Assembly: GCF_025024155.1 (NCBI RefSeq)
Contig: NW_026251767.1
Location: 62,001 to 126,000, forward strand
Direction: 5' to 3'
Length of the DNA stretch: 64,000 nucleotides
Source: Gamsiella multidivaricata
Lineage: Eukaryota > Mortierellomycota > Mortierellomycetes > Mortierellales > Mortierellaceae
Shown one piece after another: positions 1 to 64,000 of this stretch (positions are counted from its first letter, which is position 1; each line of letters starts with the position of its first letter). A model generated the notes under the pieces. It saw only the letters and a list, made by a program, of their open reading frames with translations, was not told the DNA's origin and ran no database searches. A program made the translations under genes and the position numbers.

Positions 1-559
1 TCAGTCCTGGGAGTTCGATCCAGTCCTTGCTGCCCTTGAAGAGTTGGTCCAAGAATTTTTGTCCCAGTTCCTGAACTTCAAACGCCCGCTTGAAGAGATA
101 CAAGAGTCCGATTGCTGTAATGAGATTGGTGTAGTAAAAGAAGCGCACCAAGAGCGACTCCTCTATGAAATGTCCCAAGTCAACGTGAAATGGCAGCAGA
201 ATTAGCCTTCTCTCATGAAAACTCTTTCAATGCGACACAGTAGACTGTCCATTCCTTGTCACTGGGCAATTGATACTGCAGAATCACTTACGGAAGGTGC
301 CAGTGACATTCAGCCATGTGTAGAAGCAGGCGTCCATACACATGATCGACACGGGCAGTTCTGACAACTGGATGCTGAGTGCACAGAGGATCCAATTGAC
401 CTTCCGGTACCTCGTGGCGGCTCCAGAGATGGCGACCCAGGTCAAAACCATGGTGACAAACGATGCTATTGCGTATGAGACCGCCCACATGGACTTTGCC
501 AGGTACATGCCCAGGCTGATCAGTGCCATGATTCCTGCTTGCGGTGCTGTTGAGACCAT
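1..559 (-). CDS. Multispanning membrane protein, 3' end outside the window (partial)
   Basis: Two exons are visible on the minus strand: 559-292 and 162-1, joined over a 129-bp intron (donor GTAAGT, acceptor after CATTTCATAG). The join keeps the frame and gives about 143 residues before the window edge. There are at least three hydrophobic stretches: one after MALISLGMYL, one around ALSIQLSELPVSIM, and one around YYTNLITAIGLLYLF, followed by a charged amphipathic segment. I do not recognise the family. The ATG at 557-559 is the first in this frame and follows an in-frame stop closely. Another frame just upstream (about 647-560) also reads like protein (IVYQPVLGRPK...GTTLYAILIYG), so the true N terminus may lie upstream across a frameshift. 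Function unknown; membrane location is inferred from hydrophobicity only. Confidence 0.5.
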
Positions 560-3282
560 AGATTAAAATAGCATACAAGGTGGTCCCAATGATATGCGGC
601 TCCCTTTGTGTCTTTGGACGTCCGAGCACTGGCTGGTACACTATCAACGAGCTGTTTATTCACCGCTGCTAATGGCCCTCTTGAGTCTTGGTGCTTGTTG
701 AATGGTTGTTGACAGAAAGGCTACTGTATTTTGTGGGGAAGCAAGGTTCTTTTTATCCGGTGATTTGTGCCACGAACAATGCAATTGAGAGTGATAAAGG
801 ACGGAAAAATCGACAGCTCTGTCTTTTGGTCGAAAGGCAAAAGGTAATGACAACCGTCGATGGCGGATGAATGCACTTCCTGTAATCGGTGGGCCGAATG
901 TCGTTATCGGCAAGTTGAATGGGGGAAGGATCTTTACTGCACTGTGCAACTCAAATAGGCGTGGGGTAATATTTTGTCGTGCTGTGTGAGGTGTAAAGTG
1001 AACGTGTGTGCTCAAGATGGAATGACAACCGCCTGTTGGGATGCGGAGGGGCGATGAGGGAAAGAGGGGGGGATCCGCTTGAGATCAGGTCGATCTCGCC
1101 TGGCTGTAGCTGCTATACAGCCCTTCTGCAACAGCATAAGACGGTGCTTTTCCTTGTCTCACAGAAACCACATGGACTCAGAAGTAACCCTATAGTGGAT
1201 ATCGAATTGTTGGGTTGCCGGTTTGGTCGCGTTGTGATCGGCTCGTGTCAACAGCCGAGTAAACAATCGTCATCGAATAAAGCAGCTTCTTTGCGTCTTT
1301 CGTTTTGCATAAATATTCCCATGGGCTTATTCACAGCCCTAGAAGAGAGATTGCAACGTGCACACTCGCTTTCTTTGACCCCATGCAACGTGGATGCATA
1401 TCCGATCGAACTGCCCTGCCCTAGACGTTGCCCCTAATTCTGTTTCCCGATAAAAATTTATCGAGCGTTTCCAATGATCCTAATCCTTGGCACGATATGG
1501 GTTCAACTGAATCCCTAGACATACGCATAAGACTGCCTGTGAGTGCTCCTTACTGCTTTGGTAGCCAGCGATTGTGGAGAGACAAGGGATGTGCCTCACT
1601 TGCATTTTTGCACCGCCAGTCTAATCGCGACACATGGCAGATTTGGCAAATCATCGCCGGTTTAAGGGTCCCTTCACTCACTCGCAGGACACACTGAGCA
1701 AGCACGTTTACACAACACTGCAGCGCCTTACGCCTTAGCCCTTCCTCCGTTTGAATCCGTCATAAAAGGGGTTTACATGCGTCTTAGTAAAATGAGGGCG
1801 AGGTCTTAATGATGTTTCGAGAGTTTGCTAAAACTGATGAAACTGGTGTTTAAATAGAGGAAGGAATCGTGCGAAAGGTACCAGTTTTCCGAACTGCAGA
1901 CTCCAAGGCGATCGACTTGTAGGCTAGAAAGACATAGCGTGCTCTCATCCGCTGAGCTGGTCTAGTGCAGTTTCTTGCAACGTCTTTGGTTCCCAGCACG
2001 GTAGTCAGAGTTCGTTGTATTATCCTTCAACATGTATCGTTTCTATATCGCATGTCAAGTGAGCGCAATTTATGCTCATTTTTTCATACATACTGAATGG
2101 CCACAACAGAGAAAAAGGAGTCGCCATGTGCATGCACATGGAGTAGGCTAGTCTGCATACAGTCGTTGTACACGTTACGTGATCGGAATAAAAGCAAACG
2201 ATAGGTCTATGCAAAGGAAGAATGGTTTCCGTCACACTAGCCTAGGGAGAAACCGTCCCCACTACCGTGCACGTATCGAGATCTGGGAAAATGACTTGGA
2301 ATGAGATCTTTTGCGCACAAGCCAGGACCCAATCTTGTCTCGTGAAAGTAATATACTGCAGCCTCCGCTGCTTTGTCATTTAAGAACAGGCCTGCATTCC
2401 CTATTCAAATGACGATGACAGCAAGAAAGTGGAGATCTCTTTTCTCTTCGGTCAATCGACCGTGCCTAGACCTCAGTTTTGACCAGGAGCAATGGACGTG
2501 CATTGTAAATGTGGATGTGGACAAAGATGTGGCAATAGGCATTTGAATTTGCGGCACAATAAAAAAAAATAGGGCTCTCTTCTAGATCTCTCATTCGTCC
2601 TCTTCGGTTGTATCTTTTCTTTTTGTTGCTGTCACTGATGTTTTGTTAAGAGGCAAGTGAATGCGAGCGGCCTCTTTTGCTCTCTTTTTTGTATGGTTTA
2701 TCCTTGGGAGGAGCACTCATGTCGATTCTTGCTCTTGTGAATAGAAGCATAGATGTCCTGACCAAGGATGGCATGTCCATCGATTCCACTTTGGTGGCAA
2801 GATAACAATAACAAGGATGCTTGATATGCACATAAATTCAGACAAATGAAGTAGGAACTTGGCCAATCAAAGAGTCTGGCATCCTTTTATCAGGAACGGG
2901 TAGCAGCAAGGGTGTGGGATTAAAAAAAAAGTCTATCGCAGTCAAGAAATCGGAACATAGTCTAAGCGAAAGAGGACCCTTCCTGGTGCTCTGTTCTTGT
3001 CTGTGAGACTATATGCGTCCACATAGCTTGCCTACATACCTGTATGTCGCTGAAGATATGTTGATGGGAGAAGGCATTGACGCAGAGGAACTGACATAGA
3101 AAGTGAGAGAGTGAGAGCAGTTGAATGAATGAATGATTATGCAGCCATTGGGGAGCAAGCTCAAAGAGGTGCACACGGAGGAGAGAAATCCTTCGAAGGC
3201 TCGTTCTCTTCCCGTCACCACCATCCCTCTCATCCCTCTCATCCCCCTCATCCCCCATTCCTCATCCTCCATCCTTCATCTC

Positions 3283-3319
<37 letters not shown>

Positions 3320-3697
3320 CCTTCTCCGAAAAGGTCTTCGTTTCTCTTCTTTTTGTTCCAGTGTCTCAGCCCTACTCCAGCCCACGCCATACCTCCATAC
3401 CCTCATATCTTCACGCCCTCACACCCCTTCTTTCTTTTTTGGGTTGTTCCTCCGACAACCTTTCCTCCCGTTCTTCCCTCCACTTCTCTCTCTCCTCTCT
3501 CCTTCCCCCTCCCCTTTTCTTATCACTTTGCCACTGAGCCGACGATAAAAACGTGCTTCTTCCTGCTGGCCCCCCTTCGTTAATTCGCCTCTAGCACCAT
3601 TTCCTTTAACGGCTAACCCATTGAGACAGACAGCCAAGGGATTTTCATAGAAGATCGACACTAAGGAGGAAAAGGCAAGCAAAGTCCAGTCTCCACA
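560..3697. other. Intergenic region, no gene recognised
   Basis: About 3.1 kb between the membrane-protein gene and the Kelch gene. All open frames are short, overlap on both strands and lack family motifs. The last 500 bp is strongly pyrimidine-rich on the plus strand, which is the usual look of a fungal core promoter or leader ahead of the Kelch gene. Confidence 0.6.
3222..3317. repeat. CATCCCTCT minisatellite-like run followed by a (CT)n microsatellite
   Basis: Repeated CATCCCTCT/CATCCCCCT units at about 3222-3256 are followed by an uninterrupted CT dinucleotide run at 3284-3317. It lies 380 bp upstream of the Kelch gene start and is part of a pyrimidine-rich leader or promoter. Confidence 0.85.
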
Positions 3698-6115
3698 ATG
3701 GTCGCCATCACCCGCAACCTCGCCCTGGGGCTCGTCCTCTCCCTCTCACTCTCTTCCAGCCTCTTCCTCGCCTCGGACGCCCAAGGCTCAACAACATCAA
3801 CTGCCATTGGAACGTCCAAACCCACTTCCACGGCAACAACGACAGGGGGAGCAGCCAATCCAGCCCCTACTTCAACAATCAATGCACCAAGTGCCTTCCT
3901 CGGCGTCGCTTCTGCCTCCAACAAGAACTTCATCTTCTATGAGGGAGGTCAGCTCAATTCCGGTACAATTCAGTACACGAGCGAGCTGTACTCACTCGAC
4001 TTGACAAAGTCCTGGCCTATTTCGAGCCCCGCCTGGACCGACCTGTCTACCCCATCCAGCGGTGTGAAAGGACCTGCAGTCTCAGGCCACTCTGCAACCA
4101 TGTCCAAGGACGGCACGACTTTGCTCGTCACAGCTCCATCTGGAAATAACTCGCCTTTCCTCTACGAGTACAACATTGCCGCAAAAACTTGGTCGACAGT
4201 CAATGCTCCTGCTGCGTAAGTCATCATAACAAAGTTGCGGTGTGGCGATGCAAGCATGCCTGAATTCCTGTCTATTGTAGCGATCAACAGCATCGCGGCG
4301 TGACTTTTGGTGGGCGGAGGAGAGAGCATAAGAGGAGTGAGAATCAAGATTTGTATACATCATTGTGCAAAATCCATCCATTGAATTCACCGCAAGAGGA
4401 AGAAAAAAGAAAACGATCGAAAGACACATCTTCTTGGGCGCATGGTTACACAATGTATCTGCGTTTTTTGTGCTTGCATACTGACCAAAAGTGCCCCATC
4501 CCGTCTTTTCTCCGCTTATAGTCAAGCTGCGGCATGGGCAAACAGGACTGAAGCCAGCTTTTTGACAGATCCCAACACCGGCGCTTCCTACCTTCTCGGA
4601 GGTGCCTTCCCAGATGGCACCAGCACCAATGAAATCGACAAGTTCCAGGACGGCACCTGGACTGCGAGTTTGGCTCCAACCCCTGGCGCAGGCACATCGT
4701 CCTCGACATCGTTCAATAACTTTAATTCCGGAACCGCACATCTGTACGGTAACAAGATCTTTATCTTTGGAGGATTTAGCTCAACAGCTGGAAGGCGAGG
4801 CTACCAGTCCTTCCAGAGCCTGCCTTGGATCGATATTTCAACTACTCCCCCAACCTACGGAACGCAATTGACCCTCGGAAACGTCCCACAAGCACGCCAG
4901 GATCATTGCAGTGTGCTCACCACCAGTCAGAAGGTCATTATCTTTGGAGGATATGACGCCAATGCAAAGTCGACGTTCGCTGATGTATGGTCACTGGATA
5001 TGGTTACTTTGACCTGGTCGCAGACCGTGACAACGAATCCAACAAGGCCACGATACGGCCACAACTGCGATATTGCAGGGGCCAACATGGTTGTCTATGG
5101 AGGTATGTTCCGGCCGGGCATGGCAAAAGATATTAAACACGTGAGACAAAAGTCGCCACTTGCTTACATGTTCATTGCGTGTGGATCTATAGGTTTGAAC
5201 AGCAATGGAACGGGCCCGCAAACAGGTTACTCTAAGGACATTCAGGTTTATGACGTGATGTTGTCAACTTGGATGAGTTCGTACGCGCCCAAGCCGGACA
5301 CTACGACGATCTCTCAACCCCTCCCCGGTACTGGATCTGCCTCTGGTCTTGGTACAGGTCCCATCATCGGTATTGTTGCCGGAGTGCTCGTTATCGTCGG
5401 ATGCATCGTTGGATTCTTCCTCTACAAGCGCCGCCAGAAACAGATCGAGATCCGTGAGGCCGAGATGGAGAAGGAGGCCTACTTGGCTTCTTTGAGACCC
5501 GAGGGTGGCGACCAGTTTGGCGGCGGTAAATCAGGACATTCCCAACAGAGCCCCAATGCTGCCCGTGCGGCCGGTGCTTCCGTGATCTCGACACCTGGCA
5601 TGAGCCATGCAGGCGCGTATAATGGCATGGATGAGCTTTTGCTGAGCGGCGCTGCTGCATCCCCTGGCATGGGAGGACAGGCTCAGGGCAATGTCCAGTA
5701 CCTGATGCAGCATCTACCTGACGGCACGATCGCGGTCCAGCCTGTGTATCTCGACCACCAGCCCCTTCCGATGCAGTCCTCACCCAATATGGTGGGTACC
5801 TCTGCTGACACGAACGCTGCAGGCGGTTTTGTGAGTCCGCTCATGACCGGTGGTACTTCTGGGACAGGTTACTTTGCGCCACCACCAAGTGGCCCTGGCG
5901 TTGCTTCGCCTACCGGTGGGGCCACGACCGCAACCAGTCCGTATGTGTTGCCGCCATCGATGCAGCAAAAGTCCCCGGTGGCGTATCCTCAGCCGACGCA
6001 TGATCCCTTTGCCTCACCGGCTTTGCCCAATGCTCCCTTGCCTCCGGGTTATAATCCTTCGGTATCGGCATCTGGACTTGGCAGCCCCCAGCAGATGCCC
6101 GAGCAGCTGCGTTAA
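3698..6115 (+). CDS. Kelch-repeat type I membrane protein with signal peptide
   Basis: Three exons, 3698-4215, 4522-5102 and 5193-6115, give 673 codons with consistent phase. The N terminus is a classic signal peptide (MVAITRNLALGLVLSLSLSS... to about residue 30), followed by a Ser/Thr-rich stretch. Kelch-type blades carry the glycine pairs and hydrophobic strands KIFIFGGF, KVIIFGGY and MVVYGG, each followed by a Trp-containing strand such as VWSLDMVTLTW. A single membrane segment (GPIIGIVAGVLVIVGCIVGFFLY) is followed by a basic stop-transfer KRRQK and a cytoplasmic tail of about 230 residues rich in Pro, Gly, Ser and Gln. Family knowledge: fungal secreted Kelch/galactose-oxidase-like beta-propellers sit at the cell surface. 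The ligand is unknown. The second intron (5103-5192) is 90 bp and stop-free, so retention would add 30 residues. Confidence 0.85.
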
Positions 6116-6520
6116 TACAGGCCGTTCGGTTTATTCCTGATCACGTACACAAGTCATGTCATACCCTCTCTAATCTTCCATACTTTCTTACTTAATGGGT
6201 GCGATCAGTCTCATTTCAATCGCGCCACGTAAAAATAACAAAAAAGCAAAGGTCAACCATGAAGTTTGCAGGTAGCCTCTATTCATAATGAATTCATAAT
6301 GTCCTTCATTGGAAAGCAAAATAAAAAATAAAATAAAGAAAAAGGACGATGATTGTTGCTGTGCATAATTTGTATTAAATCCATAAACATGGTTTCGGGA
6401 ACAAAACCAATTCATGCTTCTACATGTCTTGGTCCCTTTCTATCTGTGCGCAATGTCCCGCAATCCGTCCTCGTGTCCATCCTTTTCCATGCTTGCTTCA
6501 TGTGAAGTTCTATCTCTCCT
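6116..6520. other. Convergent 3' intergenic region
   Basis: 405 bp between the tail-to-tail Kelch and bL27m genes. It is A/T-rich with several AATAAA-like stretches (about 6300-6345), fitting 3' UTRs and polyadenylation sites of both genes. No coding signal. Confidence 0.6.
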
Positions 6521-7463
6521 TTATGCCTGGACGACCTTCTCCAGCGTCACCAAGTCTTCCAAAGCCTCTTTCCTGGACTGATCCAACTGTTGCCTATAAG
6601 CAGCCGTGTCGATCATCCTGAAGGCCCTCCTCCTGGGTTCATGTGCTGGTGTGGGTAAAACCTGATCTTTGTGCAAGGTCACACCGACATAGGTTCTCTT
6701 CCAAAACTTCTTGTCCTTGGCGGGGTCCTGATAGTACTGGACCCAACCGGACTCGAGGGCGAATAATGTGTGATCTTTGCCCATGCCGACGTTCTCGCCA
6801 GGGTAGAAATGTGTCCCGCGCTGGCGGTAGATGATGTTGCCGGGGATCACTGGTTGGCCTGTTGTTGTTGTCGTTGTTGTCGTGTCATATAATATAGTTT
6901 GAAGAAATGAAAAAGCGATTAATTGGATTGTTCTGCAAAAAGACCGTAGGAAACATTGGTAGTGAAACAACTGGATGCGGAGGCATGCCAAAAAAAAAAA
7001 AAAAAAAAAAAAAGTGTGCGGATATGCAGTTTTTCTGTGGTTTTACCTCCAACTTTCTTGGCGCCGAGTCTACGACCGGCAGAATCTCTGTTGTTCTTGG
7101 TCGAACCTCCAGCCTTCTTGGAAGCATGACGGATCTGGCTCGTAAGCGCTATCCAGTTGAATTGGAGTATTGTTATTGAAGAATCCCTGGTCAGTTCAAC
7201 TGCAGCGTAACTCCTTATTTCCGTTGTATACAGCAAGTGCAAGCTGTCTGTATATACATCGCTGGACATCTCATCCCGATCAGCATATAAATCGACGGGC
7301 GTTGAGTGAAACGCATCCTGACATCTCACAGCTGGATGTATGCTGAATGGAAACCCCAGTTACTCCCGAAAGGTGCAAGTGAAGTACCTGAAGATTCGGC
7401 GATGGCTCCGAGACGAGTGAACTGGCGGCTCAGGCCAAGAACCTGTGTTGTGAGGAGAGACAT
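6521..7463 (-). CDS. MRPL27: Mitochondrial large-subunit ribosomal protein bL27m
   Basis: Three exons on the minus strand, 7463-7388, 7148-7047 and 6858-6521, encode 171 residues. The small basic exon 2 carries the bL27 signature [12 protein letters not shown] followed by [10 protein letters not shown], and exon 3 continues with [32 protein letters not shown], the conserved bL27 core. The preceding 30 residues ([19 protein letters not shown]) look like a mitochondrial targeting peptide ending just before RHASKK. The C-terminal extension beyond the bacterial core is basic, then alpha-helical (RRRAF...[13 protein letters not shown]), as in fungal mitoribosomal versions. bL27 lies near the peptidyl transferase centre. 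The intron between exons 2 and 3 contains a poly(A) run of more than 20 bases at about 6989-7012 on the plus strand. Confidence 0.93.
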
Positions 7464-8547
7464 GGTTGTATATATGCGAATCCTGGAACGAAGGTTATGA
7501 GAAGCAGGACGTCTTGTTGATGCGAAAAACGGTGATGGGTCTGTCGGCGTCCTGTTTGAATCGGCAGTGAACACTGAACGTGGTCGGCCGGCAGCACTGT
7601 CCTTTGAGTGAGCCAGTGTTTACTAGTGGCTTGAATGAGCGAATTGAGTGACTGCAGATCGCATCCCAGGGTGTGCGGTCGCCACTAGAATATTTAAAGG
7701 TTGGTACCTGAAGTTGGCATGTGGTTCGCTATAGCATATCCAATACATATGGCTATATTTCAACACGATGTTCACACAGTAGTAATTGCCAGCTAGCTGG
7801 TCCGGTGTTCACGATGATCTGGATATCTCATCCTCAGCGCGACGCCGACGACTTCAGGCGTTGGCTGGGTCAGTGAGCGTTCGCTCCTTTCGTTGATCCC
7901 TCGCTGGAGTGAACGACTCGATTCAGGCGAGAATAGTTAGTCCCAGGTACCACATTGTCAGTCAAAGGATTCCCCGCATTTTCTGCGTTCCTGAGCAGAG
8001 TTTGACAGAGGAGAATAGTTCAAATTTTAAATAGCGGTGTGCTGGTTCGGATAACCTCCTCTGGATGTCCTTTTCTATAGAATGGAAGTCAAGTACCGAT
8101 AAGCGCAGGCGAGAATGGCGCTTTTGGTATATAGAGCGATCTGCCAGGAGCATTGCTGTCTAGTGACATTCTGACGAGGTGGGGTCGTAACTGTGCTGGG
8201 GATGCAGTGAAAAGTGGGAAATACAAAAAAACTGGAGCCCGCTTCTCCACATTTCCGGAGAGGACCCATTTTTTTTCTTGGTATTCTTCCGCTCCTCCCC
8301 ACTTCCGATCGTATTCTCGCGCTCGTCCGATGCTTCCGACATTACACAAAAAAAATGGGACCTTCCCCATCCAATCACAGCCCAACTATATATTGCTCTG
8401 ATACAGTTGGTTAGCGGCCCTAACAAACAACTGAGACACACCATCGATATAAAATCCAGACCGTCCCCCTTCACCTCTTTTCTTCTCTTCGTTTTCTTTA
8501 TCCATCGCATATCCACACCCCACTCCACTCCAGCAATCACCATCGCA
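7464..8547. other. Divergent intergenic region (bL27m / urate oxidase)
   Basis: About 1.1 kb between divergent starts. No gene is recognised. The 90 bp before the urate oxidase ATG is pyrimidine-rich, and a TATATA-type sequence occurs near 8386-8395. An open frame runs into the urate oxidase from 8278, but the uricase family start context favours the ATG at 8548. Confidence 0.5.
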
Positions 8548-9495
8548 ATGACCAACGCCGCCGTCAACGTCTACCTCGATAAGCAGGAGTACGGAAAGGA
8601 CAGAGTCCGTCTCCTCAAGGTCCACCGTGATTCCAAGGTCCACCGTGTTGATGACTTGACCATCCGCTGCCTTCTCTCCGGGGCCTCGTTCACGACCTCC
8701 TACACCGAGGCCTCCAACAAGGCCGTCGTTGCCACGGATTCGATCAAGAACACCTGCTACGTCCTCGCAAAGTCCTCCAAGGTCGTCGACACCCTCGAGC
8801 TCTTCGCCGCTGAGCTCGCCAACCACTTCTTGAACACCTACGCCTGGGTCGAGGGTGCCCATGTCACCATCATTCGCCACCGCTGGGCTCGCATGATCAT
8901 CGACGGCAAGCCCCACACTCACTCCTTCTGGCGCGACGGCGATGAGACTCGCCAGACCGATATCTTTGTCAAGCGTGGAGCCAACGGCCGCCGCACTGTC
9001 GACCTCAAGTCCGCCATTGCTGGATTGTTGGTCCTCAAGACCACCGGCTCATCGTTCGAGGACTTTGTCAGGGATGAATACACCACCCTCCCCGAGGCTA
9101 AGGACCGTATCCTCTCAACATGCGTGGATGCCAACTGGGAGTTCAACATCCCCTCGCTTCAGACCGACAGCCTTCTGCCCTCGATGTCCCAGATCCCCTT
9201 CAACCAGATCTACGACTCTATCCGTGATGTGACCTGCAAGACCTTTGCTGAGGATGAGTCGGCTTCTGTCCAGGCGACGCTCTATAAGATGGCTGCTCAG
9301 TCGATCCAGAACTGGAAGTGGTTGGACCGTGTCGCCTATGCCCTGCCTAACCGCCACTTCTTTGCTGTCGACCTCAGCTACTTCAGAGGCACCAAGAACT
9401 TGGCTGAGCATGCTGATGTTTACCAGCCCTTGTCTGATCCCTCGGGCCTGATCACTGCCACTGTCGCCCGCGCCCCTGGCACTGCTCGTCTTTAA
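8548..9495 (+). CDS. uaZ: Urate oxidase (uricase), peroxisomal
   Basis: Single-exon gene of 315 residues, the usual uricase length. It oxidises urate to 5-hydroxyisourate. The PROSITE uricase signature is present in full (LLVLKTTGSSF, then F, Y, L and R at the expected spacing). Residues matching the catalytic triad of the Aspergillus enzyme can be placed: Lys17 in YGKDRVR, Thr63 in VVATDSIKN, and His270 in LPNRHFF. The C terminus ends in ARL, which fits a type 1 peroxisomal targeting signal. The start is taken at the ATG that puts the conserved YGK motif near residue 15; a longer in-frame reading upstream is low-complexity. The next gene on the same strand, OHCU decarboxylase, acts two steps later in the same pathway. 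Confidence 0.97.
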   Translation: MTNAAVNVYLDKQEYGKDRVRLLKVHRDSKVHRVDDLTIRCLLSGASFTTSYTEASNKAVVATDSIKNTCYVLAKSSKVVDTLELFAAELANHFLNTYAWVEGAHVTIIRHRWARMIIDGKPHTHSFWRDGDETRQTDIFVKRGANGRRTVDLKSAIAGLLVLKTTGSSFEDFVRDEYTTLPEAKDRILSTCVDANWEFNIPSLQTDSLLPSMSQIPFNQIYDSIRDVTCKTFAEDESASVQATLYKMAAQSIQNWKWLDRVAYALPNRHFFAVDLSYFRGTKNLAEHADVYQPLSDPSGLITATVARAPGTARL

Positions 9496-10095
9496 ATGCC
9501 CTGGTGGTGTTCACAAAGACATGAATAGCAACCATTAACAGAACATAAAATAATAAACCTGTATAGTATCTTTCGCACACTAAATATGATACACTCAATG
9601 TCGCCGATCAATATTATTTTTATTTCTTTCGCTACAAAACAGGAAGACAGGTGTTGCCATTGCCTGGTGCCTGGTGTCGTTCATGCTGGATCAGGCTGAG
9701 GGAATGGTATGCTTTCGTCCATGCGGATTTGCAATCCAACATAGATGGAGAGATAACTGAACCCGTGTCTGTGTCTGTGTCTCCTGTAATGTGGGAAAAA
9801 ATAATGAACGCAACTGACGATGTGCTATACTCTTTATGCAGCCCGGCCAATTTTTTTTTCTTCCGCCGTCTTGGTTCCCCGCGTTTGTTCCTATTTGCCC
9901 CTGCTAGCCCCAGGAACAGAAGGGCTGTCCGGGGAACCAGCCGTCTTCTCCATCCTCATACCGAACACTCCTCACGGTTCCGCTCCTTATTTTTTTCACC
10001 TTCACGCCCTCCTCCACTTCTTTGCTCTCCCTCCTGCTCGGCATTCCTCATTCTTCATTCCTCATTTCTCTTTTCACGTTTGACATTCTGTAACC
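9496..10095. other. Intergenic region upstream of OHCU decarboxylase
   Basis: 600 bp. The first 100 bp holds A/T-rich 3' UTR-like sequence with AATAAA variants (about 9546-9560). The last 200 bp is pyrimidine-rich (CTTCTTTGCTCTCCCTCC type), matching the promoters seen elsewhere in the window. A (TGTGTC)n-like stretch lies at about 9768-9782. Confidence 0.6.
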
Positions 10096-10677
10096 ATGGC
10101 CCACGCAGCAACACCTGTCTCACTCCCCCCAATCGAGTTCATCAACAACGAGGCCACGGTCCAAGACTTTGCCACGGCTGTCACACTGCTCTTCGAGCCC
10201 GCACCTCCAATCGTCAAGCATCTCTATGCCAAGCGCCCCTACCCAACCTACTCTGCCCTGATCGACGAGACCTCGTTCTTGCTCTCAAATCCCGATCAAT
10301 ACCTGACCCTTGAGGAGCAGCTGGATGTCATCAACGCCCACCCCCGCATCGGTGCCGCCAAGGCCAACCTCTCGGCTCTATCCTTAATCGAACAAGGCTA
10401 CACGGCTGAGAATGCTGCCAAGAAGGTGTCCGAGACCGCGACACCCTCACAGGACGATGAAGTCACCCAGGCGACACTGAAGCGTCTGAACCAGGAGTAC
10501 GAGGACAAGTATGAGTTCAAGTTCGTGGTCTTTGTGAACGGTCGACCGAGGAGCGTGATTATTCCTGTCATGGAGGAGAGGATCCGTAATTCAACAAGGG
10601 AAGCGGAGATGAAGACGGCCATGACAGACATGGTCTTGATCGCTCGCGATCGTCTCAAGAAGTTGAACATCGCCTAG
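10096..10677 (+). CDS. urad: 2-oxo-4-hydroxy-4-carboxy-5-ureidoimidazoline (OHCU) decarboxylase
   Basis: Single exon, 193 residues. It converts OHCU to S-allantoin, completing the conversion of urate begun by the neighbouring uricase. The catalytic-motif segment VINAHPRIGA places the essential His at residue 82. The conserved C-terminal helix-strand-helix (LNQEYEDKYEFKFVVFVNGR followed by a cluster ending RLKKL) matches the family, and the length is typical. No convincing peroxisomal targeting signal is seen: the protein ends in LNIA, unlike the uricase. The intermediate enzyme of the pathway, 5-hydroxyisourate hydrolase, is not found in this window. Confidence 0.93.
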   Translation: MAHAATPVSLPPIEFINNEATVQDFATAVTLLFEPAPPIVKHLYAKRPYPTYSALIDETSFLLSNPDQYLTLEEQLDVINAHPRIGAAKANLSALSLIEQGYTAENAAKKVSETATPSQDDEVTQATLKRLNQEYEDKYEFKFVVFVNGRPRSVIIPVMEERIRNSTREAEMKTAMTDMVLIARDRLKKLNIA

Positions 10678-10866
10678 GCGTCTAGACAAGGGCAATAAAA
10701 TAATAAAAGTCGATACGACGCGTTTTGCGTGACCCTCAATTGCTCCTTTTTTCCTTTTTTCCTCTTTCCTTCTCTCTTTCTCTGTTGTCGTGCCAAAGTA
10801 AGAAGATTTAATATTGCATTTATTGGTCTATAATGTGCTATGTACCATCAATCAAAAGACATGGGT

Positions 10867-11655
10867 CTAGTTCATCTCTCGGCCGCCAAAGTCCCGCCGT
10901 GGACCAGCCACATGAGCATTCCGGGGTGCCTGGCTCACAAAGACATGGCCTTCTATCTCCTTAATATCGTATGTATCAATTACAAAGCGAGTCGAATCGG
11001 ACTGTCCCGAAAGTGCATCGAATGTCCTAGGGCAACGCATACCGGTTGATCAAGTGTTAATATTCAGTTGGTTTTGATTTTATAAGAAGTGGCAGGATAT
11101 GAATAGACTAGTATGTCATGCTTACCAGTCGTGAAGCGAACATGCCACTCCGGCGCCCCAAACGATTCCCATGTCTTCGATATCGATCATGGATCCTCGA
11201 GACAGCGCTGATCCTTGGTGCGGACAAATCTAACCGTCCGTTCACCGGATGGTTACTTTTTTTTTTCTGCAGCATAAAATGCAACAGAAACCATTCAGTT
11301 GGTCATCCCCATCCGAGTAGAGAAGGTTCCTTACGTTGATAAAGGCATACCACTTTTTCCGGAAGTAGCTGATAGCGACACGCTTCTGTGGAGGATACCG
11401 TCCAGCAGGCTGAGGGATCTCGATAACTTTGATTAGATACTTTTCTCCGTCTTTGGCCTCCTTGGGTTCGACTACTGCTGTGCAACCAGATCCGCCTGTG
11501 CCTGTGGTGTGACACCCTGCAGCCGCCGTTGACGTTGAGTCATTCTGATCATTCGTTTTTGAATCCGTCTCTGGCAAAAAGTCTGAAACAGGTCCTGCAT
11601 ATGCAAATCCTTCTGGGGTTAATGGCGGTGAAGAAGGTGATGGCGTCGAGTTCAT
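10867..11655 (-). CDS. Small Rieske [2Fe-2S] domain protein
   Basis: Three exons on the minus strand (11655-11335, 11229-11126, 11026-10867) join in frame to 194 residues. The exons bring together the two halves of a Rieske cluster site: CPHQG at the start of exon 2 and CSLHDW at its end, that is C-x-H and C-x2-H ligands about 22 residues apart. Exon 1 supplies the leading beta strands (DGEKYLIKVIEIP, then VAISYFRKKWYAFINI). The C-terminal part (TFDALSG... to REMN) resembles the strand region after the second ligand pair in ferredoxin-type Rieske proteins. There is no oxygenase catalytic domain and no membrane segment, so a stand-alone electron carrier or regulatory protein is most likely. 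The first 60 residues are Ser/Thr/Pro-rich and probably disordered. Its substrate is unknown; it lies tail-to-tail with OHCU decarboxylase. Confidence 0.8.
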
Positions 11656-13905
11656 GGTCAAAATGGATGTTGGGTCAAGAGTCAAGTTGGAATGAGTGTC
11701 TGAAAACTCGGCCTTGTGCCCGCAGCTTCTCGACGCAGATCGCAGTCCTGACTCGGCTAGATCGATGAGATTGTCACTCGTGCGATATTTCAGGTACCAT
11801 CAAAACCTTATTTTTCTAGAGAAACAGTTGGCGAATCAGACGCGTTTATAGCCAACGCGCGCCTTCCTCTTCAGATTTTTTTTTTTCTTTTTTTTCAGTA
11901 AAGAGGTCATGAATGCCGAGTAAATAGCTGCTTTATTAAATTAATAAAGACAGTTTCACCAAAACACTATCGCTAAAAAAGTTCTCCCATTAGAGAGTAG
12001 CAAATTGTTAACTGAACGCAAATTTAGATACTTGACAACTGCTCATAGAGTGGCGGCAGCATAGGCAATATCCATAACTGAAGACGTAATTTCCGCAATC
12101 AAACAAAGCCGCACCCAAGCTTGCAAGCCTTTTGCATCAGAAAATTGGAATCGTTCACAGTACACGAAATTTCATCTAGTTCCGGTTTCCGCTATATAAT
12201 AGACATCCTACATCCTTCCGAAAACAAAGGCGTGTAGAATTAGCGGATCCACGACGAAGATGAGGTGGGAGTCCTCATGTATGTGAGATTATCTCGCAAC
12301 TCAATTCAAAGCTTTATAAAGCCGATAAGAATCGCCCAGTCTCCTGAGATTACGTTCGCTCGAAAGGTGCCGCTTAGAGGCCCAGTGCTCGTTCATACCC
12401 ACCGTGAAGAACCCCAATGATCATAGCTATTTCTATTTATTTATTTATTCTTTTTTTGGTAAAGTCTCATAGTAGAACGGTGTCGCTTCCATATTCCATA
12501 GGGTTTGGAGTTTAAACACTGCTGGTCTCATCAAGAGGATCTCTACAGACAGATTATCAAGTGACAGCGCTTTGGCATGTCTGGTTGTTTGGTTCGTCTG
12601 CGAAGCAATTGATTCCTTCGTTGGTGCCTCAGACGTGTTGTCTGCATTATGTTGTGGTGGATTTAGATATCGGAAGGCGAGCGAAGACGGGAAAAGATAT
12701 CATTAATCTTTATTTCATCCTTCTAGTCCTCGCGACTCAGTAATAATAAGTTTATTGCAAGGTAAACGCGACCGGATGCTTACCACTAACCGAATCGTCC
12801 TTCTCAGTCGTTTAGAGAGCATCCATAGTTGGAGTCGTAGCCGTCCTAGAAATCGTTTTTGCTACTGTGACCTCGACGGCGGGGCAGAATAAATCAAAAG
12901 CTGTCAGCACTTGTATAGCCAACTATTCACAATCAGTTTAAGCAATACATAAAGCGAAATAGCATGCAATATTACCTTTAAGGCTAAAGGTGGCTAGATA
13001 CACCGGCCTATCTCACGTCGCTGCTAGAACGCGAGATGGGTAGTCACCTTGTTAGCGTGCAGGACGATCACCGGCTCCTTTTCTGTAGTTCGAAAAATTT
13101 GGAGAGTTTCCGGCTGGAAGACGGGGTAAATGACCTGGGATCCCTCCGATCATCCTCCCAGGTTTACCATCCATGCGCGACTATCTCTTCTAGAAAAACT
13201 TGGGAACGCATCACACAGCTACATATCACCAGGGAGTCTGCAATGTGGAGCGTAGTGAGGGAAGGGCACCGAACGCAAAATGGTAAGACTCCGCGCTGTG
13301 TAGGATATGAAAAAGAAGTCGGATGAGAAAGCCTGCGCGTGGTATACAAGAGACAGCAGTGTACCACAAAACTATTTCCTATTGCTGTATGGATGAGATA
13401 TGTGTTTTGTTTTTTTATTTTTTAGAACAGCTGTCCACTAGCGTCTTTGACAGTTAGCAAAAAAAAAAAAAAAAACAGTAAGATGTATTGCTTCGTTTCA
13501 AAATCGATGGTAAGTAGTAGCGCGTACCCTATGATTCGTGTTGTCCGTCAAAGGTTCCGTAGAATACTGGATCCCTCGACGATAACCCTCCTCGTCTCTT
13601 ATTAGGCCATGATCTGTGGATCTTCTCGTGCACTGCTCGATCGCGACGGGGCTACTTGCCAAGCAATGTTTAAGGTTCGAGCTTGCGATTTCGTAATATC
13701 GGGTGATGGAAAATGATCGGCTATGATTTCGATGTTCGTCTACAGGCACACGTCTCAATTGTAACTTCGCGTCGCATGTAGCCAATGCTGTACTCAGTTT
13801 TGCCACTTTCTTATCTTTTTCTAAATTGCTACTATAGAGTACATTTATTATTCCTATAATACAAAAATGGGCCGTTAAGCAAATGCAATGAAAAAAAAGC
13901 GACCC
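11656..13905. other. Intergenic region, nothing recognisable
   Basis: About 2.25 kb, A/T-rich, with poly(T) and poly(A) runs at about 11877-11898, 12449-12456 and 13460-13475. I see no conserved protein motif, tRNA box pair or terminal repeats. Weak open frames at 13036-13326 and 13498-13806 have no recognisable family and overlap stops in other frames. Confidence 0.5.
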
Positions 13906-16900
13906 CTACTTTCCTCCTTTCTTCTTCACAGCGAACTCCCGCTTAGTTCGGAAAAAACCTGACAGTTTGCTCATGACAGGACCAAATTGCTCACAGGTCT
14001 CGATCGATGATCCTATCCAGCCTGGTAATTTCTTACGGATCCGGGGCATGCCATACCGCTTGTCCATCAATACGATGACTGCATAATCACCTTGGTGTCG
14101 AATCGCTCGTCCAATCGACTGGTTCACTGCCCGCATACATAGATTTTCATAATACTCGCTGCCAGCGGTCATTCGTAGGGGCGCCGCCTTACTCGCTTGT
14201 TGCTGTTGGCCTAATTCCTGCTGTTGAACCTGATCCATGTACCGCATGCGCTCTTGAAGTTCTACAGAACCCTTATTCGGGAACGGCATACCAACCATGA
14301 CCACTCCTCGTCCCAATCTGTCCGAGAAATTGATGCCCTCGCTCATCTTTCCACCCACAACTGAGAACAAAACTGCCCCTCGCTGGCTCCCTTGGTTAGC
14401 AACATCGTGCTCGGGTATTTTATGAATACAATCTTGATACTCTTTCAGGAGTCGGTCCGCGTCGCTCGCCTCCCTGGGCTCGACGAATACTCGTTTCCGT
14501 GCTTGTATCCTGTCCATGATGGTGCTTGATGCAACAGCTCCAGAGGCGGTAATGCTCTTGGCCTGCCATCGAGTCAGCACTTGAGCCATGTACGAGTATG
14601 AGACAAAGAACACTACGACTCCATCAGGTATCATGCCGAGAATGTTGACCAGCGACTGCCCGACTCCATCCATGATTTGGTCTAGTGTCCGGTTCGCAAA
14701 GTTTAGTTCAAGGGATCCTCCTGTCGGGGTCTTTTCCATAACCAAAGTCATCAAATTCTCCTTCGGAATGACATGCCCACAAGAAAACCGGTGGATTCTT
14801 GGGTAAGACGGGCAGGCATTGCTGGAGACGATTTCGATGGCAGGATCGGTACCAGCAACCTTTAAATACGGGAAGAGATGGGACAATAAGTCTGACACAG
14901 GCTCCATGGTTCCACCCGCCAGAACGACGCTCCTGGCTTCGTCGACGAGGGGCTTGAACACGTTGGCTGGATTCAAGAGCATAAACTTCAAGGTCGGCTT
15001 CCTGCTCCTTGCAAATGTGGGCTTCACAACTGTCGGTCCCAGCTGTACCGAGTCGCTTTCATCCTCGTCGTTATTATTAGATCCTTCCTCCTCCATCGTC
15101 ACAATCACCCGGCCATCGTTGTCGGCATTTAAGAGACTCATCAAAAACGCATCAACCACAAGAAGAATGGGCGTTGTCGACATGCCGGAAGATGGTCTCC
15201 GTGGTTGTTGAACGCTGTCCTTGGATAGGTAATTCCTGCCCTGATGGATCTTGACTGTCGTGCTCCCATTTTCCTTGGATAGTCGCTTAGCTTCCTGTCT
15301 CTGTAGTGACTCATGTAGTCCTTGAAGTTTCCGGGCCACCCCACTAGTCTCCAGATACGCGTGTGCCTTAAATAGATTGATATGGTCCATTCCGGCGTCG
15401 TGCAAGAACTCATTGACCTTCATCACCCTATCCACCGGTCGCAACACTCGTCCACTCGCAGCCTCCTGGATGCGTCCTTGTTGAGACACTGCTGGCTGCG
15501 TCTGGTGCGACACTGCTGGCTGCGTCTGGTGCGACACTATAGAACGATCCGACTGCTGAGGTGGACTGGCCGTCCATTTATGAATAAATCCCTCGAGGCA
15601 CTTCAAGATCCTGAGCAACACACGAATGTATCCCTCGTTGGTGCTCGAGAGCCGCTTTTCATAGCGACTCAGATAGACCTGCAACTGCTCCTGAGCCAGT
15701 ACAATCTGCTGCAGCGACAGACCCACCGAGTGCATCTGTAGAAGGCTGTTGATTAAATTGTGGGCTTCATCCAACAACAAAATATTGTTCTTGATCATTA
15801 ACTTGAGTGACTCTCGAGTAGAGGCATGCAGTAGTAGGTTGTATGGCAGTGTCACTAATTGACAGTGTCGAACGGTTTGGCGCGATCCGTAATATGGGCA
15901 TGTCTCCAGCTCTGCTCCCAGTTCCGCAAGTTCTTCAATGTCTCGGACTCGTGCCAAGGTGTGGTCCCGAAACTCGAGCAGCTTTCCATCGCCCTCAATT
16001 GTATCGTCAGTCCTCCACCATGCGCTCTCGTCAACAGAATCGCTACCATCAGTTGAATTTTCAAACAAACCGTGGCGTCTTTTGTTTCCGAAAGAAGCGG
16101 AAGGCACGTGAAGGAACTCACAACGCTGCATAGATGGTGTTCCAGACTTCTGCCCATCCAAGCAGGCATCGTTCAGCTTATTGACATTGATGATGGATTC
16201 CGCTGTACTGTTGGTTTTCACAGTCGCCTTTTGTCGAAATCTGTCATTGATGCAGAGTGACTTGCGGGATCCCAGAGATACAACATGCAGATGTTCGCCG
16301 TATGAGGTCTTACGCAGCTCGTCGATGAACTGGGAAAGCTGCGAATGCGTCCTTGAGCAATAGTAGATCTAATTAGACGAGGTGAAATGTATTTGTTAAA
16401 TCTGAAAAAAATTAAAAATTAATAGAGCAAAAGGAAAAAAACAAGAGACATGCTACCTTGAGCACGTCTGGCTCTAAGTCCTCATCATCCATCCCAAATC
16501 TTGTCCTCCTTGCTCCATGGGCTACTTCTTTGGCGTCAAAACTAATACATACACACGGATCAAATTATTGGAGTCTGTCCATGCGTCTCCACTATAAATT
16601 CGTGTACCATGTTTGCTTCACGAACCTTTTCAAGAGCTCCAAAACCTCCTTGGAAACGTTCCCGTACTCATCACCGCTATTCTTTGCCGCCCATCCTCCT
16701 TTCTGATTGTCGTCGCTATCGTACTCGTCCACCAAGAACTCGGTATCATCCATGTCATCATCATCTGAGTCTTGGCCTTTCTATAATATCGCAACGACAC
16801 ACCAAAGTCATAAGCACGAATTTTTTTGAGATAACGATCACCAGGGCATTTTACAGCGAATCGCTTAGGCTCTTCGTATTACCTTTTTTTTGGACTGCCC

Positions 16901-17452
16901 CAAAGTTGGTCTGATCGAGTTTATTCCCGCAGCCTGACGCTTCATCTTTCGCGCCAAGTTCTCTCTCATTTTTCTCTCGCGATCCCTGATTTTTTGCACC
17001 CTGGCCTCTAGCTCCTTTCGCTTTGCCTGGCGTTCCTCCCGTTCAATTGCTGCGTCCGAAATCGCGCGGTGTTGCTGTACCCAATCCGGTGTATCGCCAA
17101 TTTGGTTCTTCGGCCGCCCGCAGGTGATAGAGACATTGCTTCCGCTAGTCATCCCTTCTGCAACTTCCTGCTCCAACTTCATTTTTTCCTGCTCGGCACG
17201 TTCGTGCTCTATCAGCCAGCTGACGGCCCCGCAGATCATGCTCAAACTTTTGCCGGTGCCTGTGGGAGATTCAAAGATTCCAACCTTCCGCCGATCGATG
17301 CATTCGAAGAGTTGCTGCATAAACTCTGTCTGTATAACGTATGGCGTCGCGTAAGGAAATGCCGGGAAGGATTCAGGGATAGGCAGGGGATCCTGTTCTT
17401 CCTCAAGCTGGCGCTCCAGGTCGGCGCTGCTAGTGAGATCCCAGGCGTTCAT
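13906..17452 (-). CDS. CHL1: Chl1/DDX11-type iron-sulfur DEAH helicase
   Basis: Four exons (17452-16883, 16780-16626, 16541-16457, 16368-13906) splice in frame to about 1,090 residues. The product is a superfamily 2 XPD-like 5'-3' DNA helicase needed, in model fungi, for sister-chromatid cohesion and replication-linked repair. Motifs seen: Walker A SPTGTGKS (about 62-69), KIYYCSRTHSQL (motif Ia) across the last exon junction, four Cys suited to the Fe-S cluster (SLCIND, NDACLDG, MQRCEF, ETCPYYG), DEAH box LLLDEAHNL (about 470), and the C-terminal motifs GGKMSEGINF and QSIGRAIRHQGD. An acidic insert (DSDDDDMDD) follows the first exon. An in-frame 24-bp tandem duplication inserts SHQTQPAV twice at 15485-15532. 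Length exceeds the yeast protein because of low-complexity inserts. It is divergent from Mex67. Confidence 0.92.
15485..15532 (-). repeat. In-frame 24-bp tandem duplication inside CHL1
   Basis: Two identical 24-bp copies (15485-15508 and 15509-15532), each encoding eight residues on the minus strand (the SHQTQPAV octapeptide). They sit in a region between the DEAH box and the next conserved motifs that is probably disordered. The duplication preserves frame. Confidence 0.9.
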
Positions 17453-17874
17453 GGCGTACGGCGTTATTCTGGAAAGTTGCGAGCATACAAGTGACGAGCC
17501 TGTCTGAAGAGCTCACTCGTCATCTAAAGTCTCGTTCGTAAGTAATTCCGAGGAGGCCAGGTTGGGGACTTTGCTGGGGGTGATCTCGTTTCAACGGTCG
17601 ATTGGTGGCAAAACTACCGTGCCTTCCTTAGACACAAAAGCCACTAGAAAATAGTGCCGAGCATTACAGAAATCCAGGCTCTGAAATCTGCTGCCGATGC
17701 ATAAGGCTACTGCAGATTTCATGAACGCAAATTTTTGAAAAGCATACCTCTTGTTTCTCCACTTCTACGACACGATTGCTCTTTCTTCGCCCCACAATTG
17801 ATCTACTTGTTTCTTTGACACCCTACCCTTTCCTCCCATTGCCTCTTACCACATATCAGCGGTACAATCATAAC
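17453..17874. promoter_or_regulatory. Shared divergent promoter region, CHL1 and MEX67
   Basis: 422 bp separate the two start codons. The side next to MEX67 is pyrimidine-rich (CTTTCCTCCCATTGCCTC type) just before its ATG. No specific operator is recognised. Confidence 0.55.
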
Positions 17875-20800
17875 ATGTTGTCCGGAGGCCGACAGAGTCG
17901 AGGAGGAGGCCGCAATGGCCGTGGTGGGAACATCGATCGCGATCAGAACGAACCCAGGGTGACAGGCAACGCTGAAACAGGACTGTTTACCAATGCAGCG
18001 CGTAGAAGCGGAGCAGGAGGAGGAGGAGGCTCTGGGCCTGTACGTCAGGCCGCGCGGCGTGGAAGCGGACGCATCGGAGGCGGTACTATGCGAGGCTCAC
18101 ACGCCTTGCCGCCGAGACCAAGGAGAGGAGGCGCAGAAGATCAGGATGGTGATCTGAACATGGGAGGCGAAAAGAAGAATTTGTAAGTGTTGTAAAGGGC
18201 GATAAGTCAATTGGATGCAGCTGAGGATCATTCGGTACTGTGCGATCAGGGATGTCTATATCGATCATTTGATGCTGAACGAAATGGAAGCGAAGAATAT
18301 TGTGGATACCTTTACGCGGCACCTCAGTAAATATTACCACTTCACGCTCAACATCTTCAACAAACTGGAGAGGTACAACTGAGGATATCATAACCACAGC
18401 TGAGACAGGATTCTTCCACTCGCCTTTGATTGGAAGCCTTGGATGTGGATCGACTCGACCTGCATGGCAACCGACGATTGTGTTGACCGCTATAGGAGAT
18501 CGCACAAGGATAAGATCAAAGGCAGGAAGAACCCAATAAACCACTCAGGATCTACAGGATGTTTTGTTTAATACTAATCTCTGGCGCTTCAATATTGAAC
18601 GATAGCTCTCCGTATCAGAGACCGAAACGTAGCACCAGATCGTCAACTACGGAAACGCTTGATCATGAAGGCACCGTTATTATTTTTGTAAGTAGCTTCC
18701 CACGTTGCAAGTCGATCTTTCAGTCGCTATATGACGCTGCTCAGTACTAAGATGTCGGTTTGGCAATTTAGGTTACGGGCCAGAAAGAGGGTTTAACCAC
18801 GGACTCAGGACTTCACGACTTTTTATCTCGAAAGGCTTCGCCGGCGAAAATTACAATCACCAGCGTAAGAAATTGGACGTATTTTTATTTCCTCTGCTGA
18901 CATCCAAATGAACATGCTTGTCAACTTTGCAGTGGCTCATTATTTTCTATCTTTTTTTGTTTTGTTTTGACACGTCCCTATAGAAACGCTCCAACGAGAC
19001 TTCCGGCGTTGTATCCTTTGTGGTGGGGGATATCACTCAAGCTCGGGCCCTGAGAAAATTGACAGGAATACGTTATAAAGGACAGAAGGTACGGCCGCCG
19101 TATTTGCTTTTGCAATCAAATGGTCAATTCGATTATCATTACCAACTCTTAGCGTTTTTGGCATCTATGTAAAATTCAGTTGACCATCAAGACTTCAGAG
19201 GATAACAAGATCTTGGGACAGGATGGTGCTGGATCGATTGATGCACCACAACGAGCCGCCGTAGCGCCTACTTATGGAACAATTGAAGTGATTCGCAACT
19301 TTATAAGATCGCGCTACAGCAGCGGATTTTTGAATCTGGAAAATATGGCTCAGGACAGCATTCTCCGGTCGGCCAAAATCATTCCACCAGGTCAAGCAAA
19401 AGGCAGGACAGATGTTGGAACAGTCATGATGAAGGTCGCCGCTGAAATGTTCCCAGAAGTAAGAGTCGGGTATTCTGTTCCACTAAGTTTTAACGCCATG
19501 TTTGTAGATATCATTGTTAACCTAGCTGATTGTTATTATTGGAACCATAGACGACAACTATCTCATTTGCCATGAATGGCCTCAGATCACTTCAGCCCAT
19601 ATCTTCTGTTGCCCAATTCTTTCCCAATCTTCAAAACTTATCGTTTAAAGGCAATAATATTCAGTACTACAAGGATCTGGAGTATCTGAGTGGAAACAAA
19701 AAGCTGCCTAAGCTGCGCGAGCTGATCTTGCTAGATAATCCGGTTCGAGATCGGGACATTGCTAAAAATAAGGACGATCTGGGCTACCGGAGGTGAGGCT
19801 CCTATCTTGCGTTTGCCAGGTCAAATTGTTTTCCATTAGACCAAGCTATGACATCTAACGCTTCTTACCATAGTGCGATCGTAAAGCTCTTTCCCACAAT
19901 TGAGATCTTGGATCAGGTGCCTGTGGCACCAAAGATATCATTTGGACTTGGTGATATCTTGAAGGATGCCGATGCGCCCGAAGTGGCGGTTCTCCCTGTC
20001 CCGACAAAAGGCAACTTTTTTGACAACCCGCAAGCCCAGGAAATGGTTCTCGAATTCCTCACAGGGTATGTAAACCACACCTCATATTCGATGTCAATTT
20101 GTAAATGGGATGCGGAATTGCATGTTTATGCTGACGATGCATCTCTTGTTCGCATTCTATGTTTTAGATATCTGAAGCTTTTCGACAACGACCGCAGCCG
20201 TCTCGTGCATGTATATGACAACAATGCCACTTTCTCCTATGCCACCATGACGCTTCTCTCGCCCCTTCAGAAAAGCAGAGGAGATAGCGCCGATAATTGG
20301 GCGGCTTATGTACCCCAGTCGCGCAACCTGACGAGGATTAAGGAGCTTGGTATGCTTGCATTGTTCATGCATTTAGGAGAAGGCAATACGACGAGGCATT
20401 TGTGTGATCTCTTATTGACTTAAAGCATGTGGTTATATCTTTTCTAGATCAGAGGACGAAACGCTTGCTCTACGGAAGCAAGGATATCATTGAGCAGGGC
20501 CTAAAGATGCTACCTGAAACCAAACATGACATCAGCGATGCCTCTAAGTTCGTGATTGATGCCTGGCAGACAGGAGAACTTTTACCAGCCCCATGTATCT
20601 ACATTAATATGCATGGAGAATTTGAAGAAGTGCATCATGGTCGCCAAGGGGTGTTGAAATCCTTCGATCGATCGTTCATCATTGCGGCAGCACCCCAAGA
20701 ATCTCTGTAAGAAACCCAATCTCTTCAATATACGCTATTGATAACCAGAATAAGTTTCAGCAGCGCAACTGCCACACTGGATGGGACGCTAATTTATTAA

Positions 20801-21330
20801 TGCGATATCGTCATGATTTAAATAGTGCTGCACAGAACGGCTGGAAATGCATCATCATTTCGGATCAGCTTACAGTGCGAGGATATAATGGATCGGAGGC
20901 ATGGAAGCCGGATGTGGATTTTAACGTGACACCAGCAATGGCCGCGGCTGTGGCAGCTCCATCAGCATTTAGCAACGGCCCAGTTCCTCAGCAGGTCCAA
21001 ACAGTTCCATCAACCCCTCAAGCGCCCATGCCCGGAGTGGTAAGTCGCTCGCCTGCATCCGACATCGTGTTGAGGAGTAAAGGCGTAAAAGCAAGGATTT
21101 CGCGCTGTGGACAAATTCTAACCAATCTTGGATACGCATTTAAATATCTTTAGTCTTCCGATCAGCATGCCCAGGCCCAAGAACTGCAGCATCTGACAGG
21201 CTTGAACTACCCATACGCAATTCAGTGTCTGGCAGCGACCGGCTGGGACATTGCCAAGAGTGTCGCGCTGGTCGGCGAGAATCGGGCCAACATTCCTCAG
21301 GATGCCTGGCAGCAGCCCACATTCCAGTAA
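17875..21330 (+). CDS. MEX67: mRNA export receptor Mex67 (NXF/TAP family)
   Basis: Eleven exons (17875-18182, 18606-18687, 18772-18864, 18984-19088, 19180-19458, 19551-19792, 19874-20065, 20168-20349, 20448-20706, 20826-21039, 21154-21330) join without frame error to 710 residues. Order of parts: an N-terminal RGG-rich tail (SRGGGRNGRGG, ARRGSGRIGGG), an RRM-like fold around GVVSFVVGDITQARALRKL, a leucine-rich region (LRSLQPISSVAQFFPNLQNLSF, LRELILLDNPV), an NTF2-like domain (EFLTGYLKLFDNDRSRLVHVY to SFIIAA), and a C-terminal TAP-C/UBA-like domain (LTGLNYPYAIQCLAATGWDIAKSVAL) that binds FG-nucleoporins. As a heterodimer with Mtr2/NXT1 it carries mRNPs through nuclear pores. The first intron (423 bp) is the largest. 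Confidence 0.93.
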
Positions 21331-21765
21331 TTTGACGTAATAAACGGTCACCACAAACATTATCTTGCTATCATCCTTGTTCATTCAAACTCTGCATTAA
21401 TGAAAAGTAGGCATCGTTGCATTGCCCCGAAGCAGCACAATCGCTCCAATAGATGAAAACAATGCGGAGCAAATTCAGCGGCGCGCTTAAAGAGTAACTG
21501 ATCTTCTGATATCAGGCGATAAGGCTTACAATCAGGTTCGACGACTTTGCAGATATGCACGTCGATAGGCCAAATCCATAGCACCTTTTATGCATACACT
21601 ATACCACCATCAATCCCATATGCTCGACTCATTTCGTTGACAAGTCTCCATTACGTCCATTTTATTGAGATCAAAATAAATGCCCGTCAATAAACATGTC
21701 AAGTCCAAACAAAAAACCTCACTGGACAGTAAGAGTTTTTTTCTTCTCAACAAAAATGCTTGCAC
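21331..21765. other. Convergent 3' intergenic region
   Basis: 435 bp between the tail-to-tail MEX67 and eS31 genes, A/T-rich with AATAAA-type signals on both strands (for example about 21675-21695). No coding signal. Confidence 0.55.
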
Positions 21766-22343
21766 TTAAGCAGTCTCGCCCTCCTTCTTGAAGACATAGG
21801 TCAGTCCACAACGTCCACAGTACTGACGATCGTGGTGCCAAGCCATGAAGATACCAGCGCCGCAGGTCTCGGAGGGGCACTCACGACGGAGACGAGTGAT
21901 CTTGCCGTTGTTGTCGACCTGATAGAACTTGAGAACAGCCAGCTTGACCTTTCTCTTCTTGTGCTTGATCTTCTTGGGGGTGGTGTAGGTCTTCTTCTTA
22001 CGCTTCTTAGCACCTCCCAACAGATCGATGTTGAGGTCCAAGGTGGCCATCGCGGGGATGGTGGCGAGGAGAGTCTCCGAAGAGAGGGTCTTGCCAGCGA
22101 AGGAGAGGCGCTGAATGGCAGCCGCGATACCTAGAATGCGACGTCAATCCATGGATATGGTATAAATAACTAGTCATATAGCCAGGGAATATGCTGATAT
22201 GTAGCGAGATAGTGGACGTATACTAGGATTAAAAGCATACCTTCGCGCTCCTGGATCATGGACTTGACATTGCTGATGGAGTCGGCAGCCTGGGCGTTGA
22301 TAGCCAAGGTCTGGCCGGAAAGAGACTTGACAAAGACCTGCAT
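21766..22343 (-). CDS. RPS31: Divergent ubiquitin-like / ribosomal protein eS31 (S27a) fusion
   Basis: Two exons (22343-22241 and 22130-21766) encode 155 residues. The C-terminal half is a clear eS31: a Lys-rich linker ([29 protein letters not shown]) and a four-Cys zinc site (CPSETC ... YCGRC). The N-terminal 74 residues align with ubiquitin ([31 protein letters not shown]) and end in the cleavable Gly-Gly, but are far from normal ubiquitin: two residues are missing after Lys48, the Ile44 position is Ser, Lys63 is replaced, and the Arg72/Arg74 positions before GG are lost. In most eukaryotes this part is authentic ubiquitin, cut off to supply the pool. Here it more likely acts as a disposable folding or assembly aid for eS31. 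Start is the ATG whose product begins MQVFVK. Confidence 0.93.
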
Positions 22344-22886
22344 GGTGGTGGAACTTTTCAAAGTAACTAGATTGTTTTTCTCGGTTTGAAAAGGAATCTA
22401 CACGGTTGGAATAATATACATATTAGGAGGATTTCTTTCTTTCCAGTTAAAGAGTTGAGAGTATGTTTCGGAGATCATCCTGTTCTTCATGATCACTAGT
22501 TAAGAGCACGCACCTTCCTCACTACTTGAAAAGATTGGGAAAAAGAAAAGGATCGATCCAACGATGCATGCAGCATCTACATAAACACACCACCGGGCTC
22601 TGTCTCACCAGAAACAAAAAATTTGCAGGTGGCTTAGTCAAAACTCGGCACCCTGAGGCAATTTAGAGTTCTTGGACCAATGGTGCTCCACTGCCCCTTT
22701 TGGCGACACGGAGGGAATCCCTTGGCAAGGTTTGTCGACTTTCAGCCTGCTGTGCGCACTTTGTCTTTATTTTAGATGCTCCTCTCCCTCGCCCACTCCT
22801 TCTCTTTCCGTTCCCTCCTCCAGCTTCTCACCTCAAATTCAAACACTTCATACACCTATACGCCGCACCAGAAACAGCAAGAGACC
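22344..22886. promoter_or_regulatory. Divergent promoter region, eS31 and membrane-protein gene
   Basis: 543 bp between the two starts. The half next to the plus-strand gene is pyrimidine-rich (about 22776-22850). No specific element is recognised. Confidence 0.5.
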
Positions 22887-24542
22887 ATGGCGTCGTCCGC
22901 AGACATATATCCGAGTCCGCCTCCGTACGAGGCAATTGGACGCCCTCTTGAGGACCACCTCAACATACCTCAACCTGGCTCGAGCAACCTGACCCCTCGA
23001 GACTTCGGTACCATCACTTCACTCCAAAACGACGACGACAGGGACATGGAGGAGGAGCGTGATTACGAAGAATCCAGGCCGCTCAAGATGGGACGGATAC
23101 CTGACGCCAGGGCCCAGTACACGTTTATCCAACCCAGCGACACAATCAACAACGTTAGTGCAGCCCATGGTCCATTTTCACGCATCCAAGAGCTTTTTCA
23201 CCACCAACAACCCCACAATCCTGTCCATCATTCCTCTCACTCTCAATCTTCAAACCCTTATTTTAATCCGCCCCCCTCACTGTCAGCAATGCCACCTTCA
23301 CCTTCATCCTCAACACTGAGACAGCAGCAGGAGCAGCAGCCGCGAAGGAGGGGCTCGATCCTCAAACAATCTGAATCGGAAGGACAGGAAACGAGCTCAG
23401 TTGCAGCTGGAACGAGTTCTTCTACGTCGTATGCACCCCCACCCTTCCCTCCACCACAACAGCCCATTCTCCCAGCTCCGTTGGCAGGGGTCCCAGAGAC
23501 TCCCGGGTTTATGAATGCGCAGGATGTCTCAATCGCTGATTACAAGCGCACAAAGCGTGGTGCGGATTCATGCGACAAGATCCTAGAAGACCCCTACCAG
23601 TTGTATCGGTTCTTTGTCGCCCACAATGACCGGCCATCTATGCACGTCTTGATCTGTGGTACGCGATCCTTTTTTTCCCTTTCTTGTTACATTTCTGCAT
23701 GTCCTTTTCCAATAGCATTTACCTGTTACTTGTATGTTATATGTAATAGGTCATCACACAGAGAAGAGCGAGTCATACGAGACAGATTCGGATGGGAATC
23801 GCAAGCTGGTCTCCAGGGACGTGCGAGTGGACGACTTTAAGATAGATTTCGACCTCACACCATACATCTCACCAAGGGGGACTCTTTACACTGCGCCCGA
23901 TCCCAAGATCGGGAAGACGTCCACCATCCGGGAGGCCATGGAACAGTTCGCAATGGAAAATAATCCGTTCAAGGAAATGCACATGCATAAGGTACCTGGC
24001 GCTGCCGGAATGGCTATAGAGAGGACAAAAATAGCGTGCCTCATGTCTTAAGAAAACAGAAGGCAATCGTCTGCTAACGGACAAATCCTCGATGAACGAT
24101 TTTAATAGACGGTTGCTTGGGATTATGAAGAGTTAACAAGGGCAATCACACATGCGATCCGGGCTGCCCACTACCGATACACCATCGAAATATCGTATCC
24201 CTGCACCAACAACCTAGTCATTGTCCGATCTTCTTCTCCGGCGGCAAACTTCATGCGCAATCGATGGACCAAGGCTTTATGCTTCATTTCTCTTGTTGGA
24301 TTTATCTTGTATCCTGCCGTAAGTCCTTAAATGCCTGGAAACAGGGTCTCTTAGCACGACATTCAATTGATCTATCAAACGCCCTCCTAATCGTTCTGAT
24401 CTATCGTCTGTCATTCTAGCGCGAGATCTACAAAGCCGTCAAGGATAAAACCCTCAAATCCGAGTTCCAAATGACGATTAGCACCCGCGACTTTTACATG
24501 CAGAACTATTGGAATATTGTCGATCAAGTGCAGTACAAATAG
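22887..24542 (+). CDS. Fungal membrane-anchored protein with disordered N terminus, unknown function
   Basis: Four exons (22887-23658, 23750-23991, 24109-24318, 24420-24542) join to 448 residues. The first 230 residues are low-complexity, rich in Ser, Pro, Gln and His, with acidic and basic patches. A folded part follows (SCDKILEDPYQLYRFFVAHNDRPSMHVLICGHH, then SRDVRVDDFKIDFDLTPYISPRGTLYT). A single hydrophobic segment, KALCFISLVGFILYP, lies near the C terminus and is followed by about 40 residues. The arrangement (cytosolic folded domain, one membrane anchor, short tail) suggests an endomembrane protein. I do not recognise a named family and assign no function. The gene is convergent with mL46. 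Confidence 0.75.
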
Positions 24543-24773
24543 TCAAATAGTCTTGTCAGTTTTGTTTTGCAGTGATAGCGATGGTTGTGATAATATATAT
24601 ATATATATTCAAGATATTATCTTTATTCCATTCTAAATGACAAAATGACAAGTCCAAGGGACATAGCAGAAAATATCCATAGATGCAGCATCCGATCTGA
24701 ATATGCACGTAACGAACATCTTTCCTTCCTTTCATCCCCCTCAACTATGCAGCGCAAAAACTACTGGCGCATC

Positions 24774-26167
24774 CTAGAAATCCGAAAGCATGTCCTTAAC
24801 AGCTTCATAGTACTCTGATGAGACATAGTCCTTCATTTCCTGCTTGGTGACCCATGCAAAATCAACAATCTCTTTGTTATCAACCTGGACTTGGCCTGCG
24901 AAGATGTGTGCCTTCATGAAGAAAACCTATGGTTGACAAACCCAGGCAAGCCAGAAAGGAATAATGTGAGAACAACCGATTGAGTCCATAAATACGTCCG
25001 TGAGAAGCAAATCGCCTCCGGATCCAAATCCAGACAACCACGGAACCTTCGCAGTTGCTACATACCTTAATGCCCTTCACGTTAGCAGAAGACTCGGGCA
25101 TGGAGCCCACGGGAGGCGAGTACATGTAGTGCCCAATGGGTACACGACCGACGAACCACAAGTCCATATTTCCTCCGCACTCTTCCTGCAATTCGCGACC
25201 AGCGGCCTATAAAAACGAGAGAGTATAGTTAGCGTTGATTTCTGCTGATATATTCTGCCATTGAAGCCAGGATGGACTTTGTTCGCAGACACGCCTACGT
25301 AAAAGCTCCCATTACCTCCTGCAGGTTCTCGCAGACGCGGACGCCTCCCTGAGGGAACTGCCAGGCATGCTGATCTCTTGGCTTCTTGACAATCAGGTAC
25401 AATGTCCGTTGCAAAGCCCTCTCAAGCGACTTGATATCGTTGTTGCGATCTGCCTCCGTGACTCTGGCATTAAACTCGATTTTTGTCTCCATTGCTGCGA
25501 CCCTATCCTCCTCTGTAAGTTCCTCTGCTGCTGCTGCTTCTGATCCTTTTGATGCTGATGATTTTGATGCTGTTGATGATGCTGATGATGATGAGCTTGC
25601 GGCTCTCTCTGCCTCCTGCTGCTTCCAACGACGTTCTGCAACCGATCCCTTCTTGAAATAGAATTCTGCTCCAAAAGGAGCGGCATTATCACGCTCCAGG
25701 CTCTTTTGGTACGTAAAGTATTCCTTCTCGAACGGAGACAGGTCTCGAAGGATCAAAGGCTGACGAGAAACGACGGCTCCTGCGACGATACGATTGCCAC
25801 TGATGATCAGATCCTTTGTGGAAGAAACAAGCGCAGAGGAGGTGGTTGAGATATTGGATTTCAGGGGTGCTTCAGCAGCCGAGGCAGAGGCATATGATCT
25901 CGCGGCAAGGGTCAGGCGAGCAGGGATAGCTAGCGAGCAGAAAGAAAAAAGGTACCACTTTAATTTTACGATTCGCTCGGCTTTGAAGCCGCCATGCTCA
26001 TTCAACGGGGGAGGTTCCTGCAATTTTTCATCTCAATTTGCCCTGAAAATAAGAAAAAGATCTCCATGTTGTTGCTGAGCGTCCGTACCTTGAATCTGGG
26101 GGCGTGCAACGGTCGACAGCGAACCAGCAGCGGCTCTGAAGACCTGTCTGCGAAGAATAGACGACAT
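24774..26167 (-). CDS. MRPL46: Mitochondrial large-subunit ribosomal protein mL46
   Basis: Four exons (26167-26089, 25929-25316, 25206-25066, 24926-24774) give 328 residues. The N terminus is a basic, Ser/Ala-rich mitochondrial presequence (MSSILRRQVFRAAAG). A core segment (IVAGAVVSRQPLILRDLSPFEKEYFTYQ) matches the mL46 N-terminal domain, and the C-terminal half is a Nudix-like fold (LYLIVKKPRDQHAWQFPQGGV, then AAGRELQEECG, VDFAWVTKQEMKDY). The Nudix box is degenerate compared with hydrolases (G-x-A-GRELQEECG), as usual for mL46, which is structural. A low-complexity Ser/Ala insert (SSSSSASSTASKSSASKG) interrupts the middle. It is divergent from HPM1, with 312 bp between starts. Confidence 0.9.
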
Positions 26168-26479
26168 GTGTGGTTTTTCCCTTGATATATATAGTAGCCG
26201 CGTCCCGAGCTGTCCCTTTGTATATGCTACTGGCAAATGGAATGGACCGTGGCAATGGGTGTCGTGGAAAAGTGAGCAGAGTAGTAGCGATTCGAGCTGG
26301 CGAAACGACCGAAGAGTGAAGCGGGGATCCCGGTGGCTTGCCAACCCTCTACTTTTGTTTACGCTCGATCCTCACCAGTCACCCTGCCTTCTTTGGCTTT
26401 TTTTTTTTTGCTTGCTTGACCTTGGCGCACACATCTGGAGTAAGACTTTCACTTATCGTCAAGAGAGCAAGCACCTACC
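26168..26479. promoter_or_regulatory. Divergent promoter region, MRPL46 and HPM1
   Basis: 312 bp between start codons, with a poly(T) tract at about 26398-26409. No specific operator recognised. Confidence 0.5.
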
Positions 26480-28009
26480 ATGTTCAAGTTCAACTTTTCT
26501 GTAAGAACATATCTGTTTGAGCAGAGACACTATTACCTGAAAGGTCACTCACCTAAAACGCGCACCAAACTAAACAAGACACCACATATCTTTATTTCAC
26601 GCGGCTAGGCAGACGACCTCGAGTTTGACGACCCTGAACTCGCCAACCAGCAGGACGACGACCAACTCGAAGACCTCTCCAAACCTCTCGAATCGCTCTC
26701 TGTCTCATCTTCTCCTGCAACTCTCGTACCTGCCTCGCAATTGGATATCCAATCCAAGTCATGCCTCCAAAGTCTTCCCTTGACACTCCACTATGAACTC
26801 GCCCAGATTCCTGTCTTGAACCAGGGCTCTGGTGCAGCAACAGCAATTGCAACCGATACCAGGACCGGAAAGGAAAGAGAAATTGTCACGATCTTTAAGC
26901 GTAACCTGGAGGATGTTAAGTTTCAGATCGCACAGGAGGACGATGAATTCGACGCGCTAGATAACGATAGCAGGAGCAAAGATATTGAAGATGCGACTGC
27001 AGGGCCTGGAGGCGTTGAAATGCTGGCACTAGCTGGAAAGAGTGATCTTGTCAAGGGTGTTTACGAAGGCGGACTCAAGACCTGGGAATGTGCCTTGGAT
27101 CTGGTCGCATACTTGGCGGAACAAAAAGAGAACTATGATGGCAAGAAAGTCCTGGAGGTATGTGACGATATCTCTAGTTTCGCGCCCTTTTTTCGTTTGC
27201 GTGCTAACTTTTCTCTTCCCATTACCTTCCAGCTTGGGTGCGGGTCAGCATTACCAGGAATCTATCTGCTGACACAATCGACTTCAGTTAAAGTCGACCT
27301 TCAGGACTACAATGACCAGGTCTTAAAACTCGTCACCCTCCCTAACGTCCTTTTAAACACTCATGTCCGCCCAGACCAGCAGCCCGCAGAAGTAGAGGAA
27401 GAGGAGAAAGAAGATGCCGAGGAAGAAAAGGAAAAAGATCAGGATGCAGACGAGGACGAAAACGAAGACGAGGAGGATGACGAGGAGGAACCAGAGGCTG
27501 ACCCAGCAGATGGCGACTTTCAAGGCGTGGAGCTAGACCTGCCGGATTCTGCGGAGGATAAGTTGGCACTTATGAAGAAGGTCGAGGAGCAGACAACGTT
27601 CTATATGGGAGACTGGTCAGGATTGGTGGACCTGATGGCATTCAAGGGCGACGAAGACAAGTACGACTTGATCCTGACAAGCGAGACCATCTACGCAGAA
27701 GAGTCGCATCTTAAATTGTACGCCACTATTAAGAACTCGCTCAAGCGTGGTGGTAAAGCGTAAGTGGCATTTTCTTTTCTTTTTTCTTTTGCAATGTCCT
27801 TGAACGCACAGCCGGATTCTAACCAGATTTAATCTTATGAACCTACCATTAGTCTCGTAGCTGCCAAGACATTCTACTTTGGCGTGGGCGGTGATATTCT
27901 CTCTTTCCGGCGGCTGATCGAAAAGGACAACGTCTTTAATGTCAAGGTGGTCTTTTCTCTCCAGGCTTTTGTTCGTCGAGAGATCCTCGAGCTTACTTTC
28001 AAGGCATAA
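26480..28009 (+). CDS. HPM1: Protein-histidine N-methyltransferase Hpm1 (METTL18-like)
   Basis: Four exons (26480-26500, 26609-27157, 27233-27759, 27853-28009) join to 417 residues; exon 1 is only seven codons (MFKFNFS). This is a seven-beta-strand SAM-dependent methyltransferase: GGLKTWECALDLVAYL precedes motif I VLELGCGSALPGIYLL, then VKVDLQDYNDQVL (acidic ribose contact), and DLILTSETIY (motif IV). The yeast family member methylates a histidine of ribosomal protein uL3/Rpl3. A long acidic insert of about 50 residues, mostly Glu and Asp (about 27390-27510), separates motifs II and IV and is unusual in size. The WEC and SETIY signatures set it apart from other METTL enzymes. Confidence 0.9.
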
Positions 28010-28692
28010 AGCACGCAAATAACTAAAAAATAATAATTACTCTTTTTTTTTTTTTGGACATTGAGCGGGAGTTGTTACGTAGAGCCATTAGTCAACCCGA
28101 AACACATTTTGCTTTCACACTTCCTTTCCCTTATTATCGTGACAGCCTACCGCAGACTGGGTCCTATGGATTTCAGCTGTGGCCTCTGCTCCACCTATAT
28201 TACCCTGTGTTCTGAAGAATCCATGTCAGTAGGATATCTCTAGTGCTCTTCTGGATATACCATACGAAGATAGCCACGTTGAACTCTTTTTTCTGAAGCA
28301 GCAGCCACAAGATTAAGAGATCGTGATCAAGACCCTTGACTCTACAGTTCTGGAAAGACTGGATTTCAAAGTAACTTATGCTGACGCAGCGCGAAAGCTG
28401 ACTGCAGATGCCAAGAGGGAGGCACCGCATATCGGTATCTTTCTAAAGTTCCTGCAATAATAGTAAATCTGGTGCAGTAGTCCTCTATGGTCATATGCCG
28501 ACATAATCACTAGGCGCGTACAAGAGTCGTGAGAGGATGGCAGTATTGCATTGTTTGCATTCTAGAAAATGTTATTTTATTTATGCGATAACAGATAATG
28601 CAGCGTGAGAGTGTTTATATGTGCGAAAGAGATGCGGCATGTTTGAGGGCGAGATAAAACAAAAAGAAGGGTAGGTTCAGAGCTCCTCGAAG
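28010..28692. other. Convergent intergenic region
   Basis: 683 bp between HPM1 and the UTP17 3' end. There is a poly(T) run at about 28044-28054 and A/T-rich 3' UTR-like sequence near 28560-28600. No gene is recognised. Confidence 0.55.
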
Positions 28693-31538
28693 TTATAGAG
28701 TTAGCCGCGACGAGAAAAAGCTGACTAGCGAACTTGGGAGCTCTGTCTCCACAGGTACATCCTGATCTTCCACAGCCTTGCCAGAGTCGTCCTCCATATC
28801 CACGTCTATCAATGTTCGAGAAGCCAAGTTTAGTCATTTAAACAAAAAAAAAAAAAAAAAAAAAAAAGTCGCATAAAGCAATGAAAGAGCATGCTGCCTT
28901 ACCATTTACTGTCGATTCACTTTCGCCACTCTCCAGAATTCCTTGCTCCTGTTGTTGTTGCTTCTTCCGTGCCTTAGCCTCCTCCTTAGTGGCCTTATTA
29001 TGCGTCAACAACTGTCCCATGAATACCTCAAACAACGACGACACCGGTGCCATAACATGTGAAGGTGCATCAAACAACGGGTTGCGGGCCAAATTCTTCT
29101 TGGACACCAGACCACGGCCTGTGCTCTCGCTCCTCTCCTTCTTCTCTTTAGCCTTGGCCGATGCTGCCTCAGCCTTGGCCGACGATCCAAAGATATCCGT
29201 TACCATCGTCTTCTGCTTCTGGGCCTCCAATGCCAGAGCTCTTGCCTTCTCTGCCGCTTCTTCAGCCTCGGCCTTCAAGTCCTCGGCCGTACGTCCCCCA
29301 AGGACTTCAAGATCGTATCCGTGGTTCATGATCAGAATGGGCTCCACCGCATCCGAGGGACCGGCCTTAGCCTGGACTGCGGGATCTGGTAAGAAAGTAA
29401 TCGCACGAACCTTCTTGTTAATGGTTTCAATATGAACGGGCTTAGGGCTCGTGGCCTTGAAGACGATGATCCTGTGCTGAGGAGTCGTAGTTGAGGCTGG
29501 GTCGTTGCAAGTGACCACAAAGTTGGCATTTGTCTGTGACGCCTTCAAATTGTCAATCTTGATTTGATAGCTCCACCAGACCGAGCAAGTCAGCAGGTTC
29601 CATGAGTACAAATGATCCTTAGTCGCTGCAATCAGGAAGGGTGAGTTCTTCAAGAAAGTCAAGTGCTTGATGGGACGGTTCTCAGGGGGTTGGGTCAAGA
29701 CTGCTTGAAGTGTGTTCAGATAGGGGTTCCAGATGGTGATGATCTGATCATAGGCGACCGCAAGAAGGGAGCCATCCGAGGAAAATCCAGCACAGTGTGG
29801 GACCATGTCTCTGTAGAATCCAGTTGATCGACAGCTCCAAGCCTTTTCAGCCTCAATTCCACGACGCGCCTCTCCCTGGTGGGTTAGCTCCCAGACCTTG
29901 AAGGTTCCGTCCAACGAGGAGGTGACGACCATAGGTGCCTGGTTGCCTTCGCGCGGATTAAAGATGCACGAGGTAATCTCCTTGGAATGTGGTGCATCCA
30001 CGCGGGTATTCAGAATATAATTGCGAGCATCGTCGTCGTATTCCCAAAACTTGAGGTACAACTCGGGTGTGGTCTCATAGTCATCACGGCCGTCAACTGT
30101 CACCATCCAGCGGCCAGTTTTGCCATTCGAGAAGGCGCAGTGCATGACGTTGGGCTGAATGATCTCCTTCTCGTCTGTACGCGACACTTTGTTGCGGGGG
30201 GTGATTTCCAGCTCCATAATATGTTGCTCCTTAATCGGATCATAAAACTGAAGAGTTCCAGGCATTCCATTAAGGACGACGTGGCCATTGCGAGGCTCAA
30301 TCACCAGTCCAGTCGATAGAGGGTTGGTGAGGTGGTTCACATGGGCTATAGGCAAGTAACAAAATTTGGTGGCAATTAAAATTCTGTTCACTCAAAACCA
30401 GCAAGCGTCGAACGGCAGCCCAAAGTCAAGACATACAAAACTTGAGCCCCTGAATAACGGTCTTGATCTTGAGGTCCACGCTACGGATGACATTGACAGA
30501 GTTGTCCTGATGTCCGATTGCATAGAATCCTTGATCGGGCGAGACAGTGATGTGCTTGATCTCCGATCCTAGTCGTGGCAAGAACTGTTTGAATCCCGTA
30601 TTGAGCTGCCAGATCACCAATACCGCTTCCTCTCCTCCGGACAGCAGGTAGGTTCCATCGGATGTGAAGGTGAGCGCCGCCACCTTGTGAGCGTGCCAGT
30701 GCATGATAGTTGTCACTGGTCTATCCACGTTCTTTCCGAAGCAGTACCAGAGCGTAATACGTCCACGCTCATCTCCTGTAGCAATGCATCCTTCAGTTGG
30801 GTGAAACGCGAGACAGGTAATCTTCTCCGGCGTAATGTAACATCTGAAGCGGGACTCGTCATTCTCGGTTACGCCGCCTGCCTCGACTCCGTTTCCGGCT
30901 GCAATATGAATGACGTGCAACTTATAGCGCCCTGCCATGACCAAGTACTCTCCGTCCGAAGAAATAGCCAATCCGCCGCAGGCACGGGTCTTGAGAAGGC
31001 GAATCAGTCTCTTGCGAGACGACTTAAAGGAATAGCGAAGCAGCACAGAGTTTTCCTTTGCACGAAGACCACCAGCTATTAATATTTGACGTGTCGCGGA
31101 ATAGTAAGCAACATGGGCATCGCTTTCACGAATGCATTAAAAACGACCCAAAGACTTACACTTCCTTGCTTGGTATTGATGGAAGCGCTTGGTTGACTTC
31201 TTTGTCGTCGCCAGATAAACATCATTGGGCATATTCTCGTGCATGACCATGTGTGTGATAGGGAAGCCGATGTCGAAGGTCTTGAGCAGAACCGCATCGT
31301 TGAAGTCCCAGAGCTTGATAGTTCCGTCCAGAGAAGCCGAGTAGAGTTGAAGAGAGTTCCGGGGATTAAGGATGACACTTGTCACCGTGTTCGAGTGTCC
31401 GCCCTCTTCGACCGAAGACGAGAGGATACGCACGACCTGTCCCGTTTCGACAGAAAGAATGCGGATCGACTTTCCGCTGCATGAGAAGAAGTAGTTCGAG
31501 TCTGAGGTGAAGACTACCTCGTAGTCTGATAGACGCAT
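28693..31538 (-). CDS. UTP17: WD40 SSU-processome protein Utp17/Nan1 (WDR75)
   Basis: Four exons (31538-31160, 31075-30437, 30345-28903, 28805-28693) give 857 residues. The protein has two tandem beta-propellers with WD repeats such as LYSASLDGTIKLWDF, GCIATGDERGRITLWYC, YLLSGGEEAVLVIWQ and MVVTSSLDGTFKVWEL. A C-terminal part includes an Ala/Lys/Glu coiled coil (AEEAAEKARALALEAQKQK) and an acidic tail. The layout matches WDR75/Nan1, a subunit of the t-UTP (UtpA) complex that binds the 5' ETS and couples Pol I transcription to pre-18S processing in the nucleolus. The last intron carries a run of about 23 adenines (plus strand, 28844-28867). It is divergent from a second processome gene with 227 bp between starts. 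Confidence 0.88.
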
Positions 31539-31765
31539 GGTGGTCTAATATTGTTGAAGGAGGGTGAGGGGAGCGTTCGAAGGGCAAAGCAAGTGTTGAG
31601 CTTCGCACTGTATTATGGTCAGTGACGATGGTTTTTTTTTTTTTTTTGACATTCAAAAGCCACATTTGTAAACATCTCTTCACTAAACCTTGGGAAGCCA
31701 GGTCGTCCTTGGTCTCTCCACCCAACCCCATCACCTCCAGCGCCCATTCCCCCCAGACATACTTC
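31539..31765. promoter_or_regulatory. Short bidirectional promoter, UTP17 and UTP16-like
   Basis: Only 227 bp separate the start codons of two predicted SSU-processome genes. It contains a 15-base T tract (31632-31646), of the kind that excludes nucleosomes in yeast ribosome-biogenesis promoters. No PAC or RRPE consensus was confidently identified. Confidence 0.6.
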
Positions 31766-32979
31766 ATGGCCGTCACAACACGCAAGAAAGCTGCCCCAGC
31801 AGCAGCAACAAAGAAAGCCGCTGCCGCTCCGAAGAAGCTTGCAGCAAAGCGTACAGCAACGAAGGCCCAGGCTGAACCACAATCGGCGGAGGAAGAGTCA
31901 GAGTCAGAGGAAGAAGGCCAGGATAGTGAAGAGGAAGGTGATAGCGAGGACGAAGAGGGGGAGGAGGAGGAGTCAGAGGATGAGGCGATGGACGCTACGG
32001 ACGAGAGCAGCGACGAAGAAACATTCAAAATCCATACCCCCAAGGCCTCTACACAAACCAAGGTCGCGCCAGCTGCTCTACCTACCGTGGCATACGAAGA
32101 CGATAGCGAGGAGGATGACAGTGATGCAGCACCTGAGGCAGAGTCATTGTCAAATGCCAAAGCCAAAGTTTTGAGTGCCCAGGATAAAGAGCAGTCGTTC
32201 TTGTCAAAGTAAGGATAGCGGTCAGAGCTTAGTTCAGCGGGTCAATTGAACTTGATCTGGTATTGTCTCTAACCCCGTTGCCTCTGTACTTTCATTTCTT
32301 TGTGGCATTACTCCATTATAGGGTTCAAGCAGAGCAAAAGGCAAAGCGAGTTGAGCGGGAGACAAAACTGAAGGCACAAAAGGAGCTGTCGAAAAAGAAG
32401 ACGAGCGTAAAGGCACAGGAACCAAAGAAGAACAAAGATGGAGAAGAGTCAAAAACAACAAAGTCAGGACTTCCAACGATGCTACCCATGGATATCCTTG
32501 AGTCAGTCGTACAGATGGATGCTCAGGGGTCATCCAGTACTCAGGGATCATTAAAGGCGAACGACAAAAAGAGGAAACACATGAGGCCAGAAGACTTTGC
32601 ATTGATGGAGCTGGAGGCTGAGTTGAAGGCTGAGACCCAAAAGAGGAAGAAGGCTGAGAAAATCCAAAGGAATGTTGGGTAAGTCACCTTCGAGTCGTTG
32701 TGCTTCAGAGTGTCTCGCTCGCGTTCCTTGTAAGAAACTGGGCGAAAATCTTCCTCTTTATGCTAACAGCTGATGTTTTTCTCAACGATGTGTGTTAGAC
32801 CCGTCACTGTCAAGGTCTTGGAGCGATTACACTTGGCCAAGGGCCATGCAATCCCGGAGACGATTGTGGATTTTAGGAAACAGCATTTTTACGGAGCAAA
32901 GGTTCAGCGTAAAGACGCAGTTCTTAACCTGTCGCAAAGGAACAACAGCGCTGCATCGAAGTTCAATCGACGCAAGTAA
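31766..32979 (+). CDS. UTP16: U3 snoRNA-associated protein Utp16/Bud21-like (NOL7 family)
   Basis: Three exons (31766-32208, 32322-32678, 32799-32979) join to 326 residues. The N-terminal half is low complexity: an Ala/Lys tract (AAPAAATKKAAAAPKK) then long Glu/Asp/Ser tracts, typical of nucleolar proteins. The C-terminal half is highly charged coiled coil with a small conserved end: LPMDILESVV, then GPVTVKVLERLHL, and FRKQHFYGAKVQRKDAVLNL. The last block resembles the end of NOL7/Utp16 (a hydrophobic strand followed by an R/K-Y-G motif). The assignment rests on this C-terminal resemblance plus the head-to-head position with UTP17; the rest is compositional. Another nucleolar acidic protein remains possible. 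Confidence 0.6.
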
Positions 32980-33216
32980 ACCCTGTTTACACCATTCCAG
33001 CGGCACTTTTGTATTTTGGCATCACATTCATCGTTATTATTCAAAATAAAAGCATCTTAAACATTTAAAACAGTTGCCTGTGAAGGATGCGATGGCCTTA
33101 TTTATTATCTATACGCCTTTTCGTATTTTCCTTTGTGCCTAATGTTTGGTTTAGCGTTGATGATATTCCCCTTGATGATTATTGTACATTTCCGCCCTGT
33201 ATTCCCCCATATTGCT

Positions 33217-35880
33217 TCACAGCACAACCTCCCGCCAAAGTACAGAGTCTGGATTCAACGCCTTGAAGAGCTCCAGGTCGAAGATCTGGCCAGTTCCCTC
33301 TGGGTTGTCCCGCATGAGCCGCTGGCACATCTTGTCAATAGCAATGACCGACAGCACTGTCTGGATATAAGCATCGATCATGTCGTCAACGCCGAGGCCG
33401 AGCTGGTTAAAATCTTTGCGATCCATGAGCAACAATCTTGCGGCTTCAGTGCTCCATTCGCCGGTGGGCGACTTGACCGACAAGTTCGTACCCAGCATCT
33501 CCCATGAGGTTGTTGCGGGGTCGTCTTCCAGGTAGCGGATCAAGGGCTTGCGAGCGCGGCGTGCGTAAATACAAATCGGGCGGAATCCGTCTTTGTTACC
33601 GGCCACCATCATGCGCAGGTCTGTCACGAACGTATTGTTCTTCTTGTTGGGGATCGTACCGACGTGGTAGAACTTGCCGTGCCGGGTCATTGAGGACCAA
33701 GAGGCGTTTCCGACCAGAGACTGGACAATGTATTTGTCATAATGCTGGGGCGTGTCCATGAACTCTTGCAGTTCCTGTTTGTTAGTGATTGTGTAAACGC
33801 CCTGGCCTAGTTCATAAGAAATCATACCCGTGTAAGTGTTCTGGCGTGGCAGCGATATTCCATACTTAAGCGAGGAAACTGCGATCCAGCTGCTTACCAG
33901 CATTTGAATAAGGCACCTTGACGACAGCATGGCCACCCATGCTGTCCAACCACAAGGGGATCTCATTCTTAGTAACGTTGTTGATCGTCTCTGGGACACG
34001 AACGTGCAGACCGGAATCTGCCAGCTCTGCATTAAAGAATTCGTATGCCTTGGCAGCCATCATCTTATTGCGGCCTCCTGCCAAGCATGCCACTGTCTGG
34101 TTCATAACAACGGTTTTGGTATACAAGGGGAAACGGTTCCAGGGCTTCTGTGTAACATATCGGAAGCATGCTCTAATTGAGTGCCACTCTAAAGTTCACA
34201 ACATAGAAACGATATCTCTGTCAGACGTAGGGCAGTAGAATGGGTACACCACATCGCAGCAGAAGCCATTCGATTGTCCATTGAGCGTACCCTTCTTGTT
34301 GTCGCGGATATGCATAACGCGGTCAACCCACTTGACTGGGGGATCTTGGTCGTACTCATAAAACTCGACGAGCCACACTTTCTCCTTCATGACCTCTGCC
34401 AAAGTCGAGGCATATCCGCTAGCCTCCATCATGTTCTTGTCGCAAACGACAGCTAGACCTCCCAGGGACTTGTCAGCCTTGTCGATCATGTCCTTGAATG
34501 CGGACTCAAGCACCAAACGGTATCCACCATGCTCCTAAAAAGCACGCAATCAACAATCCGTATATCAGACCTCAGTGACGTAAGGACGTTATTAGGCCTA
34601 TGGAAAGCTAAGCGTTCTTTGCTCGGGATAGTTACGTACATCTGATTCGGACAGAAGAGGCATCGACTTTTGGCCAGAAGGGCACGAATTAGTCTCGACG
34701 ATAATCATCTGACGATGGCCCGATGCAGTCGTTACATTGAACAGATCAGAACCTATTGTCCCCGTCGGATTGAATTCAAAAGTAGGAAAAGAAACGCGTT
34801 AATTAATCTGCATGGGAAAACAATTTCACTCTGCCCATTTCATCCGCGCTGCGCTTGCGATCCCCATTTTTATCTGCGCAAGATACGCACGATGGTTGAT
34901 TAGGAGGCGCGTATCGCGAACTCTTTTTTTTTTTGTTTGTTTGCGTCCAGCATGCAGGGTGACACGAACTCTTTTTTTAGCCGTCCGCTTTCTCAGCCAG
35001 TGCAGTCTTCAGTTTGTGCTTTCCATAGAAAACGGTTGAAACAAACACGTTCGACCACGCTCGCACCCCAAGATCAATCCAACAAGGAAAAAAGTAGGAT
35101 TGCATGATAACGACGTAAAACCGAGGGGAAACACTTGCCTGCCCACTGAAAATGCTTGGGGACATAGTCGAGACACTTGCGGAGCACTTCCTCGTTCACC
35201 TGGGGGTTTAGATGCATATATCTGGCGATGATCCGCTCGTTACCCAACGAAAAGAAGTAGCCGACCATGGGATGGATCTGAGCGTTTAGGACCCGTGGAT
35301 AAAAATGCTTCTCTGGTTCAAAATGCTCGTTCGTAACCTGGTGACCATCGGGCGTGGTCTTCTTGGGCTTGGGCTCCAGATAGATGTCGCTGATCTTTTG
35401 GGCGGCTAGAGAAATAGCTGCGAGGTTGTTGGCTAGAGCCGCATCTTCGTCCAGCTCGCCGTTGTTACTGGCACCGCTGCCACTTGAAACATGGTCACCG
35501 CTGTTTCCACCAAGATTGGCAACATTGGTGCTGGTGAGGGGACCAACGCTGGCGGTCGAGTCGCTCGAGCCTCTACCCTGGCGGCGGGTGCCATTTGACG
35601 CACTTGTGCTTCCGAGATACTGGTCCAGCTTGGAGGCAATCGATCCAGCCATGGAGGACAGCTCGCTCTTGGAAATGGATCCGCCTGGGGTCAGTGATCC
35701 ACCGCCGCGATTCTTTGGGACGGGAATAGGAGCCGTGGCGGCAAAGGCGGCGTCGAGAGGAGGGGTGGTGTTTCCGTCGGCCAGGAAGTGGGATGAACCC
35801 TTGACGACTTGATCCGGATACAAGGGTCCCAGAGAATTCTTGGCCGTGTTAACAGCGGACGAACCAGCGAGGGTGTTCAT
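33217..35880 (-). CDS. ATP-grasp-like protein, unknown substrate
   Basis: Five exons (35880-35139, 34752-34640, 34534-34211, 34147-33898, 33806-33217) splice in frame to 672 residues. The first intron has a GC donor (G|GCAAGT). The first 165 residues are low complexity (Ser, Gly, Asn, Ala). The folded part then shows features of an ATP-grasp enzyme: [16 protein letters not shown], an ATP-binding strand and flexible glycine loop [18 protein letters not shown], and [14 protein letters not shown], then DLRMMVAG. I infer a carboxylate-amine/thiol ligase or a catalytically altered relative, but the metal-binding residues near the C terminus cannot be placed with certainty. A preceding domain ([21 protein letters not shown]..., [12 protein letters not shown]) is unfamiliar. 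No pathway is assigned. The fourth-exon donor GTTTCT is weak, though phase supports it. Confidence 0.7.
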
Positions 35881-37859
35881 GTGAATTAAGAGGGTGGATT
35901 CTGCAGATAAACTTTAATTTCTAGGAAGAGGGGGGGAAATTAATAAGAGATGCGACACAGACAAAAGGATGAGGAGGAATGAGAATGAGGATGGGGGAAC
36001 GCCAGAGAATGAAGACACAGAAGGCAGGGAGGAGATGGGGAAGGATGGAGGGATGGAAGGAAAGGAGGAAAAGGCGAAGAGGACGAGCAGCCAGAGAGAC
36101 ATTCGCTTTTATTCCTGTGCATAGAACGGCTGCTTACTGCTGTAGCAGCCGGCCGCCAGTGGCAGCAGGCCTTGGATGGAAATGCAACGCCTTTTTTTTT
36201 TTTTTTCTGCATCCACGCACCAGCAGCTCATTTTGTTTACCGCCAAGTCGACCTTCTCTCCACCCTGTCCACCAATCAATCCGATCACGCTCGTCAGCAC
36301 TCCATGCTGCACCGTCCTGATAGGGAGCAGCAACAATTCAAATGGAACAGAAAGCGGCACAGTATGCAGCAAAAACAGAAAGGAAAAAACGTGCTGCATG
36401 AAGAAAATTATATGCGTCGGAGGGCTGTACGTCTACTATCCCCACCTGAGATACCACACAGTACACGGAATAGGAGGGCCGAATGAGATAGACACGGCCA
36501 GATATGCTGCATTCGCGAGCTCCTGATTTGGTCTCTCTTTAACTGCATCTCATTTGACATTCTCAACATGTTCACCCCAAGCAAAAAGACCTTTGCTCAA
36601 CTGAACTCACCTGTGTGGGTCTTTTTCTTGGCTAGGAAAGATTCCACAGACTACAGTTGAGGTGTTCTTTCCTGGGATCGTATTAGATGAAGGCGATTTG
36701 AAGGACGGATTCCAAGATGATGTAGAGAGTGATAGGACAGAAAGCGAATAAAGATAGTGCGAGAGAAAAGGAATAATCAAAAGTCGAGCAGGCTGAGATG
36801 CAAAGGCGCACTCTGTGTGTCCTTTTGTTTAAAATGAACAGCAAACAAGGCGAAACGGGTCTTTTTCACAAACAGCAGAAGGGGCCCGTACGTGTGGTAG
36901 ACAACGTGCCAATCTGCCTGGCCTTCTTGGATAAGTGGTTTCTGAACTTTTTACACATCAAAGTGTGTTTGCGAGCGCGAATGAAATCGATTGCAGCGGC
37001 AGCATGGGGTTTACCTGTGGGCAGCAGAAGCACACACCAAAAAAGGGGGGCTGTGTAAGCCATGCACCACCCCCGAACCCTGAGAACGCAGACAGAGAGA
37101 CACATGCACCCGAATGTGTAGACTATAGTCTACGACAGCTGCACTCGCTTGCCTTTTCCTACTCCTATTGCCTCGCTTTCTCTGCTGTATGCTTCCTACG
37201 ATGCAGATGGCTGCAGACATGAGGTTTGGCCAATCAAAATCCTGTAGTTCTATATGACGGCCACGACCCCCCATTAGTTAGGCTTCAGTCGTGCAAGGAC
37301 GTGCTGCTTTCGGCGCTGATTGTACGCAATGGCGTGTGCTCGTAGTCTCCCTGTCGACTTTGCCTTCTTATTTTGTCTTGTCTTGTCTACAGTAATGGTG
37401 GAGTGTTGATCCCCTTTACCCGACGTTCCTCGCTACAGGTTCAGTGATTTGATCCTTTTTTTTTCTGTCATAAACAATTGGTGGCGAACAATGATTCACC
37501 ACTCTAGTCTTGACCAAATCCCTACACGAAGGCGTACTTCACCTTCACACTCACATAATTACTGGACTTATAATACAATCTATATTCGTAATGGCCACAT
37601 TTATTGCAAAGTACTTCCTGCCTACATATACAGGAGTCCAGAAATAAATGAAGGACCGTTCCACGATGACATATATTGGCGAGGGTTGCACAGGGCCATG
37701 GCGAAGAAGAAAAATACCATGCTCGCTCTTCGCTAATACTTAGTTCTTTATTGTTTCCTGTCACTAACTGCCACTACCGCCTTCCCTCTCCAGAATTAAC
37801 AGACCATAGCAAACCCTGGCTTGAGCGAGAGACATGATCAGCAACTCCGAGATCCGCTG
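35881..37859. other. Intergenic region, no gene recognised
   Basis: About 2 kb. The first 170 bp is purine-rich on the plus strand (pyrimidine-rich leader of the minus-strand gene), with GAGGATGGGGGA-type sequence. Beyond that, several short frames overlap on both strands without any motif. A 15-base T run lies near 36191-36205. Confidence 0.55.
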
Positions 37860-39961
37860 ACCAGTAAAACGCCAGCATCGCTACTCGATTGGATATCAAG
37901 GCCGAATAGCATTTTATCCTTTGGAGGGTCGTTTAATTGCCGTTCAAGAACGCCGAATATACTGTCAATGGCGACGAAATCGTGCAGTTTATGATAGACG
38001 ACAACTTTGAAGAGTAAGGACCGCAAGCAACCCTAGGTTAACCTGCAATGCAGCAGTGCGATCCCCATTAAGAGAAGACAGATGAACAGCATCTGACATT
38101 GACCTTTTTGTTTATACTATAGCCTCATCCCACTGAGAATCAGCTATGTTCCAGGTGTCGTTCTCGATGTGATCATGAAGAGTGCCGAGGAAGGTGCATC
38201 TGCGCCGTTAGAGACCTCCTCACCCTCTCAAGGTATTGTGGGACACATACCCCCTGTGAGCGAGGGCTCGATGGTGCTTGTCGTAGAGCTGCATAGATAT
38301 ACCGACCTCTCCATCGCAGCCAAGGGCACCGCAGTCAAGGACACCACGACCAAGGTCCTTGCCGTTCAGTCCGTCGAAAGGACCGTAATAACGCAGCAGT
38401 CTCTTCAAGAGTACTTCCAACACTACCAGTCCTACCTCAAAAGCAACGTCTCCGGCCAACCTATTCAGGCAGCGAGCATCAAGGACACAATGAAGGAGCG
38501 GTTCGGTCTTCTAGATACGCAATTACAGTCCAACTACATCTTCCAGGTCTACACTCTACAAATCCAACAGCAGGTCCTTAATCAACTGGCCCTTCTCCAA
38601 AATTACGTCTAGGGTATCCACACCCAGACATACGAGCTTCACCAATACCCGATCCCTCGAGTGTTCGTCATCCTTCCAAAACCCATGCGACGCAGAGACA
38701 AGCTCAACAGATCCTTCTCCAAGCAGTTCCACTTGTCCTGTGCGAGTGTGGCAAACATGCCATGACGGAGGGAAGCAACATCCCGCATGAGACGCACCTG
38801 ACCAAGCATGAGGGATACGGTATTGAGCAACCAAACGAGTTCTTTAAGAGATACGGATCTCATATCCTGACGATCATGAAACTGCTCAAGTATGGATGCA
38901 CTGCCGCCTGTGTTGCTGTCCCGCCCCTCGCTCTATTCAACCTTACAGGCGAAATCGAAACTGTCAAGAAGAGTCTTGATGTCAGTGTGAGCACACTTGG
39001 GCCTCTAGTGGACGAAGCAATTGCGTATATCGAAAAATTGGGCAAGGACAATGCAGAACTTGACACAATACTCAGCAAGATGGATCTGAATGCGATCGAG
39101 GCGCTTGTGGGGGCGGATCGAAGGCAGTTGGAGTCGTTTCTACGCATCGACGACAAGGGGCATGACCTTGGCAATCTGTATTAGGTTGTTACTTCTGAAG
39201 GATATGTCAAATGGGTTTGCTTGGACCACTACCGTCAGCAACGCGGCGCCTCAAGGATGTCATCGAGGCTAGTGGTGCATATTACTATTTCGAGATTGGC
39301 TATGGTGATGTTATCCTCAGCTCTAGCATCATCGCCAAGCAGTTTTATGAAACACTGGTTAAGGCCCGTAGGACCCACTATCTCGTTGTTCGCTTAAAGT
39401 GGGATGGCACACTGAAAGATCTCCGTGTTCTGGAGGCTGCAATCAATCGAATCAACATATCTAAACTTTACATTCAGGCCATGGGAGATAAAGAACCTCT
39501 ATTCGATGTCATCAATCGCGGTCGTCGCTATGATCCACTCCTACAACTAATGGCCAACGGATGGATCCAGAATATGGAGATCAACACAAGCGGTAGCTTT
39601 TACCGGCGTGTCAGCAAATCCTTCGTTATGACCCATCATCTCCGAAGACTTTGTATCGTATCCAGCTTTTTGCCAGGCGAACCACTGCCAAGCTCTTTGC
39701 TCGCGAGCATTCTCAAATACTGCCCAGCCTTGAAGGTGCTATATCACGATCGGCAACATACACGCTACGTTCAAGGAATTCAAGCGCGGAACATACATGT
39801 CTCCGAACCTTGAAAAGCTGTTCCTGAGGCGAGAAAAACACGCTATCCCCTTGGCTTTATGTCACGGTGCGATCCAGGCCGTGGACGCTGAGATTGACGC
39901 TCTTTGTCAGAGTTTAGCTCTGACAGTACTCCCCAAGAGGGCAACAGAGCAGCACCGTTAG
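37860..39961 (+). pseudogene. Degraded copy of a fungal multicopy gene family
   Basis: The plus strand retains a continuous protein-like homologous track broken by several lesions. Pieces in order: an upstream exon remnant ending near 38013 (donor GTAAGG) with an in-frame TAA at about 37932; a main exon from 38123 (LIPLRISYVPGVVLDVIMKS) to an in-frame TAG at 38610-38612; a continuation (VFVILPKPMRRRDKLNRSF) to a frameshift near 38735; a second frame (LCECGKHAMTEGSNIPHETH, KYGCTAACVAVPPLALF) to TAG at 39182-39184; another frameshift near 39235-39260; a long third segment (RRLKDVIEASGAYYYFEI ... LKVLYHDRQ); and a final frameshift near 39770 before the terminal TAG. The PKPMRRRDK and CECGKH blocks resemble a large family that I recall from Mortierellaceae genomes. 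Function of the parent family is unknown to me. Confidence 0.72.
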
Positions 39962-40761
39962 TTATATATCTTTTTGGGACCAGCCTACCAGACTCCAATG
40001 ATACAGTAGCTTCACATTAAATATGCATGCTTCATCGATGACTATGAATGCGGCATCTTGAGCACTTGCGTCGTTTAAATACGATGAAGTCCATGACCAT
40101 AAGACCCCGACAAATATAATTTTATCATTAAGAGAGGTCGAAGGCCTCTTAATTTAATTTTTAATTAAGTACAAGGAGTGTCAGGCCGCGGCTCACGCCT
40201 CGGGTCTGACATGGCATAAAGTAATGCGCGGCTCCCTGCACCACCCTGACTCGTGGCCTCATCCTTCCCATCCTCGGTTCCAACGTTTTGATGGCGAAGG
40301 AGTAGCTTGTCGCGTTCGTTCCATGCTTCCTCTTTGCCTTCTTTTTGCCTGAAACTCAAGTGGAAGAAAGCGAGTTGAGTGGTCGGATGGCCGCTGCCTT
40401 ATTTTCTCGCGCGTGTCTCTGCTCCAGTTCTTTGGCGGCGAATGGACAGCTTGTCGCATTCGCTTGAATTGATCCCTGGTCCCTTTCGGCTATTTTTTTT
40501 TTTTTTTTTTTTTGTTGGCATTGTGCGTGTCTGCGCCAACGTCTTGGGTGCGCGTCATGGTCGGTCTACTCGATCTGCTCGCCCTATGCGACTCTTTTTT
40601 GTTCTCCACATTGGTAACCGTTCTCGCTTCGTTGTCTTTCCGCGCAATATTCATGTCTACTGCACCTCCTTTTTCGCACACCCTGTTCAGCTCGGTGTCT
40701 TCTTTTCTCTCCGCTGCGAAAGAGAGGTTGAGGATACTTTAATTTTGGAAGCTTTATCTTC
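39962..40761. other. Intergenic region, no gene recognised
   Basis: 800 bp with a 20-base T run at about 40493-40513 and a TTAATTTAATTTTTAATTAA stretch near 40148-40167. No protein motif found. Confidence 0.5.
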
Positions 40762-42289
40762 TTACTGTGGGGGAACTTTAAGATCCATAATATGCCTAAT
40801 AGTTTTTTCAATTCGCCTCTTAAACGCCACAGTCATCTCCAGCAAGTCTGCGAAACCGTAGACTGAAATTATGTTATCCGGGACAGCGCCAGTGTACACG
40901 CTGTACACCACGACGATGCCCTTTATGCATCGAGCTTCGAGGAACTCGACCTTGAGTCCCGAGAATATAATTCCATAGACACGCAGAGCATCAAGCTGGT
41001 CCGAGGACATCTCAGGGAGCTCTTGAATAATTTGGACGAGGGATCTGTAAAGAGCCTTCTCCAGTTTTTCCAAGTCTTCCTTGCGAGCTTTGTAGTTCGT
41101 GTTTCGATTTCCCTCCACAATTAGTAGATCCAGTTTATAGGAGCTGTGTGTGAGGATCGCGTCGTGCCGCACGGCTGGGTCTCCGTGGCTCGGTTGTGTC
41201 TTCCCGACATGGAATTCCGTACCCTCGATCCTCTGAAAGATGCCAAAGATCGGGCAATATATATATCCCATAAGCCATCCTTTCATAGGGTTTGCACTGA
41301 TACATGTCGTGTCCCAATGTAAGCTCCTAAGAGCCACCATAATAAATAACACCAAAACAAGTCAGCGTTTTTTTCTATCGGATATCATTTCCATTCAACG
41401 CAATCATCAAGTTCGATTAGACACACATTTGATCCATGGCCATCCAGATAAACTCGATCTCAGCATTGAAGCCTTTCTCAGCATCTTTGGGTCGCATTCT
41501 GCCGAACATGTCAAGCAGGAGGTGGTGGAGCGAACTATTATTGGTGGCGTGTCTGAAGTTTTTCGCAGGAGGATTGATATCCTCCAGGTTGTCGTCCTCC
41601 AGTTTGTAAGCAGTGATTGTCGTCTGCAAACTGTTCCAGTTTTTGATGCTGGCATCCATTTGTTTTGGGGTTTTTGTAGCGCAGAATAACTTGTACTTCT
41701 GTATCTGGTTGTTCTGATTGCGCTCCCGTTCCTCATGCTCGTTCCGCTCGTTCCGCCTCCTCTACTCAGGGTAAACCGCAAGCTCCTCCCATCCTCTAAG
41801 TGCATTAGAGCGTCCAGAAGGTCCTTTTGCCTTATTTTCGGATGGTCGACTGTCATCACTCTCATATGTGCTGGAGTCACTCGCATCGTGAGACGAGACA
41901 CTTCGCTAGAACACCCAGACAGTGGAATAATGGCTTTAGTCAGTATGATATGATCGACTTTAATTGAGGAATATCGTTTCGAATGGCACAAATGTCTAAC
42001 GGCTTACCTTCGAGTCGATTTCAGGTGCTTCCTCAAGCTCCACGAGTTTAGGCTGAGGCTCTTGAAGATAACGCTCGCACAAACTGACAATCACGGTCGG
42101 TGTCCAGTAACCAGCCTTGAGGATCTGGAGGTTGCTTTGCCAGGATTCGAAAGCAACATCCACATCTAGGGTGGAGTCACTTTTCTTGAGGTGCATGAAG
42201 AATTCTGCAAAGCGCCAGTAAGAGCATATTGACGTCTTGAAGTAGTTGTGAACGTCGACATATCTTGATGGGGTCCAGCTAGTCAGCAT
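40762..42289 (-). pseudogene. Unknown three-exon gene with one in-frame stop (possible pseudogene)
   Basis: Three exons (42289-42008, 41905-41427, 41326-40762) share a consistent reading phase and would give 441 residues, except for a TAG at 41762-41764 in exon 2, between WEELAVYPE and RRRNERNEHEERERNQ. Exon 1 (MLTSWTPSRYVDVHNYF) and exon 3 (LHWDTTCISANPMKGWLMGYIYCPIFG, then [43 protein letters not shown]) are intact and protein-like. The exon 3 pattern of acidic and hydrophobic strands around LDLLIVEG and [16 protein letters not shown] recalls nuclease-like folds, but I cannot name a family. Either the copy is inactivated, the stop is an assembly or allelic error, or the stop is removed in a way I cannot see. 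It is probably another lineage-specific multicopy family. Confidence 0.6.
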
Positions 42290-42496
42290 TGTGGAAGGAA
42301 TGTTTGAGAAATATGACTGTGACCAGAATCAATGAGAACAAGAGAGGGTAAATAGGTTATATGCCACAATGTTCGATGATGTGGAGGAGTGTTTGGTGAT
42401 GTGAAGGAGTGATGCTCTACACGGAGCGCGCTTCTTGTATACCAGTTGTGGTGCTATGCCCATGTAAAGTGCCCAAGACTTAAAAGTAGTGATTCT

Positions 42497-42660
42497 CACC
42501 GGTGAACGGTTAACCACGATGAAGAGGTTTTTTCGCCGGCCGGTGAGTAAAGAAGTTCACCGGTGAGTTCCACATATGCATGGTGATAGCTGGTTCACTC
42601 ACTGAATTCCACCAGAGTGGTGAAATAAATATATGCGGCCGACTCTTTGTTCGCCGGTGA
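42497..42660. repeat. Cluster of CACCGGTG/GCCGGTGA palindromes
   Basis: Two perfect TCACCGGTGA palindromes lie 60 bp apart (42497-42506 and 42557-42566), with related GCCGGCCGGTGA (42536-42547) and TCGCCGGTGA (42651-42660). They lie upstream of the unknown gene at 42289. This could be a regulatory cluster for that gene or the remains of a nested inverted repeat. Confidence 0.6.
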
Positions 42661-42813
42661 TAATCAATCACCTGTGTCCTGCAGAAAATATATTGCCCAA
42701 GGCTTAATTGACACCGTCCAATGCCCGAGTTCTGAAACTGATAGGTACCCCGTAGATGTGGTCTTTCTCCTCTCCTACGCTAATGATGATAACGCCATAA
42801 AAAACTCTGCGAC

Positions 42814-42930
42814 GTACAGTCGAAACTGGTTTTTAGGCCGCATTCTCAAATGAAAACGCGGCCTAAAGCTTCAAAGTTATGGAGCCGATTTACATACGAA
42901 AACGGCTCCAAAAACCAATTTCGACTGCAC
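42814..42930. mobile_element. MITE-like element with terminal inverted repeats and two internal hairpins
   Basis: 117 bp. The ends are inverted repeats matching at 20 of 23 positions (GTACAGTCGAAACTGGTTTTTAG against the complement of the right end). Inside are two separate perfect stems: TTTAGGCCGC (42832-42841) with GCGGCCTAAA (42858-42867), and TGGAGCCG (42880-42887) with CGGCTCCA (42903-42910). There is no coding capacity. The CAGTCGAAA end resembles short Tc1/mariner-type termini, and a TA precedes the left CAGTCG, but the right flank is CA, so a target-site duplication is not clear. Confidence 0.7.
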
Positions 42931-43183
42931 TTATATTTGGACCATTCGTAGTCAGCAATTGCAGACCATTCTGACGTGTAGCAGTTGTAGCAGTAGCTGT
43001 GATTGAGCAGATAATGATTTATTCAAGAAAGCTGGATTCAATAAAAATACACAGTTTTTCAAAAAAAGACAATGAAGCAAAAAGAAAGCGCATTAGATCA
43101 AATAACAAAAGCACAGAAAACAACAACGAAATAGTAATAGAGAAAATTGAAAACAAACTGAAATGAAGACCAAGCAGAAGGAT

Positions 43184-46100
43184 TTAAGGCTTCTTAAACA
43201 AAAAATTGGTCTTGGTATCTTGGGGAATGCTAAAGTTCGTTCGCAGAGGGTATTCGTAGTACGGGTCATGCTGTGCAAGATCAGGACAGTTCTTGGGTGG
43301 GAACTTGTTGATCGTCGCAATCAGCTCGTTGACGCGAAGTGGTTTCGTAATGTATTCATCCTAAAAGATTAAAAGAAACAGTAACTCCGTTAGCGAACTT
43401 GTCCATAAAGAAAATATGCTGCAGCAAAAAAAAACTAATAGATCGGAAGAACACCTACCATTCCAGCAGAAAGACATTTCTCTCGGTCGCCAATCATGGC
43501 GTGTGCTGTCAAGGCAATGATCGGCAGATGCTCGTTCTTGCCCTTCAAAAGCTCCAGCTTTCGAATCTCCTGCGTCGCCTCAAATCCTCCCATAATGGGC
43601 ATCTGGACATCCATTAAAATCAGATCAAAGTGCTTAGTGTCGTAGCACTCGACAGCCATCTTGCCGTTCGATACAATCGTGACCTTGTGCCCGAACTTCT
43701 CAAGGATTCGAACTGCCAACTTCTGGTTGACAACATTGTCCTCGGCCAAGAGAATATGCAAGGGAATGGCGTGCTCAGCATCCGAGGGGAGGGCAGAAGC
43801 GGACTCGAATGCCGGCAAAAGCGCGTTCATCAAGTCGGGCAGTTGAACTGGTGGGTTGAAGTAACTGGCAATACCCAGCTCCTGACAGACCTTCATGCTG
43901 ATATAAGGTGTCGTCATGGATAAAAGCACAATTGGCAGGAATCGAAGCATTCCAATCTCCTTAATCTTGCGGATATCTTTGACATTGTCAACAATGATCA
44001 CATCAAACATGGACTTCTCCTGGGCCGATGTACTCGGGCCAGAAAGCGGGACAATTGCGGCGGCTTGTTCGAGCGATGCCACATGTGTGGCCTTGAACCT
44101 GAGCTCCTCCAGTGTTTTCATGACAGAGCGCGAAATGACTTCGTCGCGCATCGTACCCATGTAGAGGATGTGACGTCCAATATAGGGCTTTGTCTTCAAG
44201 TTGATTTGGTCCCAGGACATGGTACCTGTGTTGAACCGGACCGTGAAGAAGAACTGAGATCCTTTTCCGAACGTACTGTTGACCCAAAGATCACCTCCCA
44301 TCAAAGTAACGAGACGCTTCGAGATGGATAGACCGAGACCAGTGCCACCGTACTTGCGCGTAGTCGAACCATCCGCCTGGCAGAAAGTGTCAAAGACAAC
44401 CTCGATCTTGTCGCTCTGGATTCCAATACCCGTATCCGAGACACAGAACTGGAGCTCAACACCATTATCCGTCTTGTTTTTGCACACGCAGTCCAGGACA
44501 ACACTTCCTTCTGTTGTAAACTTGATAGCGTTTCCGATGAGGTTGGTGATAACCTGGCGCAGTCGCAAAGGATCGCCGACAAGCTGATCTGGGAAATCAT
44601 TGTGGACGTTGTAGATGAGATCAAGTTTCTTCTGGTGCGCCTTGACTGCGAGCGTCTTTAACACACCAAACGCCTGGGTTCGAAGAGAGAATGGAGCCTG
44701 CTCAATCGTCATTTTACCAGCCTCGACTGAAGACAAAAAAAAATCGTAAAACGACCATGGGATTAGTGCGCGGAGCAATTGTAGCTATATATCAAATTAA
44801 AAACTCAAGACAATTGCTCTTACTCTTGGAAATATCGAGGATATCATCAATAATGGTCAACAGAGAGTGGGCCAGATGACTGACAATCACCAAGTTCTCA
44901 CGCTGCTGTCGAGTAAGTTCTGTCTCCAAGGTCAGACTGGTCATTCCAATAATACCGTTCATAGGAGTTCTAGGTAAGCAGAAAATACAGCGCATTAGCA
45001 ATCCGAACCATCAACTACATTTTTGCGTACAATGTGAACGCAAAAATTTCCTTACCTGATCTCATGCGACATGTTAGCCAGGAACTCAGACTTTGAGCGG
45101 TTCGCCAATTCTGCTGCTTCACGAGCAGCAGTGTTCTTCTGGATACTCTCACGGAGATCATACACCATCTGGTTGATCTTGGTCTTAAGAGAGTCCATCT
45201 CACCCGAGGCCTCCACAGTGATGAATTGTGTAAAGTCACCATCGGTGGCGGCAGTTGAGATCGAGGCGAAAGCACGCACTTGCGCAGTCAAGTTGGAAGC
45301 CATGGTGTTGACGTTCGAAGTGATCTCCTTCCACGTTCCACGCACATCTTGGACCTGCGCTTGTACTCCCAACTTACCCTCAGTGCCGACCTCGCGCGCG
45401 ACACGCGTCACCTCATTAGCGAACATCGATAGTTGATCCACCTACCAAAGACAAAAGCTCATTAGTTCTTCGCTTAGAAGTATCAAAGAATAAAGTGAAT
45501 ATGCAAGAGCATCGCCTTACCATCGAATTAATAGTGTTCTTCAGATCCAAGATTTCACCCTTGACGTTAACAGTAATCTTCTTGGTCAGGTCCCCGCGAG
45601 CGACGGCTTTACTGACGTCTGCAATGTCACGCACTTGAGTTGTGAGATTGGCTGCCATGGTATTCACGTTCTCAGTCAACTCCCTCCACGTACCACCAAC
45701 GTCTTCAACCTCGGCCTGGCCGCCCAACCTGCCCTCAGTACCGACTTCACGAGCGACACGCGTAACCTCGGCAGCAAACGTCCTCAACTGTTCAACCATG
45801 GAGTTGACAGTCTTCTTCAACTCAGAGATCTCGCCTTGGGCCTCAACATCAATAGTCTTACTCAGGTCACCACAAGCGACTGCTGTCGTGACTTCGGCAA
45901 TGGATCGGACTTGAGTTGTAAGATTGGAAGCCATGGTGTTGACGTTATCAGTCAACTCCTTCCAGGTACCATCAACGCCCTCAACCTCGGCCTGGCCACC
46001 CAACTTTCCTTCGGTGCCGACCTCGCGAGCGACACGCGTGACCTCGGCTGAGAAAGTGGACAGTTGGTCCACCTACAACATAGAAGACCTGAAATTAGAC

Positions 46101-49100
46101 ATCCGCACCATAGCCCAAGATACAACACATTTGAATACAATATACTGCCAGTTGTCACATACCATAATGTTGATCGTGTTCTTCAGGTCAAGAATCTCTC
46201 CCTTGGCGTCCACTGAGATCTTCTGGGTCAGGTCTCCCTTGGCGACGGCCTTGCTGACATCGGCAATATCACGCACCTGGGCTGTCAAGTTGGCGGCCAT
46301 GGTATTCACGTTGTCAGTCAGTTCTTTCCAGGTACCATCGACACCCTCGACCTCGGCTTGACCACCCAGCTTGCCCTCAGTACCGACCTCGCGAGCGACA
46401 CGAGTGACCTCGGCGGCAAACGTCCTGAGTTGTTCCACCATGGAATTTACGGTCTTTTTCAGCTCAGAAATCTCACCCTGGGCCTCAACATCAATCGTCT
46501 TGCTCAGGTCTCCGCAGGCGACGGCGGTGGTAACCTCAGCGATGGATCGCACTTGAGTCGTCAAATTGGCAGCCATCGTGTTGACATTGTCCGTAAGCTC
46601 CTTCCATGTTCCGCTCACATCCTTCACATCCGCCTGACCGCCAAGCTTTCCTTCCGTACCGACCTCGAGACTCACACGAGTTACCTCTGTCGCAAACTCT
46701 TGTAGCTGGTCGACCATGATGTTGATGGTATGCTTAAGGTCCATCATCTCTCCCTTGACCTCGACAGTGATCTTCTTGGTCAAGTCTCCACGAGCGACGG
46801 CTTTACTGACACTGGCAATATCACGCACCTGTGCTGTGAGATTGGCAGCCATGGTGTTGACATTGTCCGTGAGCTCCTTCCAGGTACCATCAACACCCTT
46901 GACATGCGCTTGACCTCCCAACTTACCCTCAGTTCCAACTTCACGGGCAACACGCGTGACCTCAGCAGCGAACGTCCTCAACTGTTCTACCATCGAGTTG
47001 ACAGTCTTCTTCAGCTCAGAGATCTCTCCTTGAGCCTCAACATCAATGGTCTTGCTCAGGTCACCACAGGCGACGGCGGTGGTAACCTCAGCGATGGATC
47101 GTACCTGAGTTGTCAAGTTACTAGCCATGGTGTTGACATTGTCCGTCAGTTCCTTCCATGTTCCACTGACGTCTTTCACATCGGCCTGACCACCAAGCTT
47201 TCCTTCCGTTCCGACCTCGAGACTCACTCGGGTGACCTCGGTTGCGAATTCTTGGAGCTGGTCCACCATGATGTTGATGGTGTGTTTAAGGTCCATCATC
47301 TCTCCCTTGACCTCGACAGTGATCTTCTTGGTCAAGTCTCCACGAGCGACGGCCTTACTGACACTGGCGATGTCACGCACCTGCGTTGTCAAGTTCGCTG
47401 CCATGGTGTTGACGTTGTCTGTAAGTTCCTTCCAGGTACCGTCCACTCCCTTGACATGAGCCTGGCCTCCGAGTTTACCCTCGGTACCGACCTCTCGAGC
47501 GACACGAGTGACCTCGGCAGCAAATGTCCTCAGCTGCTCCACCATGGAGTTGACAGTCTTTTTCAACTCAGAGATCTCGCCTTGTGCTTCGACATCGATA
47601 GTCTTACTTAGGTCGCCACATGCGACAGCGGTAGTGACTTCGGCAATAGACCGCACCTGGGCCGTCAAATTGGCGGCCATGGTATTCACGTTGTCGGTCA
47701 GTTCTTTCCAGGTACCATCAACACCCTCAACCTCGGCCTGGCCACCCAACTTTCCTTCGGTGCCGACCTCGCGAGCGACACGCGTGACCTCGGCTGAGAA
47801 AGTGGACAGTTGGTCCACCTACAACATAGAAGACCTGAAATTAGACATCCGCACCATAGCCCAAGATACAACACATTTGAATACAATATACTGCCAGTTG
47901 TCACATACCATAATGTTGATCGTGTTCTTCAGGTCAAGAATCTCTCCCTTGGCGTCCACTGAGATCTTCTGGGTCAGGTCTCCCTTGGCGACGGCCTTGC
48001 TGACATCGGCAATATCACGCACCTGGGCTGTCAAGTTGGCGGCCATGGTATTCACGTTGTCAGTCAGTTCTTTCCAGGTACCATCGACACCCTCGACCTC
48101 GGCTTGACCACCCAGCTTGCCCTCAGTACCGACCTCGCGAGCGACACGAGTGACCTCGGCGGCAAATGTCCTGAGCTGCTCCACCATTGAGTTGACAGTC
48201 TTCTTGAGTTCTGAAATCTCACCCTGGGCCTCAACGTCGATAGTTTTGCTCAAGTCTCCGCAGGCTACAGCAGTGGTAACCTCAGCAATCGATCGTACCT
48301 GTGTCGTCAAATTGGCAGCCATGGTGTTGACGTTATCCGTGAGTTCCTTCCAGGTGCCATCGACGCCCTCGACCTCGGCCTGGCCGCCAAGGTTTCCTTC
48401 AGTTCCGACCTCGCGGGCGACACGGGTGACCTCAGCGGCAAACATCCTGAGCTGCTCCACCATGGAATTTACGGTTTTCTTAAGTTCAGAGATCTCTCCT
48501 TGGGCCTGTACGTCAATAGTCTTACTTAGATCTCCACAGGCAACAGCAGTGGTAACCTCAGCGATGGATCGTACTTGTGTAGTAAGGTTCGATGCCATGG
48601 TGTTGACATTGTCTGTTAATTCCTTCCAGGTTCCGCTCACATCCTTGACAACAGCTTGACCACCGAGTTTACCCTCGGTACCGACCTCAAGACTCACTCG
48701 GGTTACCTCAGTGGCGAATTCCTGAAGTTGATCCACCATGGTATTGATGGTATGCTTAAGATCCATCATCTCACCCTTAACTTCAACGGAAATCTTTTTG
48801 GACAAGTCACCCTTGGCGACGGCCTTACTGACGCTGGCAATATCACGCACCTGTGCTGTGAGATTGGCAGCCATGGTGTTGACATTGTCCGTGAGCTCCT
48901 TCCAGGTACCATCGACACCCTTGACATGAGCCTGGCCACCTAGTTTGCCCTCGGTTCCGACCTCACGAGCGACACGAGTGACCTCGGCGGCAAACGTCCT
49001 GAGTTGTTCCACCATGGAATTTACGGTCTTCTTCAACTCAGAGATTTCGCCCTGGGCCTCAACATCAATCGTCTTGCTCAGGTCTCCGCAGGCGACGGCG

Positions 49101-52100
49101 GTGGTAACCTCAGCGATGGATCGCACTTGAGTCGTCAAATTGGCAGCCATCGTGTTGACATTGTCCGTAAGTTCCTTCCATGTTCCGCTCACATCCTTCA
49201 CATCCGCCTGACCGCCAAGCTTTCCTTCCGTACCGACCTCGAGACTCACACGAGTTACCTCTGTCGCAAACTCTTGTAGCTGGTCGACCATGATGTTGAT
49301 GGTATGCTTAAGGTCCATCATCTCTCCCTTGACCTCGACAGTGATCTTCTTGGTCAAGTCTCCACGAGCGACGGCTTTACTGACACTGGCAATATCACGC
49401 ACCTGGGTCGTCAAGTTCGCTGCCATGGTGTTGACATTGTCCGTGAGTTCCTTCCAGGTACCATCGACGCCCTTGACATGAGCCTGGCCACCTAGTTTGC
49501 CCTCGGTACCGACCTCACGAGCGACACGCGTGACTTCAGCGGCGAACGTCCTCAATTGTTCCACCATGGAGTTGACAGTCTTCTTCAACTCAGAGATTTC
49601 GCCTTGGGCTTCGACATCAATGGTCTTGCTCAGGTCTCCGCAGGCGACTGCAGTGGTAACCTCAGCAATGGATCGTACCTGCGTAGTAAGATTTGATGCC
49701 ATGGTGTTGACATTGTCCGTCAACTCCTTCCAAGTTCCACTGACATCCTCGACAACGGCCTGTCCACCGAGTTTGCCCTCGGTACCGACCTCTAAACTGA
49801 CACGACTGACCTCAGTTGCAAACTCCTGCAATTGATCCACCATGGTGTTGATAGTGTGCTTAAGGTCCATCATCTCTCCTTGGACCTCCACGGAAATCTT
49901 TTTGGACAAGTCACCCTTGGCGACGGCCTTACTGACGCTGGCAATATCACGCACCTGTGCTGTGAGATTGGCAGCCATGGTGTTGACATTGTCCGTGAGC
50001 TCCTTCCAGGTACCATCGACGCCCTTGACATGCGCTTGACCTCCCAACTTGCCTTCAGTTCCGACTTCACGGGCAACACGTGTGACCTCAGCAGCGAACG
50101 TCCTCAACTGTTCCACCATGGAGTTGACAGTTTTCTTTAGCTCTGAAATCTCTCCCTGCGCCTCGACATCGATCGTTTTGCTCAAGTCACCGCAGGCGAC
50201 AGCGGTGGTGACTTGAGCAATCGATCGTACCTGGGTCGTCAAATTAGCGGCCATGGTGTTGACGTTGCCAGTGAGTTCCTTCCAAACTCCATCAACATTA
50301 CGAACGTTTGCTTGTCCGCCCAGCTTTCCTTCAGTGCCGACTTCCAAACTGACACGACTGACTTCTGTGGCGAACTCCTGAAGCTGGTCCACCATGGTGT
50401 TGATGGTATGTTTGAGATCCATCATCTCTCCTTTAACCTCGACAGTGATCTTCTTGGATAGATCTCCTCTAGCAACAGCCTTACTGACGCTGGCAATATC
50501 ACGCACCTGGGTCGTCAAGTTCGCTGCCATGGTGTTGACGTTATCCGTGAGTTCCTTCCAGGTACCATCGACGCCCTTGACATGAGCCTGGCCACCGAGT
50601 TTTCCTTCAGTTCCGACTTCACGGGCAACACGTGTGACTTCAGCGGCAAACGTCCGGAGTTGTTCCACCATGGAGTTTACGGTCAGCTTCAGCTCAGAGA
50701 TTTCGCCCTGTGCTTCGACCTCAATCGTCTTGCTTAAGTCTCCGCAGGCGACTGCAGTTGTGACCTCGGCAATCGACCGTACTTGCGCCGTCAAGTTGGC
50801 AGCCATGGTGTTGACATTATCAGTCAGCTCCTTCCAAGTGCCATCAACGCCCTTGACTTCAGCCTGACCACCGAGCTTTCCCTCCGTGCCGACCTCGCGG
50901 GCAACACGTGTTACTTCTGCTGAAAAAGTGGACAGTTGGTCGACCTATGATAAAGAAGATTCGTAGTCAGTTATTTGCAACATAGATTAAGATACAACAA
51001 ATGTAAAAACAGTATACCGCCCGCTTATACATACCATGATGTTGATCGTGTTCTTGAGATCGAGAATCTCTCCCTTGGCATCCACTGAGATCTTCTGTGT
51101 CAGGTCACCCTTAGCGACAGCTTTACTGACATTGGCAATGTCACGCACCTGTGTTGTCAGATTAGAAGCCATGGTATTGACGTTCTCAGTCAGTTCTCTC
51201 CATGTACCGCCGACGTCTTCAACCTCGGCCTGTCCTCCCAGTCGTCCCTCGGTTCCGACCTCACGGGCAACACGGGTGACTTCAGCAGCAAACGTCCTCA
51301 ACTGTTCAACCATGGAGTTGACAGTCTTCTTCAGCTCAGAGATTTCGCCCTGTGCTTCGACCTCAATCGTCTTGCTCAAATCTCCGCAGGCGACTGCAGT
51401 GGTAACCTCGGCAATGGATCGGACCTGGGCTGTCAAATTAGCAGCCATGGTATTCACGTTATCGGTCAACTCTTTCCAAGTACCGTCGACGCCCTTGACA
51501 TGCGCTTGACCTCCCAACTTGCCCTCAGTACCGACCTCGCGAGCGACACGCGTGACTTCAGCGGCAAACGTCCTGAGCTGCTCCACCATCGAGTTCACTG
51601 TCAGCTTTAGCTCAGAGATCTCTCCTTGAGCCTCAACATCAATGGTCTTGCTCAGATCACCACAGGCGACGGCGGTGGTAACCTCAGCGATGGATCGTAC
51701 TTGTGTCGTCAAATTGGCAGCCATCGTGTTGACATTGTCCGTCAGTTCCTTCCATGTTCCACTGACGTCTTTCACATCGGCCTGACCACCAAGCTTTCCT
51801 TCCGTTCCGACCTCGAGACTCACTCGGGTGACCTCGGTTGCGAATTCTTGGAGCTGGTCCACCATGATGTTGATGGTGTGTTTAAGGTCCATCATCTCTC
51901 CCTTGACCTCGACAGTGATCTTCTTGGTCAAGTCTCCACGAGCGACGGCCTTACTGACACTGGCGATGTCACGCACCTGCGTTGTCAAGTTCGCTGCCAT
52001 GGTGTTGACGTTGTCTGTAAGTTCCTTCCAGGTACCGTCCACTCCCTTGACATGAGCCTGGCCTCCGAGTTTACCCTCGGTACCGACCTCTCGAGCGACA

Positions 52101-55100
52101 CGAGTGACCTCGGCAGCAAATGTCCTCAGCTGCTCCACCATGGAGTTGACAGTCTTTTTCAACTCAGAGATCTCGCCTTGGGCCTCAACATCGATAGTCT
52201 TCCTCAGGTCTCCACAAGCGACAGCGGTAGTAACTTCGGCAATAGACCGCACCTGGGCCGTCAAATTGGCGGCCATGGTATTCACGTTGTCGGTCAGTTC
52301 TTTCCAGGTACCATCAACACCCTCAACCTCGGCCTGGCCACCCAACTTTCCTTCGGTGCCGACCTCGCGAGCGACACGCGTGACCTCGGCTGAGAAAGTG
52401 GACAGTTGGTCCACCTACAACATAGAAGACCTGAAATTAGACATCCGCACCATAGCCCAAGATACAACACATTTGAATACAATATACTGCCAGTTGTCAC
52501 ATACCATAATGTTGATCGTGTTCTTCAGGTCAAGAATCTCTCCCTTGGCGTCCACTGAGATCTTCTGGGTCAGGTCTCCCTTGGCAACAGCCTTGCTGAC
52601 ATCGGCAATATCACGCACCTGGGCTGTCAAGTTGGCGGCCATGGTATTCACGTTGTCAGTCAGTTCTTTCCAGGTACCATCGACACCCTCGACCTCGGCT
52701 TGACCACCCAGCTTGCCCTCAGTACCGACCTCGCGAGCGACACGAGTGACCTCGGCGGCAAACGTCCTGAGCTGCTCCACCATTGAGTTGACAGTCTTCT
52801 TGAGTTCTGAAATCTCACCCTGGGCCTCAACGTCGATAGTTTTGCTCAAGTCTCCGCAGGCTACAGCCGTGGTAACCTCAGCGATAGATCGTACTTGGGT
52901 CGTCAAGTTGGCAGCCATGGTGTTGACGTTATCAGTCAACTCCTTCCAGGTACCATCAACGCCCTCAACCTCGGCCTGGCCACCCAACTTTCCTTCGGTG
53001 CCGACCTCGCGAGCGACACGCGTGACCTCGGCTGAGAAAGTGGACAGTTGGTCCACCTACAACATAGAAGACCTGAAATTAGACATCCGCACCATAGCCC
53101 AAGATACAACACATTTGAATACAATATACTGCCAGTTGTCACATACCATAATGTTGATCGTGTTCTTCAGGTCAAGAATCTCTCCCTTGGCGTCCACTGA
53201 GATCTTCTGGGTCAGGTCTCCCTTGGCGACGGCCTTGCTGACATCGGCAATATCACGCACCTGGGCTGTCAAGTTGGCGGCCATGGTGTTGACGTTATCG
53301 GTCAGCTCCTTCCAGGTACCATCGACACCCTCGACCTCGGCTTGACCACCCAGCTTGCCCTCAGTACCGACCTCGCGAGCGACACGAGTGACCTCGGCGG
53401 CAAATGTCCTGAGCTGCTCCACCATTGAGTTGACAGTCTTCTTGAGTTCTGAAATCTCACCCTGGGCCTCAACGTCGATAGTTTTGCTCAAGTCTCCGCA
53501 GGCTACAGCAGTGGTAACCTCAGCAATCGATCGTACCTGTGTCGTCAAATTGGCAGCCATGGTGTTGACGTTATCCGTGAGTTCCTTCCAGGTGCCATCG
53601 ACGCCCTCGACCTCGGCCTGGCCACCAAGGTTTCCTTCAGTTCCGACCTCGCGGGCGACACGGGTGACCTCCGCAGCGAAGGTTCGCAATTGGTCCACCA
53701 TGGTGTTCATAGTCTCCTTGAGATCCAGAATCTCGCCCTGGACTGGCACACTAACCTTCTTGGTGAGGTCACCGCAGGCCACAGCTTTGCAGACTGTCGC
53801 AATGTCTCGCATCTGGCCAGTCAAATTCGAGGCCATAAGATTTACATTGTCCGTCAATTCTTTCCAGGTTCCGCTGACGTCTTTGACATGCGCTTGTCCG
53901 CCCAGCTTTCCTTCAGTGCCGACTTCCAAACTGACACGACTGACCTCTGTGGCGAACTCCTGCAGCTGGTCCACCATGGTGTTGATGGTATGTTTGAGAT
54001 CCATCATCTCTCCTTTAACCTCGACAGTGATCTTCTTGGACAGATCTCCTCTAGCGACAGCCTTACTAACACTCGCAATATCACGCACCTGCGTCGTCAA
54101 GTTAGCAGCCATGGTGTTGACGTTCTCTGTCAGCTCCCTCCACGTACCACCAACGTCTTCGACCTCGGCCTGACCGCCCAATTTGCCCTCAGTACCGACC
54201 TCACGAGCGACACGAGTGACCTCTGCAGCGAACGTCCTGAGCTGTTCCACCATGGAATTTACGGTCTTCTTCAGCTCCGAAATCTCACCCTGCGCCTCAA
54301 CATCAATCGTTTTACTCAAGTCTCCACAGGCGACGGCAGTGGTAACCTCGGCAATCGACCGCACTTGCGCTGTAAGGTTGGCAGCCATGGTGTTGACATT
54401 GTCGGTCAGCTCCTTCCAAGTACCATCTACGCCTCTCACGCGTGCCTGTCCGCCCAGTTTGCCTTCTGTTCCGACTTCGTGAGCGACTCGAGTGACCTCG
54501 GACGAGAACGAACGAAGATGATCAACTACACGGACCCAAAATTGCCATCAAAGAAAACAATGAGTATATACCACGTGTAGTATTTTCCGCATGAACAAAA
54601 AAAAAAAAGTGGATATTACACGTCAGTTCGAAAGAAGGTTAGAAAGCGAGTTATTAGGACCAAGGATGGTTCTGTGATGACAAAAGAATCCCAGAAGACA
54701 GTTGTCAAGCCTACGGGTTTACTTACCCATGGTGTTAATAGTGGTTTTCAGAACGAGGGTTTCTCCCTTAGCATCCACCTTGATCTTACGACTGAGATCA
54801 CCGTGAGCCACAGCTGTGCAGACAGAGGCGATATCACGGACCTGCTCCATGTGGTCTGCTGTCATGGTGTTCAGATGAGTGACAAACTCCTTCCAGATAC
54901 CGCGATCGTCCTCCATGTTGGCTTGCACACCAAGCTTGCCCTCAACTCCTTGAGCAGCGACCTGAATGACCTCCTCCGTAAACTTGGATAGCTTAGTTAC
55001 CATTTCGTTGATAGAGATGTTCAACGCAGACTGGTGACAAGCGTTGTTGTGACACTCTATCCGAACACCAAGGTCTCCTCGGACGACGGCTGCTGCCACC

Positions 55101-55891
55101 AGGGCACATTGGTGAATACATTGAGCGCAGGGAACGGTTCCAGCTGCTGCTGCTGTCGTTGTCGATATGGCCACGGCGGAGCTGTCGAGGCTTGTTGGAG
55201 AGCAAAGAGGAGAGGAGCGCAGATCTTTTGAGGATGCAACGGGGGGCGAAGTTGACGCAGTGATGGATGAAGAGATGAAGGTCTGACCGTGCCCAGAGGC
55301 CTGACCATTCAAATCCGTAGGTTGGACGAAGCAAACAGATCCATTATCGGTGGCATCGATTGAGTGTGCTGCTGAAGCCGAGGCAGCCAACCTAGGTTGG
55401 ACCGGGATGTTTGAAGGGCTTACGGGCAACAGGGTATGGATGGACCTTGCTTGCGATAGCGTCTGCATTGGGTACAGTGGCCGCTCCTGCTGTATGCTTG
55501 TATTGGTCGGAGGATGGTTGACGAACTCCCAATTACCCTCGTTCCACCTGGAGGAGGCTGGGATGGGAGGTGAGAGCGAATCAACGGGCGGTGTAAGGAT
55601 GGGAGGAGCGAGAGTGATATCCGAAACAAGTGAGTTAACGGGTTGGAGGGTCTTGATGTATCTGTTGTGTTTTGCGAGCTCATTCTCCAGTCTGAACATC
55701 TTTTGAACGACCCGCTGTAAGGAGGCATCGACCTTCTGGATATAATGTGGTGTGGAGGCATCGACAAAGTCGAGTGGCAATGGGTTTGGAGAGACAAACG
55801 ACTGTGAGACAGGGTCGAGGTCCTTGTCCTGGACGAGTAAGTCCAGGACAACGCCTACGTGACAGATATATGCCTCTGCCAGCGTAGACAT
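43184..55891 (-). CDS. NIK1: Giant group III hybrid histidine kinase with 33 HAMP repeat units
   Basis: Eleven exons (55891-54727, 54525-53147, 53056-52505, 52414-51035, 50944-47909, 47818-46163, 46072-45521, 45441-45056, 44969-44824, 44726-43459, 43360-43184) splice in frame to 3,898 residues. Order: a Ser/Thr/Pro-rich N terminus (to about 260), a half HAMP, one 91-residue HAMP unit (about 298-388), 31 units of exactly 92 residues (389-3240), a final unit (3241-3332), a coiled coil, HisKA with [16 protein letters not shown] (phosphoacceptor near His3366), HATPase (N box [16 protein letters not shown] boxes SDTGIG and [10 protein letters not shown]), a pseudo-receiver, and a receiver with Asp near 3790 (LILMDVQMP) and TKPLR. 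Family: Os-1/Nik1 kinases act upstream of Ypd1 and the HOG MAPK and Skn7 branches in osmotic stress, and are targets of phenylpyrrole and dicarboximide fungicides; they usually have about five to seven units. No membrane segment is seen. Confidence 0.9.
45057..54525 (-). repeat. Tandem 276-bp HAMP-coding repeats
   Basis: Exons 2 to 7 (with one base from exon 1) contain 5, 2, 5, 11, 6 and 2 units of exactly 276 bp (exon lengths 1380 including the split codon, 552, 1380, 3036, 1656 and 552 bp); exon 8 starts with one more unit. Unit classes by first residues: S ([11 protein letters not shown]), R ([11 protein letters not shown]) and Q ([11 protein letters not shown]). Exons 3 to 7 each begin with S and end with an R whose tail is [11 protein letters not shown] or [11 protein letters not shown]. 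Exon 3: S R; exon 4: S R Q R R; exon 5: S R, then Q R four times (the last R is VEQLRMF), then R; exon 6: S R Q R Q R; exon 7: S R. Exon 2 holds a more divergent unit ([34 protein letters not shown]) near 53690-53890. Many copies are near-identical at DNA level. Confidence 0.93.
46073..53146 (-). repeat. Four identical 90-bp introns within the histidine kinase gene
   Basis: The introns at 46073-46162, 47819-47908, 52415-52504 and 53057-53146 appear identical base for base (plus strand CTACAACATAGAAGACCTGA... to ...CAGTTGTCACATAC). A fifth intron in the same repeat position, 50945-51034, is also 90 bp but diverged. All five interrupt the repeat at the same phase-0 site, after the NTINIM codons and before VDQL. 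They mark duplicated blocks of repeats together with their intron. Confidence 0.92.
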
Positions 55892-58800
55892 TGTTTAAGT
55901 AGGGGGAAGAAGTGAAGGTCGAGGAAGAAGAGGAGGGAGGGAAAGAGAATAGGAAAGAAAGAGGGGAAAGGGGGGATAAAGGTCCTTTGGCTCCTGGGTC
56001 CCCTGGGGCTGCTTCCTTTTGCAGAAAGTCCAGCTGGTGGCGATAATGGCTCTTTTGTGGATGGATCCCGTCACTCTAAGCGCACTCTTTCGAGCGGAAG
56101 GGGCTCAATTGGCTGTTGAGATGGATAATGGATAACAATTAACAACAGGGAATGTGGGTGGCAAACGAGGGGTATGGCAGCCAAGTCGATATGTGCAGTG
56201 TGTGTATGTGTGAAGTGTTGATGAGTGAGAAGAGGATCGGGAGTGGGGGATGAGGCGGAAGATGCTGCGGGGAGGATGAGCGTGATGAGAAAAAGAGAAA
56301 AAGAAGAAAGGGACAAAGGAAGGAAGAGATCAGGAGAAGGAGGCGGGGGGAGGGGGGAAGAGAGGAGGAGGGGGGAGGGGGGGAGGGAAAGTAAAAGCTG
56401 TTAGCAAGAGAAAGAGAAAAATAACAAATAATAATAAACCAGGGACAAGCGAAACGCATCATCATCACACGCCGCTTGCCTCTCTTCTGCAGCAAAGAAG
56501 AAAACCCTTTGTTCTCTCCCTCGTATATCATTCTCGCTCGCGCGCGCTCTTTCTCTCCCTTTGGACAGTTCGACAGAAGGGAAGATAAAAGAGAAAGAGC
56601 GAAGGGATGAGAACGAGGGCAGTGGACTGGACCGCTTCCATGGTAGACAGACTAAACAGCGCAGTGAGATCGCTGTCTGCTGTACCCTGTTTGTCCAGAA
56701 TGTCCTATCCAATCCCCACATGGCCACGCAAGTCTTTCTCCCCCTCGTACTGTTGCTGAAAATGATCTTCAGGTACCGATTTAAAATCGTGTGCACAGAA
56801 CCAGAGCCAAATGCACAACGAGACATTGCGTACATGCTTATCGGTTAATCCAGCCTCTACTCTACCCTTCGGCTCCCAACAGCTCAGAAAAAAGAGGGCA
56901 TGTCTTGCCAAATTATCTCATCCCATACCGCCTATAGTCCTATACCATGCCATATCATACCATGCTATGCCGCATGTCCCACAGCATGCAAATGGTCAAA
57001 CAGTTTAATGTTTGATGACCTTGGCATGCAGAAAGTTTGGGGGAAGAGGCCGAGACAGGCCCATTTTGCCTTTTCTTTTTTGCTTCTTCCAAATATGCAA
57101 TGCATCCCTACTCCTCTCTGAAATTTCCTCCACAGGCAGACGGGGCCTGCTTCGTACAAAGGGAATAAACCTACGAAGACAACAGTGGTTCGAAACTGCA
57201 GCGCGTGCTGACTGTCGCGATAAACAACCACACGTAAGGGAAACATAGAAGAAAAAAGGCACAAACAATTGCAAATAAACCGACCGAGGATATGCAGGGG
57301 ATTCCATCTCATAGCTTTCCTGTTTGATATCTTTCTGTTCAATCCCATCTTTTTTTCTTTTTGGTGCGTGTTGTTATTGCTCGGCTTTGCATAAACCCGT
57401 ACTATAACGAACACTTATGGAAGCGAACATACAGAGAAGATGCACGCAAGGTAATAAGGCCAGACTGCAGCACAACAGTAGCATGCCCATGATCCTCTGC
57501 ACCTCCTTTTCGATGCATGCAAGGCATGGGCTGATTAACTTTCAGATTCATCATCCACGCGTGCGTGTGCGCGGGAGACATAACCGCCCTAAAACATCTC
57601 CATCCCTTCCTCTACCCGTACAGCGATGGGAAATGTAGCCTCGAACGAGGGAGCACCTTTCCTGAGGGAATGGCATGAAATTGGGAGGGATGCTAAAGCA
57701 GCGCAGAGAGCCCCTCGGAAATTGTACGACATCCAACATGCAAGAGCCACGAGTTCACCCTCCCTATAATGGTAAGAGCATACTTGCCGAAGATAAGCGT
57801 ACGTTCCATTTGCTGCAGTCTGTCTGTTCTCCTCGCCTTTACGCCATCTTTTGAACTCTTTTCGAAGCGACTCTTATTAAACACAGGACATACCATAGTA
57901 GACGCCCTGGTTGTTTTCCTCCCAGAAGCCTTAGCCCAAAAGTACCTCCTAGTGGCCCCATCAATGGCCCCAGGGATCTGAGAGATGAGTAATTAGCCCA
58001 GGTTCATTACTCTTAAAGCGAAGTAAGAGTGATCTACTCCATTAGTAGAAAAAAAAAAAAAAAAAAAAAAAAACAGACTAGCAGGTGATTTTTGGACCTT
58101 GGCGATCTCTATACTAAGCGCCACCATAATCCAGGGGTGAGACTCATGCCAAATCAAACCGATAGCAATGCCCACAGCACATTGTGATACATTGGCTGAA
58201 CCTCCTATTCCTGTTATAGGCTATTGCTATAGAACATGAGCTGTGGATTTTTGGACGCCGCGCCCATACCGCTGCGGACAGACCACTCCCCGACAGGCCT
58301 CTGCGCTATTCTGCGCATGTATGCATATTTGGCAGGGCTGGCTACATGTGCATGCAGATAGATTTGTTGCTTGAAACCGTAAACCATAGAAGCCCAAGGG
58401 TAGTATTCTATTGGAGCAGCGGGAAATCAATGTTAGGCCCACAGGCAACAACATGCACGCATGAGGAATAAAGATGCTTCACACCAAAAAAAAGCCATCA
58501 GAAAAGGGCGCAGTACCAGTACGGTAGGCTGCAATACAGACTTGATCTAGTGGCAAGTAGCGGATAGATTGCTGTGGCTCCATCCTTAGTGTTATTGTAT
58601 CGGCACATTGAAAGGATACCCAATATAGACTACTTTCCGGAGATTATGTGCATTAGACTGCATGGTATCGAGGGCATAGACATATCCAAGGTTCAAGACC
58701 TACACTATAGAAAGGCTTTAAAAATCTATTCCATCCACTTCCTTTCCCGCCAGGTAGACTACGACCAGCAAAAACTTTGCGGAGAACCGCGCATCATGAA

Positions 58801-61800
58801 GCCTAATCGCTGCCTCGCTATTTTGCTCCACTAGAATGAAATAGCGTCGTTTGCCGAAATTTTCTAGCGTGGCTAGTTAGTATATACTATATAAAACTGT
58901 CTACTCAAGCTAGAGCGTGCTAATAAGAACTATGGAGGTCTACGAGCTAGAAGTAAAGCCAGCTCCAACGCACAATGACGATGATGACGCAGAAGACTGG
59001 GGCAATAATAAGTACTGCAGTATATTCTTTTTTGAAAGTGTGAGCAACAGGCGCATAGACTATAGACTCTATTTTCTTGCTGCAGCAGGTTCAAGGGTTG
59101 TGTAGGTAAGCTACGAAGATTCGTTGCTAAAAAATTCAGGAGTCTATGTACAAAAACTATCCGACGCTGAGGAAGATACAAGTGAAGCAGATGGATCTTG
59201 CGAGATCGACAGACGAATGCAGAATTGGGGAGCTGGGAAAGAAGCAAACGAACGAATGAATGCATGGATGAGCGAACGGAAGGATACAAAGCGCGAAGTA
59301 TGAAAAGATGAGGCGGAGCAACGATCACGATCCTGAGTTGCCTTTTTTGTTAATATTGAAAACGTTCATCGTCGGAAGGCATCACGAAAATAGAGACAGA
59401 GGAGGGAAGGGTGGTCGTACAGATCAGAGACATGGCAACGTAACTCTCAGTGCGATCGTACCAATCGCTGCACATTGCACAGAGAACCCCCGATGGTTTG
59501 AGCAGTTACTAATGATAAAGATAGAATGCAAAGGAGATTAAAGTCAGAAGAAGATGAAAGAAGTGGCAGCGCAAGCTAGAGAGCCACTTTTTTTTCTTGT
59601 GCAACAATCGTGCAAGGCCTCAGGGGTATGAGAGCAAAGAGCGCGCTGCTTTTTTTTTTTTTTTCAAAGTCATAATTTTTTGGAGCCATGCTGACATTTT
59701 ATGGGGGAGAAATGGTAAGTAAACAAACAGAAGAAACTTAATGGTACCGTGCTAAATCGAACAGAAGGGATAGCTGGATGTGGATGTAAAAGAGGAAGAG
59801 TGCAAGAAACGTGCACTGAGATACAAAAGCTTTGGTACCTTTTTGGCCAAGATGTCCGATTTCCTCTGCTCTCCATTGGTTCAATTGCTTGCGTGTCTTT
59901 GTAGTCCGAGAAGGTGGTAGGGCTTTATGCGCGCTGGGTCACAAGGTCAGTAAACCCCTGGAGCACAAACATGGTTGGCGATGAACTAACTCGGACTTCT
60001 TCTGGGAACTATTTTTTTTAGCTTGGCGTTACAGGCCTGTAGAGCAGACGTCGCCCACGCGAATGCACGAAGCGCAGAAGTCTGATTGACTGTTTTTTTT
60101 TTTTTTTCCTTTCTGCAAGGCAGCCAAAAGCTCTCGCATCATGTAGCAACCCCAAAAAGTCTTTACTGCCGCTTTTTTTTATTTTAATTTTTGACAAACT
60201 ATACCCAGCCCATGTCGCAATGTTTTTTTGTTTTGTCCGCGGGATCAAAAATTAGTGGAAAGATCGCTCTTTGTTGATGCTCTCTCTTGATTTCACCTAG
60301 TGTAGCTGCTGAGTCGGTCATGGTGCTGAATAAGGCAATCGAGGCCAGAGAAAACATGAATACAGAAATAAACTTTTTGTCCATATGATGTGTGCGTCGC
60401 CCTAGTTGTATGATGATGCGTTTTGAATTCCCCTTTCAAGCACTAGCGCTATTTCCAAGAGAGAAAAGATGTGCTGTGTTAAATGGATCAGCAATGCCGG
60501 TATGCGTGCCCTCCCCCATCGTCTGCATCTTAAGTAAAAGAGACACATACTGACAGATATCCGATTCTTGATGTTCTGTAAGGAGACGAGACGTGGTGAG
60601 AGGCGTTCGATGTTCGTCAACTAGCTGCAGAATTTGCCCTTGGCCGTAGTATCATCTCCGAAAAGATCTCTTGTCCTGTTCCTTTACGTCCCCGTGGGTC
60701 CTAGTTATCAAAAAAAAATTGTTCTGTTCCTTTCCGTGTTTTCATTCAGTTCCCACTGCTGATCACACCTTCATCGCCACCCAAAATAATCTGTCCTCGA
60801 AAAGGCAACATCTCGCTCCGTCGCACGTTCTGCAACTCCGATAGACCCTACACTTTATTTCCGGTAGATATATCTTTGATCTAGTATTACTGAAGTGGGT
60901 TACCTAAGGGAGCCAATTATTCTGTTCTTGAACAGGTAGCCAATCTTCTTCCACTTTCGACGGCCTCTTTCATCCGTTTGTCTCCGTGTTCATGAAGTAA
61001 AGGAAAAAATAAAGAAAAAAAGAAGAGTTTAAATTTCGTTTGATGGATTGTCACGCTAGTACATCTTATACATGTAATTGAACAAGGGACAATGGTATCG
61101 TGTTGGCACCCACGCGCCTACGGAGAATAGAGGGACGCTACACCAATGACCCACAGATTCGTCGTGTTTATCCGCAATGAAATACGACGCACTGAAACAC
61201 GCTCTACGCTGAGTGGTGCATTTGCAATTAGAGGAAAGTCTATCAGAGATTCCTCCACCCCGATCTCCGTCGTGCTTAGCTACTTTTATGTCCTATCAGG
61301 AACTCTGGCATATCTCCTTCCCTTTACCTTGGTCTTTTTTGCTCTCACCGTCTGTTCTTTCCACGTCTGACTGACGAGAACCGATATCAATGTGTAGAAG
61401 TACGGCGCAAGCGGAAATGTCTCTTTCGGTGCTCACTGCTACTCCTTTTTTTGTGCGTTTGTTATTTTGATGCGTTGCATTTGGTTGATTTCCTGCCACT
61501 CGTTCCCATCTGTCCCCTGCCTTTTCTTTTATTTCTCCCCTATCCTCTGATCCTATCCCCCAATCTTGCACTTCGCAATGTCTCTCTTTCTTTTTTTGGA
61601 ATGAAGGAGACAGAGATTGGAGGGGCGCTGGGACAGAGTGCGCGCGAAAACTGAGGACCCTTGAGAAGGAAGATGATATCCACATGATGAGTGGTGGTTG
61701 AAGTTGTAAGCAACTAACAGGTCAAGTGATCGGGAGTCGAGGGATAAAAAAAAAGGAGCTGTGGTATGGTATGTCGTCGTCGCTTTCTTTTTCTCGCTCC

Positions 61801-63480
61801 AACTTGCTGTGTTGAGTAGCGTGCGTGTGCGCGCGTCCGTATATGCTGTCATGTCATAGCAATGTTATTGGCAAGGTCTATCTTTGGATGCTTGAATGTT
61901 CTTGAAATAAAGAACCCAACTGAATGGATGAAGGATAAGGGACGCGGGGTATAGCAATACAGTAACGCGGTGGTGCAGAAGTGAATGAAGTACATGCAAA
62001 GGTTTATAGAGCACATACAGTTAATTCATTCGTTTCCGCCTCTACCTCCCGCCTGCTCTTCCAACATCTCCTCGGCAAAAACGAGGTCAGTCAGCACACA
62101 CACGTATACATGTAAAACATACGCATACAGCCAATACAAACATGCACGACACACCTACACGCAAGATACAGTTGACATTCAGACATTCATATAACAATGT
62201 ATGAACGTTTGTGGATTTGCTACTACTGTAGCGGATGCTACGAGTGAATACATGTCCATTTGTCCAAGCCGAGTTAGCCCCCGTCCAAGCGCAGAGAACT
62301 TGTCATGCCCTGTCTTGGCCTGCCCTGTAACGGTTGAGTAGTAGCCCTCCCTCCATTTACTCGCACCCACCCCGATCCTTTTTTGGATCTCATTTTTCGC
62401 CTCCTCTGGTTGGTCAATTCCCCTTTTTTCTCCGTCGATGGTTGGTTCCGCGCTTTTTTCCTCTCCACTGCTTCGGTATTATATTGTACAAACTGTCCCT
62501 ATTGTATTAGAGAGATCTATTCAATGTTGCTCGTCTTCCCTTCTCTTCATCTACTCTTTTCTCCTTCTTCCATTTCCCCTCCTTCGTCTTCTCTTCTTCT
62601 CTTCTTCTTTCTTCGTCTTCATCTTCTTCGTCAAAGACTTCTTCAGCTCCACCGTCTCTGTCACACCTTGTCCTCCTGCCTCCCCCCGGTCTAACTTCCT
62701 CGCTCGCTCCCACTCCGCTTACTCTATCTCGCTCTATCCTACTCTATCCTCTACCTCGCTCCACCTCACTCCCACTCCTTCCCTTTCCCTCTCTCTCGTC
62801 ACTCTCATCTCTCCTGCAGCGTCTGTCGCCTTTAGTTGCATCCCTGCCAATCCAACCCAAACACCTTTTTCGCTGTCTAACCTGCCACAAGGATTCTAAA
62901 AAGGTGCTAGTCCACTTCTGTCTCGAAGTTTAACTGAATCAGATTATTTGTCCTACTCCACCTACAACTCCCCTCTAAATGGCATCCCATCGCACATCAT
63001 CACATCATACCCCGCACAACTCTCATCCTCTTCGCAATCAGAAGGTCAATCAACTGATCCGAATCTAGATCTGATTGTAAAGTGATCACACACCCTTGTC
63101 CCTCCATTTCAGGGCCGCCTCTTTTTTTTATTATTATTATCATTAAACAACCCTCTGTTCATTTGTCTTCCCCTAACGCACACCCTTTTTTTATACTCAG
63201 ATGAGGATGCCATTATGGTTCTGTCCTATCCCCGCCCACGTTTTTTCCATCTTTCATCTCCCGCAATTCCATGTGGCTTGAATTAACCGATCTCTTTTCA
63301 ACTGAATCCCGATCCCCCAGATTTCGACGCCTCGGGCTGCACCCTTTAAACCATCTGGCTTGGTCTCATCGGATCTCTGTTGGAATACAACCGTACAATC
63401 TGCAACCACTTCCCCCTCAGCAAAAAGAGCCGCCCATCCTGAGTTCTCTGAATCAAAAAAAGAGGACCAAAAAGCGTCCC
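55892..63480. other. 7.6-kb region without recognisable genes
   Basis: Between the histidine kinase start and the Skn7-like gene I see no protein family motif, tRNA or terminal repeat pair. About 55900-56400 is purine-rich on the plus strand, which is the pyrimidine-rich leader and promoter of the minus-strand kinase. About 62380-62900 is strongly pyrimidine-rich, the leader or promoter of the Skn7-like gene. Between them are homopolymer A/T runs at 58050-58073, 59650-59664 and 60094-60108. The region could hold long regulatory or untranslated sequence or decayed elements. Confidence 0.5.
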
Positions 63481-64000
63481 ATGGCTGTCCAAAGTCTACA
63501 AGAGTCGGTGATCACAGCCGCAAGTTCAGATGCAATAATGACTGCAGCTGAAGGTTTTCAATGCGCACTCGGCGAACCCGGTGCTAACGCAGCCACGCCC
63601 GGCAGTGGCGTTCCCGACTTTGTGAAGAAGCTTTACAGGCAAGTTGAGCCACTTAATCTCTGTGCTCTGGATGATCTACGTATTCTGTCTGCCTGATCCC
63701 TCTACCACTACATTGGTGCATTGGTACATCGATGCATTGCGAAGGAGTAAAATGAAAAAAAAATCTGACACAGCCACCCGTACCTGACCCAAACGAAGGT
63801 CTGCAATCTGACATCGAAAAAATTTTCATTTTTGTCTGAACAGGATGCTTGAGGAGAAAGAGCACGACCTTATAGTTTCGTGGGGCAGAAGTGGCGAGAG
63901 CTTTGTCGTCAAGGAGCCCAACGAATTTGCCAAGGTGATCCTGCCCAGGCATTTCAAGCACAACAACTTTGCCAGCTTCGTGCGCCAGCTCAACAAGTAC
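63481..64000 (+). CDS. SKN7: Skn7/Prr1-like transcription factor with HSF-type DNA-binding domain (partial)
   Basis: Two exons are visible: 63481-63638 and 63844 to the window edge. The intron has a GC donor (AG|GCAAGT) and a CAG acceptor; using a GT just downstream instead would create a stop immediately. The joined protein reads [43 protein letters not shown], and [16 protein letters not shown], a typical HSF-type winged helix. LNKY rather than LNMY favours Skn7/Prr1 over heat-shock factor Hsf1. In yeast, Skn7 has a receiver domain and takes phosphate from the Sln1/Ypd1 relay in osmotic and oxidative stress. The receiver is outside the window, so this is not confirmed. Start chosen at ATG 63481; an in-frame ATG at 63271 would add 70 residues that look like leader sequence. 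Confidence 0.82.

Follow-up and report, generated by a model that had tools for sequence, protein, structure and literature searches.

Is a fungal histidine kinase with 33 tandem repeats a real gene, of what are the repeats made, and what could an array of this length do for the cell? The question arises from a locus in a 64,000-nucleotide stretch of the Gamsiella multidivaricata genome (contig NW_026251767.1, positions 62,001 to 126,000; hereafter the window), in which an earlier note had proposed a kinase of 3,898 codons. Working from the sequence, we reconstructed the splice model independently and arrived at the identical length, with consistent phase. The model starts with an ATG at 55891 and its stop codon ends at 43184; all 10 introns are GT-AG, and the coding sequence of 11,697 bp, stop included, is in frame with 0 internal stops (Table 1). 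The mass computed from this predicted model, 418.7 kDa, agrees with the ~420 kDa expected in the note.

The count of 33 units also held, but their spacing, put by the note at 91-92 residues, is exactly 92 aa in 32 of 32 cases. Counting PF00672 units, as the note had suggested, gave 31 independently passing Pfam stretches, located in exons 1-7, and a 92-aa profile built from the protein's own units gave 33.6 units. Behind the array the HisKA, HATPase and receiver domains are intact as claimed. HATPase_c and Response_reg exceed the Pfam cut-offs, HisKA was placed at the locus by a whole-genome search, and the conserved sites are kept (His3366, the N-box from N3479 and receiver Asp3790). A simple hydropathy scan in 19-residue windows found no likely membrane segment, the sole window with hydropathy of at least 1.6 lying in the HisKA region. 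The unbroken 11.7-kb coding sequence, a median dN/dS of ~0.09 between core units and a second locus with like architecture, in which the start-codon region is conserved, indicate that the gene is more than a chance reading.

Table 1. Features of the giant kinase gene (positions in the window)
Feature	Position	Strand	Basis
Whole gene, 11 exons, 3,898 aa, 418.7 kDa	43184..55891	-	splice model
Exon 1: N-terminal region, cysteine-capped single HAMP, most of unit 1	54727..55891	-	
N-terminal cap HAMP, residues 255-314, C-x2-C-x3-C ... C cluster	54950..55129	-	
Array, 33 units x 92 aa, residues 315-3350, split by introns 1-7	45112..54949	-	
Intron 1, 201 bp	54526..54726	-	splice model
Exon 2	53147..54525	-	splice model
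Intron 2, 90 bp, among four identical copies	53057..53146	-	
Exon 3, 552 bp = 2 units	52505..53056	-	splice model
Intron 3, 90 bp, identical copy	52415..52504	-	
Exon 4, 1,380 bp = 5 units	51035..52414	-	splice model
Intron 4, 90 bp, diverged	50945..51034	-	
Exon 5, 3,036 bp = 11 units	47909..50944	-	splice model
Intron 5, 90 bp, identical copy	47819..47908	-	
Exon 6, 1,656 bp = 6 units	46163..47818	-	splice model
Intron 6, 90 bp, identical copy	46073..46162	-	
Exon 7, 552 bp = 2 units	45521..46072	-	splice model
Intron 7, 79 bp, within-unit place shared with introns 2-6	45442..45520	-	
Exon 8: array end and HisKA start	45056..45441	-	splice model
Codon of phospho-acceptor His3366	45064..45066	-	
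Exon 9: HisKA	44824..44969	-	splice model and whole-genome HisKA search
HATPase_c (PF02518), in exon 10 (44726-43459)	44233..44577	-	Pfam, E 1.8e-28
Receiver (PF00072), exon 10 part; continues in exon 11 (43360-43184)	43459..43755	-	Pfam, E 2.6e-22
Codon of receiver Asp3790	43609..43611	-	

Judged by its sequence, the protein is a soluble Nik1/Os-1-type (group III) hybrid histidine kinase of Mortierellaceae-like type. The assignment to group III, made already in the earlier note, follows from the architecture and the phospho-acceptors: repeats of ~92 aa containing HAMP, HisKA with its histidine, HATPase_c and one C-terminal receiver with its aspartate. The group III trait of five to six repeats is not matched by the 33 found here; with 7.5 to 39 units among the relatives, we take repeat number to be a property of group III kinases rather than a defining feature. 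The kinase part shares 95.2% identity over 557 aa with a protein of Mortierella claussenii and 93.7% with an Entomortierella protein named NIK1 by NCBI; for the Mortierellaceae entries scored other than M. claussenii the values are 86-94%. A kinase-domain tree of 37 rows, built without a characterised Os-1 or Nik1 sequence and without Kickxellales, places it within a supported Mortierellaceae clade (97/100) that includes the NCBI-named NIK1; 8 of 45 initial rows were lost to the H-box pattern, 6 of these because of an SHEV variant.

We searched the whole genome (37.5 Mb, 180 contigs) with PF00672. All 54 matches, from 57 candidates that were all scored, fall in the giant kinase gene and in a paralogue on contig C120 (8 exons, 3,214 aa, 25 units, every spacing 92 aa). 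Thus, by this search, HAMPs occur in the two giant genes only and no normal-sized group III kinase was seen. The genome also holds 14 HisKA loci and two Hpt loci, the latter indicating that a phosphorelay partner exists.

How unusual is the size? Relatives of 1,901-6,050 aa were collected by scoring 8,000 candidates, the best 120 being listed, and relatives of 503-1,601 aa by listing 120 of 337; the unit ranges given below are ranges within these length windows, with clade labels assigned by hand from source names. By the 92-aa profile the giant kinase ranks fifth of 123 proteins, behind an irregular Linderina model (39.0 units) and three Coemansia proteins (38.9, 37.0 and 36.9). Nine proteins have at least 3,429 aa, eight of them from Kickxellales and one from Mortierella alpina (3,638 aa), so that outside Kickxellales no protein longer than the giant kinase (3,898 aa) was found. 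Among the matches listed, proteins with an H-box span 31.9-39.0 units in Kickxellomycotina (n=7), 18.0-30.6 in Mortierellaceae (n=13, the lowest value being that of an entry annotated as partial), 13.5-26.5 in Mucorales (n=31), 7.5-9.5 in Glomeromycotina (n=12), 15.0-27.7 in Dikarya (n=11, where only long ones could appear) and 6.9-15.9 in bacterial or unnamed sources (n=95). The array length, which the earlier note regarded as exceptional, is therefore not exceptional among early-diverging fungi, and a unique size was rejected: giants occur also in Kickxellales, other Mortierellaceae and Mucorales, and the paralogue has 25 units. As far as searched, the giant kinase is an extreme member of a widespread, apparently unstudied set of giant group III kinases. 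A literature search at the level of titles and opening abstracts, full texts not being covered, returned no paper on giant arrays in early-diverging fungi. A 2010 catalogue of HAMP domains reportedly mentions long arrays.

The nature of the 92-aa unit decides how many HAMPs the array holds. Pfam sees one HAMP per unit. The note had counted 33. The sequence analysis in the CaNik1p study divides nine HAMPs into four 92-aa pairs and one single, and states that group III repeats formerly read as one HAMP are concatenated pairs (PMC3848655). By this published reading, the array and its cap would comprise 33 HAMP pairs and one HAMP, about 67 HAMPs in all, and the note's count of 33 HAMPs would need correction. 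A profile of one half-unit matched the other half weakly (E 0.0049, probability 7.2%), yet above 20 shuffled controls. An AlphaFold2 model of a 2.5-unit piece, of low confidence (mean pLDDT 51.8), shows each unit as a pair of long helices with two connectors, a pattern that fits two HAMPs; for this model Foldseek returned nothing at E 0.001 or below. The corresponding 2.5-unit profile matched PDB entry 9trk at E 3.5e-92, a second chain at 6e-43 (9trk/9trj) and Aer2 (3vol) at 3.9e-4; the source of 9trk and 9trj is known by the molecule name alone, "histidine kinase,Gcn4p".

Across 244 proteins, the distance from one unit to the next is exactly 92 in 2,990 of 3,239 cases, 93 in 70 and 97 in 94; half-unit or one-and-a-half-unit spacings number 8 of 3,239 (4 in 40-56 and 4 in 130-146). 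In Aer2, two HAMP conformers give opposite outputs and stacked HAMPs alternate between them (PMC3570549), so that steps of a whole pair would keep the sign of the output. The 92-aa register is consistent with selection on HAMP parity. It is no proof of it, and we do not claim such selection, because recombination on a 276-bp repeat would yield whole-unit steps anyway.

The array grew by repeated internal duplication. For 29 of the 33 units the nearest DNA match is a unit elsewhere in the gene itself, at up to 100% identity, which is reached between units 10 and 26 and between units 24 and 30. Units 1, 4, 32 and 33 are closest instead to paralogue units 1, 3, 24 and 25. A diagonal scan of the gene detected nine block pairs of 225-1,335 bp at 94-98% identity, the 1,335-bp pair at 97.8%. 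Introns have been copied as well: introns 2, 3, 5 and 6 share one 90-bp sequence that has no other occurrence in the genome, and introns 2-7 sit at one fixed place within the unit, so that exons 3-7 hold whole numbers of units (2, 5, 11, 6, 2). The pattern is one of concerted evolution, with paralogue-like, anchored ends and a homogenised middle. Core units have a median dN/dS of 0.088 in the giant kinase, from 465 pairs of which 107 gave no defined dS, and of 0.086 in the paralogue, where dS was undefined in 63 of 253 pairs. Unit order has a two-unit rhythm, units two apart being 88% alike against 75% for neighbours in the giant kinase and 74% in the paralogue; shuffling of unit order reached the observed rhythm in 0 of 2,000 and 1 of 2,000 trials, respectively. 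The rhythm is strong in three further Mortierellaceae proteins (89-95% versus 69-72%) and absent in the Linnemannia, Mucorales and Kickxellales proteins tested.

Turnover of whole units can be followed within one species. Two records of Linnemannia elongata, AG-77 and F5H01, agree fully in the kinase part, and both arrays count 23 units. In a plain alignment, 182 of 183 mismatches fall in the array and the arrays look equal, an appearance that the unit-by-unit alignment corrected: two units are found in AG-77 only and two in F5H01 only, and 16 of the 21 aligned units are identical. The residue at the same place in another unit accounts for 180 of 181 array mismatches (random controls, mean 32), indicating that the differences are due to unit exchange and not to point mutation. 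On the length polymorphism between isolates that the earlier note considered possible, the L. elongata records show gain and loss of whole units, but the net number is equal, both complete records having 23. A lower count in the BKA57 record was discarded as polymorphism because its annotation is 176 aa shorter at the N terminus.

The far end of the array is capped by a single HAMP carrying C-x2-C-x3-C before the first helix and a cysteine after it. This cysteine cap, which is new here, is present in both giant genes of the genome. Of the 102 early-diverging fungal relatives among the matches listed, 72 have it; none of the 11 Dikarya proteins and none of the 129 from bacterial or unnamed sources do. 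By clade, again among the matches listed and with many entries partial, the cap is found in 34/41 Mortierellaceae, 16/31 Mucorales, 8/12 Kickxellomycotina, 11/13 Glomeromycotina and 3/5 other early-diverging fungi; when only proteins with an N-terminal flank are scored, in 33/35 Mortierellaceae and 8/9 Kickxellomycotina. Half of the Mucorales lack it by the motif pattern used. The occurrence in Glomeromycotina as well as in the clades with giants indicates that the cap is shared by short (7.5-9.5 units) and giant kinases. A second cysteine, just before the GDL of the canonical HAMP, is present in 17 of 33 units of the giant kinase. Among the matches listed, units with this cysteine number 272 of 490 in Mortierellaceae, 30 of 100 in Glomeromycotina, 9 of 647 in Mucorales, 0 of 352 in Kickxellomycotina and 0 of 1,436 in bacterial or unnamed proteins. 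The input of group III kinases is debated, and the cap is a concrete candidate input site for those of early-diverging lineages.

Together these data lead us to propose that the protein is a group III hybrid kinase whose rod was lengthened to ~67 HAMPs by intragenic duplication and whose length has a role, a reading that we consider probable as a whole. Its architecture, duplication history, conserved ends and whole-unit turnover are matters of observation. Two chains would pair into a parallel coiled rod about 150 nm long, as estimated from helix lengths, with adjacent HAMPs in opposite conformers, such that gain or loss of whole pairs would preserve the output sign. The array would restrain the kinase until osmotic or chemical stress releases it, and phosphate would then move from His3366 via Asp3790 onto a Ypd1-like Hpt protein, feeding a HOG-type pathway. 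The ends (cysteine cap and kinase-proximal units) may be specialised and the interior may serve as an interchangeable relay or spacer, the length of which would set threshold or reach. The role of array length is the least certain step. The low confidence of the structural model, its lack of fold matches and the weak likeness of the two unit halves count against the proposal. Kinases of group III act on Hog1 by way of Ypd1 and mediate the action of fludioxonil. In the CaNik1p work, removal of all HAMPs activated Hog1 and removal of single HAMP pairs lowered the response to fungicides (PMC3848655), which shows that the HAMP region keeps the kinase pathway in check; by analogy, the giant kinase would be a long restrained rod. 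Such deletions in shorter homologues make the sensitivity-tuning rod of the earlier note, or a mechanical or osmotic role, plausible. A more elaborate version appears doubtful to us: here length itself would be the code, in a rod with a conserved metal-binding or redox-sensing cysteine cluster at its tip, ~67 HAMPs and a cysteine HAMP in about every second unit, its threshold or reach tuned in whole, sign-preserving pairs by intragenic recombination fast enough to produce strain differences.

Array length may instead be neutral, which we regard as possible but on balance unlikely. Only the kinase-adjacent units and the cap would then matter, and the interior number would drift by unequal exchange or gene conversion, whole-unit changes being harmless. 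The conserved ends and homogenised middle fit this explanation, as do the spread of fungal unit numbers from 7.5 to 39 and the gain and loss of whole units between L. elongata records with identical kinase parts; we counted the existence of 7.5-39 unit arrays with like ends against our own proposal. However, the ranges are clade-specific among the matches listed (Mortierellaceae 18.0-30.6, n=13; Kickxellomycotina 31.9-39.0, n=7), interior units are strongly constrained by purifying selection at the protein level, and free drift should have shrunk some arrays to Dikarya size, although the length windows of the search may hide such cases.

It is also improbable, in our view, that a shorter kinase is made through alternative splicing or internal starts that omit array exons. 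The lengths of exons 3-7 (552, 1,380, 3,036, 1,656 and 552 bp) are all multiples of 276, so that any of them could be skipped without loss of frame or register, but this symmetry follows from the fixed place of introns that were copied with the unit, and coding constraint extends across core units throughout. Inflation of the repeat number by faulty read joining is very unlikely: exact repeats of up to 455 bp and four identical introns are hard for short reads, yet the unit copies differ and their order has a two-unit rhythm, the paralogue, too, is large with its 25 units, arrays of comparable size occur in relatives that come from other projects, and short-read error usually shortens repeat arrays.

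The proposed restrained rod bears on how far a signal can reach through stacked HAMPs and on whether a sensor can be tuned by array length, questions for which the number of HAMPs that published work could vary has been small. In early-diverging fungi, arrays with similar ends form a natural series of about 7.5-39 units, and whole-unit changes occur between records of one species.

With the known group III kinases CaNik1p, Os-1, TcsC, Bos1 and DhNik1p the giant kinase shares the 92-aa repeats, read as HAMP pairs, followed by HisKA, HATPase_c and one receiver; as in these, no membrane segment was found. It differs in having 33 units against the five to six given for published members (PMC3848655), and 3,898 aa against the 1,337 aa of TcsC (PMC11253588), about three times the usual size. 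The cysteine-capped first HAMP likewise sets it apart from the published group III kinases. Bacterial poly-HAMP proteins (Aer2, AskA, AskB and Amb07) have 92-aa HAMP pairs like those of the giant kinase, and the poly-HAMP regions of Amb07, AskA and AskB are described as longer than that of NIK1 (PMC7643160). Unlike the giant kinase, the long bacterial poly-HAMP proteins scored have 12-16 units, with GAF domains listed for many and one spacing of 97 aa, and none of the 129 bacterial or unnamed proteins has the cysteine cap. The giant kinase shares its domain order and its 92-aa unit with Coemansia RSA 986 (5,388 aa), C. spiralis (4,990) and Mortierella alpina EC968_005523 (3,638), as well as with the Linnemannia and Mucorales giants. 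Among these relatives its array exceeds those of all further Mortierellaceae examined and is surpassed by four from Kickxellales.

The genome carries a second giant group III hybrid histidine kinase gene on another contig, C120. The paralogue encodes 3,214 amino acids with 25 units, shares the cysteine cap and kinase of the window gene, and clusters (87/94) with Linnemannia and a single protein of Mortierella alpina.

Around the window gene, the company is ordinary (uricase, XPD/FANCJ-like helicase, WDR75-like and Kelch genes). A short element near the kinase gene has 21-nt inverted ends (GTACAGTCGAAACTGGTTTTT and AAAAACCAATTTCGACTGCAC) separated by 75 nt, and a genome search returned partial matches at five other places (six rows at 84-95%), one of them matched on both strands; it looks like a small mobile-element remnant. 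Long open frames antisense to the array were not counted as genes; a repeated codon pattern is expected to yield them.

Features of the giant kinase gene, its surroundings and its paralogue
Feature	Position	Strand	Remark
Paralogue	G000 contig C120:237468-247886	+	loci L009 and L010
Kelch protein	window 4385-6112	+	Pfam
Uricase	window 8191-9492	+	Pfam
DEAD_2 + Helicase_C_2 helicase, XPD/FANCJ-like	window 13909-16368	-	Pfam
WDR75-like beta-propeller	window 28841-30391	-	Pfam
Short element, 21-nt inverted ends	window 42810-42940		adjoins gene 3' end
Antisense frame, 301 aa	window 46706-47611	+	over array
Antisense frame, 260 aa	window 51611-52393	+	over array
Antisense frame, 375 aa	window 53453-54580	+	over array
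Cap HAMP cysteine cluster	window 54950-55129		N-terminal; also in relatives

Within the array, 17 of the 33 units carry a CGDL cysteine at the end of the canonical HAMP first helix, and its placement tracks the rhythm by which units two apart resemble each other more than neighbours do. Among the units scored, this cysteine is common in Mortierellaceae and absent from Kickxellomycotina and bacterial or unnamed units. The cysteine cluster of the N-terminal cap HAMP is conserved among early-diverging fungal group III kinases.
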